From the NCBI RefSeq assembly GCF_028737315.1, contig NZ_JAQZAO010000010.1, positions 124,001-188,000 of the forward strand: a DNA stretch of 64,000 bases, given 5' to 3'. Numbering within the stretch: the stretch's first letter is position 1; each line of letters opens with the position of its first letter. Source of the stretch: Actinomycetospora lemnae (lineage in GTDB: Bacteria; Actinomycetota; Actinomycetes; Mycobacteriales; Pseudonocardiaceae). The notes beneath the pieces are model-generated. The model made no database searches, was not told the DNA's origin, and saw only the letters and a program-made list of their open reading frames with translations. The position numbers and the translations under genes were made by a program. Shown one piece after another: positions 1-64,000 of the stretch.

Positions 1-1
1 C

Positions 2-331
2 TCGTGGTCCGAGGGCGCCGTCGCGCTCGTCCTGCTCGTGGCGCTCCAGTTCGTGGTGGCGTGGACGACGACCCGGTGGCCGGCGACCCGCTCCGCGCTG
101 ACCTCGGCGCCGACGCTCCTCGTGCTCCACGGCGAGATCCTCGAGGAGGTCCTGGGCGAGCACCGCGTCTCGCCGGGCGAGCTGCGCCAGGCGGTCCGGG
201 CGAGCGGCAGTGGCGACCTCTCCCAGGTCGGAGCCGTCGTGCTCGAGAGCGACGGCACGCTCAGCGTGGTCCCGGCCTCCTCGCTGGGGGACGCGTCAGC
301 CCTGCGCGACGTCCCCGGGGCGCACACCTGA
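2..331 (+). CDS. DUF421/YetF-family membrane protein, C-terminal part (5' truncated by window edge)
   Basis: Open from the window edge to a TGA at 329-331. The visible part begins in a hydrophobic helix (about residues 5-19), followed by a soluble domain. That domain has the usual DUF421 pattern: a short strand with LLVLHGEIL, then an SPGELRQAVR segment and a closing VVLESDGTLSVV strand. YetF/DUF421 proteins are small membrane proteins whose cytoplasmic C-terminal domain oligomerises; their molecular role is poorly defined. Only about 109 residues are present, so the other membrane helices lie outside the window. It faces the AI-2E transporter gene tail to tail. Confidence 0.75.
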   Translation, partial: SWSEGAVALVLLVALQFVVAWTTTRWPATRSALTSAPTLLVLHGEILEEVLGEHRVSPGELRQAVRASGSGDLSQVGAVVLESDGTLSVVPASSLGDASALRDVPGAHT

Positions 332-401
332 GTCCCGACCCATCGTCACGACTGCCTGACGACCCGGTCAGCAGGACGCGGGCACCGTCAGCAGGCCCGA
401 T

Positions 402-1544
402 TCACGGCGGATCGCGCAGCGCCGTGGAGGCGCCCGCGCGGTCCGACTCGGTCCCGGGCTCGGCGCGCTCGGCGGGCTCCGTCCGGGACTCGGCCGACTG
501 GTCATGGCTCAGCGACTCGGTGACGCTGCGGGCGACGGCGACGAGCGGGACCGCGATGACCGCACCCGCCACGCCGAACAGCACCCAGCCGGCGGTCACC
601 GACAGCAGGATGACGACCGGGTGCAGCTTGACCGCGCGGCTCTGCACGAACGGCTGGAGGAGGTTGCCCTCGACGTTCTGCACCACGAGCACCACGCCGA
701 GCACGAGCAGGGCGATGACCGGCCCGCGGGTCACCAGCGCCACCAGGACCGCGGCCGCTCCACTGATCGTGGCGCCCAGCAGGGGCACGAAGGCCCCGAG
801 GAACACCAGCAGGCTCAGCGTGAGCGCGAGCGGCACCCCGAGGACGACCAGGCCGATCCCGATCAGCACGGCGTCGGCCAGGGCGATGACGACGACGCCG
901 CGGACGTACCGGCTCAGCGTCTCCCAGCCACGTCGCCCGGCCTCCTCGAGACGCTCCCGGTGCCGCGCCGGCCCGACGGCGACGACGGAGCGCCACATCC
1001 CCGACCCGTCCTTGAGGAAGAAGAACAGCACGAACAGGGCGATGAGGAGCCCGGAGAGCACGGAGATCACCGTGTTCGCCGCGGTGACGCCGCTCGGCGC
1101 CGCGGCCCGGAGGGCGTCGACGAGCCGGCCGCGCACCTCGTCCACCTGCTCGGGCCGCAGCGCGAGCGGGCCGGTCACCAGCCAGTCGCGGATGCTGTCG
1201 ATGCTGGCCGTCAGCGACGACGCCAGGTTCTCGAGCTGCCCCCGGATCCGCTGTTCGAGGAGGTAGCCGGTGCCCCCGACCGCCGCGACGAGGAGCAGCA
1301 CGCTGAGGCCGGCGGCCAGCCAGGCCGGCATCGCGCGGTGCAGCAGCCGGGCCAGCGGGGAGAGCAGCGCGGCCAGGAGCAGCGCCGTCGCCACCGACAG
1401 CGTGACCAGGGCCAGCTGCAGGGCGATCCACCCGAGCACCCACACCGTCGCGCCGACGACCAGCAGGCCGGCGCAGACGACGACGGCGCGGCGGAACCAC
1501 CGCGGGACGAGCTCGCGACCCGGGTCCTCGACGCCGCCGGTCAC
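402..1544 (-). CDS. AI-2E family transporter (PerM-like)
   Basis: 380 residues from a GTG that overlaps the stop of the upstream MFS gene by GTGA, so the two are probably translationally coupled. It has the AI-2E/PerM layout: paired N-terminal helices (about residues 15-65), a soluble helical insert rich in charged residues (about 90-160), then a cluster of helices. These include the FVPLLGATISG and QNVEGNLLQPFVQSRAVKLHP signature segments typical of the family. A charged, disordered tail follows the last helix. Family members export small molecules or act in Na+(Li+)/H+ exchange; the substrate cannot be told here. The upstream in-frame extension lies inside the MFS gene and is not used. Confidence 0.85.
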   Translation of the reverse strand: MTGGVEDPGRELVPRWFRRAVVVCAGLLVVGATVWVLGWIALQLALVTLSVATALLLAALLSPLARLLHRAMPAWLAAGLSVLLLVAAVGGTGYLLEQRIRGQLENLASSLTASIDSIRDWLVTGPLALRPEQVDEVRGRLVDALRAAAPSGVTAANTVISVLSGLLIALFVLFFFLKDGSGMWRSVVAVGPARHRERLEEAGRRGWETLSRYVRGVVVIALADAVLIGIGLVVLGVPLALTLSLLVFLGAFVPLLGATISGAAAVLVALVTRGPVIALLVLGVVLVVQNVEGNLLQPFVQSRAVKLHPVVILLSVTAGWVLFGVAGAVIAVPLVAVARSVTESLSHDQSAESRTEPAERAEPGTESDRAGASTALRDPP

Positions 1545-2800
1545 GTCCGGCTCCCGCGCGGCCACAGGAGCAGCGGGACGGCGGCCAGCACGGCCGGTCC
1601 GATGACGAACCACATGGCGTTGTATCCCTCGGTGGCGGGGAACAGCGGGACGGCCAGCGACACCGCAGCCCCGACGGCGAGCGGCCCGAGCAGGCATCCC
1701 GCGCCGCGGCTGAGCAGGAAGAGGCCGGCGGCGCCGCCGTGGTGCTCGGCGGGCAGCACCTGCATCAGCGCGGAGTAGTTGAGGGTCATCACCACGCCCG
1801 CCCCGGCCGCGGGCAGCGGGACCAGCGCGATCATCCACGCGCTGTGGAAGAACCCGGCGCCAATCACGCCGGCTCCGTACACCGCCGACGCGACGGCGAG
1901 GACGCGCCGGTGCCCGACGGAGTCGGCGACCCGGCCCGCCAGGGGCACCGCGACGACGAGTCCGAGGGCGACGAGCGGGAACACCACCCCGGACACGAAG
2001 CTGGCGCTGCGCCCGAGGCCGACCGTGAAGAACAGGACGACGAACGCCTTGAGCCCCTGGAGCGCGACGTTCCACAGCAGCGTCGCCCCGAGCACGACGG
2101 CGACGTCGCGGTCACGCATCAGCCGGACGACCGCCCGCAGCCCACCGGGCGACGCCGCGGCACCCGCCAGCGGCTCCTGACGGGAGGACCACAGGCCCAC
2201 CAGGAGCGCGACCGTGCCGATCGCCACGGCGCACGCCGCGACGAGGAACACGGCCGGCGCCCAGAGGTCGAGCAGGAAGCCGCCACCGACCAGGGCCGCC
2301 CCCAGCCCGGCGAAGCGCCAGGAGGAGGCGGCGGCCCGGGAGCGGCCGCTCACCTGCTTGGGGACGAGGTCAGGGTAGAGCGCCTCGTAGGGCGTCAGGT
2401 ACGCGAAGTGCCCGACGAAGTAGGCGGCCGCTCCCACGACGAGCACCGTGCGGTTGAGGTCGGTCGCCACCAGCAGCAGCCCGGTCAGGCACAGCGGCGC
2501 TCCGACGAGGACGAACCAGAGCCGGTGGGCGACCGTGCGCGCCGCCCGGTCGTTCGCCAGGCCCACGAGCAGCGGCAGGACCAGGCCCGCCGCCCCTTCC
2601 CCGCCGATCACGAGGCCGGTGACGAGCGGGCCCGACTCCGTCCCCAGCAGAGTCGGCAGGTAGGTGGTCAGGGCGGTGATGGCGAACGTCGTGCCGAACG
2701 CCGGCGCTCCGAGCACGATCAGGAACGGCCACCGAGCGTGTCGGTCGGCCTCGGCCCCTTCAGCCTGATCGGACGCCGTGCCGCCGGTCCGACTCGTCAT
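1541..2800 (-). CDS. MFS transporter
   Basis: 419 residues from ATG, with GAGGTG a few bases upstream as ribosome binding site. It has about twelve hydrophobic helices in two halves of six, with an Arg-rich cytoplasmic turn (VADSVGHRR, the MFS motif A position of the second half) and a QVSGRSRAAASS loop between helices 4 and 5. The LTPYEALYPDL segment resembles transporters of the sugar (GPH/SLC45-like) side of the superfamily, but this is only a resemblance. It overlaps the AI-2E gene and probably forms a two-gene operon read from around 2900. Substrate unknown. Confidence 0.8.
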   Translation of the reverse strand: MTSRTGGTASDQAEGAEADRHARWPFLIVLGAPAFGTTFAITALTTYLPTLLGTESGPLVTGLVIGGEGAAGLVLPLLVGLANDRAARTVAHRLWFVLVGAPLCLTGLLLVATDLNRTVLVVGAAAYFVGHFAYLTPYEALYPDLVPKQVSGRSRAAASSWRFAGLGAALVGGGFLLDLWAPAVFLVAACAVAIGTVALLVGLWSSRQEPLAGAAASPGGLRAVVRLMRDRDVAVVLGATLLWNVALQGLKAFVVLFFTVGLGRSASFVSGVVFPLVALGLVVAVPLAGRVADSVGHRRVLAVASAVYGAGVIGAGFFHSAWMIALVPLPAAGAGVVMTLNYSALMQVLPAEHHGGAAGLFLLSRGAGCLLGPLAVGAAVSLAVPLFPATEGYNAMWFVIGPAVLAAVPLLLWPRGSRT

Positions 2801-3300
2801 CGCACCTCGCTCGACCCGATGTCCGGGAGGCCCGGGCCGCCGGAGACCTCCCCGCTGCAACGCGCGGGGTTGCCGATCGTCGGACGTCCGCAACCTTGCG
2901 CGGGCCTGACGATGCGGCGGCCGGCGTGCCCGCGGAGCAGCCCGGAAGCGCCCTGTGCTCAGCAGGTCAGCGCTGACCCATGTCCGAAACCACACGCGCC
3001 GCCAGCATCGCGACCGCGACCTTCGCGTGAGACCTACCGTGACCGCGACGACGGTGACGCGGGCGCCGGTGCCGTCGGGGTGGGTCGGGCGGCGGGCGAG
3101 GTCCCTGTCCGGTCGATCGCCGGGACGGCGGCCCCGGAGCCGAGACTCCCCGTGAGGGGAGGTGTGCATCCGAGGGGCGGTGTGCGGGACCGTCAGCGGA
3201 CCGCAAGCTCTGGCGTCTTCCGTGGCGCGCCTCCGCGGCATTGGCTGGTGGGGACGCCACCGCGACCGCGTGAGGCCGTAGCGCGACGAAGGACCGAACC
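2801..3300. other. 500-base intergenic stretch, no convincing gene
   Basis: All reading frames here give arginine-rich shadow translations. It should hold the promoter for the minus-strand MFS operon. CCTGACGAT (minus-strand ATCGTCAGG) at 2905-2913 recurs in other spacers of this window, and a perfect 14-base palindrome GGTCAGCGCTGACC lies at 2965-2978. The remainder shows nothing I recognise. Confidence 0.5.
2957..2979. repeat. Palindromic repeat, copy 1
   Basis: A 23-base stretch starting GCTCAGCAGGTCAGCGCTGA recurs at 3877-3899 with three differences. It contains a perfect 14-base palindrome (2965-2978). The function is unknown; it could be an operator or a transcript-end hairpin. Confidence 0.4.
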
Positions 3301-3666
3301 GTGGACGAGCCCGATCCCTCCGGCTTCTCGTGGGTCATGTGTCCCGAGACCGGGGTGACGGCGCGGGAGGCGGCGGTGAGCGCCCTCGTCGCGCGTGACG
3401 ACCTCGGTGCGGAGTGCGTCGCGGCGTCGATCTCGATGAGCCGCACCCGCCGCCTCGCGATGATCGAGGACGTCCGGGTCCTCACCGGCGTGCTCGCTCT
3501 CGAACTGGAGACGCGAGAGGCCCTCGACGGGCGCTGCGATCCGGCTCACCGCGCGCGGCTGGTCCACACGGCCACGATGCGGTCCGAAGCCTTCGCCCTC
3601 TGCGCAGCGCTCACGCTCGAGGCGCTGGACGACGAGCTGCGCGGGGACTTCCCCCACGGCCGCTGA
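3301..3666 (+). CDS. Hypothetical protein (121 residues)
   Basis: Starts at GTG 3301. The translation is balanced in composition and predicted mostly helical. It has two Cys residues before the C-terminal third and a repeated hydrophobic pattern (RLAMIEDVRVLTGVLALELETREAL). I recognise no domain. No strong ribosome binding site precedes the GTG, so the start is uncertain. The opposite strand also has an open frame here, but its translation looks like an antisense shadow. Confidence 0.4.
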   Translation: MDEPDPSGFSWVMCPETGVTAREAAVSALVARDDLGAECVAASISMSRTRRLAMIEDVRVLTGVLALELETREALDGRCDPAHRARLVHTATMRSEAFALCAALTLEALDDELRGDFPHGR

Positions 3667-3876
3667 GCCGGGCAGATCGGCATGATCATCGGCTTCGCCA
3701 CCGCCTGGCCCGCCAACGTCCGGCTCATCCTCGCGGCATCAACGAGGCCAGGTGAGGGCGAGCCGTGCTGATCCTCGACCTGGTACTCGACCTGGGTCTC
3801 GGGTCGCGCCCGGCCACGCCGAGGAGCGGGCCGAGGCGCGGCCCGAGCTCGGGCCTCGAGCGTCCGTCGCCCCCTC

Positions 3877-3899
3877 GCTCAGCAGGTCATCGCTGATCG
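3877..3899. repeat. Palindromic repeat, copy 2
   Basis: Near-copy of 2957-2979, with substitutions at three of 23 positions that partly break the palindrome. It overlaps the last codons of the 52-residue minus-strand protein gene. Confidence 0.35.
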
Positions 3900-4045
3900 G
3901 GCGGCGGGGAGGACCGGTCCTCCTTCTCCCGGTTGTCACGCGCCTGCTTCGCGGCCGGCGCACGTTCCTCTTCGTACTCGTCCTCGGGCGTCTTGGCGTT
4001 CTCCTGGGCGTGCTGTGCAGCACGGGGCGCCTCGGGCTCGGTCAT
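3887..4045 (-). CDS. Small charged protein (52 residues)
   Basis: A short gene with an excellent ribosome binding site, AGGAGGTGAACC directly before the ATG. The product is highly charged and without hydrophobic segments: Glu/Asp-rich in the middle (TPEDEYEEERAPAAK), then Arg/Lys-Glu alternation, ending SSPPPDQR. The composition predicts a soluble, disordered or helical peptide. No family recognised. It lies just after another short ORF (4049-4249), and both follow the BCCT transporter gene on the same strand, so the three may share a transcript. Confidence 0.6.
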   Translation of the reverse strand: MTEPEAPRAAQHAQENAKTPEDEYEEERAPAAKQARDNREKEDRSSPPPDQR

Positions 4046-4048
4046 GGT

Positions 4049-4249
4049 TCACCTCCTGGTCGGGAAACGGCCGGGATACCCGCTCGCGGCGCCACCCAGC
4101 CGGGCGGCGTAGCTGCGGGGGATTCGTGCGGCACCACGGGCGGGACGCCTCGTGGGTCGCAGGTCCGACCGGCGACAGCCGCGTCTCGCGATGGGCGGTC
4201 CGGCGTCGTCGTGGGCGCGCTGCGCGCCGTGCCGGTTCTCCTTCTCCAT
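4049..4249 (-). CDS. Small basic hypothetical protein (66 residues)
   Basis: ATG at 4249 is preceded by GAGGAGGAGCG, a strong ribosome binding site, and the TGA falls just inside the Shine-Dalgarno region of the 52-residue gene downstream. The N-terminus (MEKENRHGAQRAHDD) is charged and the rest Arg/Gly/Pro-rich. The latter is also what a chance frame in this GC-rich DNA gives, so only the initiation signal really supports it. No domain recognised. Confidence 0.35.
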   Translation of the reverse strand: MEKENRHGAQRAHDDAGPPIARRGCRRSDLRPTRRPARGAARIPRSYAARLGGAASGYPGRFPTRR

Positions 4250-4279
4250 CGCTCCTCCTCGAGCGTTCGCTGTCGGCGC

Positions 4280-6052
4280 TCATCCCCGCCGCGACATCGG
4301 TCCCGCCGGTGCCTGGGACACCTCGGCGACGGTGGTCTCCCCCAGCGACGGGTCGACCTCGTCCTCGTCGAGACCCGCGCCGTCGGACGGCTCGCCGAAG
4401 TCCGAGGAGTCGTCGTCCGCGGAGTGACGGCCGGTGCCGTTGGCGCCGGTCACGTGTCCCGCCGGTACGGGACGCGCCGCAGCCTCCCTTAGCCCCGGCA
4501 TGGGGGACGCCTCGGACGGGAACCGCACGACGAAACGCTCGGTCGAGAGCGCCTTGACCAGACCCACCGCCATCGCGATGAGCACCAGGCAGAACGGCAG
4601 CCCGGCCAGGATCGAGGCCGTCTGCAGAGCGCTGAGGGCGTCGGCACCGCTGACCGCGCCGGCGCCGAGCAGCACCGCCGCGATGACGCCCTCCATCACC
4701 GCCCAGAACAGGCGCTGCTGCCAGCGCGGGTTCGGGTCGCCGCCGTTGGTGAGGATGTCGACCACGAGGGAGCCGGAGTCCGACGAGGTCGCGAAGAAGA
4801 GCACCACGACGACGATGGCGGCGACGGAGGCGAGGACGGCGGCGATGGCCCCGACCGGCAGCTGCTGGAGCAGCACGAACATGCCGGTGTCGGTGGACGC
4901 GGAGGCCAGCGGGTTGGCCGGGTCCTGCTGCAGCGTGTTGAGCGCCGACTCGCCGAACACGGTCAGCCACACCATCGACGCGCCGACCGGGGCGAACAGT
5001 GCTCCGGCGATGAACGAGCGGATGGTGCGCCCGTAGGAGATCCGCGCCAGGAACATGCCGACGAACGGCGACCAGGAGATCCACCAACCCCAGTAGAAGA
5101 GCGTCCAGCTGGCCTGCCACTCCTGCGCCGCCGGGTTGCCCGGGTAGGTCTGGAAGCTCTGTGCGGGCAGGTTCTGCAGGTAGTTCCCGACGTTGCTGAC
5201 CGTGGTGTTGAGCAGGTCGCGGGTCGGGCCGAAGGCGAACACGAACACCATGAGCGCGAACGCCAGCCACAGGTTGATCAGCGACAGGTTCCGGATGCCC
5301 TTGTCGATGCCGAGCATCACCGAGACCACCGCGATGGCGGTGATGCCGAGGATCAGCACGATCTGCAGCGGGGTGGTGTTGCTGATCCCGAAGAGCGTCT
5401 CCAGGCCCGCCCCCACCTGCTGGGCGCCCAGGCCCAGCGAGGTGGCCAGGCCGAACAGGGTGCCGAACACCGCGAGGACGTCGACGACGAAGCCGGGCCA
5501 CCGGTTGATGCGGTCCCCGAGCAGCGGGTAGAGCGCCGAGGCCGGGCGCAGGGGCAGCCCCTTGCGGAACGCGAAGTAGCCCAGCGCCAGCCCGAGCACG
5601 ATGTAGATCGCCCACGGGTGCAGGCCCCAGTGGAAGAACGTCAGGAACATCGCGTTCGTCGCGGCCTCGGGGGTGCCGCCCGGACCGACCGGCGGCTCCT
5701 GGAAGTAGCTGACGGGCTCGCTCACCGCGTAGTAGACGAGCCCGATGCCCATGCCGGCGGTGAACAGCATCGCGAACCACGACGTCGTGCCGTACTCGGG
5801 TGTCGAGTCGGCGGGACCGAGGCGGATGCGCCCGTAGCGCGACGCCATCAGCACGACGACGAACACCAGGAACGCGCTCGCGCTGAAGATGTAGAGCCAC
5901 CCGAAGTTGGTGACGATGAAGGAGTTGGTCGCACTCGCCGCCGCCGCCAGAGACCTGGGCGAGAACACTCCCCACAGCACGAGGGCGAGCGCGAGTACGG
6001 CCGACGTGACGAACACCGGTGGGCTGGTGTGCTCGCGCAGATAGCGGATCAC
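4280..6052 (-). CDS. BCCT family osmolyte (betaine/carnitine/choline) transporter
   Basis: 590 residues from GTG 6052, overlapping the stop of the upstream Ddn-like gene by GTGA. It has about twelve helices. BCCT signatures are visible: the Gly-rich GMGIGLVYYAVSEPV segment of the first substrate/Na+ helix, WTLFYWGWWISWSPFVGMFLARISYGRTIR containing the Trp box, and SSDSGSLVVDILTNGG. These carriers import glycine betaine or related trimethylammonium solutes, usually with Na+, at the cytoplasmic membrane. An acidic tail of about 60 residues (DDDSSDFGEPSDGAGLDEDE) follows the last helix, where BetP-type proteins place osmosensing regions. The exact solute is not determinable. Confidence 0.9.
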   Translation of the reverse strand: MIRYLREHTSPPVFVTSAVLALALVLWGVFSPRSLAAAASATNSFIVTNFGWLYIFSASAFLVFVVVLMASRYGRIRLGPADSTPEYGTTSWFAMLFTAGMGIGLVYYAVSEPVSYFQEPPVGPGGTPEAATNAMFLTFFHWGLHPWAIYIVLGLALGYFAFRKGLPLRPASALYPLLGDRINRWPGFVVDVLAVFGTLFGLATSLGLGAQQVGAGLETLFGISNTTPLQIVLILGITAIAVVSVMLGIDKGIRNLSLINLWLAFALMVFVFAFGPTRDLLNTTVSNVGNYLQNLPAQSFQTYPGNPAAQEWQASWTLFYWGWWISWSPFVGMFLARISYGRTIRSFIAGALFAPVGASMVWLTVFGESALNTLQQDPANPLASASTDTGMFVLLQQLPVGAIAAVLASVAAIVVVVLFFATSSDSGSLVVDILTNGGDPNPRWQQRLFWAVMEGVIAAVLLGAGAVSGADALSALQTASILAGLPFCLVLIAMAVGLVKALSTERFVVRFPSEASPMPGLREAAARPVPAGHVTGANGTGRHSADDDSSDFGEPSDGAGLDEDEVDPSLGETTVAEVSQAPAGPMSRRG

Positions 6053-6588
6053 GAGGGGGTTCCTCCTCGGGGCGGTCGGGGCTCGCGCTCCGACGGGGGC
6101 GTCGGGGCGAGGAGGACGAGGGGCACGCCGTGCTCGTGGTCGGCGCCGAGGCGCTGGTAGGCCTCGAGGTCCGGCGGCGAGCCGTCGACGTCGCGGTCGA
6201 GCATCCGCATCAGGGCGGCGGCGGTCCGGGGTCGGCGCGCGGCGTACTCGGCGAGCCACCGGCCGGACTCCGTCGACGGCAAGGGGTACGCCCAGCCGTG
6301 GCGACGCCGCCGACCGACCTCGTAGGTGACCTCGGGGTGCGCGACGACGTTGCGGTACCACTGCGCGCGACTGCCGTAGCCCGAGGCGACGACGTAGGAG
6401 TCGCTCACCGGACCCCGCCCGACGACCTCGAGCACAGCGTGCCGGGGCCGGCCGGTCGTCCGCCCGACGTGCGTCAGCAGCACGAGCCGACGCCCGAAGA
6501 CCCAACCGAGGCCGCACCGGAAGACGAGGATCGGCGCGCGGACGAGGGCACGGGAGAGCCGACGTCGCGCCGGACCGGCGGTGCGCAT
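6049..6588 (-). CDS. Nitroreductase/deazaflavin (F420)-dependent oxidoreductase, Ddn family
   Basis: 179 residues. Start at ATG 6588 was chosen because GAGGAGGGG lies upstream; a longer in-frame extension is Arg-rich and unlikely. The fold signature is LLTHVGRTTGRPRHAVLEVVG followed by VVASGYGSRAQWYRNVVAHPEV, the standard pattern of the small split-barrel F420H2-dependent Ddn family. Members reduce quinones or nitro compounds with F420H2. The gene overlaps the BCCT start by four bases, so the pair is co-translated, although no functional link is obvious. Confidence 0.85.
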   Translation of the reverse strand: MRTAGPARRRLSRALVRAPILVFRCGLGWVFGRRLVLLTHVGRTTGRPRHAVLEVVGRGPVSDSYVVASGYGSRAQWYRNVVAHPEVTYEVGRRRRHGWAYPLPSTESGRWLAEYAARRPRTAAALMRMLDRDVDGSPPDLEAYQRLGADHEHGVPLVLLAPTPPSEREPRPPRGGTPS

Positions 6589-6738
6589 GCGGGTTCCCCT
6601 CCTCGGCGTCGGCCCCGAGTCCACCGTCGCGGCACCCCGGCGCGCCACCGCCGGGACCCGGACGTCAGGTGATCGCAAGGCGCCACCTGCTCACGCGGCG
6701 CTGCCCGGGTTCGTTGATCCCTGTGGGGCCTGCTCGTC

Positions 6739-8643
6739 GTGACCGTCCTGCTCGGCGTCAACCTGCCGCCTGCGCTCGGCTACGTGTCCCGCTGGCGGCA
6801 CGAGCGCCTGGTCAACAGCCTGCCGTACATGCAGGCCCACGGCCGCTGGGACGTCGTGACCGTCCCGCCGACCGACCGGGTCAATGCCATCCACGCCGCC
6901 CTGCTGCCCACCGGCAAGGTCCTGCTCATCGCGGGCTCGGGCAACAAGGAGGACCTGTTCGCCACCAAGGCGCTCAAGAGCCTGCTCTACGACCCCCGCG
7001 ACGGCTCGTCGCGCATGATCCCGGTCCCCGACGACATGTTCTGCGGCGGTCAGACCCTGCTGCCCGACGGCCGGCTGCTCGTGGCCGGCGGCACCGCGCG
7101 CTACGAGAAGCTCGACGGCGCGGTCACGCACGCGGCCGGGGCGATGCGCGTCAAGAACGAGGACCCGGACGTCGCCCGACCCGTGCCGGCCGGAACCGAG
7201 TTCGTCTCCCCCGCCGGCCTGCGCTACCGCAGTACCCGCGACGCCCTCGTGCCGCCGGCGGCCAAGATCACCACCAGCACGGGGGCCACGGTGACCGCCA
7301 GCGAGGTCACCGTGTTCGTCGAGGCCGTCGCGCCCGGGCCCGGGTCGGTGAACCCGGACCGGGAGCAGTACGCCATCGCGGGGCTGCCGCCGGACCTGAG
7401 CCGGGACCTGTACGGCCTCGGCGCCCCGATGACCCTCGACAAGCAGGATTACCAGGGCACGGACAAGGCCTACACGTTCGATCCGGTGACCGAGACCTGG
7501 ACCCGCGTCGGCGACATGGCGTTCGCCCGCTGGTACCCGACCCTGACCCCGATGGTCGACGGGCAGGTCCTGGCCACCTCCGGCCTCGACGGCGTCGGCG
7601 AGGTCCTCAACGGGCAGACCGAGATCTTCGATCCGGCGACGAACACCTGGACCGAGCGCAAGGACCTCACCCGGTACTTCCCGACCTACCCCGGGATCTT
7701 CACCACGGCACGGTCGGACGAGATGTTCTACACCGGCACCACCGCGGGCTACGGACCGGCCGACCAGGGGCGCGTCCCCGGACTCTGGGACCTCGCGGAC
7801 AACACCCTGTCCCCGGTGCCGGGCCTGCGCGACCCCGACCTGCTCGAGACCGCCGGCGCCACCTGGGTGGGGCCGGTCCAGGACCAGCGCATGGCCGTCA
7901 TCGGCGGCGGCGGGATCGGGGAGAGCCCCCGCTCGACCGCCCGCATCGACGTCGTCGACCTCGACGACCCGGCGCCCCGGTTCACCCCGGGGCCCGACCT
8001 CCCCGCGCCCACCCGCTACCCCAACATCGTCACGCTGCCCGACGACTCGGTGCTCATCAGCAACGGCTCCCGCGACTACCGCGGCAAGGGCGCCTCGGAC
8101 CACCTCCACGCCCGGCTCTACCACCCGGCTCCGGACGGCGGCTCGCTCACCGAGGCCGCAGCCCCGGAGGTCGGCCGGAACTACCACACCGAGGGGCTCC
8201 TGCTCCCCGACGGCCGCGTGCTCACCGCCGGTTCCGATCCCTTGTTCGACGACGAGAACAACACCGTGCCGGGCACGTTCGAGCAACGCCTCGAGATCTA
8301 CTCGCCGCCCTACCTCTTCCGCGGCCCGCGCCCGGAGATCACCGCGGCGCCCGACGAGGTCGAACGTGGCGCCACCGCGCTCGTCGCCACCCCCGCCCCC
8401 GAGCGTGTGGAGCGCGCCCGCCTGCTGCGCCTCGCCACCTCGACCCACGTCACCAGCGTCGATCAGCGCTCGGTGGCCCTCGACGTGCGGCCCGCGCGCC
8501 GCGGTGTCGCGGTCGACGTTCCCACCGCGCCCGAGACCGTGCCGTCCGGCTTCTACATGCTCGTGCTGGTCGACGACCGGGGTGTGCCCTCCGAGGGCCG
8601 GATCCTCCGCGTCGCCGGGGACGAGGCGGGCCGGACGGACTGA
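6739..8643 (+). CDS. Copper radical oxidase (galactose/glyoxal oxidase-like, GlxA type)
   Basis: 634 residues with kelch-type beta-propeller repeats and a C-terminal immunoglobulin-like (DUF1929) domain. All active-site residues of copper radical oxidases align: Cys102 (DDMFCGGQ) to crosslink with Tyr266 (ARWYPT), Tyr482 and His483 (GRNYHTEG), and His570 near the C-terminus (TSTHVTSVDQR). Such enzymes oxidise aldehydes or alcohols to acids, making H2O2; actinobacterial GlxA acts at the cell surface. The GTG start used here leaves only half of a membrane anchor. The in-frame bases before it still encode LWGLLVV, up to a stop at 6715-6717, and a positively charged N-terminus lies in another frame (from GTG 6669). 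This suggests a frameshift or a sequence error near 6718-6722. Confidence 0.85.
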   Translation: MTVLLGVNLPPALGYVSRWRHERLVNSLPYMQAHGRWDVVTVPPTDRVNAIHAALLPTGKVLLIAGSGNKEDLFATKALKSLLYDPRDGSSRMIPVPDDMFCGGQTLLPDGRLLVAGGTARYEKLDGAVTHAAGAMRVKNEDPDVARPVPAGTEFVSPAGLRYRSTRDALVPPAAKITTSTGATVTASEVTVFVEAVAPGPGSVNPDREQYAIAGLPPDLSRDLYGLGAPMTLDKQDYQGTDKAYTFDPVTETWTRVGDMAFARWYPTLTPMVDGQVLATSGLDGVGEVLNGQTEIFDPATNTWTERKDLTRYFPTYPGIFTTARSDEMFYTGTTAGYGPADQGRVPGLWDLADNTLSPVPGLRDPDLLETAGATWVGPVQDQRMAVIGGGGIGESPRSTARIDVVDLDDPAPRFTPGPDLPAPTRYPNIVTLPDDSVLISNGSRDYRGKGASDHLHARLYHPAPDGGSLTEAAAPEVGRNYHTEGLLLPDGRVLTAGSDPLFDDENNTVPGTFEQRLEIYSPPYLFRGPRPEITAAPDEVERGATALVATPAPERVERARLLRLATSTHVTSVDQRSVALDVRPARRGVAVDVPTAPETVPSGFYMLVLVDDRGVPSEGRILRVAGDEAGRTD

Positions 8644-8759
8644 CGCCGGGGCGATCGTCAGGTGCCCGCAAGCCCATGCAGGCGCCGGTCGTGGTCGCCT
8701 GGTGGAGCACGGATCTCGACGGAGACGTGACGACCCGTTCCCGCAGCGAGAGGTGAAGC

Positions 8760-8984
8760 ATGAGCCTGTTGGGCAACCTGCACGACCTGATCGGTGACCT
8801 CGCGGACGGCGGCAGGCCCTGCCCGCCCCCGGAGCCGCTCAGATCAGGAGCGCGATCGAGGTGGCGGCACCGAGCACGGACAACACGCCGGCACCCACCG
8901 AGAGCGACAGGTCCCGGTCGCGCGTCGTCCGCCTCTCGTCCCTCGTACGGAGACGCCACATCGCGACCAGCCAGAGAGCCATGA
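8760..8984 (+). CDS. Possible small protein (uncertain)
   Basis: ATG 8760 follows GAGAGGTGAAGC, a good ribosome binding site. The first 17 residues (MSLLGNLHDLIGDLADG) form a plausible amphipathic helix. After about residue 30 the translation becomes Arg/Ser/Pro-rich and overlaps the convergent membrane-protein gene at 8839-9021, so part or all of the frame may be non-coding. Confidence 0.25.
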   Translation: MSLLGNLHDLIGDLADGGRPCPPPEPLRSGARSRWRHRARTTRRHPPRATGPGRASSASRPSYGDATSRPAREP

Positions 8985-9021
8985 ACACGTACGTCGCCAC
9001 GACCAACACCCAGAGCCACAT
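8839..9021 (-). CDS. Small two-helix membrane protein (60 residues)
   Basis: Encodes a tidy hairpin: a first helix MWLWVLVVATYVFMALWLVA, a charged turn with many Arg/Asp, and a second helix LSVGAGVLSVLGAATSIALL. This reads as a genuine membrane protein, unlike neighbouring frames. GAAGG sits almost directly against the ATG, so the start is not certain. No family recognised. ATCGTCAGG (minus strand, 9116-9124) lies about 95 bases upstream of the start. Confidence 0.5.
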   Translation of the reverse strand: MWLWVLVVATYVFMALWLVAMWRLRTRDERRTTRDRDLSLSVGAGVLSVLGAATSIALLI

Positions 9022-9137
9022 CCTTCGACGATGGCACCGGGCGGACGATCGCGACCTGACGGTGGGATGACGATCCGGTCGAGCCTCTCGGCCCGTGGTG
9101 AGGGACGTCGCGCCACCTGACGATCCGCCGACGATGC

Positions 9138-10289
9138 GTGTCTCCCCCGGCGGTGGCGCCCCCGTCCGGGCACACCTCGAACGTGCCCCCACGTCGCGCG
9201 CCGCACCGATGCTCCCTCGCTCTCCTGCCCCGGGAGCACGCGCCCCCTCTCGGCCGTCGCCGGCGCCGCCGCCGCGCTGCCGGGGCAACCGTGGTCCTCA
9301 CCGCCGCGCTGGTGCTCTCGGCCTGTTCCGCCGGTTCCCCCGAGCCGGCCGCTCCCGCGCCCACATCCGCGCCCACATCCGCGCCCGCACCATCGCCCGC
9401 ACCACCGCCGTCGCTGCCCGACGTGATCGCCCGGGTCGAGCCGAGCGTGGTCACCGTCCGCCTGCCGAGCGGGGTGGGTAGCGGGGTGGTGTACCGCGAC
9501 GATCTCGTCGTCACGAACCAGCACGTCGTCGGCGACATGCGTGGGGTGGTCCTGCAGTTCGCCGACGGCAGCACCACATCCGGTGAGGTCCTGGCAGCCG
9601 ACCGCATCAGCGATCTCGCCGTGATCCGCAGCGCCCGTGGCGGACTGCCGCCGCTGCCGGTGCGCACCGAGCTGCCCCGTCAGGGCGAGGTCGCGATCGC
9701 GATCGGCAGTCCGCTGGGCCTGGAGAACACGGTCACCGCGGGCATCGTGTCGGCGGTCGGACGGGAGCTGCCCGGACGCGCCCCCGGGTCGCCGCTGGGC
9801 CTGATCCAGACCGATGCGCCCATCTCACCGGGCAATTCCGGCGGCGCGCTGGTCGACGCGCAGGGGCGCCTGATCGGCGTCAACGAGATCTACATCCCAC
9901 CCGGGGCGGGAGCGGTGTCGTTGGGCTTCGCCATCCCGTCGGCGACCGTCGTCAACGTGGCCGACCAGCTCATCGGCCGGGGTGCGGTGGCCCATCCCTG
10001 GATGGGGGTGTCGCTGACCGCGCTCACTCCCGAGATCCGTGACCGTCTCGGGGTCGACGCGCTCGCCGGGGCCGTCGTGCTCGAGGTCGTCCCCGACGGG
10101 CCGGCCGAACGCGCCGGGCTGCGATCGGGAGATGTGATCACCGGGTTCGCCGACGTCCCCATCGCCTCGGTGGAGGACGTCGTGACCCGGCTCGCCGACA
10201 CCCTTCCCGGACAGACCGTGCCACTGACGGTCTCGCGTGGCGGAGCGCCGACGACACTGAGCCTGGTGGTGGGAGAACGCCCGAGCTGA
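9138..10289 (+). CDS. Trypsin-like serine protease with PDZ domain (HtrA/DegP-like lipoprotein)
   Basis: The catalytic triad is visible: His129 (VTNQHVVGD), Asp159 (SDLAV) and Ser234 (SPGNSGGA). A C-terminal PDZ domain follows (about residues 290-380, with GVVPDG-type and AGLRSGDVITGF motifs). The N-terminus has an Arg-rich stretch, a hydrophobic helix and a lipobox LSAC with Cys63, then an Ala/Pro/Ser linker, so it should be a lipid-anchored extracytoplasmic protease or chaperone. GTG 9138 gives an unusually long N-terminal region. GTG 9183 is an equally possible start, and neither has a clear ribosome binding site. Monocistronic in appearance. Confidence 0.88.
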   Translation: MSPPAVAPPSGHTSNVPPRRAPHRCSLALLPREHAPPLGRRRRRRRAAGATVVLTAALVLSACSAGSPEPAAPAPTSAPTSAPAPSPAPPPSLPDVIARVEPSVVTVRLPSGVGSGVVYRDDLVVTNQHVVGDMRGVVLQFADGSTTSGEVLAADRISDLAVIRSARGGLPPLPVRTELPRQGEVAIAIGSPLGLENTVTAGIVSAVGRELPGRAPGSPLGLIQTDAPISPGNSGGALVDAQGRLIGVNEIYIPPGAGAVSLGFAIPSATVVNVADQLIGRGAVAHPWMGVSLTALTPEIRDRLGVDALAGAVVLEVVPDGPAERAGLRSGDVITGFADVPIASVEDVVTRLADTLPGQTVPLTVSRGGAPTTLSLVVGERPS

Positions 10290-10434
10290 GCCGATCGCCG
10301 ACTCTCGCCCGCACCGATGCCGATCGTGTACGTACCCGGCCCCGGGGCAGGCCAGGGACGCTGAACGGGAGCACGCGGCCTCCCGGTTCACGGTCGGCCG
10401 CCGTCTCACCCGGCCCGAGAGGCGCGACGCACCC

Positions 10435-11052
10435 TCACGCGTCCGTCGGCTTCCGGGCACGGTGATCCTGCGACTGCCGCGGCGTGGGGACGGCGGAGCC
10501 GGTGTGGGGGCCCGGGTCGGGCTCGGACGCCGACCGGCGCCACCCGCTCTCCTGCCGCTGCGCGGCCGTGACATCCCGGGTCCCTCGCACGGAGAACCGG
10601 CCGACCGCGAGTCCGGCCACCAACGTCACGACCGCGCCCAGCCCGCTGGCCATGCCGATCTGCTCCGCCGTGCTGACACCGCCGGCGCCCACACCGTCGG
10701 CGCGAGCGCCGTCCGGAGCCCAGGACCACACCGCGGAACCGACCGCGAGCCAGGTGCCCGCCACGGCCGCGAGCACGCCGGACACGAGTCCGGCCAGGCG
10801 ACGCTGTGTCAGCGTGAGCACGAGGCCGCAGAGCAGGATCACCATGCCGGGCACGATCTGGAGCCAGAGCGCGGCCCACGGCCTCGTCCACGGACCCGCG
10901 ACGCTGAGGGCGTACCCGAAGTACGGTCCGACGAGTGGCACGAGGACCGACCAGAGCCCCAGGGCCACGAGCACGACGCCCGTGACCACTCCTCGGGAGC
11001 CGGCGGTGCGGAGCATCCCGCGGCCGGATGACGTGTCGGCAGAGGTACCCAT
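10435..11052 (-). CDS. Four-helix integral membrane protein, unknown function
   Basis: 205 residues from ATG 11052, with GAGGAGGAG eight bases upstream. Four hydrophobic helices are separated by short loops, with a longer glycine-rich outside loop between helices 3 and 4. A hydrophilic C-terminal tail of about 45 residues (GWRRSASEPDPGPHTG) ends the protein. I recognise no family. It stands alone between the protease and qcrC. ATCGTCAGG (minus strand, 11204-11212) lies about 150 bases upstream of the start. Confidence 0.7.
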   Translation of the reverse strand: MGTSADTSSGRGMLRTAGSRGVVTGVVLVALGLWSVLVPLVGPYFGYALSVAGPWTRPWAALWLQIVPGMVILLCGLVLTLTQRRLAGLVSGVLAAVAGTWLAVGSAVWSWAPDGARADGVGAGGVSTAEQIGMASGLGAVVTLVAGLAVGRFSVRGTRDVTAAQRQESGWRRSASEPDPGPHTGSAVPTPRQSQDHRARKPTDA

Positions 11053-11307
11053 CTCGAAGCTCCTCCTCGATCTCGGCGTCGTCGAGGGCGCCGCTCGGCA
11101 GGCCGGTCGGCAGGCCGCGCGTGCTCGGACACCCGCGTCGGCTCGTCGAGGACCCGGCGTCGTCCACGATTGCCCCTTCAGGGGTGCCTGTGGGCGTCAG
11201 CGGCCTGACGATCCGCTGACGACGTCGCGACGCCGTCCCACTCCTCCGCGCGACGGCGGTCGGCCGACGAGCCGCGGTGCGCTCCTCCACCCCCACGTCG
11301 CGTCGGG

Positions 11308-12132
11308 TCAACGGCGGGAGCCCACCCAGAGGGTGAAGCCGACCAGCGCCGCCATCCCGATGGCGAAGGCGACGAACCCCTCGGACACCGGGCCGTAGCC
11401 GCCGAGGCGGTTGCCGCCGGGGCTGTTCTCGCCGGTGCCGCGCACGTCGAGGACGTAGGCGATGATGTCGCGCTTCTCCTCCGGCGTCAGCATGGAATCG
11501 GCGAACACCGGCATGGCGGCGGGGCCGCTCTGCATGGCGCTGTACACCTGCCGCGGGGAGGCCGCGTCGAGCGACGGCGCGAACTTGCCCTCCGAGAGGG
11601 CTCCGCCGCGGCCGGTGAAGTTGTGGCACTGCGCGCAGTTGAGGCGGAAGAGGTACCCGCCGCGCGAGGAGTCCTCCCCCACGAGCGCCGCCTCGTCCCC
11701 CGTCGGCGGTACCGGACCGCCGCCGTGCGACTGCACCCAGGCGCCGAGCGCGTCGATCTGCTGCGGGGTGAACCGCGGCGGCTTGCGCTGGGCCTGCACG
11801 CCCTGCTGCGCCATCGGCATCCGGCCGGTGGACACCTGGAAGTACACGGCGGCCTCGCCCACGCCGACGAGGCTCGGCGCGCGCCCCGGGACGCCGCGCA
11901 GGTCCGCGCCGTGACAGGTGATGCACGAGCCGTCGTAGAGGGCCCGGCCCTCGCGGATCAGGGCCGGGTCCTCGGCGCGCGCCACCGACGTGCCGGGCAC
12001 CACCAGCGCGTAGAGCCCGCCGGTGACCAGGAGCATGGCGGCGAGGGCGACGGCACGTCGGAGGCCGCGCAGACGACGGCGGTGGCGGTCCTGGCGGCCG
12101 TGGCGGTCACGGCCCCCAGCGTGCTCACCCAC
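11308..12132 (-). CDS. qcrC: Cytochrome bc complex diheme cytochrome c subunit (QcrC-like)
   Basis: 274 residues. GTG 12132 was chosen for its upstream CGGAGG; further upstream the frame is Arg-rich and improbable. An N-terminal signal-anchor helix is followed by two c-type domains with heme motifs CITCH and CAQCH, and a C-terminal helix (FVAFAIGMAALVGFTLWVG) as in actinobacterial QcrC. The first domain is preceded by LYDGS and the second by YLFRLN, typical of the family. QcrC replaces cytochrome c1 and passes electrons directly to CuA of the oxidase. Here it is divergent from coxB rather than in the usual qcrCAB order. Confidence 0.92.
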   Translation of the reverse strand: MGEHAGGRDRHGRQDRHRRRLRGLRRAVALAAMLLVTGGLYALVVPGTSVARAEDPALIREGRALYDGSCITCHGADLRGVPGRAPSLVGVGEAAVYFQVSTGRMPMAQQGVQAQRKPPRFTPQQIDALGAWVQSHGGGPVPPTGDEAALVGEDSSRGGYLFRLNCAQCHNFTGRGGALSEGKFAPSLDAASPRQVYSAMQSGPAAMPVFADSMLTPEEKRDIIAYVLDVRGTGENSPGGNRLGGYGPVSEGFVAFAIGMAALVGFTLWVGSRR

Positions 12133-12436
12133 GCCGTGGCCTCCGCACCGGTGCCGCCGCCCCGTCCGCCCCGGCCATCGTCGTGTCCCCACCGGCCCCA
12201 CCTCGCACCGCGTCGAGCTCGTGCTCGTGGCGACGGCTGAGGGGGTCAACCGACTCGGCCGCGGACGGTAGCCCTGCTCGGAGTCGCTCCGCCAGCCGGA
12301 CGACCCCGTGGTCGTCCCGCTCCCGAGTTGCCCGCGGCCTTCGGGGTGCGCGATGCTCGGCGCCCCTGACGGAGGTTGACCATTGCAGCCCCCGGAGTCA
12401 CCGGCACGAGAGTGACCGGAGCGCCGAGGAGCGGTG
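12133..12436. other. Divergent intergenic region between qcrC and coxB
   Basis: About 300 bases that must carry promoters for both directions. TTGACC at 12376-12381 could serve as a -35 element for the coxB transcript, but no matching -10 is obvious. No gene is seen; frames through it are extensions of neighbours with biased composition. Confidence 0.4.
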
Positions 12437-13090
12437 GTGTCCTTCCTCCCGATCTTCCGAGACATCTTCTGGCTCGAGGTCGCGATCGCGGCCGGCGTCT
12501 TCCTCGTCATCGCGGTGCTCCTCGCCGTGACGCTGTACCGACGCCGCGCGGGCGCCGGGCGTCCCGCGTCGTCGCGCGCGGACAACCTGCCCCTGGAGAT
12601 CGGCTACGCCGTGGGCCTGTTGGGCGTGGCGATCTTCCTCGTCGTGGTGACGGCCAACGCCAACCACCGCCAGGAGCAGGTCCAGCAGGCGGCCCGCGCC
12701 GCGCCCGACGTCGCGCGGATCGACGTCACGGGATTCCAGTGGTGCTGGGAGTTCGCCCACCGCGACGGCCCCGCGAGCGAGACCGGCACCTGTGCGGAGG
12801 ACCCTGCGACCCGTCCGACGCTGGTGGTGCCGGCTGGTCGACCGGTGGAGCTGCGCCTGACCTCGAGGGACGTCGTGCACGCGCTGTGGATCCCCGACCT
12901 GGCGCTCAAGAGCGACGTCTACCCGGACCACACCAACGTCCTCGCGACCACGTTCACCGAGCCCGGCACCTGGCTGGGACGGTGCTCCGAGTTCTGCGGC
13001 ACCCACCACCCCACGATGGAGTTCTGGGTGCGCGCCGTTCCCGAGCAGGAGTACCAGCAGTACCTCGCCTCCGGTGGGGCCTCGGTGTGA
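12437..13090 (+). CDS. Heme-copper oxidase subunit II with CuA site
   Basis: 217 residues. Two GTG codons are adjacent (12434 and 12437); AGGAG at 12427-12431 gives better spacing to the second. Two N-terminal transmembrane helices precede a periplasmic cupredoxin domain. All CuA ligands are present: the His of DVVHALW and the CSEFCGTHHPTM cluster. No lipobox or signal peptidase site is seen, so the protein is anchored by its helices. Its stop overlaps the subunit I start (GTGA). Together with the divergent qcrC and downstream qcrB/qcrA, it suggests a bc-oxidase supercomplex. Confidence 0.9.
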   Translation: MSFLPIFRDIFWLEVAIAAGVFLVIAVLLAVTLYRRRAGAGRPASSRADNLPLEIGYAVGLLGVAIFLVVVTANANHRQEQVQQAARAAPDVARIDVTGFQWCWEFAHRDGPASETGTCAEDPATRPTLVVPAGRPVELRLTSRDVVHALWIPDLALKSDVYPDHTNVLATTFTEPGTWLGRCSEFCGTHHPTMEFWVRAVPEQEYQQYLASGGASV

Positions 13091-14784
13091 CCGCGACCGA
13101 GCCCGATCGGACCCAGCAGGACGTCCCCCCGTCGAGCCGGCGCGGGACCGCAGCCGCCTGGCTGACGACGACCGACCACAAGCGCATCGCGCTGCTGACC
13201 CTCGGGACGGCGCTGGTGCTGTTCGTCGTGGTCGGCCTGATCGCGCTGGTCGTGCGCGCGCAGCTGACGCTGCCCGACCAGCACCTGGTCTCGAACGACC
13301 TCTACAACGGCCTGTTCACCACCCACGGCTCCGGGATGATCTACCTGGTCGTGACGCCGATCGCGATCGCGCTGGGCCTCTACCTCGTCCCGTTGCAGGT
13401 GGGCGCCCCGGCGGTGGCCGCTCCCCGCCTGGCGATGGCCGGGTTCTGGCTCTACCTCGCCGGCACCGTGCTCATCTTCGCCGGCTTCGCGACCGCGCTC
13501 GGACCGGCAGCGGGCGGCTGGTACGCCTACCCCCCGCTCAACAGTTCCCGCTACCTGCCCGGCGCGGGTCAGAGCCTCTGGATCGCCGGGGTGTTCCTGG
13601 CCGTCCTGGGCATGATCTTCCAGGCCGGCACGGTGCTCTGGACAGCCCTGCTCAAGCGCGCCCGTTCGGTGACGCTGATGCGGATGCCGGTGTTCACCTG
13701 GTCGACGATCGCGACCAACCTCATGGTGATCGGCGCGTTCCCGTCGCTGTTGGCGGCGATGGCCCTGCTGGGGTGGGGCCGGGTCTTCCCGGACATCTTC
13801 ACCGAGAACCTGTGGAACATCGCCTACCAGCACCTGTTCTGGTTCTTCGCCCACCCCGTGGTCTACGTGATGTTCTTCCCGTTCGTCGGGGTGGTCGCGG
13901 AGGTGCTCTCGACCTTCGCCGGGCGCCGGTTCTTCGGCTACCGCGCCACGGTGGTCTCGCTGCTGGTCTTCGCCGCGTTCTCGATGAGCGTGTGGGGCCA
14001 CCACATGTTCTCCACCGGGCAGGCCAGCAACGACTACTACTCGCTGACCTCGATCCTCCTGCTGGTGCCGGCCGGGGTGGAGTACTTCGGCTTCCTGGCG
14101 ACCCTCGTGGGTGGGCACCTGCGCTTCACGGTGCCGATGCTCTTCGCGATCGCGTTCGTCCCGCAGTTCCTCGTCGGCGGGCTCACCGGGATCATGGTCG
14201 CCACGCCGGTGATCGACTACCAGGTCACCGACAGCTACTTCATCGTGGCGCACTGGCACTACACGCTGGCCGCGGGCTCGCTGTTCGGCATCTTCGCGGC
14301 GTTCCACTTCTGGTTCCCCAAGGCGACGGGCCTGCTGCTCGACGAGCGGCTCGGTCGCTGGCAGTTCTGGCTGTTGGTGGTCGGCACGAACACGACGTTC
14401 CTGCCGATGTTCTGGCTGGGGCTGGCGGGCATGCCGCGACGCCTCGCCACCTACCTGCCCCAGGACGGCTTCACCACCGCCAACGTCATCTCCAGCGCCG
14501 GCAGCGTGCTCATCGCCCTGAGCGTGATCGTCACCATCGCCAACGTCGTCACCTCCGTGCGCGACCGCCGGCGGCCCGCCGGGGACGACCCGTGGCAGGG
14601 CCTGACCCTGGAGTGGGCGACCGCCTCGCCGCCGGCGCCCACCAACTTCGACGACCAGCACCCGTTGCCCCGCATCCGCAGCTTCACGCCCCTGCTCGAC
14701 GAGCGCGAACGCGAGGAAGGCGAGGAACGCACCGGGGACGACCCCGCCGCGCACGGGGGGCTGCGCTCCGGGGGCTCGTCGTGA
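13087..14784 (+). CDS. Heme-copper oxidase subunit I, divergent (A-type proton-channel residues replaced)
   Basis: 565 residues, about twelve helices. The heme and CuB ligands are intact: His80 (TTHGSG), His256 with the crosslinking Tyr260 (AHPVVY), His305-His306 (WGHHMF), and His389/His391 (VAHWHYT). Residues that define A-type proton channels are not: the helix VI Glu is Val258, the K-channel Lys position is Glu332 (PAGVEYF), and the D-channel Asp in the GAPD motif is Ala109 (GAPAVAAPR). HPVVY resembles B-family oxidases. It reduces O2 to water; pumping may be low or use a different path. It is coupled by GTGA overlaps to subunit II and to the next membrane protein. No subunit III gene is present. 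Confidence 0.88.
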   Translation: MTATEPDRTQQDVPPSSRRGTAAAWLTTTDHKRIALLTLGTALVLFVVVGLIALVVRAQLTLPDQHLVSNDLYNGLFTTHGSGMIYLVVTPIAIALGLYLVPLQVGAPAVAAPRLAMAGFWLYLAGTVLIFAGFATALGPAAGGWYAYPPLNSSRYLPGAGQSLWIAGVFLAVLGMIFQAGTVLWTALLKRARSVTLMRMPVFTWSTIATNLMVIGAFPSLLAAMALLGWGRVFPDIFTENLWNIAYQHLFWFFAHPVVYVMFFPFVGVVAEVLSTFAGRRFFGYRATVVSLLVFAAFSMSVWGHHMFSTGQASNDYYSLTSILLLVPAGVEYFGFLATLVGGHLRFTVPMLFAIAFVPQFLVGGLTGIMVATPVIDYQVTDSYFIVAHWHYTLAAGSLFGIFAAFHFWFPKATGLLLDERLGRWQFWLLVVGTNTTFLPMFWLGLAGMPRRLATYLPQDGFTTANVISSAGSVLIALSVIVTIANVVTSVRDRRRPAGDDPWQGLTLEWATASPPAPTNFDDQHPLPRIRSFTPLLDEREREEGEERTGDDPAAHGGLRSGGSS

Positions 14785-15293
14785 CAGGGCCCGCGGTGAA
14801 GGCCGACGCGCCGGCACACATCGTGGGCCTGTGGGCGACGTTGAACGCCGCGCTCGCAGGCGCCATCGTCCTCTACGTCGAGCCGCTGTTCCCGCTGCCC
14901 CTGGTGCTCCACCTCGTCGGCGCCGCGCTGGTCACGATCTTCGGTGTGGCGGTGCTCGTCGCCGGACGCCGCGGCGGCGCCGGGCCGCAGCTGCGGCTGC
15001 CCTACCGCAGCGTCGCCGCGCTCGCCGGCGCGACGGTCGCTCTCCTGCTCGCCCTGACCTGGGTCTTCGGCCTGTGGGTGCTCGCCCTGGTGCCCTACCC
15101 CCTGCTCGTCGCGGTCGTCATGGTCCGCCGGGAGCGGCTCCCGGTCGACGCCACGACGCAGGCCGGTGCCCCCGGCACCCGCAGCCCCGTGCCGGTACCC
15201 GTCGAGCGCCCCCTGACGACGCCGGAGGTCTGTGCGCGGGCGCTGGAGATCCACCACGCCCAGCAGCGACGCGGACGCGGGGAGGCCACGTGA
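14781..15293 (+). CDS. Membrane protein in bc/oxidase operon, unknown function
   Basis: 170 residues from a GTG overlapping the coxA stop. There are four hydrophobic helices: two near residues 14-62 and two near 76-113. A hydrophilic tail ends with TTPEVCARALEIHHAQQRRG. It overlaps the next gene by GTGA, so it is firmly embedded in the operon and may be an accessory subunit or assembly factor of the oxidase. I do not recognise a named family, and it does not resemble CtaF or subunit III. Confidence 0.7.
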   Translation: MTGPAVKADAPAHIVGLWATLNAALAGAIVLYVEPLFPLPLVLHLVGAALVTIFGVAVLVAGRRGGAGPQLRLPYRSVAALAGATVALLLALTWVFGLWVLALVPYPLLVAVVMVRRERLPVDATTQAGAPGTRSPVPVPVERPLTTPEVCARALEIHHAQQRRGRGEAT

Positions 15294-15823
15294 CCGGCCA
15301 CCTGCTGCACGGCATGCACACCGGCGTCGCCGGCGCGGCGCTGATGGGGCTGCTCACCTCGGTGCTCGCCCCGCTGCTGGTGCTCGCCGGCCGCCGGCGT
15401 GCGGCCCGCTCCGCCGCGTCCGCCCGGTCCCGGCCGTGGCTCGCGGCCGGGATCCTCGTCGCGTTCACGGTCGTGCACGCCGCCACCGTGCTGCTGATCG
15501 GGCCCGACACGGCCACGTCGGTGACCCTCGCCGTGCACGTGGTGCTGCTGCTCGGTGCCGTGGCGTTCTGGCTGCCCGTGCTCGGGCACGGGACCACCCG
15601 CCTGCCCGACGCCGGACGCGCGATCTACCTGTTCCTGGCCTGCCCGCTGCTCGACACCGCCGCGCTCGCCCTCGTGGTGCGCGGCGACGAGCCCGCGGGC
15701 GTCGCCATGATCGTGGCGATGCTGCCGATCGGGGCGGCCGCGATCGTGCTGACGCTGCGCTGGATCGCCGTCGAGGAGCGCGAGGCGCACGCCGTCGACG
15801 AGGCGCTCGAGGAGGTCCGATGA
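15290..15823 (+). CDS. Half-length CtaG-like oxidase assembly protein
   Basis: 177 residues from GTG, with four to five helices. The second half (VHVVLLLGAVAFWLPVLG, then YLFLACPLLDTAALAL and a closing helix ending WIAVEEREA) follows the pattern of caa3/CtaG copper-assembly membrane proteins. The N-terminus carries His residues (GHLLHGMHTG) that could bind metal. Usual CtaG proteins have seven or more helices, so this is a short form. It overlaps both neighbours (GTGA and ATGA). A role in inserting CuB is an inference from homology and position. Confidence 0.6.
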   Translation: MTGHLLHGMHTGVAGAALMGLLTSVLAPLLVLAGRRRAARSAASARSRPWLAAGILVAFTVVHAATVLLIGPDTATSVTLAVHVVLLLGAVAFWLPVLGHGTTRLPDAGRAIYLFLACPLLDTAALALVVRGDEPAGVAMIVAMLPIGAAAIVLTLRWIAVEEREAHAVDEALEEVR

Positions 15824-17331
15824 CGAGCCGTGGCTACCGCCCGCGCCGGTTGAGCGTCACCGGCTACGTCGCGCGGGGTGCCGAGCGCCGCTTCCAGGTG
15901 GCGGGGCTGCTCCGCCACCAGATCAACAAGGTGTTCCCCTGGCACTTCTCGTTCTTCTGGGGCGAGCTCGCGCTCTACTCGTTCGTCGTGCTCCTCGGCT
16001 CGGGCATCGTCCTGACGCTGTTCTTCGTGCCGTCGCTGGACCAGGTCACCTACCAGGGCTCCTACGCACCCACCTACGGCCTCGAGGCCAGCCGCGCCTG
16101 GGTGTCGACGATGCAGATCTCCGTGGACGTGCACGGCGGGCTGTTCCTGCGCCAGCTCCACCACTGGGCGGCGCTGGTCTTCCTCGCCGCGATCATGCTG
16201 CACATGGCCCGGATCTTCTTCACCGGCGCCTACCGGGCGCCCCGGGAGATCAACTGGTTCCTCGGCGTCGTCATGCTCGTCGTCGCCATCTTCGAGGGCT
16301 ACCTCGGCTACTCGATGCTGGACGACCTGCTCTCGGGCACCGGGGTCCGCATCTTCTCCGGGATCGTGCTGTCCGTGCCCGTCATCGGCACGTGGGTGCA
16401 CTGGATGATCTTCCAGAGCCCGTTCCCGGGCGAGATCTACGTCGAGCGGTTCTTCATCGCCCACGTCCTGCTGCTGCCCGGCATCCTGCTGGCCCTCATC
16501 GCCCTGCACCTCGCGGTGGTCTGGTACCAGAAGCACACCCACTTCAAGGGCCCCCGGGCCCGCGAGGGCAACGTGGTCGGCAACCGCACCCTGCCCGTGT
16601 TCGCGATGCACAGCGTCGCCGCACTGCTCGGGACCCTCGGGGTGCTCGGCCTGCTGGCCGGGACCGCCCAGATCAACCCGATCTTCCACTGGGGGCCCTA
16701 CACCCCGGCCCAGGTCAGCAACGGCTCCCAGCCCGACTGGTACGCGCTGTGGCTCATCGGCTCGCTGAAGCTGTTCCCGCCGGCCGACCTGTCCGTGGGC
16801 GGGCGCTACACCGTCCCCGGCGGCTTCTGGAGCGGGGTGCTGGTGCCGGTCGTGCTCATCCTGCTGCTGTTCGCGTGGCCGCTGATCGACCGCCTGCGCG
16901 ACAGCGACCGGGAGCTGCACAACGTGCTCGACCGTCCCCGCGACGATCCCGGCCGCACCGCGATCGGGGCGATGGCGCTCACCCTCTTCGGCGTGCTCAC
17001 CCTCGCCGGCACCGACGACATCTCCGCCACCGTCTTCTCGATCCTCCTGGAGGCCCTGCGGTGGACCGAGCGCGCGGCGGTGTTCGTGCTGCCCCCGCTG
17101 GTCTTCGTGGTCACCCGGCGGCTCTGTCGGCGCCTGCAGCGCTCCGATCGCGACGCGCTCGCCGGTGGCATCGCCACGGGGCTCGTCGACCAGCCCGTCG
17201 AGGGCGCCTACCGCTCGGTGCAGCAGCCCTTCGTCGGCGTCGACCCCGAGGGCGGTGAGCACGCGCCGGAGTACGACGGCGCGCGCGTGCCCAAGACACC
17301 GACCCCGCAGCGCCCGGGAGGCGGGTCGTGA
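15820..17331 (+). CDS. qcrB: Cytochrome bc complex cytochrome b subunit (QcrB-like)
   Basis: 503 residues from ATG 15820, with GAGGAGG just upstream and an ATGA overlap with the previous gene. Features of cytochrome b are present: an N-terminal region with NKVFPWHFSFFWGE, paired heme-ligand histidines in LHHWAALVFLAAIMLHMARIF and in FIAHVLLLPG and LIALHLAVVWYQ, a quinol-site-like loop at VHWMIFQSPFPGE, and the C-terminal helices and tail seen in actinobacterial QcrB. It transfers electrons from menaquinol to the Rieske and diheme subunits. The order qcrB-qcrA after the oxidase genes differs from the housekeeping qcrCAB arrangement. Confidence 0.93.
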   Translation: MTSRGYRPRRLSVTGYVARGAERRFQVAGLLRHQINKVFPWHFSFFWGELALYSFVVLLGSGIVLTLFFVPSLDQVTYQGSYAPTYGLEASRAWVSTMQISVDVHGGLFLRQLHHWAALVFLAAIMLHMARIFFTGAYRAPREINWFLGVVMLVVAIFEGYLGYSMLDDLLSGTGVRIFSGIVLSVPVIGTWVHWMIFQSPFPGEIYVERFFIAHVLLLPGILLALIALHLAVVWYQKHTHFKGPRAREGNVVGNRTLPVFAMHSVAALLGTLGVLGLLAGTAQINPIFHWGPYTPAQVSNGSQPDWYALWLIGSLKLFPPADLSVGGRYTVPGGFWSGVLVPVVLILLLFAWPLIDRLRDSDRELHNVLDRPRDDPGRTAIGAMALTLFGVLTLAGTDDISATVFSILLEALRWTERAAVFVLPPLVFVVTRRLCRRLQRSDRDALAGGIATGLVDQPVEGAYRSVQQPFVGVDPEGGEHAPEYDGARVPKTPTPQRPGGGS

Positions 17332-18443
17332 GCGAGGACGGCTCGACGCCCCCGGAGCGCGAGCTCGACCGCATGGACGTCCACGAGCTCGGTCGTCTCG
17401 GCGCCCGACTCGACGACGTCGAGATCGTCGACGACGCACCCCGTCACGAGCCCGGCAGCCGTGAGGAGCGCCGGGCGTACCGCCGCGTGGCCGCCTGGTT
17501 CGTCCTGACCGCCCTCGGCGCCGTCGGGTTCGTCCTCGTCTTCGTCCTCTGGCCCTGGCAGTACACGAGCGAGGGACCGGAGCAGACCCTGCGGGCCTGG
17601 TTCACCCCCATGCTCGGCATCACCTTCGCCATCAGCGTGCTGTCCCTCGCCGTCGGGATCGTGACGTGGAGCAAGATCATCACGCCGGAGGACGTCGCGG
17701 TGCAGCAGCGCCACGACGGCCCATCGCCGCCGGTCGCCCAGCGCACCCTCGCCGCCCGCGTCGTCGAGCTCGTCGACCAGACCGGACTGGGTCGCAGCAA
17801 GCTCCTGCGCCGCACGGTGCTCGCGGCCTGCACCGCCGTCGCCGGCGTCCTGACCGTCACGGTCCTCGGGACCCTCGTCCGCGATCCGTGGTCCGAGGGT
17901 CCCTACTCCCCGCTCCTGACGACCGGGTGGCGCTCCCCCGACGGCGAGCGCACCTACCTGCGGGTCGACACCGGCGACCCGCACAGCGTGACCCTGCTGC
18001 GTCCCGAGGACGTCGCCGCCGGCGGGATGCTCACCGTCTTCCCCTTCCGGGAGTCGATGCGCGGCGACCCCGAGGCGCTCGCCGAGATGCTGCGCGCCGC
18101 CGACGTCCCCGTCGTGATCGTGCGCTTCTTCCCCGGCACACCCGTCGTCGAGCGCGTCGGGCAGGAGGACTTCCACCTCGACGGCCTCTACGCCTACTCC
18201 AAGATCTGCACGCACATGGGCTGCCCCGCCTCGCTGTTCGAGCAGACCACCCTGCGGATCCTCTGCCCCTGCCACCAGACCGAGTTCCAGGCCAACGAGT
18301 ACGCCCGCCCCGTCTTCGGGCCCGGCGCCCGCCCCCTGCCCCAGCTCCCCCTGCGCGTGGACGAGCGCGGCTACCTCTACGCACCCCACGACTTCATCGA
18401 GCCCATCGGCCCCGGGTTCTGGTCCCGCGACCCCCGGGGCTGA
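17328..18443 (+). CDS. qcrA: Cytochrome bc complex Rieske iron-sulfur subunit (QcrA-like)
   Basis: 371 residues from a GTG overlapping the qcrB stop. It has three N-terminal transmembrane helices (about residues 45-68, 85-110 and 160-185), as usual in actinobacterial QcrA. A soluble Rieske domain follows, with the two [2Fe-2S] boxes CTHMGC and CPCHQ. The acidic N-terminal region (ELDRMDVHELGRLGARLDDVEIVDD) is typical of the family. Electrons pass from menaquinol to QcrC. This gene closes the operon; a convergent membrane-protein gene starts only 13 bases beyond. Confidence 0.93.
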   Translation: MSEDGSTPPERELDRMDVHELGRLGARLDDVEIVDDAPRHEPGSREERRAYRRVAAWFVLTALGAVGFVLVFVLWPWQYTSEGPEQTLRAWFTPMLGITFAISVLSLAVGIVTWSKIITPEDVAVQQRHDGPSPPVAQRTLAARVVELVDQTGLGRSKLLRRTVLAACTAVAGVLTVTVLGTLVRDPWSEGPYSPLLTTGWRSPDGERTYLRVDTGDPHSVTLLRPEDVAAGGMLTVFPFRESMRGDPEALAEMLRAADVPVVIVRFFPGTPVVERVGQEDFHLDGLYAYSKICTHMGCPASLFEQTTLRILCPCHQTEFQANEYARPVFGPGARPLPQLPLRVDERGYLYAPHDFIEPIGPGFWSRDPRG

Positions 18444-18456
18444 CCGCGACCCGCCG

Positions 18457-18945
18457 CTACCCGCGGTCGGTCGCCGAGTCCGGGTCCCCCATCCGGCGTT
18501 CGACGCGTGCCGCGATCATGAGTTCGAGGGCCTGACTGAGCGCGAACACCATCGCCGCGGCGAACGCGCCCGCGGACCAGGCGACGGTCGCCGGGAGCAG
18601 CAGGCCCGCGACGATCGCCGCGCCCAGCCCGAGGACGACCGAGACCATGTCCAGGGCCGTGCCGAGCATGATCACCTCCCGGGGCACCGTTCCCGGCCGC
18701 CGCCGGAACCCCCGCGTCGTGACCGCCTGCAGCACCGTGAAGGCCCCCGCGGCGCAGACGGCGAAGAGGGCGATGTCGACCAGCGACGGCGATCCGGCCA
18801 CCTGGTTCAGCGCCCCGTAGGACGCCGTCATCGTCACGGAGAAGCCGAACGCGGTGCTGTTGTCGACGATCGCGGTCTGCAGGCCGGCCCGCGCGGTGTG
18901 CTCCCCACCGGACGCGCGACGTTCCTCGTCGTTCACCGCGGTCAC
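18457..18945 (-). CDS. Four-helix membrane protein, unknown function
   Basis: 162 residues. GTG 18945 is used; another GTG lies nine bases later. There are four hydrophobic helices, a conserved-looking N-terminal motif (TAIVDNSTAFGFSVTMTASYGALN) and Arg-rich inside loops. It reads as a genuine membrane protein but I cannot name a function. It is convergent with qcrA; a short inverted repeat, GACCGCG/CGCGGTC at 18442-18468, could act as a weak shared terminator. Confidence 0.65.
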   Translation of the reverse strand: MTAVNDEERRASGGEHTARAGLQTAIVDNSTAFGFSVTMTASYGALNQVAGSPSLVDIALFAVCAAGAFTVLQAVTTRGFRRRPGTVPREVIMLGTALDMVSVVLGLGAAIVAGLLLPATVAWSAGAFAAAMVFALSQALELMIAARVERRMGDPDSATDRG

Positions 18946-19053
18946 CGTAGGGGGCCGCGACCCCCGACGCCTCCGGGCAGCGCGACCAGCTGCACGCGGT
19001 CACCACTCGGAGGACCGGGCCGCGCGGACCGGGTCGGACACCGGCGGACGCGG

Positions 19054-19353
19054 TCACCGCGGATCTCCGCCCGCGCCACGACGCCGGGCCGCTCGCGCGA
19101 TGGCGTGGGCGGCGACCGGCGAGGTGAGCACGGTGAAGACGATGCCGATGGCGGCGTACGAGATCGTCGCGGCGTTCTCGGTGGCGATCGACGACGCCAG
19201 CACGCAGATCACGCCGGGTCCCGTGGCGAGCCCCTGGGCGTGCAGCTGGCTGTAGGTCCCGGGCATGCGCAGCACCCCGACCAGGGCGATGGTCAGCAGG
19301 AGCAGGCCGACGACCAGCAGGACGCCGCCGGCGACGTCGAGCACGACGGACAT
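19054..19353 (-). CDS. mnhG: Mrp Na+/H+ antiporter subunit G (MnhG)
   Basis: 99 residues, start ATG sharing one base with the mnhF stop (TGATG). It has the MnhG pattern of three helices with LRMPGTYSQLHAQGLATGPGV between helices 1 and 2. It is the last gene of a seven-subunit operon. Mrp complexes exchange Na+ (or K+) for H+ across the cytoplasmic membrane and support growth at high pH and salt. The order A-B-C-D-E-F-G is the standard group 1 (seven-gene) layout. Confidence 0.92.
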   Translation of the reverse strand: MSVVLDVAGGVLLVVGLLLLTIALVGVLRMPGTYSQLHAQGLATGPGVICVLASSIATENAATISYAAIGIVFTVLTSPVAAHAIARAARRRGAGGDPR

Positions 19354-19631
19354 CACTCGAGCGGCCCTCCCGTCGCCAGGTACCGGGCGGCCGCGACGGT
19401 GGCGACGAACGACAGCAGCGTGAGGGCCACCGCGGCGTCCAGGTAGTGCGGGACGTCGCGCAGGTAGGACAGCAGGGCCAGCAGCGCGACCACGAGGACC
19501 GCGAGCAGGTCGAGGGCGATGAGGCGTTGCAGCACGTCCCGCCCGCGCAGGAGCGCGAGGACCCCGACGATCACCAGGACGGTCACCCAGACCAGGGCCG
19601 CGACGACGACGAGGAGGGGCACGCCGCTCAC
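19353..19631 (-). CDS. mnhF: Mrp Na+/H+ antiporter subunit F (MnhF)
   Basis: 92 residues from GTG with a GTGA overlap with mnhE. It has three helices and the family segment GRDVLQRLIALDLLAVLVVALLA in the middle. It is a small accessory subunit of the Mrp complex; in studied complexes all seven subunits are needed for activity. Confidence 0.9.
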   Translation of the reverse strand: MSGVPLLVVVAALVWVTVLVIVGVLALLRGRDVLQRLIALDLLAVLVVALLALLSYLRDVPHYLDAAVALTLLSFVATVAAARYLATGGPLE

Positions 19632-20110
19632 GGGAACACCCGGCGCTGCCGGCTCTGGTAGGCCGCGGCCTGCTCCGCCCGGACACCGTCCGGGTCGTGG
19701 GCGTCCAGCACGTGGACCAGCAGCTCGCCGCGCTCCTCGTCGAGGTCGACGACGACCGTGTTGGGCGTGATGCCCAGCCGGACGCCCCAGGCGGCGAACG
19801 ACGACGGCGACGTGGGGCCGGTCGGCAGGCGCACCAGTCCCGGGTCGGGAGGACCACGCAGGCAGCAGCGGATCACCTCGGCGCTGGAGGTCACGACGTC
19901 GACGAGGGTGCCGCCGACGAGGGCCGGCACGCCGGCGAGCCGACGGACCGTCGAGGAGTCCGATCTCGACGCCGCGCGGCGCCGGTGCCCGACCGCCACG
20001 ACCAGGGACGCGAGGACGAGCCCGATCGCGACGTCGCCGAGCTTCACACTCGAGACGACGAGCAGGTAGAGGCCGGCCAGCACGACCACCCTCAGCACGA
20101 TCCCGATCAC
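19628..20110 (-). CDS. mnhE: Mrp Na+/H+ antiporter subunit E (MnhE)
   Basis: 160 residues from GTG 20110, overlapping the mnhD stop by GTGA. Two N-terminal helices are followed by a soluble domain with the MnhE signature: LVDVVTSSAEVIRCCL, and GITPNTVVVDLDEERGELLVHVLDA near the C-terminus. MnhE is the peripheral-stalk-like subunit of the complex. An upstream extension of the frame lies within mnhD and is not used. Confidence 0.92.
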   Translation of the reverse strand: MIGIVLRVVVLAGLYLLVVSSVKLGDVAIGLVLASLVVAVGHRRRAASRSDSSTVRRLAGVPALVGGTLVDVVTSSAEVIRCCLRGPPDPGLVRLPTGPTSPSSFAAWGVRLGITPNTVVVDLDEERGELLVHVLDAHDPDGVRAEQAAAYQSRQRRVFP

Positions 20111-21528
20111 GGTCCAGCTCCGTTCGTCGATGCCGTCAGCACGTCGGCGGCGGCGGCCGACACCGCGACCAGGGGTTCCGGCCACAACCCCCCGGCGAGG
20201 AGGAGCACGGCGAGGACGACGACCGGCACGCGCCGTGACACCCCCCTCGCCGGGGCGGTGTCACGGGTCTCGGCGTCCGTCACCGCGTCCCGGTCCTCCT
20301 CGGCCCAGAACTCCCGCTGGTAGACGAGGAAGAGGTAGAGCAGGGACAGGGCGCTGCCCACCACGAGCAGGACGACGAGGGTCGGGCTGCCGGCGTCGAC
20401 GGCGCTGCGGAAGACGGCGAGCTTCCCGACGAACCCCACCGCCGGCGGCACGCCGGCGACGCTCAGGGCACCCACCACGAACGCGCCGGCGACCAGCGGC
20501 CCCCGGACCGCCGTGGTGAGGAACAGCAGGGCCTTGTTCAGCGCGTTGACCACGCTGTAGAGCACCGCCGCCGCGAACCCGACCGGACCGCCCACCCCGA
20601 CCGCGACCAGCACGTACCCGACCTGCCCGATCGCCGAGTAGGCGAGCATCTCCGCGGGTCGGCGGCGTGCCACCGCCAGCACACCGCCGTAGACGATCGA
20701 CGCGGCCCCGAGGACGACCAGGACGGTCGCGGACAGGCGGATCTGCTCGGCGAACACGCCGGGCCCGAAGCGCAGCAGCCCGTAGGCGCCGATGTTGGCG
20801 ACGGCGCCGCTGAGGACCGCGGCGACGGACGGCCGGGTGTCCGCGTAGACGGTCGGCAGCCAGTAGTGGAAGGGGAACAGCCCGAGCTTGACGCTGAACG
20901 CGACGAAGAACCCGACGGCCACGGCGATCGCGGCGTTGGGCGGGACCTCCCGGATGCGCTCGGCCACGTCGTCCATGGCGAGGGTGCCGGTGACCCGGTA
21001 GGTCCCGGCCACGGCCAGCAGGAAGATGAAGGACCCGAGCAGGTTGACCGAGGCGAAGATGACCGCGGCACGCAGCTGGGCGCGTCCGCCGCCGTACCCG
21101 GTCAGCACGTACGCGGCGATCATCGACATCTCGAAGAAGACGTAGAAGTTGAAGACGTCGCCGGTGAGGAACAGACCGTTGAGCCCGGCGGCGAGCAGGA
21201 CCAGCAGGCCGGGCACCGTGCGCTGCCCGACCCCGAGGAGCGTCTCCGCACAGGCCGCCGCGAGCAGGACGATGCAGGACAGCAGGGCGAAGGTCACGCC
21301 GAGCGCGTCGGCCCGCAGGACGATGCCCACGCCGGCCGGCCACCCGCCGGTGACCATCTCCACCGCGCCGTCGCGCAGGACGTCGGCGGCCAGGAGGCCC
21401 AGCACCGCGATGGTGGCCGCGAGCGTCACCGCGCCGAGCCAGCCCACCGTGCGGCGGCGCCCGTCGAGGACCACGAGCAGCAGCCCGGCCGCCCACGGCA
21501 CGAGCAGGGAGAGCGACAGGGCCGTCAT
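20107..21528 (-). CDS. mnhD: Mrp Na+/H+ antiporter subunit D (MnhD), complex I NuoN/M-like
   Basis: 473 residues from ATG 21528 (ATGA overlap with mnhC). It is an antiporter-like subunit of fourteen helices, homologous to NuoM/N. Visible family segments are FNFYVFFEMSMIAAYVLTGYGG, with the helix-5 Glu, and KLGLFPFHYWLPTVYADTRPSV, with the helix-7 Lys. These form one of the ion channels of the Mrp complex. A hydrophilic tail of about 30 residues precedes the last helix (VPVVVLAVLLLAGGLWPEPL). Confidence 0.93.
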   Translation of the reverse strand: MTALSLSLLVPWAAGLLLVVLDGRRRTVGWLGAVTLAATIAVLGLLAADVLRDGAVEMVTGGWPAGVGIVLRADALGVTFALLSCIVLLAAACAETLLGVGQRTVPGLLVLLAAGLNGLFLTGDVFNFYVFFEMSMIAAYVLTGYGGGRAQLRAAVIFASVNLLGSFIFLLAVAGTYRVTGTLAMDDVAERIREVPPNAAIAVAVGFFVAFSVKLGLFPFHYWLPTVYADTRPSVAAVLSGAVANIGAYGLLRFGPGVFAEQIRLSATVLVVLGAASIVYGGVLAVARRRPAEMLAYSAIGQVGYVLVAVGVGGPVGFAAAVLYSVVNALNKALLFLTTAVRGPLVAGAFVVGALSVAGVPPAVGFVGKLAVFRSAVDAGSPTLVVLLVVGSALSLLYLFLVYQREFWAEEDRDAVTDAETRDTAPARGVSRRVPVVVLAVLLLAGGLWPEPLVAVSAAAADVLTASTNGAGP

Positions 21529-21902
21529 TCGGTCTCGTCCCCCTCCTGGCGGACGACCTCGTCCCGGCCGGGGCGGTCGACGTCGCGCAGCTCGTCCCGC
21601 TCCGCCGTGCCGTGCGCGACGACGACGCGGTGGACCAGGGCCAGCAGCAGGGCGAGCGTGCCCATGCCGATCACGAGGGCGGTGAGGGCGAGTGCCTGCG
21701 GGAGCGGGTCGCTGAGCGGCCCGCCCTCCGCGGGGTCGAGGGGGGCGCGCCCCTGCGACAGGCTCGACCCGATGATGGTGACGATCGCGCACTGCGAGAT
21801 GAGCGCGATCCCGGCGACGACCCGGACGAGGCTGCGCTGGAGCAGGAGGTAGGAGCCCGCGCCGAAGAGCAGGGCGGCAGCGGCGGCGGTGGCGAGCGTC
21901 AT
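21525..21902 (-). CDS. mnhC: Mrp Na+/H+ antiporter subunit C (MnhC), NuoK-like
   Basis: 125 residues from ATG 21902 (ATGA overlap with mnhB). Three helices in the NuoK fold with LTALVIGMGTLALLLALVHRV as the last. An extended charged tail (DELRDVDRPGRDEVVRQEGDE) follows. It is the membrane subunit placed between MnhA and MnhD in the complex. Confidence 0.92.
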   Translation of the reverse strand: MTLATAAAAALLFGAGSYLLLQRSLVRVVAGIALISQCAIVTIIGSSLSQGRAPLDPAEGGPLSDPLPQALALTALVIGMGTLALLLALVHRVVVAHGTAERDELRDVDRPGRDEVVRQEGDETE

Positions 21903-22363
21903 GTCGGCGGCTCCTGGTCGGGCTCGGCGAGCTGGTGGACGAGCACGGTGACGACGCCGACGACGAGCAGGAAGATGCCGACGTCGAAGCTCACGGCGGT
22001 CATCAGCTCCGCCGTGCCCACGCTCACCACCTCCTCGTCGGGCCCGGGGCGGTGGCTGAACACCGGCTCGCCCAGGGCGACGGGGAAGAACCCGCTGGCG
22101 AGGGCCACGAAGGCGCCGCCGACCGCTGCGTGCGGCGCGTGGCGCAGGACGGGCAGGGCGGCCTCGGCGCGGTGCGCACCGACCGCCACGGCGTTGAGGG
22201 CGACGGCGAGACCGACCACCATGCCGGCGGCGAAACCGTCGCCGACCTTCGTGTAGCCCTTGACGATCAGGGCGACGGCCACGACCACGCTCGGCGCCAG
22301 CAGCAGGCGGGCCACGACCCGCACGATGACCGTGGGGCCGGGGGGCGTCTCCGGGTCGGTCAC
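21899..22363 (-). CDS. mnhB: Mrp Na+/H+ antiporter subunit B (MnhB)
   Basis: 154 residues from GTG 22363, overlapping the mnhA stop by GTGA. It has four helices and family segments KGYTKVGDGFAAGMVVGLAVAL and SFDVGIFLLVVGVVTVLVHQL. It corresponds to the MnhB/MbhF-type subunit. The frame extends upstream through mnhA but that part is antisense-like in composition. Confidence 0.92.
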   Translation of the reverse strand: MTDPETPPGPTVIVRVVARLLLAPSVVVAVALIVKGYTKVGDGFAAGMVVGLAVALNAVAVGAHRAEAALPVLRHAPHAAVGGAFVALASGFFPVALGEPVFSHRPGPDEEVVSVGTAELMTAVSFDVGIFLLVVGVVTVLVHQLAEPDQEPPT

Positions 22364-24633
22364 CAGAGCCTCCCCCGTCGCAGCAGCGTGGCCACACCGA
22401 CCGCCGCGATCAGCAGGACCGTGATCTCGCCCATCGTGTCCAGCCCGCGGAAGTCGGCCACGATCACGGTGACGACGTCCTGTCCGTGCGCGGCCGGGGC
22501 GAGCCGGGCCTGCTCGGCGGCCACCGACGGGGTCTCCCGCGGCTCGGACAGGTAGCCCCAGATCACCACGAACGCGCCGAGCCCGGAGACCGCGGCGACC
22601 AGGGGGTCGCGCCAGCGCTGCCCCCGCCGCCGTCCGTGTTCCCGGTGCGGCTCGGTGCCCGGCAGGCGTGCGAGCGCGGCGAGGAAGACCAGGCTGAGCA
22701 TGGTCTCGACCAGCACCGCCACGAGGGCGACGTCCGGCGCCGCGCGCAGGGCGTAGACCGCGGCGAGCCCGAAGCCCACCGCGGCCAGGGCGAGCACGAT
22801 GCCCAGCCGTTCCCGCGTGCGGGCGGCCACGAGGGTGGCGACGCCGACGAGCACGAGCAGCGGCAGCACGAGCCAGTCGGTCCCGGCGATCGGTCCCACC
22901 GCGAACGCCTGCGTCACGGGGGTGACCGCGAACGCGCCGACGGCGAGTGCGCCCGCCGGCACGAGCACCGCGGCGATGCTGCTGCGCAGGTCCCGGGTCT
23001 CCCAGTCGTGTAGCCGGTCGGACACCCGGCGCAGCCCGATGACGGTCGCGGTGTACGCCCGCCGGGGCCCGAGCCGGTCGCCCGCGGTGGCGACCAGGCG
23101 GGAGGCGCGGTCCCGGAGGCCCGCGGCCGCGAGGAGCAGCCCGCCGAGCGCCCACGCGGCGAGGGCCATGACGTTGGTCCCGCGGAGGTCGAGGTGGTAG
23201 GCGGGCGAGAGCGTCACCGGCGCGGCGTGGGAGACGGCGCCGGCGTCCTGCGCCAGGGCCGTGATCGGCGAGGGCACGATCCCGATGACCACCGCCACGA
23301 GGGCCAGGACCACCACCGGCACGAGCAGGACGCGGGACAGGGCGCCCGGGGCGGTGGACAGCGGCCCGAGGAACAGGCGCGTCCAGTAGCGGCCGATGTA
23401 GGCGAAGGTCAGACCCGCGGCCAGGACGGACGCCACCGTCAGGACCGGACCGTGCTCCTTCGCGGCCCCGAAGAACAGCTCGTCGGAGAAGAACCCTCCG
23501 GTGAGCGGGAGCCCGGCGAGGGTCGCGGCCGCCACACCGGTGGCCGCTGCCAGCACGGGCGTGCGCCGGCCGAGCCCGCCCAGCCGGGACAGGCGGTCCT
23601 CTCCCGTCGCCGTCGTGACCGCTCCCGCCGACAGGAACAGGGCGCTCTTGGCCACCGCGTGCACGACGACGTAGAAGGCGGCCGCGCCGGCGGCGGCGGC
23701 CCCGACCATGCCGTAGAGGGTGACGACGTACCCGTACTGGGAGATGGTCGAGTAGGCCAGCACCTGCTTGAGCTCGTCGCGGCCGAGGGCGAGCACCCCG
23801 CCCACCGCGATCGACGTCAGCCCGACGACGAGCAGCACGACCAGTACGAGCTCGCTGCGGGCCAGCAGCGGATGGACCCGGCCCAGGACGAGCACGCCGG
23901 CGGCGACCATGGCCGCCGAGTGCAGGTACGCCGACACCGGTGTCGGGGCCTGCATGGCGCGGGGCAACCAGAAGTGCAGCGGGACCTGGGCGCTCTTGGC
24001 GAGCGCCGCCACCGCGATCAACAGGCCCGCGACCGTGGTCGTCGTCCCCGGCCCGACCCGCGCGACCAGCTCGGGGATCGCGAAGGTGCCGTACGCGGAG
24101 TAGAGCAGCACGGCGCCGACGAGCAGCGCCACCGCGGGCACGATGGTGACCAGCAGCGCGGTCAGCGCGGCGGTGCGCGCCTCCCGACGCTCGCGGTCGA
24201 AACCGATGAGGAAGTAGGAGCAGACCGCCGTCAGGTCGAAGAAGACGAAGACGAGGACGAGGTCCGTCGCCGTCGCCAGGCCCACCATCGCGACTGCGAA
24301 CAGCCCCATCCACGGCCAGAACCGCCGGCCCTCGGAGAGTGGCCGTCCGTCCTCCACGAGGTGCTGGCGCAGGTAGCGGGTCCCGTAGGCGAACACGAGG
24401 ACGCCCACGCCGGTGGCGAGCAGGGAGTAGAGCGCGGCGAGACCGTCGAAGGCGAACGACAGGCGCAGGTCGAGCGAGGGCACCCAGGGCAGCGACAGCG
24501 TGCCGCCACCGCGCAGCCACCCCACCAGGCACACCGCGAAGCCGGCGGCCGCGGCCGCGCAGCACGACCACCCCGGCCAGTCGGGGCGGCGGGACCGGCT
24601 CGACCCGGGGCGTTCCGCCTCCGCGCCCTCCAT
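22360..24633 (-). CDS. mnhA: Mrp Na+/H+ antiporter subunit A (MnhA), NuoL-like with MbhD/E-type C-terminus
   Basis: 757 residues from ATG 24633. There is no good ribosome binding site there, so an upstream in-frame start remains possible. The first two thirds are NuoL-like, with the helix-5 Glu neighbourhood DLVLVFVFFDLTAVCSYFLIG and the Lys region AKSAQVPLHFWLPRAMQAPTPVSAYLHSA. The C-terminal third adds the NuoJ-like MbhD/E region ending in DFRGLDTMGEITVLLIAAVGVATLL, typical of MnhA. It is the largest ion-translocating subunit. It lies 82 bases downstream of a glycosyltransferase on the same strand and could share its transcript. Confidence 0.93.
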   Translation of the reverse strand: MEGAEAERPGSSRSRRPDWPGWSCCAAAAAGFAVCLVGWLRGGGTLSLPWVPSLDLRLSFAFDGLAALYSLLATGVGVLVFAYGTRYLRQHLVEDGRPLSEGRRFWPWMGLFAVAMVGLATATDLVLVFVFFDLTAVCSYFLIGFDRERREARTAALTALLVTIVPAVALLVGAVLLYSAYGTFAIPELVARVGPGTTTTVAGLLIAVAALAKSAQVPLHFWLPRAMQAPTPVSAYLHSAAMVAAGVLVLGRVHPLLARSELVLVVLLVVGLTSIAVGGVLALGRDELKQVLAYSTISQYGYVVTLYGMVGAAAAGAAAFYVVVHAVAKSALFLSAGAVTTATGEDRLSRLGGLGRRTPVLAAATGVAAATLAGLPLTGGFFSDELFFGAAKEHGPVLTVASVLAAGLTFAYIGRYWTRLFLGPLSTAPGALSRVLLVPVVVLALVAVVIGIVPSPITALAQDAGAVSHAAPVTLSPAYHLDLRGTNVMALAAWALGGLLLAAAGLRDRASRLVATAGDRLGPRRAYTATVIGLRRVSDRLHDWETRDLRSSIAAVLVPAGALAVGAFAVTPVTQAFAVGPIAGTDWLVLPLLVLVGVATLVAARTRERLGIVLALAAVGFGLAAVYALRAAPDVALVAVLVETMLSLVFLAALARLPGTEPHREHGRRRGQRWRDPLVAAVSGLGAFVVIWGYLSEPRETPSVAAEQARLAPAAHGQDVVTVIVADFRGLDTMGEITVLLIAAVGVATLLRRGRLW

Positions 24634-24715
24634 CAGGCGCCGACGTGCGGGGTGATCGGGGAGCCGGCCACGACGCGACGGCGACGCGGGTGCGCCGGGT
24701 GCGCCGGGGGCGAGG

Positions 24716-26032
24716 TCATGGCCCGGGGACTTGCCGACACCGCCACCACGGGAAACTCCTTCTCCGGATCGCCGCGGGACCTCGGCGCACGGCGACCCCT
24801 TCGACCACCTCGACGCCGCGGCCCAGGCCGTCCTCGCCACGGATCCGTTCACCGAGCCGTGCGGCCCGCCGCCGGTACCCCGGGTCGCCGACGAGGTCGC
24901 CGATCCGGGCGGTCAGTCCGTCGGTGAGCCTCCTCGCGGGCAGCGGTGCGGGCCCCGCACCCGCCGCGCGCACACGCGCGCCCCAGAACGGCTGGTCGCC
25001 CAGGAACGGGCAGATCAGGGTCGGCTTCCCCGCGCGCAGCCCGGCCGCGGTCGACCCCGCGCCGCCGTGGTGGACGACCGCCGTGACCCTCTCGAACAGC
25101 CAGTCGTGCGGCACGGCGTCGACCACGAGCACGTCCTCCGACGGCGACTCCCCCGCCGTGAGGCCGCCCCACCCCGTCGCGACGATCCCGCGCACCCGGT
25201 TGACCTCGAGGGCCCGGAGCACCGCGTCGCGTCGCTGCTCGGCGCCCTTCCCGAACCCCATCGACCCGAACCCGACGTAGACGGGCGGGGCCCCGGCGGA
25301 CAGGAAGTCGGCGAGACGCGGGTCGGGGCGCCAGGTGGGATCGCGCTCGAGGAACCAGTAGCCCGTGACGTGCGCCGACGGCGGGTAGTCGGCGGGGATC
25401 GGCACGACGTGGCGGCTGTAGGGGTAGAGCACGGGCACCGCCGCCCCGTCGGGGTCCCGCAGCGGGTCGGCGAGCCGACCGACCTTGCCCAGCCCCATCT
25501 CGCGCCGGAGGTCGTTGATCATGCCGCCGTACAGGACCGTGGCCAGCCGGGTGAACGCGTAGGAGGCGCGATTGGCCCACCCCGGCAGCGACGCCCCGCC
25601 CAGGAACGGGATCGGGAACGCGCGCGTGGGGGTGTAGAGCGGCAGCGGGAGCGAGAGCACCCCGGGCACACCGAGTGCCTCGGCCAGGGACGCCCCGGCG
25701 AGGCACTTCGGGTGGTGGACGACGAGGTCCGGATCGGTCTCTCGCGCCGCGGCCCACTGCTCGTCGAGGTGTTCGCGCATGGCCTCGCGCATGACGCCCA
25801 GCGTCCGGAGCGCGTCGCGGGGCCCGCTCAGCTCGGGCATGACCTCCTGCAGCATGGCGAGCATGCGTGAGCCGGCCGGCCACAGCCCGACCCCGACGCC
25901 CTCGACCAGCTCACGGAAGCCCTCGGGGACGGCGAGGGTCACCTCGTGGCCCCGGGCCCGCAGTGCGCCGCCGAGCGCGACGTAGGGCTGGACGTCGCCG
26001 CGGGTGCCGAACGCGGTGACGAGGACGCGCAC
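24716..26032 (-). CDS. Glycosyltransferase, GT1 (UGT/sterol glucosyltransferase-like)
   Basis: 438 residues from GTG 26032, one base after the stop of the DUF3040 gene. The GT-B fold is evident: an N-terminal MRVLVTAFGTRGDVQPYVALGGALRARGHEVTLAVP Rossmann start and a C-terminal nucleotide-sugar motif HHGGAGSTAAGLRAGKPTLICPFLGDQPFWG. These enzymes move glucose or similar sugars from UDP/TDP donors to lipids, sterols or natural products. It sits between a DUF3040 protein and the Na+/H+ antiporter operon; the acceptor is unknown. No signal peptide is seen, so it is cytoplasmic or membrane-associated. Confidence 0.88.
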   Translation of the reverse strand: MRVLVTAFGTRGDVQPYVALGGALRARGHEVTLAVPEGFRELVEGVGVGLWPAGSRMLAMLQEVMPELSGPRDALRTLGVMREAMREHLDEQWAAARETDPDLVVHHPKCLAGASLAEALGVPGVLSLPLPLYTPTRAFPIPFLGGASLPGWANRASYAFTRLATVLYGGMINDLRREMGLGKVGRLADPLRDPDGAAVPVLYPYSRHVVPIPADYPPSAHVTGYWFLERDPTWRPDPRLADFLSAGAPPVYVGFGSMGFGKGAEQRRDAVLRALEVNRVRGIVATGWGGLTAGESPSEDVLVVDAVPHDWLFERVTAVVHHGGAGSTAAGLRAGKPTLICPFLGDQPFWGARVRAAGAGPAPLPARRLTDGLTARIGDLVGDPGYRRRAARLGERIRGEDGLGRGVEVVEGVAVRRGPAAIRRRSFPWWRCRQVPGP

Positions 26033-26033
26033 G

Positions 26034-26351
26034 TCACCGCACCCCGCACCGGATCGCGATCAGGACGATGGCGGACGGGATCGCCATGCTCGCGAAGACC
26101 ACCAGCCCGGCCGCCCACGGCCGCGGGAGGACCACGAGGGCGAGGAGGAACACGATGCCGAGCTGGATCACCGCGTTGTAGGTGCGGGGCGAGACCCCTC
26201 CACGGTGCGTCGCGCCGCGCAGGCGCGCAGCCAGGCCCGGGTCCTCTCCCCGTGTCGCGGCCTCGAGCTCCGACAGGGCGCGCCGTTCCCGCGCGGAGAG
26301 CGGTCGGTGCTCGCCGGGCTCCGGCCCGGGCGTGGGGGGCGTGGCAGGCAT
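26034..26351 (-). CDS. DUF3040 family membrane protein
   Basis: 105 residues from ATG 26351, with GGAAGG upstream. The DUF3040 signature is LSARERRALSELEAATRGEDPGLAARLRG in the N-terminal half, followed by two hydrophobic helices (about residues 60-76 and 82-100). Function of the family is unknown; it is restricted to actinobacteria. It is the first gene of a string leading through the glycosyltransferase into the Mrp operon. Its leader carries a conserved element (26381-26404) shared with the second DUF3040-like gene at 28784. Confidence 0.85.
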   Translation of the reverse strand: MPATPPTPGPEPGEHRPLSARERRALSELEAATRGEDPGLAARLRGATHRGGVSPRTYNAVIQLGIVFLLALVVLPRPWAAGLVVFASMAIPSAIVLIAIRCGVR

Positions 26352-26380
26352 GGCGGCCTTCCGTCACGGGGGACAGAACA

Positions 26381-26404
26381 CGCCGACCAGACTTCCCGGC
26401 ACAC
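26381..26404 (-). promoter_or_regulatory. Conserved leader element upstream of DUF3040 gene, copy 1
   Basis: On the minus strand this 24-base segment contains GCCGGGAAGTCTGGTC and is identical at all 24 positions to 28721-28744. It lies about 30 bases before the ATG at 26351. A TACTGT hexamer just upstream could be a -10 box, which would put the element at the 5' end of the mRNA. CCGG and CTGG can pair around a GAAGT loop. It may be a cis-acting RNA; I cannot assign it to a named family. Confidence 0.6.
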
Positions 26405-26623
26405 CGCGGACAACAGTAGCGGGTGCAGACCGCCGAACCCATGAGGAACGACGGCGAGCACACCGCGTGACCGTCGGGCCGGTGGGACCCGGAACGTGAC
26501 CCGATCAGCCGTGTCTCCGTGGTCCCCGTGTCGCGATCGGCCTTCGCCTGGGCACCCGGACGTGGAAAGCTCTTCGTTGTCTGGCTCCAGGCGTGGGCAC
26601 ACGCCGCGACGAGAGGGCACACG

Positions 26624-28669
26624 ATGACCGAGGTCCGGAGCGATGCACCGTCGACCGAACCGGAGCCGGACACCGGCGCCAAGATCAAGCCCGTGGTGTT
26701 CTACGGCTCCGCCGCCGTGACCCTGGCCATCGCGTTGTGGGCGATCTTCGCGCCGACCTCGGCGGCGGACACCATCGGCGCGGTGGTGAGCTGGACGTCG
26801 CAGTGGTTCGGCTGGTTCTACATCCTGCTGACCACGCTGGTCCTGGTCTTCGTCATCGTCGTCGGCGCCTCGCGCCTCGGGCGGACCCGGCTCGGGCCCG
26901 AGCACTCGCGACCGGAGTTCAGCACGTTCGCGTGGGCGTCCATGCTGTTCGCCGCCGGCATCGGCACCGACCTGATGTTCTTCGCCGTCGTCGAGCCGGT
27001 CACGCAGTACCTCACCCCGCCGCGCGGCGAGGGCGGCACCCTGCAGGCGGCCGAGGACGCGACGGTGTGGACGCTGTTCCACTACGGCATCAGCGGCTGG
27101 GGTCTGTACGCGTTGATGGGGATGTCGCTGGCGTACTTCGCCTACCGGCGGAACCTCCCGCTCGCGATCCGGTCGGCGCTGTACCCCATCTTCGGCAAGC
27201 GGATCCACGGTGGCATCGGCACGGCGGTCGACCTCGCCGCCGTGCTCGGCACGATCTTCGGCGTCGCGGCGTCGCTCGGGATCGGCGTGGTGCTGCTCAA
27301 CTACGGCCTCACCTTCCTGTTCGGGATCCCGGAGGGGACGGGGGCCCAGATCGGGCTCGTGGCCCTCGCGGTCGTCATGGCCACGGCGTCGGCCGTCAGC
27401 GGCGTCGACCGCGGGATCAAGCTGCTGAGCCAGCTCAACGTGCTCCTCGCGATCGGCCTGGCCCTCTTCCTGCTGATCGCCGGGAACACCGTCTTCCTGC
27501 TCAACGCGCTCGTGCAGAACGTCGGCGACTTCGTCAGCTCCTTCCCCGGGCTGACACTCGAGACGTTCGCCTTCGACCAGCCCGTCGACTGGCTCAGCGC
27601 ATGGACGCTCTTCTTCTGGGCGTGGTGGATCGCCTGGGCGTCGTTCGTGGGGCTGTTCCTGGCCCGCATCTCGCGGGGCCGCACCATCCGCCAGTTCGTG
27701 GCCGGGACGTTGATCATCCCGTTCACCTACATCGTCATGTGGATCTCGATCTTCGGCAACAGCGCCATCGAGGTCATCCGCAACGGTGACGTGGCCTTCG
27801 GGCAGAACACCATGGAGAACAACGCGCAGGGCTTCTACCAGCTCCTCGCGCAGTACCCGGCGGTCCCGTTCATCGCCGGGGTCGCCACCTTCGTCGGCCT
27901 GCTGTTCTACGTGACCTCGGCCGACTCGGCGGCCCTCGTCATGGCCAACCTGAGCTCCCACCTGAAGACGCCGCAGTCGGACGGGGCACGGCCGGTGCGG
28001 ATCTTCTGGGCGGTGGCCACCGGCCTGCTCACGGTGGGGATGCTGGCCGTGGGCGGCGTGCCCGCGCTGCAGAACGCCACGATCATCATGGGCCTGCCCT
28101 TCGCCTTCGTGCTCCTGCTGGTGATGTACGGCCTCTACAAGGCGCTGCGGCTGGAGTCCCTGCTCGCGGCGAGTCGCGAGTACGGGCCACGGCCGGTGGC
28201 CTCCGGCCGCCTCACCGGCGACGGGCACCATCCCGCGGGCCCCGGGTGGCGACAGCGCCTCGACCGGGCCTTCTCGTTCCCCGACCGGGAGCGAGCCGAG
28301 CGGTTCCTGGACGAGGTCGCGCTCCCCGCCGTCGAGGAGGTGGCCGAGCACCTCGAGGAGCGCGGGGTGGAGGCGCAGGCCCGGCAAGGCCAGGACGAGG
28401 ACGGCACACGGATCGTGGAACTGGTCGCCGACATGGGTGAGGAACACCCCTTCACCTACCGCATCCAGCCGCGGGAGGTCCCCGTACCCGTCTACGGGCG
28501 CGCCGTGCCCGAGGGGACCCTCACCTACTACCGGCTGGAGGTCCACCTGCGGGACGGCGGCCAGGACTACGACGTCATGGGCCACACGCACGGCCAGCTG
28601 ATCGACGACGTCCTCGACCAGTACGAACGGCACCTCGAGTACGTCCGCCTCGAGCAGGACGTGCGCTGA
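26624..28669 (+). CDS. betT: BCCT transporter, BetT-like (choline)
   Basis: 681 residues from ATG 26624; an upstream in-frame extension exists but looks non-coding. It has twelve helices of the BCCT fold with FAAGIGTDLMFFAVVEPV, the Trp-rich FFWAWWIAWASFVGLFLARISRGRTIR and TSADSAALVMANLSSH. A C-terminal cytoplasmic domain of about 160 residues contains VEEVAEHLEERGVEAQARQ, TYRIQPREVPVPVYGRA and YDVMGHTHGQLIDDVLDQYERHLEYV, the pattern of E. coli BetT. This makes choline import, driven by the proton-motive force, the likely role. The gene lies alone between the two diverging DUF3040 transcription units. Confidence 0.88.
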   Translation: MTEVRSDAPSTEPEPDTGAKIKPVVFYGSAAVTLAIALWAIFAPTSAADTIGAVVSWTSQWFGWFYILLTTLVLVFVIVVGASRLGRTRLGPEHSRPEFSTFAWASMLFAAGIGTDLMFFAVVEPVTQYLTPPRGEGGTLQAAEDATVWTLFHYGISGWGLYALMGMSLAYFAYRRNLPLAIRSALYPIFGKRIHGGIGTAVDLAAVLGTIFGVAASLGIGVVLLNYGLTFLFGIPEGTGAQIGLVALAVVMATASAVSGVDRGIKLLSQLNVLLAIGLALFLLIAGNTVFLLNALVQNVGDFVSSFPGLTLETFAFDQPVDWLSAWTLFFWAWWIAWASFVGLFLARISRGRTIRQFVAGTLIIPFTYIVMWISIFGNSAIEVIRNGDVAFGQNTMENNAQGFYQLLAQYPAVPFIAGVATFVGLLFYVTSADSAALVMANLSSHLKTPQSDGARPVRIFWAVATGLLTVGMLAVGGVPALQNATIIMGLPFAFVLLLVMYGLYKALRLESLLAASREYGPRPVASGRLTGDGHHPAGPGWRQRLDRAFSFPDRERAERFLDEVALPAVEEVAEHLEERGVEAQARQGQDEDGTRIVELVADMGEEHPFTYRIQPREVPVPVYGRAVPEGTLTYYRLEVHLRDGGQDYDVMGHTHGQLIDDVLDQYERHLEYVRLEQDVR

Positions 28670-28703
28670 GCCCTCGTCGGCTCAGCACCCTCTCAGGCGG
28701 ACA

Positions 28704-28769
28704 CGGCACACTGGATCCCGGTGTGCCGGGAAGTCTGGTCGGCGGTCACGAGTCCGCGTCCGCGACCAG
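28704..28769 (+). promoter_or_regulatory. Conserved leader element upstream of second DUF3040-like gene, copy 2
   Basis: The core 28721-28744 matches 26381-26404 (reverse strand) at 24 of 24 bases. Here the core can pair in two exclusive ways: CGGCACAC (28704-28711) with GTGTGCCG (28721-28728), or CTGGTCG (28735-28741) with CGACCAG (28763-28769). The latter ends next to the GAGGTGG ribosome binding site of the gene at 28784. Alternative pairing near the start site is what a translational regulator or riboswitch would show. Inference only. Confidence 0.55.
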
Positions 28770-28783
28770 CGAGGTGGTGCACG

Positions 28784-29089
28784 ATGACGACCGAGCCGAC
28801 CCGGCCCGAACCCGCCCGGCCCCTCACCGACCGCGAGAAGGTCGTGCTCGCGCGGATGGCGGCCGATCTGCGCCGCACGCCCGGCCGCCCCGGGGCCCGG
28901 AGCCCGGAGGTCCCCCGGCCCGCCCGTTCCGGGCCGCGGACCCGCGACGTCGTCGTCCAGGTGGTGGTCGTCGTCGTGCTCGCCGTCGTGCTCATGCCGA
29001 CCGTGTGGGCGGGTGCCGTGCTCGCGGTGATCGTGCTGAGCGGGCCGGTCGCGGCCGCGTGGTGGGCCCGACGCCGCGGCGCGGGGTGA
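28784..29089 (+). CDS. DUF3040-like membrane protein, second copy
   Basis: 101 residues from ATG 28784, with GAGGTGG upstream. The N-terminal RPLTDREKVVLARMAADLRR resembles the DUF3040 start, followed by a Pro/Arg-rich stretch and two hydrophobic helices (about residues 53-70 and 74-93). It is weaker than the copy at 26034-26351 but shares that gene's leader element. Function unknown. Confidence 0.65.
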   Translation: MTTEPTRPEPARPLTDREKVVLARMAADLRRTPGRPGARSPEVPRPARSGPRTRDVVVQVVVVVVLAVVLMPTVWAGAVLAVIVLSGPVAAAWWARRRGAG

Positions 29090-29198
29090 CGGAGACGTTG
29101 GGCCGGTCGGGCGCGTGTCTTCGTGCCGCCTCGTCGAGCGCTAGCGTCGCGCGCTCTCGCCGTCGTGTGGAGACGACGGCATCGACGAGAGGTGTCGC

Positions 29199-30122
29199 GT
29201 GATCTCTCCGTCCCGCTCCGTCGGGCGCACGTCGTCGACCGGGGACGTGCACAGCCGTGACGGCACCGTGCTGCGCACCTGGAGCAACGGCGCCGACGGC
29301 GTCCCGCTCGTCATCAGCAACGGGCTGGGGGCGCCGCCCTCGGCGTGGCCGCGGCTGCGGGAGCCCGACTGCGGGTTCGCGGCCGTGTCCTGGTCGCACC
29401 GAGGCCTCGGCGGGTCCGGGCGCCCCGCCGACCCGACCCGGATCCGTGTCGAGGACCACGCCGCCGACCTCGAAGCCACCATGGACGCCGCGGGCTTCGA
29501 GCGGGCCCTGCTGCTGGGGTGGTCGCTGGGGGTCAACGTCGCCTTCGAGTTCGCCCGCGCCCGTCCCGACCGGGTGGCGGGCATCATCGGGGTCGGTGGG
29601 CTGCCCGGCGGCTCGTTCCGGGCGTTCGGCCCGCCGGGTGTGCCCGTGGCTCTGCGGGAACGGGCCGGCCGGACCGCCGCGTGGCTGTTGCGCCTGGTGG
29701 GGCCGCCGGCGGCGGCGCTGGCGGCCCCGACGGTGGAGTCCGCGCGCGCACTCGGAGCCGCTCACCTCCCGCCGCTGCCCGATCCGTCCGCGTCGGCGGA
29801 GGTCGCGCGCGTGTTCGCGGGACACGAGTGGACCTGGTACTCCGAGCTCCTCCTCGCCGCCGGCGACCATCCCCCGATCGACACCGGTTTCGTGTCCTTC
29901 CCGGTGACCCTGGTGGGCGGCACGCTCGACGTCGCCGCCGCAGCCCCGGACGTCCGTGCGGTCGCGGGGTCGATCCCGCAGGCGCGGTTCGTGCCCCTCG
30001 TCGGCACCCACTTCCTGCCCCTCGAACAACCCGACGGCCTCCACCGGGAGCTCGTCGCCCTCGCCGAGCGGGCCGGACCGTCCCGCGCCCCGTCGGGGGG
30101 TTCGGTACCGTCGTCGCCGTGA
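29199..30122 (+). CDS. Alpha/beta hydrolase
   Basis: 307 residues from GTG 29199. The nucleophile elbow is GWSLG, preceded by an oxyanion-type VISNGLGAPPSAW loop and followed by a cap region. The acid is probably in LVGGTLDVAA and the catalytic His in VGTHFLPLEQP. These support an esterase, peroxidase or dehalogenase-like hydrolase; the substrate is unknown. Its stop overlaps the start of the DUF6153 gene by GTGA. Confidence 0.82.
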   Translation: MISPSRSVGRTSSTGDVHSRDGTVLRTWSNGADGVPLVISNGLGAPPSAWPRLREPDCGFAAVSWSHRGLGGSGRPADPTRIRVEDHAADLEATMDAAGFERALLLGWSLGVNVAFEFARARPDRVAGIIGVGGLPGGSFRAFGPPGVPVALRERAGRTAAWLLRLVGPPAAALAAPTVESARALGAAHLPPLPDPSASAEVARVFAGHEWTWYSELLLAAGDHPPIDTGFVSFPVTLVGGTLDVAAAAPDVRAVAGSIPQARFVPLVGTHFLPLEQPDGLHRELVALAERAGPSRAPSGGSVPSSP

Positions 30123-30667
30123 TCCGCTGGCACGGGAGCTCGCGGCGTCGCGCTGGTGGCGCGGTGTCGACGACCCCGTCGCGCGGGAGCTGGTGCGGGC
30201 GTCTCGCGCTCCTGGTCGTCGCGCTCGGTCTGGTGCTCATGCACCACGTCGTCGGCGCCCACCAGCACTCGACGCCGGACGTCGCGTCCCCGCCGATGCC
30301 GGCACCCGCGGTCGTCGGCCACGCCGCGCCGTCGACCAGCGAGCACCACCACGGCGGTGACGCCGTGCCGTCGGCCGGCGTCGATCAGCACGGGACGACT
30401 CCCGACGGCATGTCCACCGCCAGCAGCGCCGCGCTGCTGCACCACCATCCGGACGAGGGCGGTCACGACCACGCCGGCTCCCTGCTGCACCTGTGCCTCG
30501 TCGCACTCGTGGGCGGCGCGGCCTTCCTCCTCGTGCTCGTCCTCGTCGCGCTGTGGTGGCGGCCGCCGCCCCGGCGGGTCGGACCGGCCGGCGGCGCTCC
30601 GGCGACCGCGCCCCGTGCCCCTCCCGCGTCCTCGAGACTGGCGGAGCTCCAGGTCCTCCGGCTGTAG
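30119..30667 (+). CDS. DUF6153-type His-rich membrane protein
   Basis: 182 residues from a GTG overlapping the hydrolase stop. Helix 1 (LALLVVALGLVLMHHVVGA) leads into an outside loop of about 90 residues rich in His (EHHHGGD, LLHHHPDEGGHDHAG), then a second helix (LLHLCLVALVGGAAFLLVLVLVALWW). This is the layout of DUF6153 proteins, which in actinobacteria often neighbour DUF305 and copper genes, as here. The His clusters could bind copper or zinc outside the membrane; no activity is known. Confidence 0.7.
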   Translation: MIRWHGSSRRRAGGAVSTTPSRGSWCGRLALLVVALGLVLMHHVVGAHQHSTPDVASPPMPAPAVVGHAAPSTSEHHHGGDAVPSAGVDQHGTTPDGMSTASSAALLHHHPDEGGHDHAGSLLHLCLVALVGGAAFLLVLVLVALWWRPPPRRVGPAGGAPATAPRAPPASSRLAELQVLRL

Positions 30668-30785
30668 GCCGGCCCACCGTCTGCGCGTGCCCGTCCCCGG
30701 GCCTGACCGCGCAGCGGCGCCGTGCCCTGCCGTCAGCACCGGCCCCTCGCGCACCGGCCGGTGCCCAGCCGAAGGAGACCTCCTC

Positions 30786-31439
30786 GTGCGTGCCCGTCTC
30801 GTCGGCGGCGTGATCGCCGCCGCCACCGCCGCCTTCCTGGCCGCGGGATGTTCCGATTCCGCCGCGCCGCCCGCGGCCGGCCCCGCCCCGACACCGCCGG
30901 CCTCGTCACCGCAGGCCGGCGCCCCGATCGCGCCCGAGCACAACCAGGTGGACGTGCTGTTCGCCCAGGGCATGATCCCCCACCACCAGCAGGCCATCGC
31001 CATGTCGTCCCAGGCCTCCGAGCGCGCGTCGTCCCAGGAGGTCAAGGACCTGGCCTCGCGCATCGACCAGGAGCAGGGTCCGGAGATCGAGCAGATGACC
31101 GCGATGCTCGACGCCTGGGGCGCGCCTCGCCCGCAACCCGGCTCCACCGCGATGCCCGGCATGCCGGGACACGGCATGCCCGGCGCGCCCATGGGTGGCA
31201 TGCCGATGCAGGGGATGATGGGTGAGGCGCAGATGCGGCAGCTCTCGGCCCAGTCCGGCGCTGCCTTCGACCGCATGTTCCTGCAGATGATGATCGAGCA
31301 CCACAGCGGTGCGGTGCAGATGGCCCAGACCGAGCAGACCCAGGGTCTCAACCCCCAGGCCAGGGAGCTCGCCGGCACCATCGCGGCGGATCAGCAGCGG
31401 GAGATCATCGAGATGCAGACCCTGCTCAGCAGGATCTGA
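30786..31439 (+). CDS. DUF305 lipoprotein (extracytoplasmic metal-associated)
   Basis: 217 residues from GTG 30786, with GGAG upstream. The signal peptide ends in the lipobox LAAGC, then a Pro/Ala linker leads to a four-helix DUF305 (ferritin-like) domain. Motifs are FAQGMIPHHQQAIAMS and FLQMMIEHHSGAVQMAQTE, two copies of the H-H pair. Between them is a Met/Gly/Pro-rich loop (MPGMPGHGMPGAPMGGMPMQ) that could bind Cu(I). The family is frequent beside copper efflux genes. A strong hairpin terminator follows. Confidence 0.9.
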   Translation: MRARLVGGVIAAATAAFLAAGCSDSAAPPAAGPAPTPPASSPQAGAPIAPEHNQVDVLFAQGMIPHHQQAIAMSSQASERASSQEVKDLASRIDQEQGPEIEQMTAMLDAWGAPRPQPGSTAMPGMPGHGMPGAPMGGMPMQGMMGEAQMRQLSAQSGAAFDRMFLQMMIEHHSGAVQMAQTEQTQGLNPQARELAGTIAADQQREIIEMQTLLSRI

Positions 31440-31448
31440 CCCGCCCGG

Positions 31449-31482
31449 GACGCCCGCCCGGTCGAGTGGCCGGGCGGGCGTC
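31449..31482. terminator. Bidirectional hairpin terminator between DUF305 gene and copA
   Basis: Perfect 13-base arms, GACGCCCGCCCGG at 31449-31461 and its complement at 31470-31482, around an 8-base loop. It lies in the 60-base gap of two convergent genes. There is no U-tract, as is common for actinobacterial terminators. Confidence 0.8.
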
Positions 31483-31499
31483 TCGTCCGTGTCCTGGCG

Positions 31500-33824
31500 T
31501 CAGGACGTCGCGCGTGCGCGGAACCGACGCAGGCGCAGGCTGTTCGCCACGACGAAGACCGACGAGAACGCCATCGCCGCTCCGGCGAGCATGGGATTGA
31601 GCAGGCCGGCGGCAGCCAGGGGCAGCGCCGCGGTGTTGTAGGCGAAGGCCCAGAACAGATTGCCCTTGATGGTCGACAGCGTGCGGCGGGAGAGCCGGAT
31701 GGCGTCGACCGCGGCCCGCAGGTCGCCGCGCACCAGGGTGAGGTCGCCGGCCTCGATCGCGACGTCGGTGCCGGTACCGAGGGAGAGCCCGAGATCGGCG
31801 CGGGCGAGGGCGGCGGCGTCGTTGACGCCGTCCCCGATCATGGCCACGACCTTGCCCTCGGCCTGGAGACGGGCGATGACCTCGTCCTTGTCCGCCGGCA
31901 TGACCTCCGCGACCACGCGCTCGGCGTCGATCCCGACCTCCGACGCGACGGCGCGAGCGGGCTGTTCCGCGTCGCCGGTCAGGAGGACGGGGGTCAGCCC
32001 GAGCGCCCGCAGGCCGGCGACGGCCTCGGCGCTGCCCTCCTTGACCGTGTCGGCGACGGCCAGCAGCCCCCGCGCCGCACCGTCCCACGCCACCGCGACG
32101 ACGGTGTGCCCGCGGGCCTCGGCGTCCGACTTCGCCTCGGCGAGCCCGGCGGGCATCGCCACCGACCAGTCCGCGAGCAGGCGTGGCCGGCCGACGAGGA
32201 CCGCGTGACCCTCCACGGTGCCGTGCACCCCGAGACCTTCGTCGTTGGCGAACTCCTCCACAGGAGGGAGCGGCCTGCCCGAGCGGGCGCGGGCCGCGGC
32301 GGTGATGGCCCGGGCGATGGGGTGCTCCGAGGCGTCCTCGACGGCACCGGCGAGCCGGAGGACCTCGTCCGCCTCCTCGCCGGCAGCCGGGTGCACGTCG
32401 ACCAGGGACATGCGGCCTTCGGTGATGGTGCCGGTCTTGTCGAGGACGACGGTGTCGACGCGACGCGTCGACTCGAGGACCTCGGGCCCCTTGATGAGGA
32501 TGCCGAGGGCGGCGCCTCGACCCGTCCCGACCATGAGCGCCATCGGCGTGGCCAGCCCGAGCGCACAGGGGCACGCGATGATGAGGACGGCGACGGCCGC
32601 GGTGAAGGCGCCGGCCGCGCCGACGCCGGTGGCCAGCCAGAAACCGAGCGTGCCGGCGGCGAGCAGGATGACGAGCGGGACGAAGACGCCCGAGACCCGG
32701 TCGGCGAGGCGCTGGACGGCGGCCTTGCCGGTCTGGGCGTCCTCGACGAGGCGCGCCATCTGCGCGAGCTGGGTGTCGGAGCCGACCCTCGTCGCGCGGA
32801 CGACGAGACGACCGCCCTCGTTGACCGTGGCGCCGATGACGGCGTCGCCCACGCCGACCTCGACCGGCACCGACTCGCCGGTGACCATGGAGGCGTCGAC
32901 CGCGGAGCTGCCGTCCTCGACCTCGCCGTCGGTGGCGATCTTCTCCCCGGGTCGGACGACGAAGCGGTCCCCGACGACCAGTCGCTCGACGGGCACGCGG
33001 TGCTCGACACCGTCGCGCAGCACCGCCACGTCCTTGGCACCGAGCTCGAGCAGCGCACGGAGCGCAGCCCCGGCGCGACGCTTGGCCCTGGCCTCGAACC
33101 AGCGGCCGGCGAGGATGAACGTCGTGACCCCGGCGGCCACCTCGAGGTAGATGTTCGCGGCGCCGTCGGTCGGCTCGATGGACAGCTCGAACGGGTGGAC
33201 CATCCCGGGCACCCCGGCCGTGCCCAGGAAGAGCGCGTAGAGCGACCAACCGAGGGCGGCGAGGGTGCCGAGCGAGATCAGGGTGTCCATCGTCGCCGTG
33301 CCGTGGCGCAGGTTGGCCCAGGCCGCGCGGTGGAACGGCAGGGCGCCCCACACGACGACCGGAGCGGCCAGCGCGAGCGACGCCCACTGCCAGTAGGTGA
33401 ACTGCAGCGCCGAGACCATGGCCAGCACGACCACGGGCACGGACAGGGTCAGGGAGACGAGCAGCCGGGTCCGCAGGCTGTCCGCCTCGCCGGCTCGGTC
33501 GCCGTCGGCCTCCGCGTCGGAGTCCTCCGCCGCCGGGGGCTGCGGGACGGATGCCGTGTAGCCGGCGGCCTCGACGGCTCCGATGAGGGCCTCGGTGGAC
33601 ACGTCGGAGGTGACGGCGACGCGTGCCTTCTCCGTGGCGAAGTTGACCGTCGCCTCGACCCCGTCGAGCTTGTTGAGCTTGCGCTCGATGCGGTTCGCGC
33701 ACGAGGCGCAGGTCATGCCGCCGAGGACGAGCTCGACCTCGTGGACGGTCGTCGTGCCGCGCGTCTCGGAGAGCGCGTCCGCCTCGTCGACGACCGCGCC
33801 CGTGTTGCCGGTGACGGTGCTCAT
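31500..33824 (-). CDS. copA: Copper-exporting P1B-type ATPase (CopA)
   Basis: 774 residues from ATG 33824, with AGGAAGG upstream. An N-terminal heavy-metal domain carries GMTCASC (residues 36-42). Eight membrane helices follow, with an actuator TGES motif, the Cu-site CPC ([13 protein letters not shown]), the DKTGT phosphorylation site, the HP motif (SEHPIARA) and [14 protein letters not shown]. After the last catalytic segment come the NXXXYN-type and MXXSS-type motifs ([18 protein letters not shown]) typical of Cu(I) pumps. It exports Cu(I) from the cytoplasm. It is the last gene of a csoR-copZ-exported protein-copA string on the minus strand. Confidence 0.96.
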
Positions 33825-33884
33825 CCCGCGTGTCCTTCCTGGGCGGCCTCGGGGGGACGGCCCCCGACGGCCGACGGATGGTGA

Positions 33885-34973
33885 TCAGTGTCCATGCGGT
33901 GCGCCCGACTCGGCGTGCGTGGTGGGAGCACCGGCCGGTGCGCCGGGGTCGGCAGCGGCGACGACCGTGAACTCGGCGGTGCGGACCACGCCCCGGTGGG
34001 CGAAGTCGAGGTAGAGCCGGTAGGGACCGGCGGAGGGCACCTCGGCCACGAACTCGATGGCCGGGCCCGCCGCGGTGCGCCCGTCGCCAGGGGACCCGGT
34101 GGGGTGCACGTGCAGGTAGGCGAGGTCGCCGGTCCGCAGGGCGACGAGGTGGCCGTACGCCGCGAGGTAGGGCTGCAGGTCCGTCACGGGAGCTCCGTCA
34201 CGCGCCACCGACAACGTCACGGGGCTGGCGGTGCCGGGGACGAGGGCGCCCGTCAGGGTGACCGTGTAGCCGTCCGGGGTCGTGGCGACGGTGGACGGGG
34301 GCGGCAGGGGCACGGGACCGTAGGCACCGGCGACCGCGATGTCGCGTCCGAGGGTCATCGCCTCGGTGCGCCCGTCGGGAGCGAAGTCGGCGAAGACCCG
34401 GTGGTCGCCCGGGGCGAGGGCCGTCGTGGTGCGCCACGTCCCGTCCGGGTCCATGACCGGGTGGAGGTGCTGGAAGCCGGACTGGTCGCGCCGCACCACG
34501 ATCAGGTGCAGCGGCTTGTCGTGGGTCGGGGTGAAGGCCGTGACCGGGGCACCACCCGGACCGAGGATGCGGAACGCCAGCTCGCCGGGGCGGTCGGCCC
34601 GGTCGGGCGTGTCGGTGACGTCGAGGGTGTAGCCGTCCTCGGAAACGGCCAGCCCGCCGGCGTCCGTTGCGGCGCCGGGAGTGCCACCCCCGTCCTCGGG
34701 CCGAGGTGGGGCCGCGGCGGAGCCGGCCGTCCCGGTCGGCGCCTCAGGGGCGGGCGCGGGGGTGGGCCCGGCCACCGCGCCGACGCCACCGCCCACGACG
34801 AGGGCGAGCACGAGTGCCAGAGCGAAACCACCGAGCCGGACGAGAGGGCGATCGAGAAGTGACCGCCACGTCGAGCGCCGTCCTGACGCACCGCCGCCGC
34901 GGGAATCGGTGGCACCGGGCGTCCGAGACCCGGTCGTGTCCGGGTCGGCCCGCTCGGGGCTCGTCGTGGTCAC
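33885..34973 (-). CDS. Membrane-anchored extracytoplasmic protein in copper operon
   Basis: 362 residues from a GTG overlapping the copZ stop by GTGA. One signal-anchor helix (about residues 46-68) is followed by a Pro/Ala linker and two beta-rich repeats. Each repeat contains a His-bearing strand: HDKPLHLIVVRRDQSGFQHLHPV in the first, GHLVALRTGDLAYLHVHPTG in the second. Similar domain pairs occur in actinobacterial copper operons, but the function is not established. A HAESGAPHGH end adds more His. The placement between copZ and copA argues for periplasmic-side copper binding or sensing. Confidence 0.75.
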   Translation of the reverse strand: MTTTSPERADPDTTGSRTPGATDSRGGGASGRRSTWRSLLDRPLVRLGGFALALVLALVVGGGVGAVAGPTPAPAPEAPTGTAGSAAAPPRPEDGGGTPGAATDAGGLAVSEDGYTLDVTDTPDRADRPGELAFRILGPGGAPVTAFTPTHDKPLHLIVVRRDQSGFQHLHPVMDPDGTWRTTTALAPGDHRVFADFAPDGRTEAMTLGRDIAVAGAYGPVPLPPPSTVATTPDGYTVTLTGALVPGTASPVTLSVARDGAPVTDLQPYLAAYGHLVALRTGDLAYLHVHPTGSPGDGRTAAGPAIEFVAEVPSAGPYRLYLDFAHRGVVRTAEFTVVAAADPGAPAGAPTTHAESGAPHGH

Positions 34974-35194
34974 GGCGTGCTCCCCGTTCCCTCGAGCCGG
35001 TAGCCGGCCTCCTCGACGGCGGCCCGGATCGCGCCGTCGTCGATCGGGCCGACCGCGGTCACGACGAGACGGCGACTGACGAGGTCGACGTCGACGTCCG
35101 AGACGCCTGCCACCTCGGCGACCTCCTCCTGCACCGAGGCCACGCAGTGGGCGCAGGTCATGCCGTCGACGGTGTAGGTGCTGGTCTGGCTCAC
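34970..35194 (-). CDS. copZ: Copper chaperone (CopZ, heavy-metal-associated domain)
   Basis: 74 residues, a single ferredoxin-like HMA domain with GMTCAHC for Cu(I) binding. It delivers Cu(I) to CopA. It starts 27 bases after csoR and overlaps the downstream exported-protein gene, which places it in a CsoR-controlled operon. Confidence 0.93.
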   Translation of the reverse strand: MSQTSTYTVDGMTCAHCVASVQEEVAEVAGVSDVDVDLVSRRLVVTAVGPIDDGAIRAAVEEAGYRLEGTGSTP

Positions 35195-35221
35195 GAGGTC
35201 ATCTCCGTTCTCGTCGGCAGC

Positions 35222-35503
35222 TCAGGACCTGACCAGGCGGGCGATCGCGGCGCTGGCCTCGGCGATCTTCTCGTCGGCCACGTCGCCACCCTCCGCCGCT
35301 GCCTCGGCCACGCAGTGCCCGAGGTGGTCGTCGAGCAGGCCGAGGGCGACGTTCTCGAGCGCCCGCGTGGCGGCCGAGACCTGCGTCAGGACGTCGATGC
35401 AGTACTTGTCGTCGGCGACCATCTTCGCGATCCCGCGCACCTGGCCCTCGATCCGGCGCAGCCGCGCGAGGTACGCGTCCTTCTCTCCGGCGTAGCCGTT
35501 CAT
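35222..35503 (-). CDS. csoR: Copper-sensing transcriptional repressor CsoR
   Basis: 93 residues. ATG 35503 was chosen because GAGAGGAG lies just upstream and the longer frame runs through the promoter. It is an all-helical CsoR/RcnR protein with RLRRIEGQVRGIAKMVADDKYCIDVLTQ; Cys in YCIDV and the His-Cys pair in DHLGHC form the C-H-C Cu(I) site. CsoR releases DNA when Cu(I) binds. A perfect operator lies in its own promoter spacer and a second palindrome lies before the divergent nuo-type operon, so both are probably controlled by this protein. Confidence 0.95.
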   Translation of the reverse strand: MNGYAGEKDAYLARLRRIEGQVRGIAKMVADDKYCIDVLTQVSAATRALENVALGLLDDHLGHCVAEAAAEGGDVADEKIAEASAAIARLVRS

Positions 35504-35528
35504 CGCTCGGCTCCTCTCGACATGCTCG

Positions 35529-35556
35529 ACGATACCCCCTGGGGGTACCCCGTCAA
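35529..35556 (-). promoter_or_regulatory. csoR promoter with CsoR operator in the spacer
   Basis: Minus strand: -35 TTGACG (35556-35551), a 16-base spacer and -10 TATCGT (35534-35529). The spacer is the CsoR-type G/C-run palindrome GGGTACCCCCAGGGGGTAT, overlapping the -10. Binding here would block polymerase, giving copper-inducible autoregulation of csoR-copZ and the genes behind them. Confidence 0.8.
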
Positions 35557-35621
35557 GTCCGGTGTCCCGCGAGGTGTCGACCGGTATCCACACCTTGCGA
35601 GCGACACCCCTACCTCGTACC

Positions 35622-35655
35622 TTGCTACGGATACCTATACCCCCTATGGGTATAG
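35622..35655 (+). promoter_or_regulatory. CsoR-like palindrome and promoter upstream of the nuoA-X-nuoHJKLMN operon
   Basis: A palindrome with core TATACCCCCTATGGGTATA (21 bases in all, 35635-35655) matches the A/T-flanked G-run type of CsoR operators. TTGCTA at 35622-35627 and TATGGG at 35645-35650, 17 bases apart, could be -35 and -10, with the palindrome over the -10. It is 36 bases before the nuoA ATG. It could instead contribute to csoR regulation, being 132 bases from that start. Confidence 0.7.
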
Positions 35656-35691
35656 AACCGGGTGGCGACGGCCTGACGGGAGGTGGGAGTG

Positions 35692-36042
35692 ATGGGCGAT
35701 CTGGCACCGGCGCTCGTGGTGCTCGGCATCGGCGTCCTCCTGGTCATCGCGCTCCGGACGCTGGCGCGGGCCGCCGCCGTGGCGCCGCCACTGGAGAACG
35801 TGCTGCCCCACGCCGGCGGGTTGCCACCTCTCGAGCACCCCGTCTCCCGGTTCCACGTCCGCTGGTACGTCGTGACCATGGTGTTCCTGGCCTTCGACAT
35901 GGAGATGATCTTCATGTACCCCTGGACCCTGGTCGTCGTCCAGCGGGGACCGGCGTCGGTGGTCGAGATGTTCGGCTTCCTCGCGCTGCTCATGGCGGGT
36001 GTGGTCTACGCCTGGCGCGAAGGTGCGCTCCGATGGACCTGA
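35692..36042 (+). CDS. nuoA: Complex I subunit A homologue (NuoA)
   Basis: 116 residues. ATG 35692 follows GGGAGGTGGGAG, better placed than the GTG nine bases earlier. It has three helices and the NuoA hallmark FHVRWYVVTMVFLAFDMEMIFMYPW, with Asp/Glu pairs in helix 2. In complex I, NuoA contacts the quinone-module interface. It overlaps the next gene by ten bases. It starts an operon that encodes membrane-arm subunits only. Confidence 0.9.
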   Translation: MGDLAPALVVLGIGVLLVIALRTLARAAAVAPPLENVLPHAGGLPPLEHPVSRFHVRWYVVTMVFLAFDMEMIFMYPWTLVVVQRGPASVVEMFGFLALLMAGVVYAWREGALRWT

Positions 36043-37142
36043 GGACAGCGCTCCTGCGAGCGGCCGTCGCGAGGCCCCACGTGCTGGTCGTCGGCGGGGT
36101 GGGGACCGACCGGCTCCGGGCGCGCGTCGAGCAGGAGGTCGCGCGCCGGCGGTGGCCGGTGGCGACGGCACCGGCCGACACGGACGTCGTCGTGGTCGTC
36201 GGACGGCCGGGCCCGGAGCTCGGCGCGGTGATCGAGGACGTCTGGGTCGGGGTGCCCGCCCCCCGGGCGCGGGTGCAGGTCGTCGACGAGCACGAGATCG
36301 TCCCGGGTCTCGACGAGACCGTCGGGACCCTGGGCGACCTCGACGCGCAACGAGCTCTCGCGGGTCGCGACGGGTCCCGCCCGACACGGGCCGCCTCTCC
36401 CAGCGTCGACGAGGACGACGAGCAGCACGAGCACAGCGCGCACGATGACCACGGCGCCGAGCACGGCACCGAGCACGGCACCGAGCACCACCACCACGGC
36501 GGAGGCACCGAGCTTCCCGGCGGGCTGGCGATGGCCGATCTGGCCGAGGATCGCGACGGGCTCGCCCTCGACCAGCTGCACGTCCCCCTCGGGCCGGTGC
36601 TGCCGGAGTGGCCGAGCGGACTCGTCGTCGACGTCGCCCTCCAGGGCGACGTGATCCAGGACGCCCGGGCGCGCTTCCTCGACGTCGAGGCCGGGGAGGC
36701 CGTCGAGCGCCTGCCCGACGCGGCCCGCGCGCTGACGTCGGTCGCCCGGGTCCTCGCCCTCGCCGGCTGGTCCGGGCCGGCAGCCCGCACGCGCGGCCTG
36801 CGCGACCGGGTGCTCTTCGGCGAGGGCGACACCGCGCACGTCGCCGACGAGCTGGACGCTCTCCGCCGCCGCGTCCACCGCTCCCGCGTCCTGCCCTGGG
36901 TGCTCGGGTCCAGGAAGAGCAGCCGGGGCGCGGTCCTGGACGCGCTCGAGGAGAAGTTCTCGTCGGCCCGGGCCGCCCTCGGCGGGGGCGGCGAGCACCG
37001 GCCGACGACCACCGACCTCCCCGCGCTGGACGCCCGGCTCGTCGGCGCCGAGTTCGCCGCGGCGAGGCTGATCGTCGCCGCCGCGAACCCGGCGCCGCAG
37101 CCCGCTCTCGCCGAGCCGACGAGCACGGAGGGTGCGTCGTGA
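36033..37142 (+). CDS. Cysteine-free NuoB/NuoD-like adaptor protein with His-rich linker
   Basis: 369 residues from ATG 36033. Residues 40-90 (TDVVVVVGRPGPELGAVIEDV) resemble the Rossmann-like core of NuoB around its ADV-IVAGT segment. Residues 160-215 (LHVPLGPVLPEWPSG then VALQGDVIQDA) resemble the NuoD start LGPQHPATHGVLRL-LDGE, but the GPQHP-HG histidines are lost. There is no cysteine anywhere, so the N2 Fe-S cluster of NuoB cannot form. The linker (residues 126-155) is acidic and His-rich, ending HHHH, and is encoded by 12-base direct repeats. It occupies the position of nuoBCD and overlaps nuoH by GTGA. I infer a redox-inactive cap or metal-binding regulator for the membrane arm. The homology claims rest on short segments. 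Confidence 0.7.
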   Translation: MDLRTALLRAAVARPHVLVVGGVGTDRLRARVEQEVARRRWPVATAPADTDVVVVVGRPGPELGAVIEDVWVGVPAPRARVQVVDEHEIVPGLDETVGTLGDLDAQRALAGRDGSRPTRAASPSVDEDDEQHEHSAHDDHGAEHGTEHGTEHHHHGGGTELPGGLAMADLAEDRDGLALDQLHVPLGPVLPEWPSGLVVDVALQGDVIQDARARFLDVEAGEAVERLPDAARALTSVARVLALAGWSGPAARTRGLRDRVLFGEGDTAHVADELDALRRRVHRSRVLPWVLGSRKSSRGAVLDALEEKFSSARAALGGGGEHRPTTTDLPALDARLVGAEFAAARLIVAAANPAPQPALAEPTSTEGAS

Positions 37143-38080
37143 GCACCGCACTGCCGCTCGGTGGGGCGGCCCTCCTGCCGGGCCTGCTGCTGGCCGTCAC
37201 CTGGGCCGCGGTCGCCGCCGACGCCGTCGCCGCCGGACGGGCAGCGGGACGACCCGTGTCCTGGACGGTGGCCCTCGGGCTCCCCGGGCGCGAGGCGGTC
37301 CGGCTGCTCGTGGGACAGCGTCGCCGCACCGCGGCGGGCGACGAGCTGCTGCGCGGGATCGGCGGCGCCGCCCTCCTCGTCGCTGCGCTGATGGCGGCCG
37401 CGGTCCTCCCGCTGGGCCTGCGGCCGGTCGCCGACCTCGGCCCCGGGCTCGTGTGGTTCAACGCGATGGAGGTCGTCGCGTGGGCGGCGGTGTGGCTGGT
37501 CGGGTGGGGCGCCAACAGCACCGTGTCCCTGATCGGCGGCTACCGGTTCGTGGCCCAGGGCCTGGCCTACGAGCTCCCGCACATGTTCGCGCTCATCACC
37601 GCGGCGGTGGGGGCGCAGAGCCTCCGCGTCACCGACGTGGTGGCGGCCCAGCAGGGCCTGTGGTTCATCGTGATCATGCCGGTGGCGTTCGTGGCCTTCC
37701 TGCTCAGCGCGGCGGCCATGGCCTTCTGGGGTCCGTTCGACGCACCGGTCGGCCGGGACGTCGCCGGCGGCGCGGCGGCGGAGCTCTCCGGGGTCGACAG
37801 GCTCGTGTTCAGCACCGGGCGGTGGCTGCTCCTCGTCGCCTCCTCGGCGATGGCGGTCCCGCTGTTCCTCGGTGGAGGGCACGGTCCGTGGCTCCCGGCG
37901 TGGGCCTGGGTGCTGGTCAAGACCCTCGCCGTCCTCGGGGTGCTCATCGTCCTGCGGCACCGGGTCCCGACGATCCGCATGGAGCGGTGGACGGAGTTCT
38001 CGTGGGTCGTCCTCGTTCCCGCGACGATCGCCCAGGCCCTCGTCGTGACCCTGGTCGTCCTCGGCCGAGGAGGCATCTGA
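37139..38080 (+). CDS. nuoH: Complex I subunit H homologue (NuoH)
   Basis: 313 residues from a GTG overlapping the adaptor stop, with eight or nine helices. The family region GGYRFVAQGLAYELPHMFALI keeps the functional Glu145. The quinone-site loop that normally reads RAPFDLPEAE-ELVAGY-TEYSG is changed to FWGPFDAPVGRDVAGGAAAELSG (about residues 196-218), losing several of the conserved acidic residues. NuoH normally couples quinone reduction to proton transfer; with that loop altered and no NuoB cluster present, quinone chemistry is doubtful. Confidence 0.88.
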   Translation: MSTALPLGGAALLPGLLLAVTWAAVAADAVAAGRAAGRPVSWTVALGLPGREAVRLLVGQRRRTAAGDELLRGIGGAALLVAALMAAAVLPLGLRPVADLGPGLVWFNAMEVVAWAAVWLVGWGANSTVSLIGGYRFVAQGLAYELPHMFALITAAVGAQSLRVTDVVAAQQGLWFIVIMPVAFVAFLLSAAAMAFWGPFDAPVGRDVAGGAAAELSGVDRLVFSTGRWLLLVASSAMAVPLFLGGGHGPWLPAWAWVLVKTLAVLGVLIVLRHRVPTIRMERWTEFSWVVLVPATIAQALVVTLVVLGRGGI

Positions 38081-38081
38081 C

Positions 38082-38645
38082 GTGATCACCATCGCCCTGT
38101 TCGGCGCCCTCGCGGTGACCGCGGTCGTCGCCGGCGCGCTCGTCTTCCGCGTCGACTCGATGGCGCGGGCGACGTTCCTGCTGCTGCTGTCGTTCCTGGC
38201 GGTCGCCGGCCTCGTCCTGATGACCGGGCTGCACTACCTCGGCCTGGTCATCGTCCTCATGATGATCATCGAGATGGTCGTCATGGCCGTGTTCATGATC
38301 ATGTACATGATGAACCCGGCCGGGCTCATGCCGATGTCGATGTTCCACAACACCCGAGGGTCCGCCGTCGTCGCGGCGACGACCTTCGTCGCGCTGGCCG
38401 GGGGCGCGCTCCTCGTCGACTGGCCCGTGCGAGGGGGCCGGCCGGCACCGGACCTCACGATGGCGCTCGGCGAGAGCCTCATGGGCGGCCAGATGCTCAC
38501 GATGATGACCCTGGGCGTCACCCTGTTCGCCACGATCGTCGGCACGGTCGTGCTGGCCACCGGCCGGGGTCGGTACGACCGCCTGGGCGACGAGCTCGAC
38601 GCGCCGGAGTCCGACGACCGGGACCGGGGCGGTGTCGGGCGATGA
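38082..38645 (+). CDS. nuoJ: Complex I subunit J homologue (NuoJ), methionine-rich
   Basis: 187 residues from GTG 38082, one base after the nuoH stop. It has five helices in NuoJ order, with GLHYLGLVIVLMM at the usual third-helix position. Residues 60-87 hold eleven methionines plus Glu64 (LMMIIEMVVM, FMIMYMMN, GLMPMSMF), where normal NuoJ has VYAGAV and aliphatic residues. Methionine ladders of this sort occur in Cu(I)/Ag(I) transporters. The third helix of NuoJ is the hinge of the E-channel, so the change sits at a functional point. Confidence 0.88.
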   Translation: MITIALFGALAVTAVVAGALVFRVDSMARATFLLLLSFLAVAGLVLMTGLHYLGLVIVLMMIIEMVVMAVFMIMYMMNPAGLMPMSMFHNTRGSAVVAATTFVALAGGALLVDWPVRGGRPAPDLTMALGESLMGGQMLTMMTLGVTLFATIVGTVVLATGRGRYDRLGDELDAPESDDRDRGGVGR

Positions 38646-38947
38646 CCCTGCAGGCCTTCCTCGTCGTCGCCGCGGCGCTGGTCTCCGTCGGACTGTTCGG
38701 GGCGCTCACGCAGCAGTCCATCGTCATGGTGATGATGGGCCTGGAGCTCCTGCTCAACGGCGTCATCCTCGCCGCGGCCGCGTTCTGGTACTTCCTGGCA
38801 CCGGCCGGCACGGAGGGCCAGGTGCTGATCGTCGTCGTCGTCACGGCGATGGCCATCGAGATGGCGGCCGGCTTCGCGGTCACGACCGCGATCTACCGGG
38901 CCAAGCGCATCGACATGACCGACGACGCCGCCGAGCTGCGGGGCTGA
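38642..38947 (+). CDS. nuoK: Complex I subunit K homologue (NuoK)
   Basis: 101 residues, ATG overlapping the nuoJ stop (ATGA). It has three helices with the two conserved membrane glutamates, in VMMGLELLLNGVIL and in MAIEMAAGFAVTTAIYR. It is close to standard NuoK, suggesting the proton path between NuoJ and NuoN is kept. Confidence 0.92.
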   Translation: MTLQAFLVVAAALVSVGLFGALTQQSIVMVMMGLELLLNGVILAAAAFWYFLAPAGTEGQVLIVVVVTAMAIEMAAGFAVTTAIYRAKRIDMTDDAAELRG

Positions 38948-38949
38948 CC

Positions 38950-40764
38950 ATGAGTGCTCTCCTCGTCGCCCTGCTCCTCGTCCCCCTCGCCGGCGGGACC
39001 GCGCTGATCGTGGTGCGCCCTCCGCGCGGCGCCGTTCCCGCGGGACTCCTGGTCGCCGCGACGACCGTGGGCCTGGCGGTGGCCGCCGCCGTGCAGCGCC
39101 CGCAGGGTCACCTCCCGCTCTTCGAGGGCGTCGCCGCCGGCTTCGCGGTGGACGACCTCTCGGCGGTCATGGTCGTGCTCGTCGCCGTCGCCCTGCTCGC
39201 GGTGCTGGCCTTCGCCGCGGGCGAGCCGGCACTGGGCTCGGGCCGTTTCGTCGGCCTCGTGCTGGTCTTCGCCGGCGCGATGCTGGCGACGGTCACCGCG
39301 ACCACCCTCCCGCCCTTGCTCGCGGCGTGGGAGGTCATGGGCGCGACCAGCTGGGCGCTCATCGCCCACCACACCGGCGACCCGGCGGCGGCCCGCGGCG
39401 CGAGGACGGCGTTCCTGACCACGCGCACCGCGGACCTCGGTCTCTACCTCGCCGCGGGCGCGGTCCTCGCCGGCGGCGTCCCGACCCTCGCACTCGACGC
39501 GTTGCCCGTCGTCGCGGGCGGATGGCAGGACGTCGCCGTCGCCGGCATCGTGGTCGCCGCGCTCGGCAAGTCCGCGCAACTGCCCTTCAGCTTCTGGCTC
39601 TCGGGCGCCATGCACGGTCCGAGCCCGGTGTCGGCGCTGCTGCACTCGGCGACCATGGTCGCCGCCGGGGCCTACCTGCTCCTGCGGACGACGGCGGGGC
39701 TGGACGCGACCGGATGGGCCGGGCCGCTCGTGGCGTGGGTCGGTGCGGGCACCGCCCTGCTGCTCGGTCTCGTCGCGCTCGCGCAGAGCGACCTCAAGCA
39801 ACTGCTCGCCGCGTCGACCTCGGCGCAGATCGGGTTCATGGTGCTCGCCGCCGGGGTCGGCGCCGTGCCCGGCGGGGTGCTGCAGACCGTCGCGCACGCC
39901 GCCACCAAGAGCCTGCTCTTCCTGGTGGCCGGCGCGTGGCTCGTGCGCGTGGGTACTCGTCGGCTCGACGACCTCCGTGGGGCCGCGCGCCGCCACCCGG
40001 TGCTCGGCGCGGCCTTCACCGTCGGGGCCGTGACGCTCGCCGGGGTCCCACCGACCGGCCTGTGGGTGAGCAAGGACGCCGTCCTGGCCGGCGCCCTCTC
40101 GAGCGGGCCCGCCCTGTACACCCTCGGTCTGGCCGCCGGTCTCGTCTCGGCGGGCTACGCCGCCAAGGCCCTCTGGTTCGTCTGGCGTCCGTCGCCCGCC
40201 GGCACCGACGACGCCGCGGTCGGGCGCGTCGGGGTGCGGGTCCAGGCCGTCGTGGCCGTGACGCTCGCGGTGGCCGCCGCCGCGGCGGGGCTGCTCGCCC
40301 TCGGTCCGGACATCCTGCGCCCCGACCCGGCACCGAGCGGCCTCGAGCTCCTCGTCTCCGGAGCGATCGCCGTCGTCGGCGTCGGGCTGACGTGGCTCGT
40401 GGCCGGTCGGCTCCCCGCGCCCGCCCTGCTCCGGTCGTGGCTGGGCCTCGAACGCGTCGCCGTCGCCGTCGTCGTCCGGCCGGCCCTGCGGCTCGCCACC
40501 GCCCTCGCCCGCCTCGACGACGCGCTCCACCAGCGCGTCGTGCTCGGAGCGGGGCGCGGCGCGGTCCGCGCCGCCGACGCCGTCGATCGACACGTCGAGC
40601 GCGGTCTCGACCGGGGCGTCGACGGCGTGGCGGCCGGCGCCCGAGCCCTCGGCCGCACCGCCCGCCGCCCGCAGACGGGCCGGCTGCACCAGTACTACGC
40701 CCAGGCCGCCGTCGGGTTCGGCCTGCTGGCGGCCCTCGCCGTGCTCCTGATCGGGGTGAGCTGA
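38950..40764 (+). CDS. nuoL: Complex I subunit L homologue (NuoL), antiporter-like
   Basis: 604 residues from ATG 38950. It has the antiporter fold with helix-5 Glu128 (LLAAWEVMGATSWALI) and helix-7 Lys207 (GKSAQLPFSFWLSGAMHGPSPVSALLHSATMV). The C-terminal third contains a long charged, probably lateral helix (about residues 500-585, with many Arg/Asp) and a final helix, like the arm-spanning helix HL of NuoL. All expected proton-channel residues I can check are present. Confidence 0.9.
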   Translation: MSALLVALLLVPLAGGTALIVVRPPRGAVPAGLLVAATTVGLAVAAAVQRPQGHLPLFEGVAAGFAVDDLSAVMVVLVAVALLAVLAFAAGEPALGSGRFVGLVLVFAGAMLATVTATTLPPLLAAWEVMGATSWALIAHHTGDPAAARGARTAFLTTRTADLGLYLAAGAVLAGGVPTLALDALPVVAGGWQDVAVAGIVVAALGKSAQLPFSFWLSGAMHGPSPVSALLHSATMVAAGAYLLLRTTAGLDATGWAGPLVAWVGAGTALLLGLVALAQSDLKQLLAASTSAQIGFMVLAAGVGAVPGGVLQTVAHAATKSLLFLVAGAWLVRVGTRRLDDLRGAARRHPVLGAAFTVGAVTLAGVPPTGLWVSKDAVLAGALSSGPALYTLGLAAGLVSAGYAAKALWFVWRPSPAGTDDAAVGRVGVRVQAVVAVTLAVAAAAAGLLALGPDILRPDPAPSGLELLVSGAIAVVGVGLTWLVAGRLPAPALLRSWLGLERVAVAVVVRPALRLATALARLDDALHQRVVLGAGRGAVRAADAVDRHVERGLDRGVDGVAAGARALGRTARRPQTGRLHQYYAQAAVGFGLLAALAVLLIGVS

Positions 40765-40765
40765 C

Positions 40766-42271
40766 GTGCTCTCCGTCGTCGTGTTCCTGCCCGTCGTCGT
40801 CGCGCTCGGCCTCGCCGCGCTCCCGGCCACGAGCGCCCCGCGCCGCTACACCGTCCCGTGGGTGGTGACCGGGCTCGTGCAGCTCGCGCTCGTCGCGATC
40901 ATGTGGCTGCGGCTCCCCGCCGGCGGCTACGGGTTCGTCGAGCAGGTCGCCTGGATCCCGAGCGCTGGCATCTCGTACCACCTCGGCGTCGACGGGCTCT
41001 CGCTCCCGCTGGTGGCGATGACCGTCGTCGTGTTCACCGCGGCCGCGGTCTACTCGCTGCGCGAGGACCGGCGTCCGAAGTCGTACGTGGTGCTGTTCCT
41101 GGCGCTGCAGACCGTGAGCGTCGGCGTCTTCGTCGCCCTCGACCTGATCCTGTTCTTCCTGTTCTTCGACCTGTCGATCGTGTTCATGTACTTCGTCATC
41201 GCGGGCTGGGGTCACGGCTCCAGGGCACGCTCGGCGGCCCTGACGTTCTTCCTCTACACGTTCCTGGGCTCGCTGGCGCTGCTGCTCGGCTTCATCCTGA
41301 TCTACCTCGCCGCGACGCCCCACACCTTCGACATCCCTGCCCTCGCCGCGCAGAACCCGCTGGCGGCCGGCGGCCCCGCCGCCGGGGCGGCGCTCCTCGC
41401 CGTCGGGCTCGGGCTCGCGGTGAAGACCCCGCTCGTCCCGTTCCACACCTGGCTGCCGCCCGCACACACCGAGGCCCCGGCCGCGGGCTCGGCCGTGCTC
41501 GCCGGCGTGCTGCTGAAGATGGGGACCTACGGCTTCGTCCGCATCGCCATGCCTCTGCTGCCCGCGTCGTGGCGGCAGTTCGCCGGCGTGGTCGTGGTGC
41601 TGGGCGTGGTGTCGGTGGTCTACGGCGCGATGGTCGCGCTGGCGCAGACCGACCTGAAGCGCATGATCGCCTACACGTCGGTGAACCACATGGGCTACGT
41701 GCTGCTCGGCGTGGGCGCCGCCGGCCTGGTCGCCGACTCCGACGCGCAGGCACGCCAGCTCGCGACGACCGGTGCGGTGACCCAGATGGTGTCGCACGGG
41801 TTGATCACCGGAGCGCTCTTCCTGCTCGCCGGCGCGTTGCACGACCGCGGCCGCACCTACGACATGGGCGCCTACGGCGGTCTGGCGGCCCGCACGCCGC
41901 GGTTCGCCGGCCTGTTCGCGGTGGCCGCCTTCGCCTCGCTCGGACTCCCCGGCTTCTCCGGGTTCATCGCCGAGTTCCAGATCTTCACCGGCGCGCTCGG
42001 CGCGACACCGGTGGCGACCGCCATCGCCGTCACCGGCATCCTCATCACGGCCGGGCTGTTCCTGGTGGCGCTCTCCCGGATGCTGCTCGGGGAACTGCGC
42101 CATCCCGACGCACCCGGCACGCCCCGGCCCTTCCCCGACCTCCGGGCTCGGGAGCTCGCGGCCATCGTGCCGCTGCTCCTGCTGGCCACCCTGATCGGAC
42201 TCCTGCCGCGGACGTTGCTCGACACGATCGAGCCGGCATCCCGCGTGCTCAACGAGCTGGTCGCGCGATGA
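40766..42271 (+). CDS. nuoM: Complex I subunit M homologue (NuoM), antiporter-like
   Basis: 501 residues from GTG 40766, one base after the nuoL stop. It has fourteen helices with HLGVDGLSLPLVAMT, the Lys helix VKTPLVPFHTWLPPAHTEAP and TDLKRMIAYTSVNHMGYVLLG. The helix-5 acidic residue is Asp135 (LFFDLSIVFMYFVI) instead of the usual Glu, a conservative change. It overlaps a 17-codon ORF that bridges to nuoN. Confidence 0.92.
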   Translation: MLSVVVFLPVVVALGLAALPATSAPRRYTVPWVVTGLVQLALVAIMWLRLPAGGYGFVEQVAWIPSAGISYHLGVDGLSLPLVAMTVVVFTAAAVYSLREDRRPKSYVVLFLALQTVSVGVFVALDLILFFLFFDLSIVFMYFVIAGWGHGSRARSAALTFFLYTFLGSLALLLGFILIYLAATPHTFDIPALAAQNPLAAGGPAAGAALLAVGLGLAVKTPLVPFHTWLPPAHTEAPAAGSAVLAGVLLKMGTYGFVRIAMPLLPASWRQFAGVVVVLGVVSVVYGAMVALAQTDLKRMIAYTSVNHMGYVLLGVGAAGLVADSDAQARQLATTGAVTQMVSHGLITGALFLLAGALHDRGRTYDMGAYGGLAARTPRFAGLFAVAAFASLGLPGFSGFIAEFQIFTGALGATPVATAIAVTGILITAGLFLVALSRMLLGELRHPDAPGTPRPFPDLRARELAAIVPLLLLATLIGLLPRTLLDTIEPASRVLNELVAR

Positions 42272-42321
42272 CCGCCACCGCCACACCCTCACCGGTCGAC
42301 CGCCGGGAGCAGCCATGGTGA
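42268..42321 (+). CDS. 17-codon bridging ORF between nuoM and nuoN (possible coupling peptide)
   Basis: ATG 42268 overlaps the nuoM stop (ATGA). The frame reads MTATATPSPVDRREQPW and its TGA (42319-42321) overlaps the start region of nuoN (ATG 42315). This would hand ribosomes from nuoM to nuoN. It could equally be a by-product of the short spacer; no conserved feature is seen. Confidence 0.35.
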   Translation: MTATATPSPVDRREQPW

Positions 42322-43721
42322 TGATGAACGAGGACCCCACCACCCTCGTCCCGGAGCTGGCCCTGCTCGCCGGAGCCGTCCTCGCCGTCCTCGTCGGAGT
42401 GTGGACGCCACGCCGCCGGCAGGGGCGCGTGCGCGTCCTCGCCCTGCTCGCCGTCGGCGTCGCCCTGGTCGCGACGGGCATCGCGGCCACGAAGCCGCCG
42501 AGCACCACCTTCGACACCTACGTCCTCGACACGACGACCCACGCCGTCCGCGCGATCGTCCTCGTCGCGGTGGCCCTGATCCTGTGGTGGTCACGCGACG
42601 CCGTGGCGGCCCACCCGCGCGAGAGCGAGTTCACCGCGCTCGTCCTGCTCGGTGGCCTCGGAGCGGTCCTGATGGCCGGCGCCGGTGACCTCCTGTTGCT
42701 CTTCGCCGCGTTCCTGCTCGCGAGCGTCCCGCTCTACGCCCTCGCCGGCTGGGCCAAGACCGGGGCGACGACCGAGGCCGCACTGAAGTACTACCTCTCC
42801 GGCGCCTTCGCCGGGGTCACCATGCTCGCCGGCACCACCCTGCTCTACGGGGCCGCCGGGACCACCGGCTACGAGGCCCTCGCGGAAGGGCTCGCGACGG
42901 GAGCCGCGGCACCCGCGGCGGTGGCACTCGTCGCCGTGCTCGCGGGTCTGGCGTTCAAGGCCGGGGCCGTGCCGGCGCACTTCTGGGTCCCCGACGTCAC
43001 CGACGGGACGCCGCCGGCCGTCGCCGCCGTCCTGACCACGATCCCCAAGATCGGTGCCCTGGCCGCCGTGTGGCGGCTGCTCCTGGCGGTACCGGAGGCG
43101 ATCGTGCCGTGGCCCCTGCTCGTCGCGGTCATCGCGGCCATCAGCATGACGCTCGGCAACCTCGCCGCGTTCGCCCAGACGTCCGTCCTGCGGCTGCTCG
43201 CCTACTCGACGGTGTCCCAGGTCGGCTACGTGCTGGTGATCATCGCGGTGGCCGCACGCACCCCCCAGGCCCAGCCGGCGCTCCTCTTCTACCTGGCCGC
43301 CTACGCCCTCACCAACGTCGGGGCCTTCGCGGTGGTCGCGGCACACCCTGCTCGCACCATCGACGAGTTCCAGGGGCTCGGCCGCCGGCGTCCCCTGCTC
43401 GCGATCGCGCTCGTCGTCTGCCTGCTCGGACTCGTGGGCACACCTCCCACGGCCGTGTTCGTCGGCAAGCTCACCGCCTTCACGGCCGCCTTCGACGGCG
43501 GCATGGCCTGGCTCGCCGTCCTCGCGGCGGTCAACACCGTGGCGTCGCTCTTCTACTACCTGCGCTGGATCGCGCCGGTGTTCCGCGCGCAGGCACAGGA
43601 GCCACCGGAGGACACGGGCGAGTCCCGGACCGCCCGCTCCGGCGCCGTCACCGCCGCGGCGCTCTCCGTGGTCCTCGGCGTCGCCGCCGGCCTGGTCCTG
43701 CCCCTGTTCACCACCTCCTGA
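42315..43721 (+). CDS. nuoN: Complex I subunit N homologue (NuoN), antiporter-like
   Basis: 468 residues from ATG 42315, with CGGGAGC upstream. It has fourteen helices and the NuoN pattern, including Lys215 (GLAFKAGAVPAHFWVPDVTDGTPPAV) and LRLLAYSTVSQVGYVLV. The helix-5 Glu of the ELLSIPLY motif is replaced: the equivalent position is Leu134 in FAAFLLASVPLYALAGW. Loss of this Glu should disable or modify one proton channel. It is the last membrane-arm gene; 174 bases then separate it from the multicopper oxidase. Confidence 0.9.
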   Translation: MVMMNEDPTTLVPELALLAGAVLAVLVGVWTPRRRQGRVRVLALLAVGVALVATGIAATKPPSTTFDTYVLDTTTHAVRAIVLVAVALILWWSRDAVAAHPRESEFTALVLLGGLGAVLMAGAGDLLLLFAAFLLASVPLYALAGWAKTGATTEAALKYYLSGAFAGVTMLAGTTLLYGAAGTTGYEALAEGLATGAAAPAAVALVAVLAGLAFKAGAVPAHFWVPDVTDGTPPAVAAVLTTIPKIGALAAVWRLLLAVPEAIVPWPLLVAVIAAISMTLGNLAAFAQTSVLRLLAYSTVSQVGYVLVIIAVAARTPQAQPALLFYLAAYALTNVGAFAVVAAHPARTIDEFQGLGRRRPLLAIALVVCLLGLVGTPPTAVFVGKLTAFTAAFDGGMAWLAVLAAVNTVASLFYYLRWIAPVFRAQAQEPPEDTGESRTARSGAVTAAALSVVLGVAAGLVLPLFTTS

Positions 43722-43863
43722 CGGGCCAGGAGGACGCCGGGCCGCGGGCCGATGCGGCGCGCGGCTCCGTCACCGGGACCAGCGCCTCGGCCGAGTCGGG
43801 CCGTCCGGCCCTCAGCCACCAGCGCCCGGTGGTCCAGCCTGCGCGACGACGAGAGGAGTCGTC

Positions 43864-43899
43864 ATGCGGGATCGCCACCTCCACGGCCGGCCGCGATGA
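43864..43899 (+). CDS. 11-codon upstream ORF before the multicopper oxidase
   Basis: GAGAGGAG, a strong ribosome binding site, precedes ATG 43864. The frame reads MRDRHLHGRPR and its TGA overlaps the oxidase ATG (ATGA at 43896). Translation of the oxidase thus probably depends on this leader peptide. Other ribosome signals for the oxidase ATG itself are poor, which supports the uORF. Confidence 0.5.
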   Translation: MRDRHLHGRPR

Positions 43900-45443
43900 C
43901 CGGGCGCGTCGGCCGGGGGGCGAGCGTGAGCCGGCGGCAGGCCCTGGGGCTGCTCGGGCTGGGCGCCGCCGCCGTCGCCGCGGGCGTCACGGGGTGTGCC
44001 GGCCCGGGGACCGGCACCCGCCGGACGGTGGCCGGCCTGCCCGGTGGTCAGCCGCTGGCCGTCCCGACCGAGCTCGTCAGCAGCCAGGGTCGGCTGGCCG
44101 TCGACCTCAGCGCCGCACCCGGGGCGTCCCTGGCCGGGAGCCCCGCCTCGGCATGGGGCTACAACGGCACCAGTCCGGGCCCGACCCTGCGGGTGCGGGC
44201 CGGCGACGTCCTGTCCGTCCGCCTGCGCAACGGCCTCGATCAACCCACCAACCTGCACACCCACGGCCTCCGCGTCTCACCCGAGGGCGACTCCGACAAC
44301 CCCTTCATCCACATCCCGCCCGGGGAGGTGTTCGACTACCGCATCGCCATCCCGGCCGACCACCCCGCGGGGACGTTCTGGTACCACCCCCACGCCCACG
44401 GCTACGTCGCCGACCAGCTCTTCGCCGGCCTGGCCGGAGCAGTCATCGTCGACGACGTGCCGCAGCCCGCCGTCACGGCGGACCGGGTCATGCTCATCAC
44501 CGACACGACCCCCGGCACCGGCGGGCCCGCCCCCACCGCCCCCGCCGCCCGCATGGCCGGTCGGCAAGGCGACCTGCTGCTGCTCAACGGCCAGCACCAG
44601 CCCGTCATCCCGGCCGCCCGGGGCGACCTGCAGCGCTGGCGACTGATCAACGCCACGACGTCCCGCACGCTGGACCTGCGCCTCGACGCCCACCTGCTGA
44701 CCCGCATCGCTCTCGACGGGATCACGCTGCCGACCGCCACCACGGGCGAGACCGTCCGGCTCGCCCCCGGCGGTCGCGCCGACGTGCTCGTGCGCCCCGA
44801 CCCGCCCGGGACGTTCCGGCTGGCCGCCACCACCGAGCCGCGCACCGCCATGGGCATGATGGGCGGCCCCGCCGTCGGCGGGGAGACCGAGACGCTGGCC
44901 ACGCTGGCCACCGGCGACGGCGCCCGGGCCCCGGCTCCCCTCCCCACCTTCCCCGCCGGCCCCGCGCCGGCCGTCGCCGCCACGACCGGGTTCCGCCGAC
45001 TCGCGTTCACGATGGGCATGGGCGGCGGGATGGGCCCGGGCGGGATGGGTTCGGGCGGGATGGGTTCGGGCGGGATGGGTCCGGGCGGGCAGGGCCCGGG
45101 TGGCCCGGGCGGCCAGGGCATGAGCTTCGGCCTCGACGGTCGTGCCTACGACCCCCTGCGCACCGACCAGGTCGTGGCGCTGGGGGCGGTCGAGGAATGG
45201 ACCGTCACGAACGCGACCCCGATGGCCCACCCGTTCCACCTGCACGTCTGGCCGTTCGAGGTGCTCGCCGACAGCGTCGGGAGCCCGACCACCGGCACGC
45301 TGCAGGACGTGGTGCTCGTCCCCGCCAACGGCTGGGTCCGGCTCCGCATCCCGTTCACCACGGTGGCCGGACGCACCGTCTACCACTGCCACATCTTCGA
45401 TCACGAGGACGCCGGCATGATGGCCACGATCGAGGTCCGCTGA
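43896..45443 (+). CDS. Multicopper oxidase (CueO/laccase-like), Tat-exported lipoprotein
   Basis: 515 residues from ATG 43896. A twin-arginine signal (SRRQALGLLGLG, RR at 13-14) ends in the lipobox VTGC with Cys34, so the enzyme should be folded inside, exported by Tat and lipid-anchored. Three cupredoxin domains carry all copper sites: NLHTHG, FWYHPHAHG, HPFHLHVW and the HCHIFDHEDAGMM T1/T2/T3 cluster with axial Met. A Gly/Met-rich loop before the last domain (GGMGPGGMGSGGMGSGG, from a tandem 15-base repeat) resembles the Met-rich insert of CueO. It probably oxidises Cu(I) or phenols using O2. Confidence 0.93.
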   Translation: MTGRVGRGASVSRRQALGLLGLGAAAVAAGVTGCAGPGTGTRRTVAGLPGGQPLAVPTELVSSQGRLAVDLSAAPGASLAGSPASAWGYNGTSPGPTLRVRAGDVLSVRLRNGLDQPTNLHTHGLRVSPEGDSDNPFIHIPPGEVFDYRIAIPADHPAGTFWYHPHAHGYVADQLFAGLAGAVIVDDVPQPAVTADRVMLITDTTPGTGGPAPTAPAARMAGRQGDLLLLNGQHQPVIPAARGDLQRWRLINATTSRTLDLRLDAHLLTRIALDGITLPTATTGETVRLAPGGRADVLVRPDPPGTFRLAATTEPRTAMGMMGGPAVGGETETLATLATGDGARAPAPLPTFPAGPAPAVAATTGFRRLAFTMGMGGGMGPGGMGSGGMGSGGMGPGGQGPGGPGGQGMSFGLDGRAYDPLRTDQVVALGAVEEWTVTNATPMAHPFHLHVWPFEVLADSVGSPTTGTLQDVVLVPANGWVRLRIPFTTVAGRTVYHCHIFDHEDAGMMATIEVR

Positions 45444-45452
45444 CCGCTCGGG

Positions 45453-46136
45453 CTAGTCGGTGCCGGTGATGTGGTCGATGAGGCGCTCGGCGACGAAGAC
45501 CGGGTCCCTGTTCCCGTCGTCGAGGTGGGGCGAGAGGAGGTGCTCGGCGTCGGGGCGGGCCAGATCCAGGCACCGGCTGACGAGGCTCACGGCCAGCTGG
45601 TAGCGCGCGGCTCGCGTCTCGTCGGCGCCGTAGAGCAGGTGGGTGGCCCGACGCACGAACATCTCGGCCATCACGGTGGCGGGCAGGCCGAGGGCGTGGG
45701 GAGGCGCGGCGTAGAGATCCAGTGCCGTGCGGTGGCCGTCCTGGCTGCGCAGCGTCGTCGAGTGCAACGACCGGAACGGCGGACGGACACCGACCGAGCA
45801 CGCCCCGGAGTCCACGCTCAGGGTGAGGTCCTCGACGACGAGGACCGAGCCGTGCACCGACTGGGCTCGGGCCTCCTCGAGCAGGGGGCCGGCGCCGGTC
45901 TGGTTGTGCCACCGGTCGATCACGTCGATGGCGGGATCGGTGACGTGCGTCGATCGCACCTGCCCGTGACCCGCATAGGAGATCGCGGCCGCGTCGGCAC
46001 CCGGAACCGTCCTCCGGCAGACGGCCACCAGCGCATCCAACGCGTCGTAGCCGGACTCGACCGGGCGCAGGGTGAACTCGCGCAGGGCGCGCAGCGACTC
46101 GGCGAGGCCGAACAGGTCGCCATCACCGGCTCCCAT
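45453..46136 (-). CDS. GAF domain protein without ANTAR domain
   Basis: 227 residues from ATG 46136. The GAF domain covers about residues 25-180, with TVPGADAAAISYAG, VEDLTL and FRSLHSTTLRSQDGHRTALDLYA strands typical of the GAF-ANTAR family. Where ANTAR would lie, the C-terminus instead reads RCLDLARPDAEHLLSPHLDDGN, without the ANTAR alanine and aromatic pattern. It may be a degenerate paralogue or a partner of the GAF-ANTAR protein encoded just upstream (46215-46961) on the same strand. Confidence 0.7.
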   Translation of the reverse strand: MGAGDGDLFGLAESLRALREFTLRPVESGYDALDALVAVCRRTVPGADAAAISYAGHGQVRSTHVTDPAIDVIDRWHNQTGAGPLLEEARAQSVHGSVLVVEDLTLSVDSGACSVGVRPPFRSLHSTTLRSQDGHRTALDLYAAPPHALGLPATVMAEMFVRRATHLLYGADETRAARYQLAVSLVSRCLDLARPDAEHLLSPHLDDGNRDPVFVAERLIDHITGTD

Positions 46137-46214
46137 CAGCGGCGTCCACCATCGCTGGACGTCCGGGACGGACGGTGCCGACCCGGCGTGCGGGCCACGG
46201 CCCGACCGCAGGCC

Positions 46215-46961
46215 TCAGTGATCATCGGCGGGACGGTCGTCACGGTTCTGCCCCCGTTCGGCCTCGGCGACGACCCAGGCGGCGACGTCCACGAGCTCGA
46301 TGGTCGTGCGCTGCGAGGAGGTCACCAGCATCTGGAAGGCCTCGTCGCCGGAGACACCGTGTCGCTCGATGAGGATGCCGCGGGCCTGGGCGATGACCTC
46401 GCGGCTGTCGATCCCGGCGGACAGCGCTCGCGCCTGCTCCGCGCCGTAGACCAGCATCGCGGCCTGCGCCCCGAACAGGGCGGCGGTCATCTGGGCGTGC
46501 TCGTCGAACACACCCGGCCGGCACCCGTAGAGGTTGAGCGCGGCCTGCTGCTCCGGCCGTCGGGACAGCTGGACACCCACCATCGCGCGATAACCCTGCT
46601 CGACGGCCTGGGGCGCGAACCGCGGCCACCGCTGTCCGTCCCCGTCGTCGGAGAGGTCGTCGGCCACGACGAGCCCGTCGGCGGCCGGCTTCTCGATCGC
46701 GCTGATGCACGGTCCCTCGTGCAACGTGCTCTGCAGCCGGTCGAGCTCGGTCGTGCCGCCGGTGCTCGGGGCCACGGAGTCGAGGTGTCCCCGGCCGACC
46801 ATCGAGATGCCGCCGGCGTCGGCACCAGGGATGGTCTCGACCGCCGCCGACACGACGTTGCTCAGCAGCCGGTCGTGGTCGCGGAAGTTCTGCTGGTCCA
46901 TCAGGTCCAGCGCTGCGGCCCGCAGGGCCGGTCCGATCTCGTCGTTGCGCTCGGGTTTCAC
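46215..46961 (-). CDS. GAF and ANTAR domain protein (RNA-binding antiterminator)
   Basis: 248 residues. GTG 46961 was chosen for its upstream AGGTGG. The GAF domain spans about residues 20-165 (TIPGADAGGISMVG, GPCISAIEKPAADGLVVADDL, NLYGCRPGVFDEHAQMTAALFG). The ANTAR domain follows at about 180-235 (REVIAQARGILIERHGVSGDEAFQMLVTSSQRTTIELVDVAAWVV). ANTAR proteins bind paired hexaloop hairpins in nascent RNA to prevent termination. The signal sensed by GAF is unknown. Confidence 0.88.
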   Translation of the reverse strand: MKPERNDEIGPALRAAALDLMDQQNFRDHDRLLSNVVSAAVETIPGADAGGISMVGRGHLDSVAPSTGGTTELDRLQSTLHEGPCISAIEKPAADGLVVADDLSDDGDGQRWPRFAPQAVEQGYRAMVGVQLSRRPEQQAALNLYGCRPGVFDEHAQMTAALFGAQAAMLVYGAEQARALSAGIDSREVIAQARGILIERHGVSGDEAFQMLVTSSQRTTIELVDVAAWVVAEAERGQNRDDRPADDH

Positions 46962-47460
46962 GGAGACGCCACCTGTCGGTGTCCAGTGCTCGCAACACGT
47001 CACCAGCCCTGACGGACCGGTGAGGCAGAGCCGAGGAAGACATGCGCGGTGCTCTCGAGGCCGAGGAGAGTGTCGTCGGAGAAGCACATGAAGGCGGAGC
47101 TGCTGCCAGGGACCCACGAACCACTGCGGGTCCCTCGCGTCCTCACGGGCGGCAGAGAGGGTCGACCGCCATCGCGGAACGTTACCCGGCAGACGCGGCA
47201 CCGACACACGACGGTCGTCGCACCTCCACCCCGCGCCGGGACGGTCGTCGGCAGCTCGCGGCAGTGCGGTCCCGGTGTGGTCCACCGCGCTGACGGTGGA
47301 GCAGGACCTCCACCGGGGCGTCCTCCCCGACGTCGTCGGGTCCGGGTGACGTCTGTCGACGACGGCGCGCGGCCGGCGGCCCGCGCGGGAGGCCTTCGGC
47401 AGGGGTCCGGCGGTCCGGACGCCCCTGCCCGCCACGCTCGCTCCGCCGCACGGTGCCGGT
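46962..47460. other. 499-base intergenic region, no convincing gene
   Basis: Divergent between the GAF-ANTAR gene (minus) and the AhpD-like gene (plus); it must contain both promoters. Frames across it are Arg/Pro-rich shadows. A minus-strand frame ending near 47000 has one sensible stretch, VFLGSASPVRQGW, but no start signal. No palindrome or operator is obvious. Confidence 0.5.
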
Positions 47461-47874
47461 ATGCGCAGCGCCATGGACATCGCGAACGACTGGCACACAC
47501 CCTCGGACGAGCCACTGCGCGTCCGGCACGCGGACGAGGACCTCCGCGCCCAGGGACGCGCGCTGCGCCGCGCGATCCCCGAGGTGTACCGCGGGTTCGC
47601 CGGGCTGCGTGACGCCGCCCTCGCGCCCGGGGCCCTCGACGCACGGACCAAGGAGCTGATCGCCCTGGCGCTGTCGGTCGCCGAGTCGTGCGACGGCTGC
47701 ATCGCCGCCCACGCGGACGGCGCGGCCCGTCAGGGCGCGTCCGAGGAGGAGGTGGCCGAGGCCCTCGGGGTCACGGTGATGATGGGCGGGGGGCCGGCGG
47801 TCTCCACCGCGCCCCGGGCGTTCGCCGCCTTCCGGGACGCGCAGAGCCGCCGCCGGGCCGCCACCGGGCGCTGA
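47461..47874 (+). CDS. Carboxymuconolactone decarboxylase/AhpD-like protein
   Basis: 137 residues from ATG 47461 (an ATG four codons later is also possible). It is an all-helical CMD domain with the redox pair in SVAESCDGCIAAHADGAARQGAS (C-x-x-C followed by His), the pattern of AhpD-like alkylhydroperoxidases. ALDARTKELIALALS precedes it as usual. It may reduce peroxides or act as a thiol-disulfide relay. It stands next to the sulfur island and the GntR gene; a link to persulfide stress is possible but unproven. Confidence 0.85.
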   Translation: MRSAMDIANDWHTPSDEPLRVRHADEDLRAQGRALRRAIPEVYRGFAGLRDAALAPGALDARTKELIALALSVAESCDGCIAAHADGAARQGASEEEVAEALGVTVMMGGGPAVSTAPRAFAAFRDAQSRRRAATGR

Positions 47875-47913
47875 CGCACCCGTGCGCCAATGTCTCGACG
47901 TTAGGCTGGCGAG

Positions 47914-48696
47914 GTGCCGAAACGCGCCGTGGACCGCCGGAGTCCCGTTCCCCTGTGGTCCCAGGTCCAGGACGACCTGCGTCGGCGCCTCGCCGAGGGC
48001 GAGTTCGACATCGTGTTCCCCGGCGAGAACGCGCTCGTCGCCGACTACGACGTCAGCCGCAACACCGTGCGCGAGGCGCTGCGGGGACTGCGGGCCGAGG
48101 GCCTCGTCACGGCCGAGCGCGGGCGTGCCCCGCGGGTGCGCCGCACGGAGATCGAGCAGCCCGTCGGCACGCTCTACAGCCTGTTCGCGTCGGTGGAGGC
48201 CGCGGGCCTGACGCAGCGCTCCGACGTGCGGGTGCTCGACGTGCGGGCGGACGGCGTGGTGGCGTCCCACCTCGGGCTCGAGGAGTCGACGCCGCTCGTC
48301 CACCTCGAGCGGCTGCGCCGGGCCGGCGACGCGCCGCTCGCCGTGGACCGCGTCTGGCTGCCCGCCGCGGTCGCCGCTCCCCTGCTCGACGCCGACTTCA
48401 CCCACACCTCGCTCTACACCGAGCTCGCCGCGCGCACCGGCACGCGCCTGGAGTCCGGGCACGAGCGCATCAGCGCGCAGGTGCCGACGAAGGGCGAACG
48501 CAGGTTGCTCGAGTGCGCCGAGGACGTCGCCGTCTTCGTCATCGAGCGCACCGGCATCGCGCAGGGGCGACTCGTCGAGTGGCGCCAGACGATCGTGCGC
48601 GGCGACCGCTTCGCCTTCGACGCCCGCTTCTCCGCGCGCGGTCTCCACCTCGGCGTCGCCCCACCCGCCCCGGCCGTGTGCGCTTCGCGCATGTGA
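47914..48696 (+). CDS. GntR family regulator, HutC/UTRA subfamily
   Basis: 260 residues from GTG 47914. Winged-helix GntR domain at about residues 12-75 (LWSQVQDDLRRRLAEGEF, then DYDVSRNTVREALRGLRAEGLV), UTRA effector domain from about 85 (QRSDVRVLDVRADGVVASHLGLE, LAVDRVWLPAAVA, GERRLLECAEDVAVFVIERTG). There is no ribosome binding site, but TAGGCT at 47902-47907 ends six bases before GTG, which fits a leaderless transcript. The effector is unknown. It directly precedes the sulfur-oxidation island and could regulate it, although its HTH type does not predict the operator seen there. Confidence 0.88.
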   Translation: MPKRAVDRRSPVPLWSQVQDDLRRRLAEGEFDIVFPGENALVADYDVSRNTVREALRGLRAEGLVTAERGRAPRVRRTEIEQPVGTLYSLFASVEAAGLTQRSDVRVLDVRADGVVASHLGLEESTPLVHLERLRRAGDAPLAVDRVWLPAAVAAPLLDADFTHTSLYTELAARTGTRLESGHERISAQVPTKGERRLLECAEDVAVFVIERTGIAQGRLVEWRQTIVRGDRFAFDARFSARGLHLGVAPPAPAVCASRM

Positions 48697-48731
48697 GCAG
48701 GAAGAAGTCTGGAGCACTTCTTTCTGCTCAC
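48693..48731. terminator. Long hairpin terminator after the GntR gene (copy 1 of a repeated hairpin)
   Basis: 16-base arms (GTGAGCAGGAAGAAGT at 48693-48708 and its near-complement at 48716-48731, one G-T wobble) around a 7-base loop. The GntR stop codon lies within the left arm. The same arms recur at 50255-50304. Confidence 0.75.
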
Positions 48732-48818
48732 GAGCGTCGGAGGCGCACCGGGACCTTCGGGCCGGAGGATGAGGACCTCCGGCCGGACGGGGCGGGGGTG
48801 CTGCCGTTGTTCCCTCAG

Positions 48819-48836
48819 ATGTCAGTACATTCCTGT
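48819..48836 (+). promoter_or_regulatory. Sulfur-island operator-like site A
   Basis: ATGTCAGTACATTCCTGT, 15 bases before the persulfide dioxygenase start. ATGT-N4-ACAT is an inverted repeat, and 11 of 18 positions match site C (59073-59090). Confidence 0.5.
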
Positions 48837-48851
48837 CGCTGAGGAGACGCC

Positions 48852-50234
48852 GTGTTCTTCGCCCAGTACTACCTCGACTGCCTCTCCCAGGCCTCCTACA
48901 TGATCGGGGACGAGACCACCGGGCAGGCGGTCGTCGTGGACCCCCGCCGTGACGTGGCCGAGTACCTCGCCGACGCCCGCCACCACGACCTCACGATCGT
49001 GGGCGTGATCGACACGCACTTCCACGCCGACTTCCTCGCGGGGCACCTCGAGCTCGCCCGCGCCACGGGTGCCTGGATCGGCTTCGGGCGACGCGCCGAG
49101 GCCGACTACGAGGTCCGCCACTTCGCCGACGGGGACCGCATCTCGCTCGGGGAGGTCGAGCTCGAGGTGCTCGAGACGCCCGGCCACACCCCGGAGTCGA
49201 TCAGCGTGCTGGTCCGCGAGCACGCCGGCGACGCCGTCCCCTACGGCGTCCTGACCGGCGACGCCCTGTTCATCGGCGACGTCGGCCGCCCGGATCTGCT
49301 CGCCTCGATCGGCTGGTCGAGCGAGGACCTCGGGCGGATGCTGCACGCGTCGATCACCCGCCTGATGGCCCTGCCCGACGAGGTCCGGGTCTTCCCCGCC
49401 CACGGCGCCGGCTCGGCGTGCGGGAAGAACCTCTCCACCGAGCGCTGGTCGACCATCGGCGCCCAGCGGGCCACGAACTACGCCTGCCAGCCCATGAGCG
49501 ACGAGCAGTTCCTGGCCCTCGTCACCGCCGACCAGCCGGCCGCGCCGGCCTACTTCCTGCACGACGCCGTGCTCAACCGGCGCGAGCACCCCGTCCTCGA
49601 CACCTCCGCGACCCCGATGCCGCTGGAGCTCGAGGAGGTGCTGGAGCGCCGGCGCGCGGGGGCCGTGGTCCTCGACGCCCGCGATCCCGCCGAGTTCGCG
49701 GCGGGCCACCTGGCCGGCTCGCTCAACGTGCCCGCCGACGGACGCTTCGCCGAGACCGCCGGCTCGGTCGTCCGGCCCGACGAGGAGATCGTCGTGGTCG
49801 CCCCCCAGGACCGCGAGGAGGAGATCGTCATCCGGCTCGCCCGCATCGGGTTCGACCGCGTCACGGGCTACCTGCGCGAGCCCGAGGGCGCGTTCCTCGC
49901 CGCCGACGACGAGGTCCGCCCGGCGAGCCGGCTGACCGCCGCGGAGCTCGCGCGGGCCCTGGACGCGGAGACCCCGCCGACCGTGCTCGACGTGCGCAAC
50001 CCCGGCGAGACCGCGGTCGGGGGCACCGTGCCCGGCGCCCTCACCATCCCGCTGGCCGCCCTGCCCTCCCGCCTCGCCGAGGTCCCCACCGATCGCCCGG
50101 TCGTGGCGTACTGCGCGGGCGGCTACCGCTCGAGCGTCGCGGCGAGCCTCCTGCGGCGGGCCGGCCACGCCGACGTGTCCGACCTCCTGGGCGGGTACGC
50201 CGCGTGGACGCTCATGACCCCGCAGCCGGCCTGA
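48852..50234 (+). CDS. Persulfide dioxygenase-rhodanese fusion (CstB-like)
   Basis: 460 residues from GTG 48852, with GAGGAG upstream. The N-terminal metallo-beta-lactamase domain (1-230) has THFHADFLAGH, ETPGHTPES, TGDALF with Asp137 and PAHGAGS, matching the Fe ligands of ETHE1/CstB. Two rhodanese domains follow: the first (260-355) has no catalytic Cys (VVVAPQDREEE), the second (370-455) has Cys in VAYCAGGYRSS. This is the CstB architecture; such enzymes oxidise persulfides to sulfite or thiosulfate with O2. It is the first gene of the sulfur island and has operator-like site A in its leader. Confidence 0.9.
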   Translation: MFFAQYYLDCLSQASYMIGDETTGQAVVVDPRRDVAEYLADARHHDLTIVGVIDTHFHADFLAGHLELARATGAWIGFGRRAEADYEVRHFADGDRISLGEVELEVLETPGHTPESISVLVREHAGDAVPYGVLTGDALFIGDVGRPDLLASIGWSSEDLGRMLHASITRLMALPDEVRVFPAHGAGSACGKNLSTERWSTIGAQRATNYACQPMSDEQFLALVTADQPAAPAYFLHDAVLNRREHPVLDTSATPMPLELEEVLERRRAGAVVLDARDPAEFAAGHLAGSLNVPADGRFAETAGSVVRPDEEIVVVAPQDREEEIVIRLARIGFDRVTGYLREPEGAFLAADDEVRPASRLTAAELARALDAETPPTVLDVRNPGETAVGGTVPGALTIPLAALPSRLAEVPTDRPVVAYCAGGYRSSVAASLLRRAGHADVSDLLGGYAAWTLMTPQPA

Positions 50235-50254
50235 CCTCCCGGGTGCGCCTCCGG

Positions 50255-50304
50255 CGCTCGTGAGCAGGAAGAAGTGCTGGAGCACTCCTTTCTGCTCACG
50301 AGCG
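50255..50304. terminator. Long bidirectional hairpin between convergent genes (copy 2)
   Basis: 24-base arms (50255-50278 and 50281-50304) with one G-T wobble and one mismatch. The inner part repeats GTGAGCAGGAAGAAGT from 48693. It lies between the persulfide dioxygenase and the SQR-like gene, where a two-way terminator is expected. Confidence 0.75.
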
Positions 50305-50319
50305 CGTCAGCGCACTTCG

Positions 50320-51516
<1,197 letters not shown>

Positions 51517-51535
51517 GGTGGCCCTCCTCACATAT

Positions 51536-51553
51536 GTAGGTACAGCCCAACAT
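51536..51553 (-). promoter_or_regulatory. Sulfur-island operator-like site B
   Basis: Read on the minus strand ATGTTGGGCTGTACCTAC, equal to site C (59073-59090) at 13 of 18 positions. It contains the inverted repeat GTTGG-N6-CCTAC. It lies 20 bases before the SQR start and could also act on the divergent sulP promoter. Confidence 0.65.
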
Positions 51554-51698
51554 AAGAGCCACCTCTCGCCCGAGCAAGGACGGGCCCGACCGACATCCGC
51601 GGGTCGTTGGACCCTTGTCGCGGGCGCCCACCTGTACCAACCTCTGCGTCCGCTCCGGGCATCTCGGGAGCGGAGGGCTCGGGGTGAGGAGGACGCGC

Positions 51699-53219
51699 GT
51701 GACCGCCTGGCGTCGGACCGCCCTGCGGGACGTGGTGGCCGGGCTGAGCGTGGCCATGGTCGGCATCCCCCAGTCCCTGGCGTACGCCGAGCTCGCCGGG
51801 ATGCCGCCCGTCGTCGGCCTCTACGCGGGCGCGCTGCCGCCCCTGGTCGCCGCGGTGTTCGCCTCGTCGCCGTACCTGCAGACCGGTCCGGTGGCCGTGA
51901 CGGCACTGCTCACGTTCGGGGCGCTGAGCACGGTCGCCGTCCCGGGCAGTCCCTCCTACGTCGGGCTCGGCCTCGCCCTGGCGCTGCTCGTCGGCGCGGT
52001 GCGGGTACTGCTCGGGCTGCTGCGCGCCGGGTGGCTGGCCTACCTGATGTCGCAGCCGATGCTGCTGGGGTTCGTCCCCGCGGCCGCGCTGCTGATCGCC
52101 GGCTCGCAGCTGCCCAAGGCGCTGGGGGTGACGGCGCCGGCCCCCTTCGGCAACGAGATCCTCGACGCCGGCTGGGCCCTCGCGGCCCCCGACCGGTGGG
52201 CGAACGCCGCGGTCGTGGCGTCCCTGGCCACCGCGGTGATCGTGCTGGGCGGGCGCCGCCTGCACGCCCTGTTCCCGGGTGTCCTCGTCGCGGTCGTCGC
52301 CGGGGTCGCGGTCTCGGCGGCCGGCCTCTACCCCGGCGCCACCGTGGCCTCGATCCCGACCGGGCTGCCGCCGTTCACCCTCACCGCGATCCCCTGGGCG
52401 GCGCTGCCCTCGCTGGCCCTGTCCGGCGTGCTCATCGCGCTGGTCGGCTTCACCGAGGCCGCGTCGATCTCGCGGCGCTTCGCCGCCGAGGACCGCACCC
52501 GCTGGAGCGCGGACCGGGAGTTCATCAGCCAGGGCGCGGCCAACCTGACCGCGGCCGCGTTCGGCGGCATGCCGTGCGGCGGGTCGTTCTCGCGCAGCTC
52601 GGTCAACCGCATGTCCGGGGCCGCCACGCGGTTCGCGGGCGGGGTCACCGGCCTGGCGGTCCTCGCGTTCCTGCCGTTCGCCTCGGTGCTGGAGCCGCTC
52701 CCCACGGCCGTGCTCGGGACGATCGTCGTGGTCGCGGTGGTCAACCTGATGCGGTTCGGGCCGTTGCTGACGCTCTGGCGCGTCTCCGTGCCGCAGGCGA
52801 TCGTCGCCTGGGGCACGTTCCTCGCCACGATCCTGCTCGCGCCGCGCGTCGACCTGGGCGTCGTCGTCGGGATCGGGCTCTCGCTGCTGGTGTTCCTGGC
52901 ACGGATGCTGCAGCTCGACGTCGACACCGAGGTCGAGGACGGCGTGATCACGTTCCGGCCGCGTGGCGTGCTCTGGTTCGGCACCGCGCAGGAGCTGGAC
53001 AGGGCCCTGCTCGACGCGCTCGCCGAGCACACCGACGCCACGGCGCTGGTGATCGACCTCGAGCGCCTCGGCCGGATCGACACGACGGGGGCGCTCGTCC
53101 TGCGCTCGGTGCTGGACCAGGCGCGCGCGGCCGGCCTGACCGCCGAGGCCCGCGGCATCCCGCCACAGTCGGAGGACCTGACCCGGCGCGTCCTGACCTC
53201 GCGGAGCTCGCTGGCGTGA
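51699..53219 (+). CDS. SulP family anion permease with STAS domain
   Basis: 506 residues from GTG 51699, with GAGGAGG six bases upstream; a longer frame exists but its N-terminus is not helical. It has ten or more helices with the SulP motif DVVAGLSVAMVGIPQSLAYAELAGMPPVVGLYAG at the start and the GGMPCGGSFSRSSVN loop. A C-terminal STAS domain ends it (LVIDLERLGRIDTTGALVLRSVL). SulP proteins move sulfate, bicarbonate or other anions. In this island sulfate or sulfite movement is most likely, but the direction is not known. Confidence 0.9.
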   Translation: MTAWRRTALRDVVAGLSVAMVGIPQSLAYAELAGMPPVVGLYAGALPPLVAAVFASSPYLQTGPVAVTALLTFGALSTVAVPGSPSYVGLGLALALLVGAVRVLLGLLRAGWLAYLMSQPMLLGFVPAAALLIAGSQLPKALGVTAPAPFGNEILDAGWALAAPDRWANAAVVASLATAVIVLGGRRLHALFPGVLVAVVAGVAVSAAGLYPGATVASIPTGLPPFTLTAIPWAALPSLALSGVLIALVGFTEAASISRRFAAEDRTRWSADREFISQGAANLTAAAFGGMPCGGSFSRSSVNRMSGAATRFAGGVTGLAVLAFLPFASVLEPLPTAVLGTIVVVAVVNLMRFGPLLTLWRVSVPQAIVAWGTFLATILLAPRVDLGVVVGIGLSLLVFLARMLQLDVDTEVEDGVITFRPRGVLWFGTAQELDRALLDALAEHTDATALVIDLERLGRIDTTGALVLRSVLDQARAAGLTAEARGIPPQSEDLTRRVLTSRSSLA

Positions 53220-53244
53220 CCGTCGGGACCTTCGACCCCTTGTC

Positions 53245-53257
53245 CCAACATTGGTAC
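53245..53257 (+). promoter_or_regulatory. Sulfur-island operator-like site E (weak)
   Basis: CCAACATTGGTAC, on the reverse strand GTACCAATGTTGG, shares the ATGTTGG half of the motif in site B. It lies 48 bases before the Soe-like operon. Only a half-site, so weaker than A to D. Confidence 0.35.
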
Positions 53258-53305
53258 GCGTGTCACACTCCCGGCTCCGGGGGCCGTCGAGGAGGGGGGC
53301 GTCCT

Positions 53306-54844
53306 GTGCGCTACGGATTCGCGATCGACCAGACCACGTGCATCGGCTGCCACGCCTGCACGGTGGCGTGCAAGACCGAGCACCAGGTGCCGGTCGGCCA
53401 GTTCCGCACCTGGGTCAAGTACGTCGACCAGGGCACGTTCCCCCACAACACCCGCGACTTCGGGGTGATGCGCTGCAACCACTGCACCGACGCCCCCTGC
53501 GTGACGATCTGTCCGACGCAGGCCCTCTTCCAGCGCGACGACGGCATCGTCGACTTCGACCGCGACCGGTGCATCGGCTGCAAGAGCTGCATGCAGGGCT
53601 GCCCGTACGACGCGATCTACATCGACGAGGAGACGCACACCGCGGCCAAGTGCAACTTCTGCGCCCACCGCATCGACGGCGACCTCGAACCGGCGTGCGT
53701 CGTGGTGTGCCCGACGCACTCCATCTGGGTGGGCGACCTGGACGACCCCTCGAGCGGCATCTCGCGCCTGGTCAGCTCCCGCCCGACCCAGGTCCGCTCC
53801 CCCGAGCAGAACACCGGCCCCAACGTGTTCTACCTCGGCGCGGAGCGTGCGGTGCTCGACCCGCTGGCCGCGCCGGCCGACTCCGGCTACCTCTACTCGC
53901 GCCCGGACCGCCACCGCGCCGACGTCGCGCGGGACATGGCGACGGACCCGGTGACGAAGGCCCGCACCACGCTGAACACCGCCCACCCCCGGCCCTGGGG
54001 CTGGCGGGTCACCACCTACCTCTGGGCCAAGGGCGTCGGCGGGGGTGCGGTGCTGCTCGCCGCGCTGGCCCTGCTCGTCGGCGTGGACCTCGGCGTGCTC
54101 ACCACGCTGGTCGCACCGGCACTGGGCGTCCTGGGCACCGCGGCGACCGGCGGGCTGCTGGTCTGGGACCTCAAGCGCCCCGACCGCTTCTGGTACATCC
54201 TCACGAAGTCGAACCCCCGCTCCTGGCTGGTGCTCGGCGCGTACGCGCTGGCCGCCTTCGCGGCGGTGTCGGGGGTCTGGCTGCTCTACGGCATCGCCCT
54301 CGAGACCGGGCTGCTCGCGGCGAGCCCGGTGGCCTGGACCGTGCTCGCGGTCCTGGGGATCCCGACCGGGCTGATGGTCGCGGGCTACACCGCGTTCCTC
54401 TTCGGCCAGGCCGAGGGCCGCGACCTGTGGCAGTCCCCCCTGCTGTTCTGGCACCTCGTGGTCCAGGCCGTCATGGTCGGCGCCGGCGCGCTGGCGGTCG
54501 CCGCGCTCGTCGCCGGCACGGACGCGGCCGGCGCCGCGCTGATCGTGCGCGCGCTGGTCGTCGCCACCGTCGTGCACGTGGCGATGCTGCTCGTCGAGTA
54601 CCTCGGCCGGCACGCCACGAGGGCCGCCGCCACCGCGGCACACATGGTGACCCACGGCCGGTACGCGCGGCTGTTCTGGACCGCCGGCGTCGCCCTCGCG
54701 CTGCTCGGCGCCCTCGTCGCCCTCCCGTCCTGGGGCGGCGGGCTGCTCGCCCTCGCCGCCCTCGGTGGCCTGGTCGTGCAGGTGGCCCTGCTGGCCTACG
54801 AATCCGTGTTCGTCCGCGCCGGCCAGGACGTGCCCCTGTCCTGA
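53306..54844 (+). CDS. Fused four-cluster ferredoxin and NrfD-like membrane subunit (SoeB-SoeC-like)
   Basis: 512 residues from GTG 53306, with GAGGAGG upstream. Residues 1-205 are a NrfC/PsrB-type ferredoxin with four [4Fe-4S] motifs (CIGCHACTVAC, CNHCTDAPCVTIC, CIGCKSCMQGC, CNFC-CVVVC), 16 cysteines in all. Residues 240-510 carry eight or nine helices of the NrfD/PsrC type. The two are separate genes in most systems. No Tat or Sec signal precedes the ferredoxin part, so it faces the cytoplasm, as in SoeABC. It should pass electrons from the molybdoenzyme to menaquinone. Confidence 0.88.
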   Translation: MRYGFAIDQTTCIGCHACTVACKTEHQVPVGQFRTWVKYVDQGTFPHNTRDFGVMRCNHCTDAPCVTICPTQALFQRDDGIVDFDRDRCIGCKSCMQGCPYDAIYIDEETHTAAKCNFCAHRIDGDLEPACVVVCPTHSIWVGDLDDPSSGISRLVSSRPTQVRSPEQNTGPNVFYLGAERAVLDPLAAPADSGYLYSRPDRHRADVARDMATDPVTKARTTLNTAHPRPWGWRVTTYLWAKGVGGGAVLLAALALLVGVDLGVLTTLVAPALGVLGTAATGGLLVWDLKRPDRFWYILTKSNPRSWLVLGAYALAAFAAVSGVWLLYGIALETGLLAASPVAWTVLAVLGIPTGLMVAGYTAFLFGQAEGRDLWQSPLLFWHLVVQAVMVGAGALAVAALVAGTDAAGAALIVRALVVATVVHVAMLLVEYLGRHATRAAATAAHMVTHGRYARLFWTAGVALALLGALVALPSWGGGLLALAALGGLVVQVALLAYESVFVRAGQDVPLS

Positions 54845-54878
54845 CCCGCTCCCGCCCGCCACCTCCGAGGAGAGCGCC

Positions 54879-57824
54879 ATGACCGAGACCGCTCCCCGCG
54901 ACGCCACGCCCACACGCCCGTCGCCCCCGACCGCACCGGAGCGCGCTCCCGACGACACCCCGCCGGCGCACGAGCGCCATCCGCTGCCCGGTGCGCGCAC
55001 GCACGAGCACCTGCGCAACTTCCCGCCGGTCGAGGACTGGGACCACCACGTCGAGTACGACGCCAAGGCCCATCCGCGCAAGGTGCCCCGCGCGTACATG
55101 CTCGTCCCGACGACGTGCTTCAACTGCGAGTCGGCGTGCGGGCTGCTCGCCTACGTCGACAAGTCCGACCTCTCGGTCCGCAAGGTCGAGGGCAACCCCG
55201 CCCACCCCGGCTCCCGCGGCCGCAACTGCGCCAAGGGCCCGGCCACGATCAACCAGATCGACGACCCGGAGCGCATCCTGCACCCGTTGCGGCGCACGGG
55301 TGAGCGCGGTGGTGGGCACTGGGAGCAGGTCAGCTGGGACGCCGCGCTCGACGACGTCGCCGGGCGCATCCGGCAGGCCATCCTCGACGGCCGCCACGAA
55401 GAGGTCACCTACCACGTCGGTCGCCCCGGGGAGGACGGCTTCGCCGAGCGGATGCTGCAGGCCTGGGGCGTCGACGGGCACAACAGCCACACCAACGTCT
55501 GCTCGTCGGGGGCCCGGCTCGGCCAGACGCTGTGGGGCGGCTTCGACCGGCCCTCGCCGGACCACAGCAACGCCAAGGTGATCCTGCTGTTCTCGTCGCA
55601 CCTGGAGACGGGCCACTACTTCAACCCGCACGCCCAGCGGATCCTGGAGGGCAAGACCGCCGGGGCGAAGCTGGTCGTCGTCGACCCGCGCATGTCGAAC
55701 ACGGCCTCGCACGCCGACCTCTGGATGGCGCCGTGGCCCGGCAGCGAGGCCGCGATCCTGCTCGCGATCGCCTCCCACCTGCTGCGCACGCGGAAGATCG
55801 ACGAGGCGTACCTCCGGCGCTGGTTCAACTGGGAGACCTACCTGGCCGCGCTGCACCCCGACGAGGACCGGACGTTCGAGGCGTTCCTCGACCGCCTCGA
55901 GGCCGACTACGCCGGCTACACCTTCGCGTTCGCGGCGCAGGAGTCGCAGGTGCCGGTCGAGCGCATCGAGGAGCTGGCCCGCCTGGTGGCCGACTGCGAC
56001 CACCGGCTCTCGGCGCACATCTGGCGCTCGGCCGCGGCCGGCAACCTCGGCGGCTGGCAGGTGGCCCGCTGCCTGTGGTTCGTCCTCGCGCTGACCGGGT
56101 CGATCGGCACCCCGGGCGGGACCAGCCCCAACGGCTGGAACAAGTTCATCCCGCACGGCCCGGACGTGCCCGCGCACGACCACTGGAACGAGCTGGCGTG
56201 GCCGGGCGAGTACCCCCTCTCGACCAACGAGATGTCGATCCTGCTGCCGCACTTCCTCCAGGAGGGCCGCGGGCGTCTCGAGGTCTACTTCTCGCGGGTG
56301 TTCAACCCGATCTGGACCTACCCCGACGGCTTCACCTGGATGAAGACCCTGTCCGACCCGCAGAAGGTCGGCCTGCACGTCGCGCTGACACCGACGTGGT
56401 CGGAGACCGCGGAGTTCGCCGACTACGTCCTGCCGGTGGGCCACTCGACCGAGCGCCACGACACGCACTCCTACGAGACGCACGCCGCCAGGTGGCTCGG
56501 CTTCCGCCAGCCCGTGGCGCGGGTGGCCAGCGAGCGCCTCGGACGACCCGTCGGCGACACCCGCGACACGAACCCGGGCGAGGTGTGGGAGGAGAACGAG
56601 TTCTGGTTCGAGCTCTCCTGGCGCATCGACCCCGACGGCGCACTGGGCATCCGGCGCCACTTCGAGTCGCCCTACCGCCCCGGCGAGAAGGTCACCGTCG
56701 ACGAGTACTACCGCTGGATCTTCGAGAACCGGGTGCCGGGGCTGGCCGAGAAGGCCGAGGCCGAGGGCATGAGCCCGCTGCAGTACATGCGCCGCTACGG
56801 CGTCGTCGAGGTCGCGACCGACGTCTACCGTCAGGACGAGCGGCGGCTCTCCGAGACCGAGCTCTCGGGCGCGGTGGAGGACACGTCGCCCGAGACACGT
56901 GGGGTGCTCCGCACGCCGACCGACGACGACTCGGTGCCGCCGCTGATCGGCGAGGCGGGCGCGGTCGGCGTGCGCCACGCCGACGGCACCGCCACCGCGG
57001 GCTGGCTCACCCCGTCGCGCAAGCTGGAGGTCTACTCCACGGCCATGCGCGACTGGGGCTGGCCCGAGCACGCGACCCCGGGCTACATCCGCTCGCACGT
57101 CGCGCGCTCGGAGGTCGACCTCGAGGCCGGCGAGCTCGTGCTCGTCCCGACGTTCCGGCTGCCCACGCTGATCCACACGCGGTCGGGCAACGCCAAGTAC
57201 CTCAACGAGATCTCCAATTCGCACCCGCTGTGGCTGCACACCCGCGACGCGGCGCGTCACGGGGTGCGCACCGACGACCTGGTGCGCCTGTCGACCTCGA
57301 TCGGTCACCTCGTCGCCCGCGTCTGGGTCACCGAGGGCATCCGTCCCGGCGTCTGCGCGCTCTCCCACCACATGGGCCGCTGGCGGCTGCACGACACCGA
57401 GGGCAGCCGGTGGGTCCAGGGGCTGGTCGACATCACGCACCCGGACGGGCCGGACACCTGGAAGCTGCGCTACCGCGGGGGCATCGAGCCCTTCTCGTCC
57501 GACGACCCGGACTCCGAGAGGATCTGGTGGAACGACCCGGGCGTGCACCAGAACCTCGCGTTCGGCGTGCAGCCCGACCCCTGGTCCGGCATGCACTGCT
57601 GGTTGCAGAAGGTGCGGATGGAGCCCGCGCGACCGGACGACCGGTACGGTGACGTCTACGTCGACACCGCCCGCTCCCGCGAGGTCTACCGGGAGTGGCT
57701 CGGCCGCACCCGCGCCACCACCGGCCCCGGCGGGCAGCGCCGCCCGGAGTTCCTCATGCGCCCGGTGAAGCCCCGTCGCCGCGCCTTCCGGCTCGACGCC
57801 GACCGCGACGGCGGTGAGCGGTGA
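54879..57824 (+). CDS. Molybdopterin oxidoreductase catalytic subunit, cytoplasmic (SoeA-like sulfite dehydrogenase)
   Basis: 981 residues from ATG 54879 with GAGGAGAGCGCC upstream. [4Fe-4S] ligands Cys80, Cys83, Cys87 and Cys117 (CFNCESACG, RNCAKG) are present, and the Mo ligand is Cys208 in HTNVCSSGAR. It has the whole DMSO-reductase-family length, with the C-terminal MGD-binding domain (LVLVPTFRLPTLIHTRSGN). There is no twin-arginine signal, unlike thiosulfate or polysulfide reductases, so a cytoplasmic SoeA-type sulfite oxidation is the best reading. The neighbours (persulfide dioxygenases produce sulfite; SoeBC-like subunit upstream) agree. Tetrathionate or thiosulfate reduction is the alternative. 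Confidence 0.82.
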   Translation: MTETAPRDATPTRPSPPTAPERAPDDTPPAHERHPLPGARTHEHLRNFPPVEDWDHHVEYDAKAHPRKVPRAYMLVPTTCFNCESACGLLAYVDKSDLSVRKVEGNPAHPGSRGRNCAKGPATINQIDDPERILHPLRRTGERGGGHWEQVSWDAALDDVAGRIRQAILDGRHEEVTYHVGRPGEDGFAERMLQAWGVDGHNSHTNVCSSGARLGQTLWGGFDRPSPDHSNAKVILLFSSHLETGHYFNPHAQRILEGKTAGAKLVVVDPRMSNTASHADLWMAPWPGSEAAILLAIASHLLRTRKIDEAYLRRWFNWETYLAALHPDEDRTFEAFLDRLEADYAGYTFAFAAQESQVPVERIEELARLVADCDHRLSAHIWRSAAAGNLGGWQVARCLWFVLALTGSIGTPGGTSPNGWNKFIPHGPDVPAHDHWNELAWPGEYPLSTNEMSILLPHFLQEGRGRLEVYFSRVFNPIWTYPDGFTWMKTLSDPQKVGLHVALTPTWSETAEFADYVLPVGHSTERHDTHSYETHAARWLGFRQPVARVASERLGRPVGDTRDTNPGEVWEENEFWFELSWRIDPDGALGIRRHFESPYRPGEKVTVDEYYRWIFENRVPGLAEKAEAEGMSPLQYMRRYGVVEVATDVYRQDERRLSETELSGAVEDTSPETRGVLRTPTDDDSVPPLIGEAGAVGVRHADGTATAGWLTPSRKLEVYSTAMRDWGWPEHATPGYIRSHVARSEVDLEAGELVLVPTFRLPTLIHTRSGNAKYLNEISNSHPLWLHTRDAARHGVRTDDLVRLSTSIGHLVARVWVTEGIRPGVCALSHHMGRWRLHDTEGSRWVQGLVDITHPDGPDTWKLRYRGGIEPFSSDDPDSERIWWNDPGVHQNLAFGVQPDPWSGMHCWLQKVRMEPARPDDRYGDVYVDTARSREVYREWLGRTRATTGPGGQRRPEFLMRPVKPRRRAFRLDADRDGGER

Positions 57825-58993
57825 CCGTGTTCCGAGCGAAGGGCACCTTCGCTCGGGTAGACGGTCGGAGGGCGCCCTTCGCCAGCACGCCCGCGGGTGT
57901 CGACGCCCAGGCTGTGCGCGCCGCGGTCGAGGCCGTGCGCGACCCCGACCTGGGACGACCGCTCGGTGAGCTCGACGCCGTCGACGAGGTCGAGGTGCGG
58001 CGCGGCGGGCGGGTCCGGGTGCGGCTGTCCACGAGCACGAGCGACGCGCCTCCCGAGCTCGTCGCCGCGGTCCGTGCCGCGGCCGAGGCTGCCGGTGCGT
58101 CACGCGTGAAGGTCGAGGCCACGCCGATGACCCCACGCCGGCGCGCGGAGCTCGCCGAGCGGTTGGCGGCCGGGGCGCCACCGCGCGGGGTGGGCGGCCC
58201 GGCGCCCCGCGTCTACGCCGTGGCCAGTGGCAAGGGCGGGGTGGGCAAGAGCACGGTCACCGCCAACCTCGCGACGGCGCTCGCCGCGTCCGGACAACGG
58301 GTCGGCCTGATCGACGCCGACGTCTGGGGCTACTCGGTGCCCCAGCTGTTCGGCGTGCGCCGCCAGCCGGTCGTGCTCGGCGAGAAGATGCAGCCGGTGC
58401 GCGCCCACGGGGTGGCGCTGATGTCGACGGGGTTCTTCGTCGACGAGGACGACCCGGTGGTCTGGCGCGGCCCGATGCTCCACAAGGCGCTGCAGCAGTT
58501 CGTCACCGACGTGGCGTGGGGCCCGCTCGACGTCCTGCTGGTCGACCTGCCGCCGGGCACCGGCGACGCGACGCTCTCGGTGCTCGAGCTGCTGCCCGAC
58601 GCGGCGCTGCTCGCGGTCACCACACCCCAGGCCGCGGCCCGGGTCGTCGCCCGGAGGGTCGTGCGGATGGCCACCGAGTCCGGCGCGCCGCTCGCGGGCG
58701 TCGTGGAGAACATGGCCGGCACGGTCTGCGCGTCCTGCGGCGGGACCACCGCGGTCTTCGGCTCCGGCGGCGGGGAGCTGCTCGCCGACGAGGCGGGCAC
58801 GGCGCTGCTCGGCCGCGTCCCGCTCGACGTCCCGCTGCGCGAGGCGGGCGACCGCGGTGTACCCGTCGTCCTCGACGCCCCCGACGCGGCCTCGGCGCGC
58901 GAGCTCACCCGCCTCGCCGCGACCCTGCCCGCGCCCCGCCGCTCCCTCGTGGGCCGCGCCCTGCCGCTCACGGTGTGCGCTCCGCGCCCGTGA
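57821..58993 (+). CDS. Mrp/ApbC (NBP35-like) Fe-S cluster carrier ATPase
   Basis: 390 residues from GTG 57821 overlapping the molybdoenzyme stop (GTGA). An N-terminal DUF59-like region (VRDPDLGRPLGELDAVDEVEV) is followed by the deviant Walker A GKGGVGKST (about residues 138-146), LIDADVWGYSVPQLFG, VDLPPGTGDATLSV and the cluster-binding VCASCGG near residue 303. It probably inserts [4Fe-4S] clusters; coupling to a Fe-S-rich enzyme fits this. The first 20 codons are formed by a repeat-like palindrome (57832-57882), so the natural N-terminus may begin later. Confidence 0.9.
   Translation: MTVFRAKGTFARVDGRRAPFASTPAGVDAQAVRAAVEAVRDPDLGRPLGELDAVDEVEVRRGGRVRVRLSTSTSDAPPELVAAVRAAAEAAGASRVKVEATPMTPRRRAELAERLAAGAPPRGVGGPAPRVYAVASGKGGVGKSTVTANLATALAASGQRVGLIDADVWGYSVPQLFGVRRQPVVLGEKMQPVRAHGVALMSTGFFVDEDDPVVWRGPMLHKALQQFVTDVAWGPLDVLLVDLPPGTGDATLSVLELLPDAALLAVTTPQAAARVVARRVVRMATESGAPLAGVVENMAGTVCASCGGTTAVFGSGGGELLADEAGTALLGRVPLDVPLREAGDRGVPVVLDAPDAASARELTRLAATLPAPRRSLVGRALPLTVCAPRP
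57832..57882. repeat. Palindromic repeat-like element inside the mrp start region
   Basis: CCGAGCGAAGG (57832-57842) pairs perfectly with 57846-57856, and GCGAAGGGC (57836-57844) also pairs with GCCCTTCGC (57874-57882). It thus offers two exclusive hairpins within 51 bases, starting 11 bases after the GTG. It looks like an inserted REP-type element translated as part of the protein. Confidence 0.55.
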
Positions 58994-59072
58994 GCAGCGC
59001 CCTCGGACCTCCGGCACCGCCAGCAGCAGCGTGACGCCGCGCCGTGTTTGACGGGTTCGCCGACCGCCCGTA

Positions 59073-59090
59073 ATGTAGGGACATACCAAC
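59073..59090 (+). promoter_or_regulatory. Sulfur-island operator-like site C
   Basis: ATGTAGGGACATACCAAC, 15 bases before the ATG of the second MBL-rhodanese gene. It contains ATGT-N4-ACAT and GTAGG-N6-CCAAC inverted repeats. It is the closest match to site B. Confidence 0.65.
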
Positions 59091-59105
59091 GAGGGAGGCA
59101 CTTCC

Positions 59106-60467
59106 ATGCACGTCGAGGTGATCGCCACCGAGGCCCTCGGGGACCGCAGCTACGTGGTGCACGACGGCGAGGTCGCGCTCGTCGTCGACCCGCAGCGCGA
59201 CCTCGATCGCGTCCACGCGGTCCTGGCCGAGCAGGGTGTGCGGGTCGGCGCGGTCGCCGAGACCCACATCCACAACGACTACGTCACCGGTGGGCACGCC
59301 CTCGCCGCGCAGATCGGGGTCGACTACCTCGTCAACGCCGAGGACCCGGTGACGTTCGACCGCCGGGGGGTCGCCGAGGGCGACGAGATCGCGGTCGGGA
59401 CCCTGCGCGTGCGGCCGGTGGCGACACCGGGTCACACCGTCACGCACCTGTCCTACGTCGTCGAGGACACGGCGGCACCCGACGAGCCGGCCGCGGTCTT
59501 CACCGGCGGCTCGTTGCTGTTCGGCAGCGTCGGGCGCACCGACCTCGTCGACGCCGCCCGCACGGTCGAGCTGACCCACCACCAGTACCGCTCGGCCCAG
59601 CGGCTCGCCCAGCTGCCCGACGAGACCCGCGTGTACCCCACACACGGCTTCGGCAGCTTCTGCTCCTCGGGCAACGCGACGGGTGCCGACGCGAGCACGA
59701 TCGGCGCCGAGCGCGCCGCCAACGACGCCCTGCTCGCCACCGACGAGGACAGCTTCGTCGAGACGCTGGTGGCGAACCTGACCGCCTACCCGCGGTACTA
59801 CGCGCACATGGGCCCCCGCAACCTGGCCGGGCCGGACGCCGCCGACCTCTCGCCGGTGGCTGCGGTCGACCCGGACGAGCTGCGCAAGCGCATCGCCGAC
59901 GGGGAGTGGGTCGTCGACCTGCGCGACCGCACCGCCTACGCCGCAGAACACCTCGGCGGCACGATCGGGATCGCGCTCGGCGACCAGTTCTCGACCTACC
60001 TGGGCTGGCTGATGCCGTGGGGCACACCCGTGACGTTGGTGGGCGACACCGCCGACGACGTCGCCGAGGCCCAACGGCAGATGGCGCGCATCGGCATCGA
60101 CCGGCCGGCGGGTGCGGCCGTCGGCAGTCCCGCCGAGCTGGCCCCGTCCGGCGACCTGCGCCACTACCCCAGGGTGACGTTCGCCGACGTGGCGGCGCGG
60201 TCCGGGGCCGAGGCCGACGAGCCCGTGCTCGACGTCCGCCGCGACGACGAGCGCGCCCAGGGCGGCATCCCCGACGCGGTGCACATCCCCCTGCAGGACC
60301 TGCTGGCCCGCCTGCACGAGCTGCCGGCCGGGCGGCTGTGGGTGCACTGCGCCTCCGGCTTCCGGTCCAGCATCGCCGCGAGCCTGCTCGACCGCGCCGG
60401 GCGCGACGTCGCCCTCATCGACGACGAGTACTCCCAGGCGGTCGAGCTCGGCCTCGCCACCGGCTGA
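59106..60467 (+). CDS. MBL-fold and rhodanese protein (persulfide dioxygenase-like, metal ligand altered)
   Basis: 453 residues from ATG 59106, with GAGGGAGG upstream. The MBL domain (1-235) has THIHNDYVTGGH and ATPGHTVTHL, but the ETHE1/CstB TGD motif is TGG (Gly135 in FTGGSLLFGSVGRTDL), losing an iron ligand. A degenerate rhodanese (VVDLRDRTAYAAEHL, no Cys) is followed by an active one (VHCASGFRSS). It is about as long as the first protein (48852-50234) but clearly diverged from it. It may be a hydrolase or a different thiol enzyme. It is followed by tauE and rhodaneses in a probable operon. Confidence 0.85.
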   Translation: MHVEVIATEALGDRSYVVHDGEVALVVDPQRDLDRVHAVLAEQGVRVGAVAETHIHNDYVTGGHALAAQIGVDYLVNAEDPVTFDRRGVAEGDEIAVGTLRVRPVATPGHTVTHLSYVVEDTAAPDEPAAVFTGGSLLFGSVGRTDLVDAARTVELTHHQYRSAQRLAQLPDETRVYPTHGFGSFCSSGNATGADASTIGAERAANDALLATDEDSFVETLVANLTAYPRYYAHMGPRNLAGPDAADLSPVAAVDPDELRKRIADGEWVVDLRDRTAYAAEHLGGTIGIALGDQFSTYLGWLMPWGTPVTLVGDTADDVAEAQRQMARIGIDRPAGAAVGSPAELAPSGDLRHYPRVTFADVAARSGAEADEPVLDVRRDDERAQGGIPDAVHIPLQDLLARLHELPAGRLWVHCASGFRSSIAASLLDRAGRDVALIDDEYSQAVELGLATG

Positions 60468-60485
60468 CCCGCCCGAGGAGAACGT

Positions 60486-61292
60486 GTGACGCTCACGCTC
60501 GAGATCGGGATCGGTCTCGCGATCGGGCTCGTGGTCGGCGCGCTGGGCGGCGGGGGCGGCGTGCTCACCGTGCCCGCCCTCGTCTACCTGCTCGGGGCCT
60601 CGACCCACGAGGCTGCGGCGGCATCCCTGGTCATCGTCGGGGTCGCCGCCCTGACCGGCCTGCCCGTGCACGCCCGCCGCGGACACGTCCGCTGGGGTGC
60701 CGGGGTGGTCTTCGGGTCGGTCGGCACGGTGTCGGCCGTGGCCGGCGCCGTCCTCGCCCGCGACCTGGACCCGTCGGTGCTGCTGCTCGCGTTCGCGGGC
60801 GTCATCACCGTGGCCGCCGTGCTGATGATCCGCGACGCCCGCCGCGGCGGCGACCAGGACGACGCGAGGTCTCCCCCCGCGGCCCTGCCGGGTCCCGCGC
60901 TGCAGCACTCCGGTGCGCTCCGGTGGGCCCTCGTGGTCCTCGGGGGCCTCGCGGTCGGCCTCACGACCGGCCTGTTCGGCGTGGGCGGGGGCTTCCTCGC
61001 CGTCCCCGTGCTGGTGCTGGTCCTGCGCTGGCCGGCCCGCGCGGCCATCGGGACATCGCTGCTCGTCATCGTGATCAACTCGATCGGGGCGCTGGTCCCA
61101 CGCCTCGGCGCGGAGGCCCTCGACGCCCGCCTCGTGGTCCCGGTGACCGCCGCGGCCGTCACCGGGACGGTGCTGGGCAAGCTCGTCGCCGACCGCGTCT
61201 CGACGCCGTCCCTGAGCCGCGTCTTCGCCGCGTTGCTCCTGCTGCTCGCCGCGTACACCGCCGTGCGTTCGAGCATCGCCCTGGCCGGCTGA
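60486..61292 (+). CDS. TauE/SafE family anion exporter
   Basis: 268 residues from GTG 60486, 18 bases after the previous stop. There are two inverted halves, each beginning with the family motif: GLVVGALGGGGGVLTVPALVYLLG and GLTTGLFGVGGGFLAVPVLVLVL, with eight helices in all. Members export sulfite, sulfoacetate or related anions. Directly after a persulfide-type enzyme, sulfite export is the natural guess. Confidence 0.9.
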   Translation: MTLTLEIGIGLAIGLVVGALGGGGGVLTVPALVYLLGASTHEAAAASLVIVGVAALTGLPVHARRGHVRWGAGVVFGSVGTVSAVAGAVLARDLDPSVLLLAFAGVITVAAVLMIRDARRGGDQDDARSPPAALPGPALQHSGALRWALVVLGGLAVGLTTGLFGVGGGFLAVPVLVLVLRWPARAAIGTSLLVIVINSIGALVPRLGAEALDARLVVPVTAAAVTGTVLGKLVADRVSTPSLSRVFAALLLLLAAYTAVRSSIALAG

Positions 61293-61349
61293 CCGCCTCG
61301 TGCGCGAGCCGTGCCGAACGACGGACGGTGCGGCGCACAGCCCACGACA

Positions 61350-61377
61350 AACATCAGTATGTTGGTACCTATACAAC
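61350..61377 (+). promoter_or_regulatory. Sulfur-island operator-like site D
   Basis: AACATCAGTATGTT (61350-61363) is a perfect inverted repeat (AACAT-N4-ATGTT) and runs into GTTGGTACC and TATACAAC. It shares ATGTTGG with site B and the following AACGAG with site C. It lies 14 bases before the rhodanese start. Confidence 0.6.
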
Positions 61378-61391
61378 GAGAGAGGATGCCG

Positions 61392-61706
61392 ATGACGACA
61401 GTGCGCGAGACCTCGGTCGACGAGTTGGCGGCGTCCGGCTGGGAGCCGGGCCGCCTGGTGGACGTCCGGTCCACCGAGGAGTTCGACGCCGGCCACGTGC
61501 CCGGCGCGCACCACGTGCCCCTCGAGGACGTCCTGGCGGACCCGGGGCGCTTCGGTCCGGAGCCGGTGCAGATGATCTGCCAGTCGGGCGGCCGGAGCGC
61601 GATGGCGGCCGAAGCCGTCGAGCAGGCCGGGACCCCGGCGGTCTCGGTCGCGGGCGGGACGTCCGCCTGGATCGAGTCCGGCCGCGCCGTCGACACCTCC
61701 CCCTGA
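61392..61706 (+). CDS. Single-domain rhodanese (sulfurtransferase)
   Basis: 104 residues from ATG 61392, chosen over ATG 61386 for spacing to GAGAGAGG. It is a complete small rhodanese with LVDVRSTEEFDAGHVPGAHHVPL and the catalytic loop MICQSGGRS. It transfers sulfane sulfur between thiols. It follows operator-like site D and precedes a second rhodanese, so it starts its own transcription unit inside the island. Confidence 0.92.
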   Translation: MTTVRETSVDELAASGWEPGRLVDVRSTEEFDAGHVPGAHHVPLEDVLADPGRFGPEPVQMICQSGGRSAMAAEAVEQAGTPAVSVAGGTSAWIESGRAVDTSP

Positions 61707-61732
61707 CGACTCCGATCCACCTGGAGGCCCCC

Positions 61733-62302
61733 GTGAGCACCCCCACCCGCCCCCTGCTCGACACCGCGGCCGTGCGCGCGCTGCTCGCGGCGCACCCCGG
61801 CACGCGCCTCATCGACGTCCGCAGCCCCGGCGAGTTCGCCGCCGCGCACATCCCGGGCTCCTACAACGTCCCCCTCGACCTGCTGCGGGAGCACCGCGAC
61901 GAGCTCCGCGCGGAGCACGACGACCCGGTGGTGCTCGTCTGCGCCTCGGGCGCGCGGGCCGAGCAGGCCCGCGGCGTCCTCGACCGCACCGGCCTGGAAC
62001 GGCTCGAGGTGCTGCAGGGCGGCGTCACCGGCTGGCAGCGCGACGGCGGCCCGGTCCGCGAAGGTAGGGGCACGTGGGCCATGGAGCGCCAGGTGCGGCT
62101 CGCCGCGGGCTCGCTCGTCCTCGCCGGCGTGCTGGGCAGCCTGCGCTACCGGCCCCTCGTCGCTCTCGCCGGCGCGATCGGCGCCGGCCTCACGTTCTCC
62201 GCCGTGACGAACACCTGCGGCATGGCGCGCCTGCTCGCCCAGCTGCCCCACAACCGCCGCGGCGCCCTCGACCCGGCCGCCGCCCTGGCCGCCCTCGCCT
62301 GA
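61733..62302 (+). CDS. Rhodanese with C-terminal membrane hairpin (YgaP-like)
   Basis: 189 residues from GTG 61733, with GGAGG upstream. The rhodanese domain (1-110) has LIDVRSPGEFAAAHIPGSYNVPL and catalytic loop LVCASGARAEQ. It is followed by two hydrophobic helices (about 125-145 and 148-165) with TNTCGMARLLAQLPHN between the end and the tail, the YgaP/DUF2892 arrangement. YgaP is a membrane-bound sulfurtransferase. It is 26 bases after the single-domain rhodanese and is the last gene of the sulfur island. Confidence 0.9.
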   Translation: MSTPTRPLLDTAAVRALLAAHPGTRLIDVRSPGEFAAAHIPGSYNVPLDLLREHRDELRAEHDDPVVLVCASGARAEQARGVLDRTGLERLEVLQGGVTGWQRDGGPVREGRGTWAMERQVRLAAGSLVLAGVLGSLRYRPLVALAGAIGAGLTFSAVTNTCGMARLLAQLPHNRRGALDPAAALAALA

Positions 62303-62490
62303 TCGCCCCTCCACGATCCGGCGCCGTCCTGCTCGGCCGGCGCCGGCCGGGTCGTTCGAGGTGATGAGGAGGTCCGCGCCGGGACGTGCGACCAAAGCCT
62401 CCGTGGGCGGGGCCGGCCGGCCCTCGCAGGCGCCCGCGTCCCACGGGACCGTCCGGCTGCCCGCGGTCGCATCTCGAGAGGCAGGCCACC

Positions 62491-63069
62491 ATGATCCACA
62501 GCGAGGACCGGACGAGGAGCGCGCCGCCGCTGCCCCGCGGCGACGCCTGGCTCGCCGTCGCGCGGTGCGTGGGCGTGTCGCTGCGTCTCCTGGCCCGCCG
62601 CCGGGTGCGCTGCCCCCGGACACGGGTGGGTGCGCGGGTGCGCTTCGCCGACGGCAGCACCTCCACGATCTACCGCGAGACGGTGGTGACCGGCGCGGTC
62701 GCGTCCCACTGCTGTGCGCTGGTGGTGCGCTTCCGGCTGCGGGGTGTGCGGGGTCGCGGTCACGCCCTGTTCCGCGCGGAGAGCCTGCTCAACACCCCCT
62801 TGTTCGTCGGCTTCCCCGGGTTCGTCGCCAAGTGGTGGCTCGCGGCCGACGAGAACGGTGTCTACCGCGGGCTCTACGAGTGGGACGGTGCCGACCAGGC
62901 CGAGGCCTACGCCCGCGCCCTCTGGCGGGTGCTCGAGCTGGTCAGCGTGCGCGGCTCGATCGCCTACACGGTGCTGCCAGGCCGCCACCGGGACGACCTG
63001 CTCACCGATCAGCCGCCGCCCGACGCCGACACCGACCCCGCGGCGTGGTGGCGACCGGTCGCGAGCTGA
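62491..63069 (+). CDS. Conserved-looking hypothetical protein upstream of a monooxygenase
   Basis: 192 residues from ATG 62491, with GAGAGG upstream. There are no membrane helices. A core of beta strands is suggested by TIYRETVVTG, CALVVRFRLRGV, and FVAKWWLAADENGVYRGLYEWDGADQAEAYARALWRVLELVSVRGSIAYTVLPG. The last part resembles small dimeric ferredoxin-like barrel proteins, but I cannot name the family. It is separated by three bases from the FAD monooxygenase start and is probably its operon partner. Confidence 0.6.
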   Translation: MIHSEDRTRSAPPLPRGDAWLAVARCVGVSLRLLARRRVRCPRTRVGARVRFADGSTSTIYRETVVTGAVASHCCALVVRFRLRGVRGRGHALFRAESLLNTPLFVGFPGFVAKWWLAADENGVYRGLYEWDGADQAEAYARALWRVLELVSVRGSIAYTVLPGRHRDDLLTDQPPPDADTDPAAWWRPVAS

Positions 63070-63072
63070 GCG

Positions 63073-64000
63073 ATGTCCGCCGAGGTGCTGGTCGTCGGCG
63101 CCGGGCCCACGGGTCTGGCGCTGGCCCTGCACGCTCGTGCGCACGGCGCCCGCGTGCGCATCGTCGACCCTCGCACCGGCCCCCGGCCGTCACGAGCCCT
63201 GGTCGTGCACCCCCGCACCCTCGAGCAGCTCCGTCCGCTCGGGGTGATCGACGCCCTGAGCGAGCGGGCCCTCGACGACCCGCAGGCGCTCGTGCACCTC
63301 GGTGCCCGCACGGTCCGCGTCCGGCTCGACGACCTGGGGATCGCGGGCCGGCCGCTCGGCCACCCGTGGATGATCCGCCAGCAGGACGTCGAGGACGTAC
63401 TGGCCCGCACGCTGGAGCAGCGCGGCGTCCCCGTCGAACGGGGCCCTGCGCTCGAGGATCTCGCGGCGGGTCCGGACGTGGTCCGGGCGCGGCTGCGGGG
63501 GCCGGGCGGCGAGGAACGCGTCGACGCCCGGTGGGTGGCGGGGTGCGACGGCGTGGCGAGCACCGTGCGCACGCTGGCCGGCATCCCCGTGGCGGTCCGG
63601 CCATACCGCCAGGAGGTCCTCCTCGCCGACGTCGATCTCTCTCCCGAGCCGGGCGCCGACCTCGAGCCCGGCGTCGCCCATGTCGCCGCCGCACGCAGCG
63701 GACTGGTGTTCGTCTTCGCGCTCGGGGAACGCGCGCCGTGGCGGGTCCTCGCCACCCGTGGCCCGACCCGCGCCGGCGGGCAGGGGCCGCCGGGCCGCGA
63801 CGAGCTCCAGCAGCTGCTCGACGCCGGCGGGCTCCGTGTCCGCGTCGGCCGGGTCGCCTGGTCCGACCGGCTCCGGCTGGCCCGCCGGCTCGCCCGGACC
63901 TACCGGCAGGGACCGGTGTTCCTCGCCGGGGACGCCGCGCACAGCCACTCCCCCGCCGCCGCACAGGGGATGAACCTCGGCCTCCAGGACGCCGCAGCCC
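63073..64000 (+). CDS. FAD-dependent monooxygenase (PHBH/aromatic hydroxylase type), 3' truncated by window edge
   Basis: ATG 63073, open to the end of the window (309 residues seen). Motifs of class A flavin monooxygenases are present: VLVVGAGPTGLALALHARAHGARVRIVD at the start, the WVAGCDGVASTVRTLAG DG motif around residue 160, and VFLAGDAAHSHSPAAAQGMNLGLQDA near the end. It hydroxylates aromatic or polyketide-type substrates with NAD(P)H and O2. The missing C-terminus prevents a finer assignment. Confidence 0.9.
   Translation, partial: MSAEVLVVGAGPTGLALALHARAHGARVRIVDPRTGPRPSRALVVHPRTLEQLRPLGVIDALSERALDDPQALVHLGARTVRVRLDDLGIAGRPLGHPWMIRQQDVEDVLARTLEQRGVPVERGPALEDLAAGPDVVRARLRGPGGEERVDARWVAGCDGVASTVRTLAGIPVAVRPYRQEVLLADVDLSPEPGADLEPGVAHVAAARSGLVFVFALGERAPWRVLATRGPTRAGGQGPPGRDELQQLLDAGGLRVRVGRVAWSDRLRLARRLARTYRQGPVFLAGDAAHSHSPAAAQGMNLGLQDAAA

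What the first reader, a model, noticed from the sequence alone, without database searches (positions are those of the whole stretch)
35692..43721. Complex I membrane arm without any electron-input module, with a cysteine-free NuoB/NuoD-like protein in its place
The operon is nuoA-X-nuoHJKLMN with tight overlaps and no room for nuoB, C, D, E, F, G or I. X (36033-37142) has short NuoB-like and NuoD-like segments but no cysteine and none of the NuoD GPQHP-HG histidines. NuoH has lost much of its quinone-loop acid pattern. Known complex I, Fpo-type and hydrogenase-linked relatives all keep NuoB with its N2 cluster. This looks like a redox-dead descendant that keeps only ion translocation, which I do not know to be described.
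Basis: partly seen in the sequence, partly recalled or inferred. Interest (0 to 1): 0.93.

Follow-up and report, generated by a model that had tools for sequence, protein, structure and literature searches.

The report
Complex I rebuilt as copper pump
Bacteria of at least two phyla carry a form of respiratory complex I that has lost its known electron-carrying parts, has an unchanging row of methionines in its membrane core and often sits among copper-resistance genes, and it is predicted to pump copper out of the cell.

Summary
In detail: 35692-43721 is nuoA-X-nuoHJKLMN with no room for nuoB/C/D/E/F/G/I, and a normal 14-gene nuo operon lies elsewhere in the genome. X is a trimmed NuoB-NuoD fusion (predicted structure, profiles, intermediate relatives) without N2 cysteines or quinone histidines. 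The same gene order recurs across Actinomycetota and on alphaproteobacterial plasmids, as one clade outside all sampled Nuo and Hyf complexes.

(1) NuoJ carries ten methionines and a histidine invariant in 92 of 92 clade sequences; each methionine occurs in at most 1 of 17 canonical NuoJ. (2) One (M61) replaces complex I Tyr59, the position of the Na+-path glutamate of Mrp antiporters. (3) CsoR-type operators lie upstream of nuoA in 32 of 74 loci (31 of 745 background). (4) CopA, CopZ or CsoR genes flank about half the loci. (5) X's linker is often His-rich, or holds heavy-metal-binding domains in relatives. Proton-channel residues are mostly kept.

Best explanation: a redox-free, proton-motive-force-driven Cu(I) exporter (about 0.5). 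Transport, direction and coupling are inferred and untested. Ten open-access full-text searches listed no description.

The parts
35692..36042 (+). nuoA; carries clade residues H49, H55, M70, M72, M75 (numbered from 35692; number from 35683, i.e. 3 higher)
   Evidence: PF00507 E 5.5e-25; H55, M72, M75 in 72/72 near, 16/16 distant and 6/6 plasmid sequences; canonical 0, 3 and 0 of 18. H49 and M70 are less general (13/16 and 15/16 distant, 2/6 and 4/6 plasmid)
36033..36347 (+). X, N-terminal NuoB-like domain (residues 1-105), without any of the four N2 cysteines
36348..36530 (+). X, low-confidence His/acid-rich linker (about residues 106-166)
   Evidence: pLDDT mostly under 60; His 15% of linker against 1.5% of N-domain over 82 family X; Pfam HMBD at this place in 3 of 7 relatives tested, L190, L200, L201
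36531..37142 (+). X, C-terminal shrunken NuoD-like domain (fold match residues 170-358), no GPQHP histidines
37139..38080 (+). nuoH; E157, R148, E228, K274 kept, acidic quinone loop E216/E218 lost (E. coli numbers)
   Evidence: PF00146 E 2.4e-41; residue table over 78 loci plus window
38082..38645 (+). nuoJ with the methionine ladder (M27, M60, M61, E64, M65, M68, M72, M76, M77, M85, M87, H89; M138 in 90 of 92)
   Evidence: PF00499 E 4.8e-11
38259..38348 (+). core of the ladder, NuoJ residues 60-89 (TM3 and the TM3-4 loop): MMxxEMxxMAxxMxxxMM...MxMxH
   Evidence: 92 of 92 clade sequences (70 near, 16 distant, 6 plasmid; 73 after 90% dereplication); canonical 0 of 17 at each methionine but M68 (1) and 2 of 17 at H89; DNA pattern 33 matches in 396 genomes, reversed control 0
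38642..38947 (+). nuoK; E35 and E73 (E. coli E36, E72) kept; M29 and M70 invariant in the clade, M31 and M74 mostly (M32 also common in canonical NuoK)
38944..40764 (+). nuoL; E144, K229, K305, K342, K399 (E. coli numbers) kept
40766..42271 (+). nuoM; E144 is D, K234, K265, E407 kept
42315..43721 (+). nuoN; E133 is L in the whole near clade, K217, K247, K395 kept
35638..35652 (.). CsoR type-2 operator-like palindrome TACCCCCTATGGGTA, ending 39 bases before nuoA
   Evidence: consensus of S. lividans CsoR in PMC3902906 (passages)
35533..35547 (.). second operator-like palindrome TACCCCCTGGGGGTA, near the csoR start
   Evidence: overlaps a promoter-like match on the csoR strand
35222..35503 (-). 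csoR-type metal-sensitive repressor, divergent from nuoA
   Evidence: PF02583 E 7e-30
34970..35194 (-). copZ-like HMA protein
   Evidence: PF00403
31500..33824 (-). copA-like heavy-metal P-type ATPase
   Evidence: PF00122, PF00403
43752..45443 (+). multicopper oxidase, 30 bases after nuoN (a neighbour here; rare near other copies)
   Evidence: three Cu-oxidase Pfam domains; MCO in 3 of 82 other loci
30786..31439 (+). CopM/DUF305 metallochaperone-like protein
   Evidence: NF049983 93.1 bits, cut-off 90

Best explanation
The operon nuoA-X-nuoHJKLMN encodes a complex-I-derived membrane complex without the known redox-cofactor ligands that likely works as a copper-induced, proton-motive-force-driven Cu(I) exporter. 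Shown by sequence: no electron-input genes; no N2 cysteines or quinone histidines in X; mostly conserved proton-channel lysines and glutamates; an invariant Met/His ladder in NuoJ, with more in NuoK and NuoA; CsoR-type operators; copper-gene neighbours at about half the loci. Inferred: X (trimmed NuoB-NuoD with a His-rich or HMBD linker) takes Cu(I) from the cytosol or CopZ at the former quinone mouth; Cu(I) moves over the NuoJ TM3-4 loop (MxMxH) and the NuoA histidines onto the thioethers of NuoJ TM3, beside the NuoK glutamates; proton entry through NuoL/M/N drives it outward, as in Mrp antiporters, with soft Met ligands where Mrp uses a glutamate for Na+.
For: Ladder: NuoJ M27, M60, M61, M65, M68, M72, M76, M77, M85, M87 and H89 in 92 of 92 clade sequences (70 near, 16 distant, 6 plasmid; median pairwise identity 56%, 73 left after 90% dereplication); canonical 0 of 17 at each methionine except M68 (1), H89 2 of 17, and position 61 is Tyr in 17 of 17. 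10 of 21 invariant NuoJ columns of the 70 near sequences are Met. Met content: NuoJ 9.7% against 2.9%, NuoK 8.4 against 4.5, NuoA 5.5 against 2.7, while H, L, M, N have less Met than canonical. A DNA pattern for MMxxEMxxMA hits 32 of 396 genomes, including 17 of 17 that carry X by profile; reversed-pattern control 0. In Mrp the NuoJ-like part carries E706 on the proposed Na+ path, Y59 in complex I (PMC7419157, passages), M61 here. Operators: 32 of 74 dereplicated loci against 31 of 745 background, p 4e-20, best of 20 permuted motifs; 12 of 39 where no copper gene was found near. CsoR-family gene within 10 kb of X in 7 of 18 other X-bearing genomes, 0.2 expected. CopA, CopZ, CsoR or w33885 genes in 39 of 82 loci, and copper genes around 8 of the 9 plasmid copies I opened (none in 113). 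HMBD in X of L190, L200, L201. Proton residues: NuoL E144, K229, K305, K342, K399 and NuoM K234, K265, E407 without substitution (1-2 gaps in L) in 76-78 near and 22 of 22 other sequences; NuoK E35, E73 in 90 of 90.
Against: No experiment; copper transport, direction and coupling are inferred. 43 of 82 loci show no CopA/CopZ/CsoR/w33885 gene within up to 10 kb on each side (six of the 43 are under 18 kb and cannot show much), they share no other neighbour, and a Rhodococcus plasmid cassette has no listed copper gene in 24 kb. Where csoR is divergent, an operator may serve csoR only. Operators were found in only 3 of 16 distant loci. Several X have no His in the linker (L051, L053, L061, L064, L067), so the linker cannot be essential. 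All seven TM3 methionines together do not form a significant helix face (R 0.45, p 0.16); only a post hoc core set does (p 0.004). NuoN E133 is lost, NuoN K217 is E in 5 of 22 distant/plasmid sequences and NuoH E157 is kept in only 9 of 22. CopA already exports Cu(I) (recalled), so a second cytosolic exporter needs a reason.
Confidence: 0.5

Rival explanations
1. A copper-gated Na+/K+/H+ antiporter or proton valve: Cu(I) on the ladder or linker is a signal that opens or closes an Mrp-like ion exchanger, which restores ion balance under copper stress; copper is not the cargo.
For: Antiporter residues of NuoL and NuoM are kept; Mrp shows that a redox-free relative can be an antiporter (PMC7419157 passages); about half the loci lack nearby copper genes.
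Against: A regulator site would hardly need ten invariant methionines spread through TM1, TM3 and the TM3-4 loop of NuoJ, one nearly invariant in TM5, and more in NuoK and NuoA; the Mrp cation glutamate is a methionine here.
Confidence: 0.22
2. A copper importer or supply device that loads copper into the cytosol or to cuproenzymes.
For: CopZ-like, CopM/DUF305 and, in the window, multicopper oxidase neighbours.
Against: CsoR-type repressors release their operators when copper is in excess (recalled), and the commonest neighbours are export and detoxification genes.
Confidence: 0.1
3. A redox complex after all: Cu(I)/Cu(II) bound to X and the ladder replaces Fe-S clusters, and electrons from cuprous ion or from a copper protein reach quinone.
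For: Copper-type ligands next to a former quinone site; cytochrome c, cupredoxin or multicopper oxidase genes near some copies.
Against: NuoD quinone histidines and much of the NuoH acidic loop are lost; thioether ligands favour Cu(I) over Cu(II) (recalled); no unlabelled flank family is shared by more than 16 of 83 loci, so no constant donor subunit is seen.
Confidence: 0.08
4. A decayed remnant of complex I without function.
For: Loss of cofactor sites; one relative (G006) has a stop in X and the own genome has a broken X-like fragment.
Against: Intact overlapping genes in conserved order in 73 of 80 loci and invariant residues across two phyla.
Confidence: 0.02

Closest known systems
Respiratory complex I (NDH-1, 14 or 11 subunits)
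   Same: NuoA, H, J, K, L, M, N homologues in canonical order; proton-channel Lys/Glu mostly kept; X is built from NuoB and NuoD folds at the place of nuoBCD
   Different: No C, E, F, G, I; no N2 cysteines; no quinone histidines; NuoJ Tyr59 is Met; deep separate clade
Mrp-type Na+/H+ antiporter
   Same: Redox-free use of NuoL/M/K/J-type subunits; cation path proposed past the NuoJ-like residue E706 (PMC7419157, passages)
   Different: Keeps NuoA, NuoH and a NuoB-NuoD remnant; no operon gene has a best match to another Mrp subunit; the E706 position is Met; the window also seems to hold a separate Mrp operon at 19054-24534
Group 4 [NiFe] hydrogenases and energy-converting hydrogenase-related (Ehr) complexes (Ehr from recall)
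   Same: The C-domain of X has its highest-Z fold match in HycE, tied within 1 Z with NuoD chains; relatives are annotated 'Ni,Fe-hydrogenase III large subunit'
   Different: No conserved metal-site or Fe-S cysteines; membrane subunits branch on the Nuo side, far from Hyf/Hyc
CopA P1B-ATPase and CusCBA copper export
   Same: CsoR-type operators, copper islands, HMBD as in CusB (weak NCBIfam CusB match in two relatives), methionine path as in CusA (recalled)
   Different: Unrelated architecture; energy would come from protons through complex-I modules

Membership tests
Respiratory complex I (Nuo) | Membrane subunits A, H, J, K, L, M, N | tested here: met
   Pfam matches; order in 73 of 80 loci
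Respiratory complex I (Nuo) | NuoB with four cysteines for cluster N2 | tested here: not met
   No Cys in window X; no family column with more than 20 of 83 Cys; canonical Cys 37, 38, 103, 132 have no Cys opposite in the seven HMBD-type X aligned
Respiratory complex I (Nuo) | NuoD quinone-binding GPQHP histidines | tested here: not met
   LGPVLPEWPSGL aligned to that hairpin
Respiratory complex I (Nuo) | Electron-input subunits C, E, F, G, I in the operon | tested here: not met
   0 canonical B, C, D, E, F, G, I genes in 80 loci of up to 21 kb
Respiratory complex I (Nuo) | Conserved NuoJ TM3 tyrosine (E. coli Y59) | tested here: not met
   Met in 92 of 92 clade sequences, Tyr in 17 of 17 canonical
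Respiratory complex I (Nuo) | Proton-channel Lys/Glu in L, M, N, K | tested here: met
   Kept except NuoM E144D (near clade), NuoN E133L/V and NuoN K217E in 5 of 22
Group 4 [NiFe] hydrogenase / Ehr | Small subunit with Fe-S cysteines and membership of the Hyf/Hyc branch | tested here: not met
   Cysteines absent; the tree separates the X clade from Hyf/Hyc, X clade support 1.0, Nuo clade 0.98-0.99
Mrp antiporter | MrpA-G subunit set without NuoH, NuoA, NuoB/D parts | tested here: not met
   Operon Pfam content: NuoA, NuoH present, no MrpB/E/F/G-type family
Mrp antiporter | Cation-path glutamate at the NuoJ Y59 position (MrpA E706) | tested here: not met
   Met61; equivalence from a PMC7419157 passage
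Mrp antiporter | Cation/proton exchange driven by the proton gradient | not testable with these tools
   Needs a transport assay
CsoR-controlled copper export system | CsoR type-2 operator sequence at the promoter | tested here: met
   Two sites in the window; 32 of 74 loci against 31 of 745; binding itself untested
CsoR-controlled copper export system | Copper translocation | not testable with these tools
   Inferred from the ladder only

The most novel reading that the evidence does not exclude
Complex I has been turned into a transition-metal pump: a clade across Actinomycetota and Proteobacteria has thrown out all redox chemistry, rebuilt the quinone module as a copper-receiving domain and lined the E-channel with methionines, so that proton flow through NuoL/M/N drives Cu(I) export. 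It would be a further functional class of the complex I superfamily beside redox pumps and Mrp antiporters.
Probability: 0.45. Interest if true: 0.96.

Novelty: categorically new. Interest (0 to 1): 0.92.

Why it matters
How the quinone site of complex I is coupled to distant proton channels is a long-standing question. A natural relative that keeps the channels, the E-channel and the shells of NuoB and NuoD but has no known redox chemistry separates the two halves of the machine, and it can be tested. If copper is the cargo, it shows that the superfamily can couple protons to a soft metal ion, gives a site (NuoJ position 59) where Glu, Tyr and Met would mark Na+ antiport, redox coupling and copper handling, and adds an unrecognised part to copper islands and plasmids. 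Records now annotate its genes as NADH-quinone oxidoreductase subunits, so respiratory inventories would count it wrongly.

Tried and rejected
Tried without result: Pfam and NCBIfam on X itself gave nothing above a cut-off; NuoD could not be shown from X by profile comparison alone (P 0.02-0.19) and needed the structure and the intermediate relatives. Foldseek on whole X gave no match under E 0.001, although most top rows were complex I entries with NuoB-type chains; likewise the N-domain alone (best 1.2e-3; one unrelated chain, AmiR, at rank 33). A shared neighbour in the 43 loci without copper genes was sought and not found. The helix-face test of all seven TM3 methionines was not significant. 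Ten paper searches listed no paper on such a complex by title or abstract start; one of them was swamped by unrelated words. I read passages of three papers (PMC3902906, PMC10212512, PMC7419157), no whole text. The library lacks most subscription papers and bioRxiv.

Considered and rejected: recent decay of the local actinobacterial nuo operon (tree); dependence on canonical NuoEFG from elsewhere (X lacks the N2 ligands). The second-best permuted motif (CTACC, 11 of 74, p 1.5e-4) was not followed. The root of the tree rests on long Hyf branches, so 'sister to all Nuo' is provisional; the grouping of the X clade does not depend on it. The sets are not fully independent: near-identical pairs remain (L024/L026, L038/L039, L197/L198, L207/L208), and the 111 X contain one protein twice. 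The background may contain some nuoA upstream regions shared with divergent neighbours, which would make it conservative.
Full report
Observation. The operon at 35692-43721 is as described. Genes overlap or abut (spacings -10, -4, +1, -4, -4, +1, +43), Pfam confirms A, H, J, K, L, M, N, and X has no match above a cut-off in Pfam or NCBIfam. A multicopper oxidase follows 30 bases after nuoN. The genome holds a complete canonical 14-gene nuo operon on another contig.

How widespread. X as bait gave 149 places in GTDB species genomes, of which 80 were kept. A, H, J, K, L, M, N stand in order in 73 of the 80, and no electron-input gene was found in any. In 396 sampled Actinomycetota genomes, this one included, 17 carry X by profile. 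The DNA pattern of the NuoJ ladder finds 32 of 396, including all 17; of the 15 extra ones 13 belong to one family (f29), of which two (G096, G075) were fetched and show the operon, two more have a NuoD-like hit beside the pattern (G051, G064), and one hit elsewhere (G363) looks like chance. G096 matches Rubrobacter aplysinae by protein and contig length. The same operon, with X carrying heavy-metal-binding domains by annotation, lies on plasmids of Paracoccus, Roseovarius, Nitratireductor, Sulfitobacter and Rubrobacter tropicus, and with X annotated hypothetical on Arthrobacter FB24, Curtobacterium, Pseudonocardia and Rhodococcus plasmids. Concatenated trees put all sampled copies in one clade, support 100 (40 taxa) and 1.0 (62 taxa, also without J, K and A), outside 11-, 12- and 14-subunit Nuo complexes.

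Copper. Of 82 loci examined, 39 hold CopA, CopZ, CsoR or a homologue of the window's 33885-34811 protein; the CopA/CopZ cluster occurs in 36 and CsoR in 31 of 83 including the window. Multicopper oxidase is rare, 3 of 82. In 18 other X-bearing genomes (a part of the carriers known), CsoR-family genes occur at about 0.5 per Mb, yet 7 of 18 have one within 10 kb of X where 0.2 would be expected (P 2e-9). The published type-2 CsoR operator of Streptomyces is ATATACCCCTNAGGGGTATAT (PMC3902906, passages). Such palindromes (half-sites with at most one mismatch) stand upstream of nuoA in 32 of 74 dereplicated loci against 31 of 745 background upstream regions (p 4e-20), the best of 20 permutations; loci without copper genes nearby have 12 of 39 (p 2e-7). 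With a stricter pattern it was 16 of 82: 14 of 40 with and 2 of 42 without copper genes. The window has two, one ending 39 bases before nuoA. In 16 distant loci only three had one, so regulation may differ there.

The methionine ladder. Comparing clade members with canonical subunits for conserved differences gave the strongest result. NuoJ M27, M60, M61, E64, M65, M68, M72, M76, M77, M85, M87 and H89 are present in 92 of 92 clade sequences (69 loci and the window, 16 distant, 6 plasmid), which have a median pairwise identity of 56% and number 73 after 90% dereplication. Canonical NuoJ has none of 17 at each of these, but 1 at M68 and 2 at H89. Ten of the 21 invariant NuoJ columns of the 70 near sequences are methionine. 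NuoK M29, M32, M70 and NuoA H55, M72, M75 (window numbering) are also invariant in the clade, though canonical NuoK has methionine at 32 in 12 and at 29 in 3 of 17, and canonical NuoA at M72 in 3 of 18. Met is enriched only in J, K and A; in H, L, M and N it is below canonical. These three subunits with part of NuoH form the E-channel; NuoJ TM3 is its gate and the NuoJ TM3-4 loop communicates with the NuoA TM1-2 loop (PMC10212512, passages). In Mrp, the NuoJ-like part of MrpA carries E706 on the proposed Na+ path, replaced by Y59 in complex I (PMC7419157, passages); here it is M61. The TM3-4 loop with MxMxH should face the cytosol, as the charged C-terminus suggests (inference). Against a simple channel face: the seven TM3 methionines together are not significantly one-sided (p 0.16); a core set chosen afterwards is (p 0.004).

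Ion translocation. Over 76-79 aligned sequences NuoL E144, K229, K305, K342, K399, NuoM K234, K265, E407, NuoN K217, K247, K395 and NuoK E36, E72 (E. coli numbers) show no substitution, apart from 1-2 gaps; NuoM E144 is D, NuoN E133 is L; NuoH keeps E157 (77 of 79) and E228 and loses E216, E218. In 22 distant or plasmid sequences NuoL and NuoM sites hold in 22 of 22 (NuoM E144 is D in 15 and E in 7), NuoN K217 in 17, NuoH E157 in 9, NuoH E228 in 22.

Mechanism. Shown: a complex I derivative without the known redox ligands, with mostly intact proton machinery, a metal-type ladder, metal-binding linkers in many members and copper-type operator sequences. Inferred: Cu(I) enters from the cytosol at X/NuoA/NuoJ, passes along NuoJ TM3 next to the NuoK glutamates, and leaves to the outside, driven by protons entering through NuoL/M/N. 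Export rather than import is inferred from the CsoR-type control and the company of detoxification genes. The main rival is a copper-gated antiporter.

Novelty. The thing fails tested defining features of complex I, group 4 hydrogenases and Mrp antiporters, while it is homologous to them. I call it categorically new in that sense; if copper turns out to be only a signal, 'new variant of a known kind' would fit better. No paper on it came up in ten searches of the open-access library, which cannot exclude one elsewhere.

Noticed in passing
window 19054-24534 (-): Seven adjoining genes that read, by size and sequence, like an Mrp antiporter operon lie 11 kb upstream in the same window; not searched against families.
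   Followed up: no
window 33885-34811 (-): A roughly 300-aa protein without Pfam or NCBIfam match, with FQHLHP and YLHVHP motifs; homologues stand near X in 25 of 83 loci. Probably an extracytoplasmic copper-binding protein.
   Followed up: partly
window 48852-61706 (+): Genes that read like sulfur oxidation (persulfide dioxygenase/rhodanese, sulfide-quinone-reductase-like, SulP, TauE) downstream; rhodanese-like genes also lie near X in L002, L003 and L006.
   Followed up: no
X of L189 and L191-L199: A second X subtype has a conserved Gly/Met stretch (such as GQGGEGMMGGTPYGRPM) before the NuoD part instead of a His-rich or HMBD linker.
   Followed up: no
L213 (Rhodococcus pyridinivorans plasmid, 9391-17667): The eight-gene cassette stands alone between two IS3 transposase genes, without a listed copper gene in 24 kb; ISKra4 elements lie near the Roseovarius and Sulfitobacter copies.
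   Followed up: no
L177, L178 (G094, G062): NuoD-like proteins in long reading frames (543 and 680 aa) without any other recognised complex I subunit within 18 kb.
   Followed up: no
G000:C26:65115-65279 and G006:C13:128808-129926: A fragment of an X-like gene with a stop in the window's own genome, and an X with an internal stop in a congener: traces of broken copies.
   Followed up: no
plasmid records: Six plasmid records of Mycobacterium (paragordonae, avium, intracellulare) carry X and its NuoJ; X is annotated DUF4779 or hypothetical.
   Followed up: no
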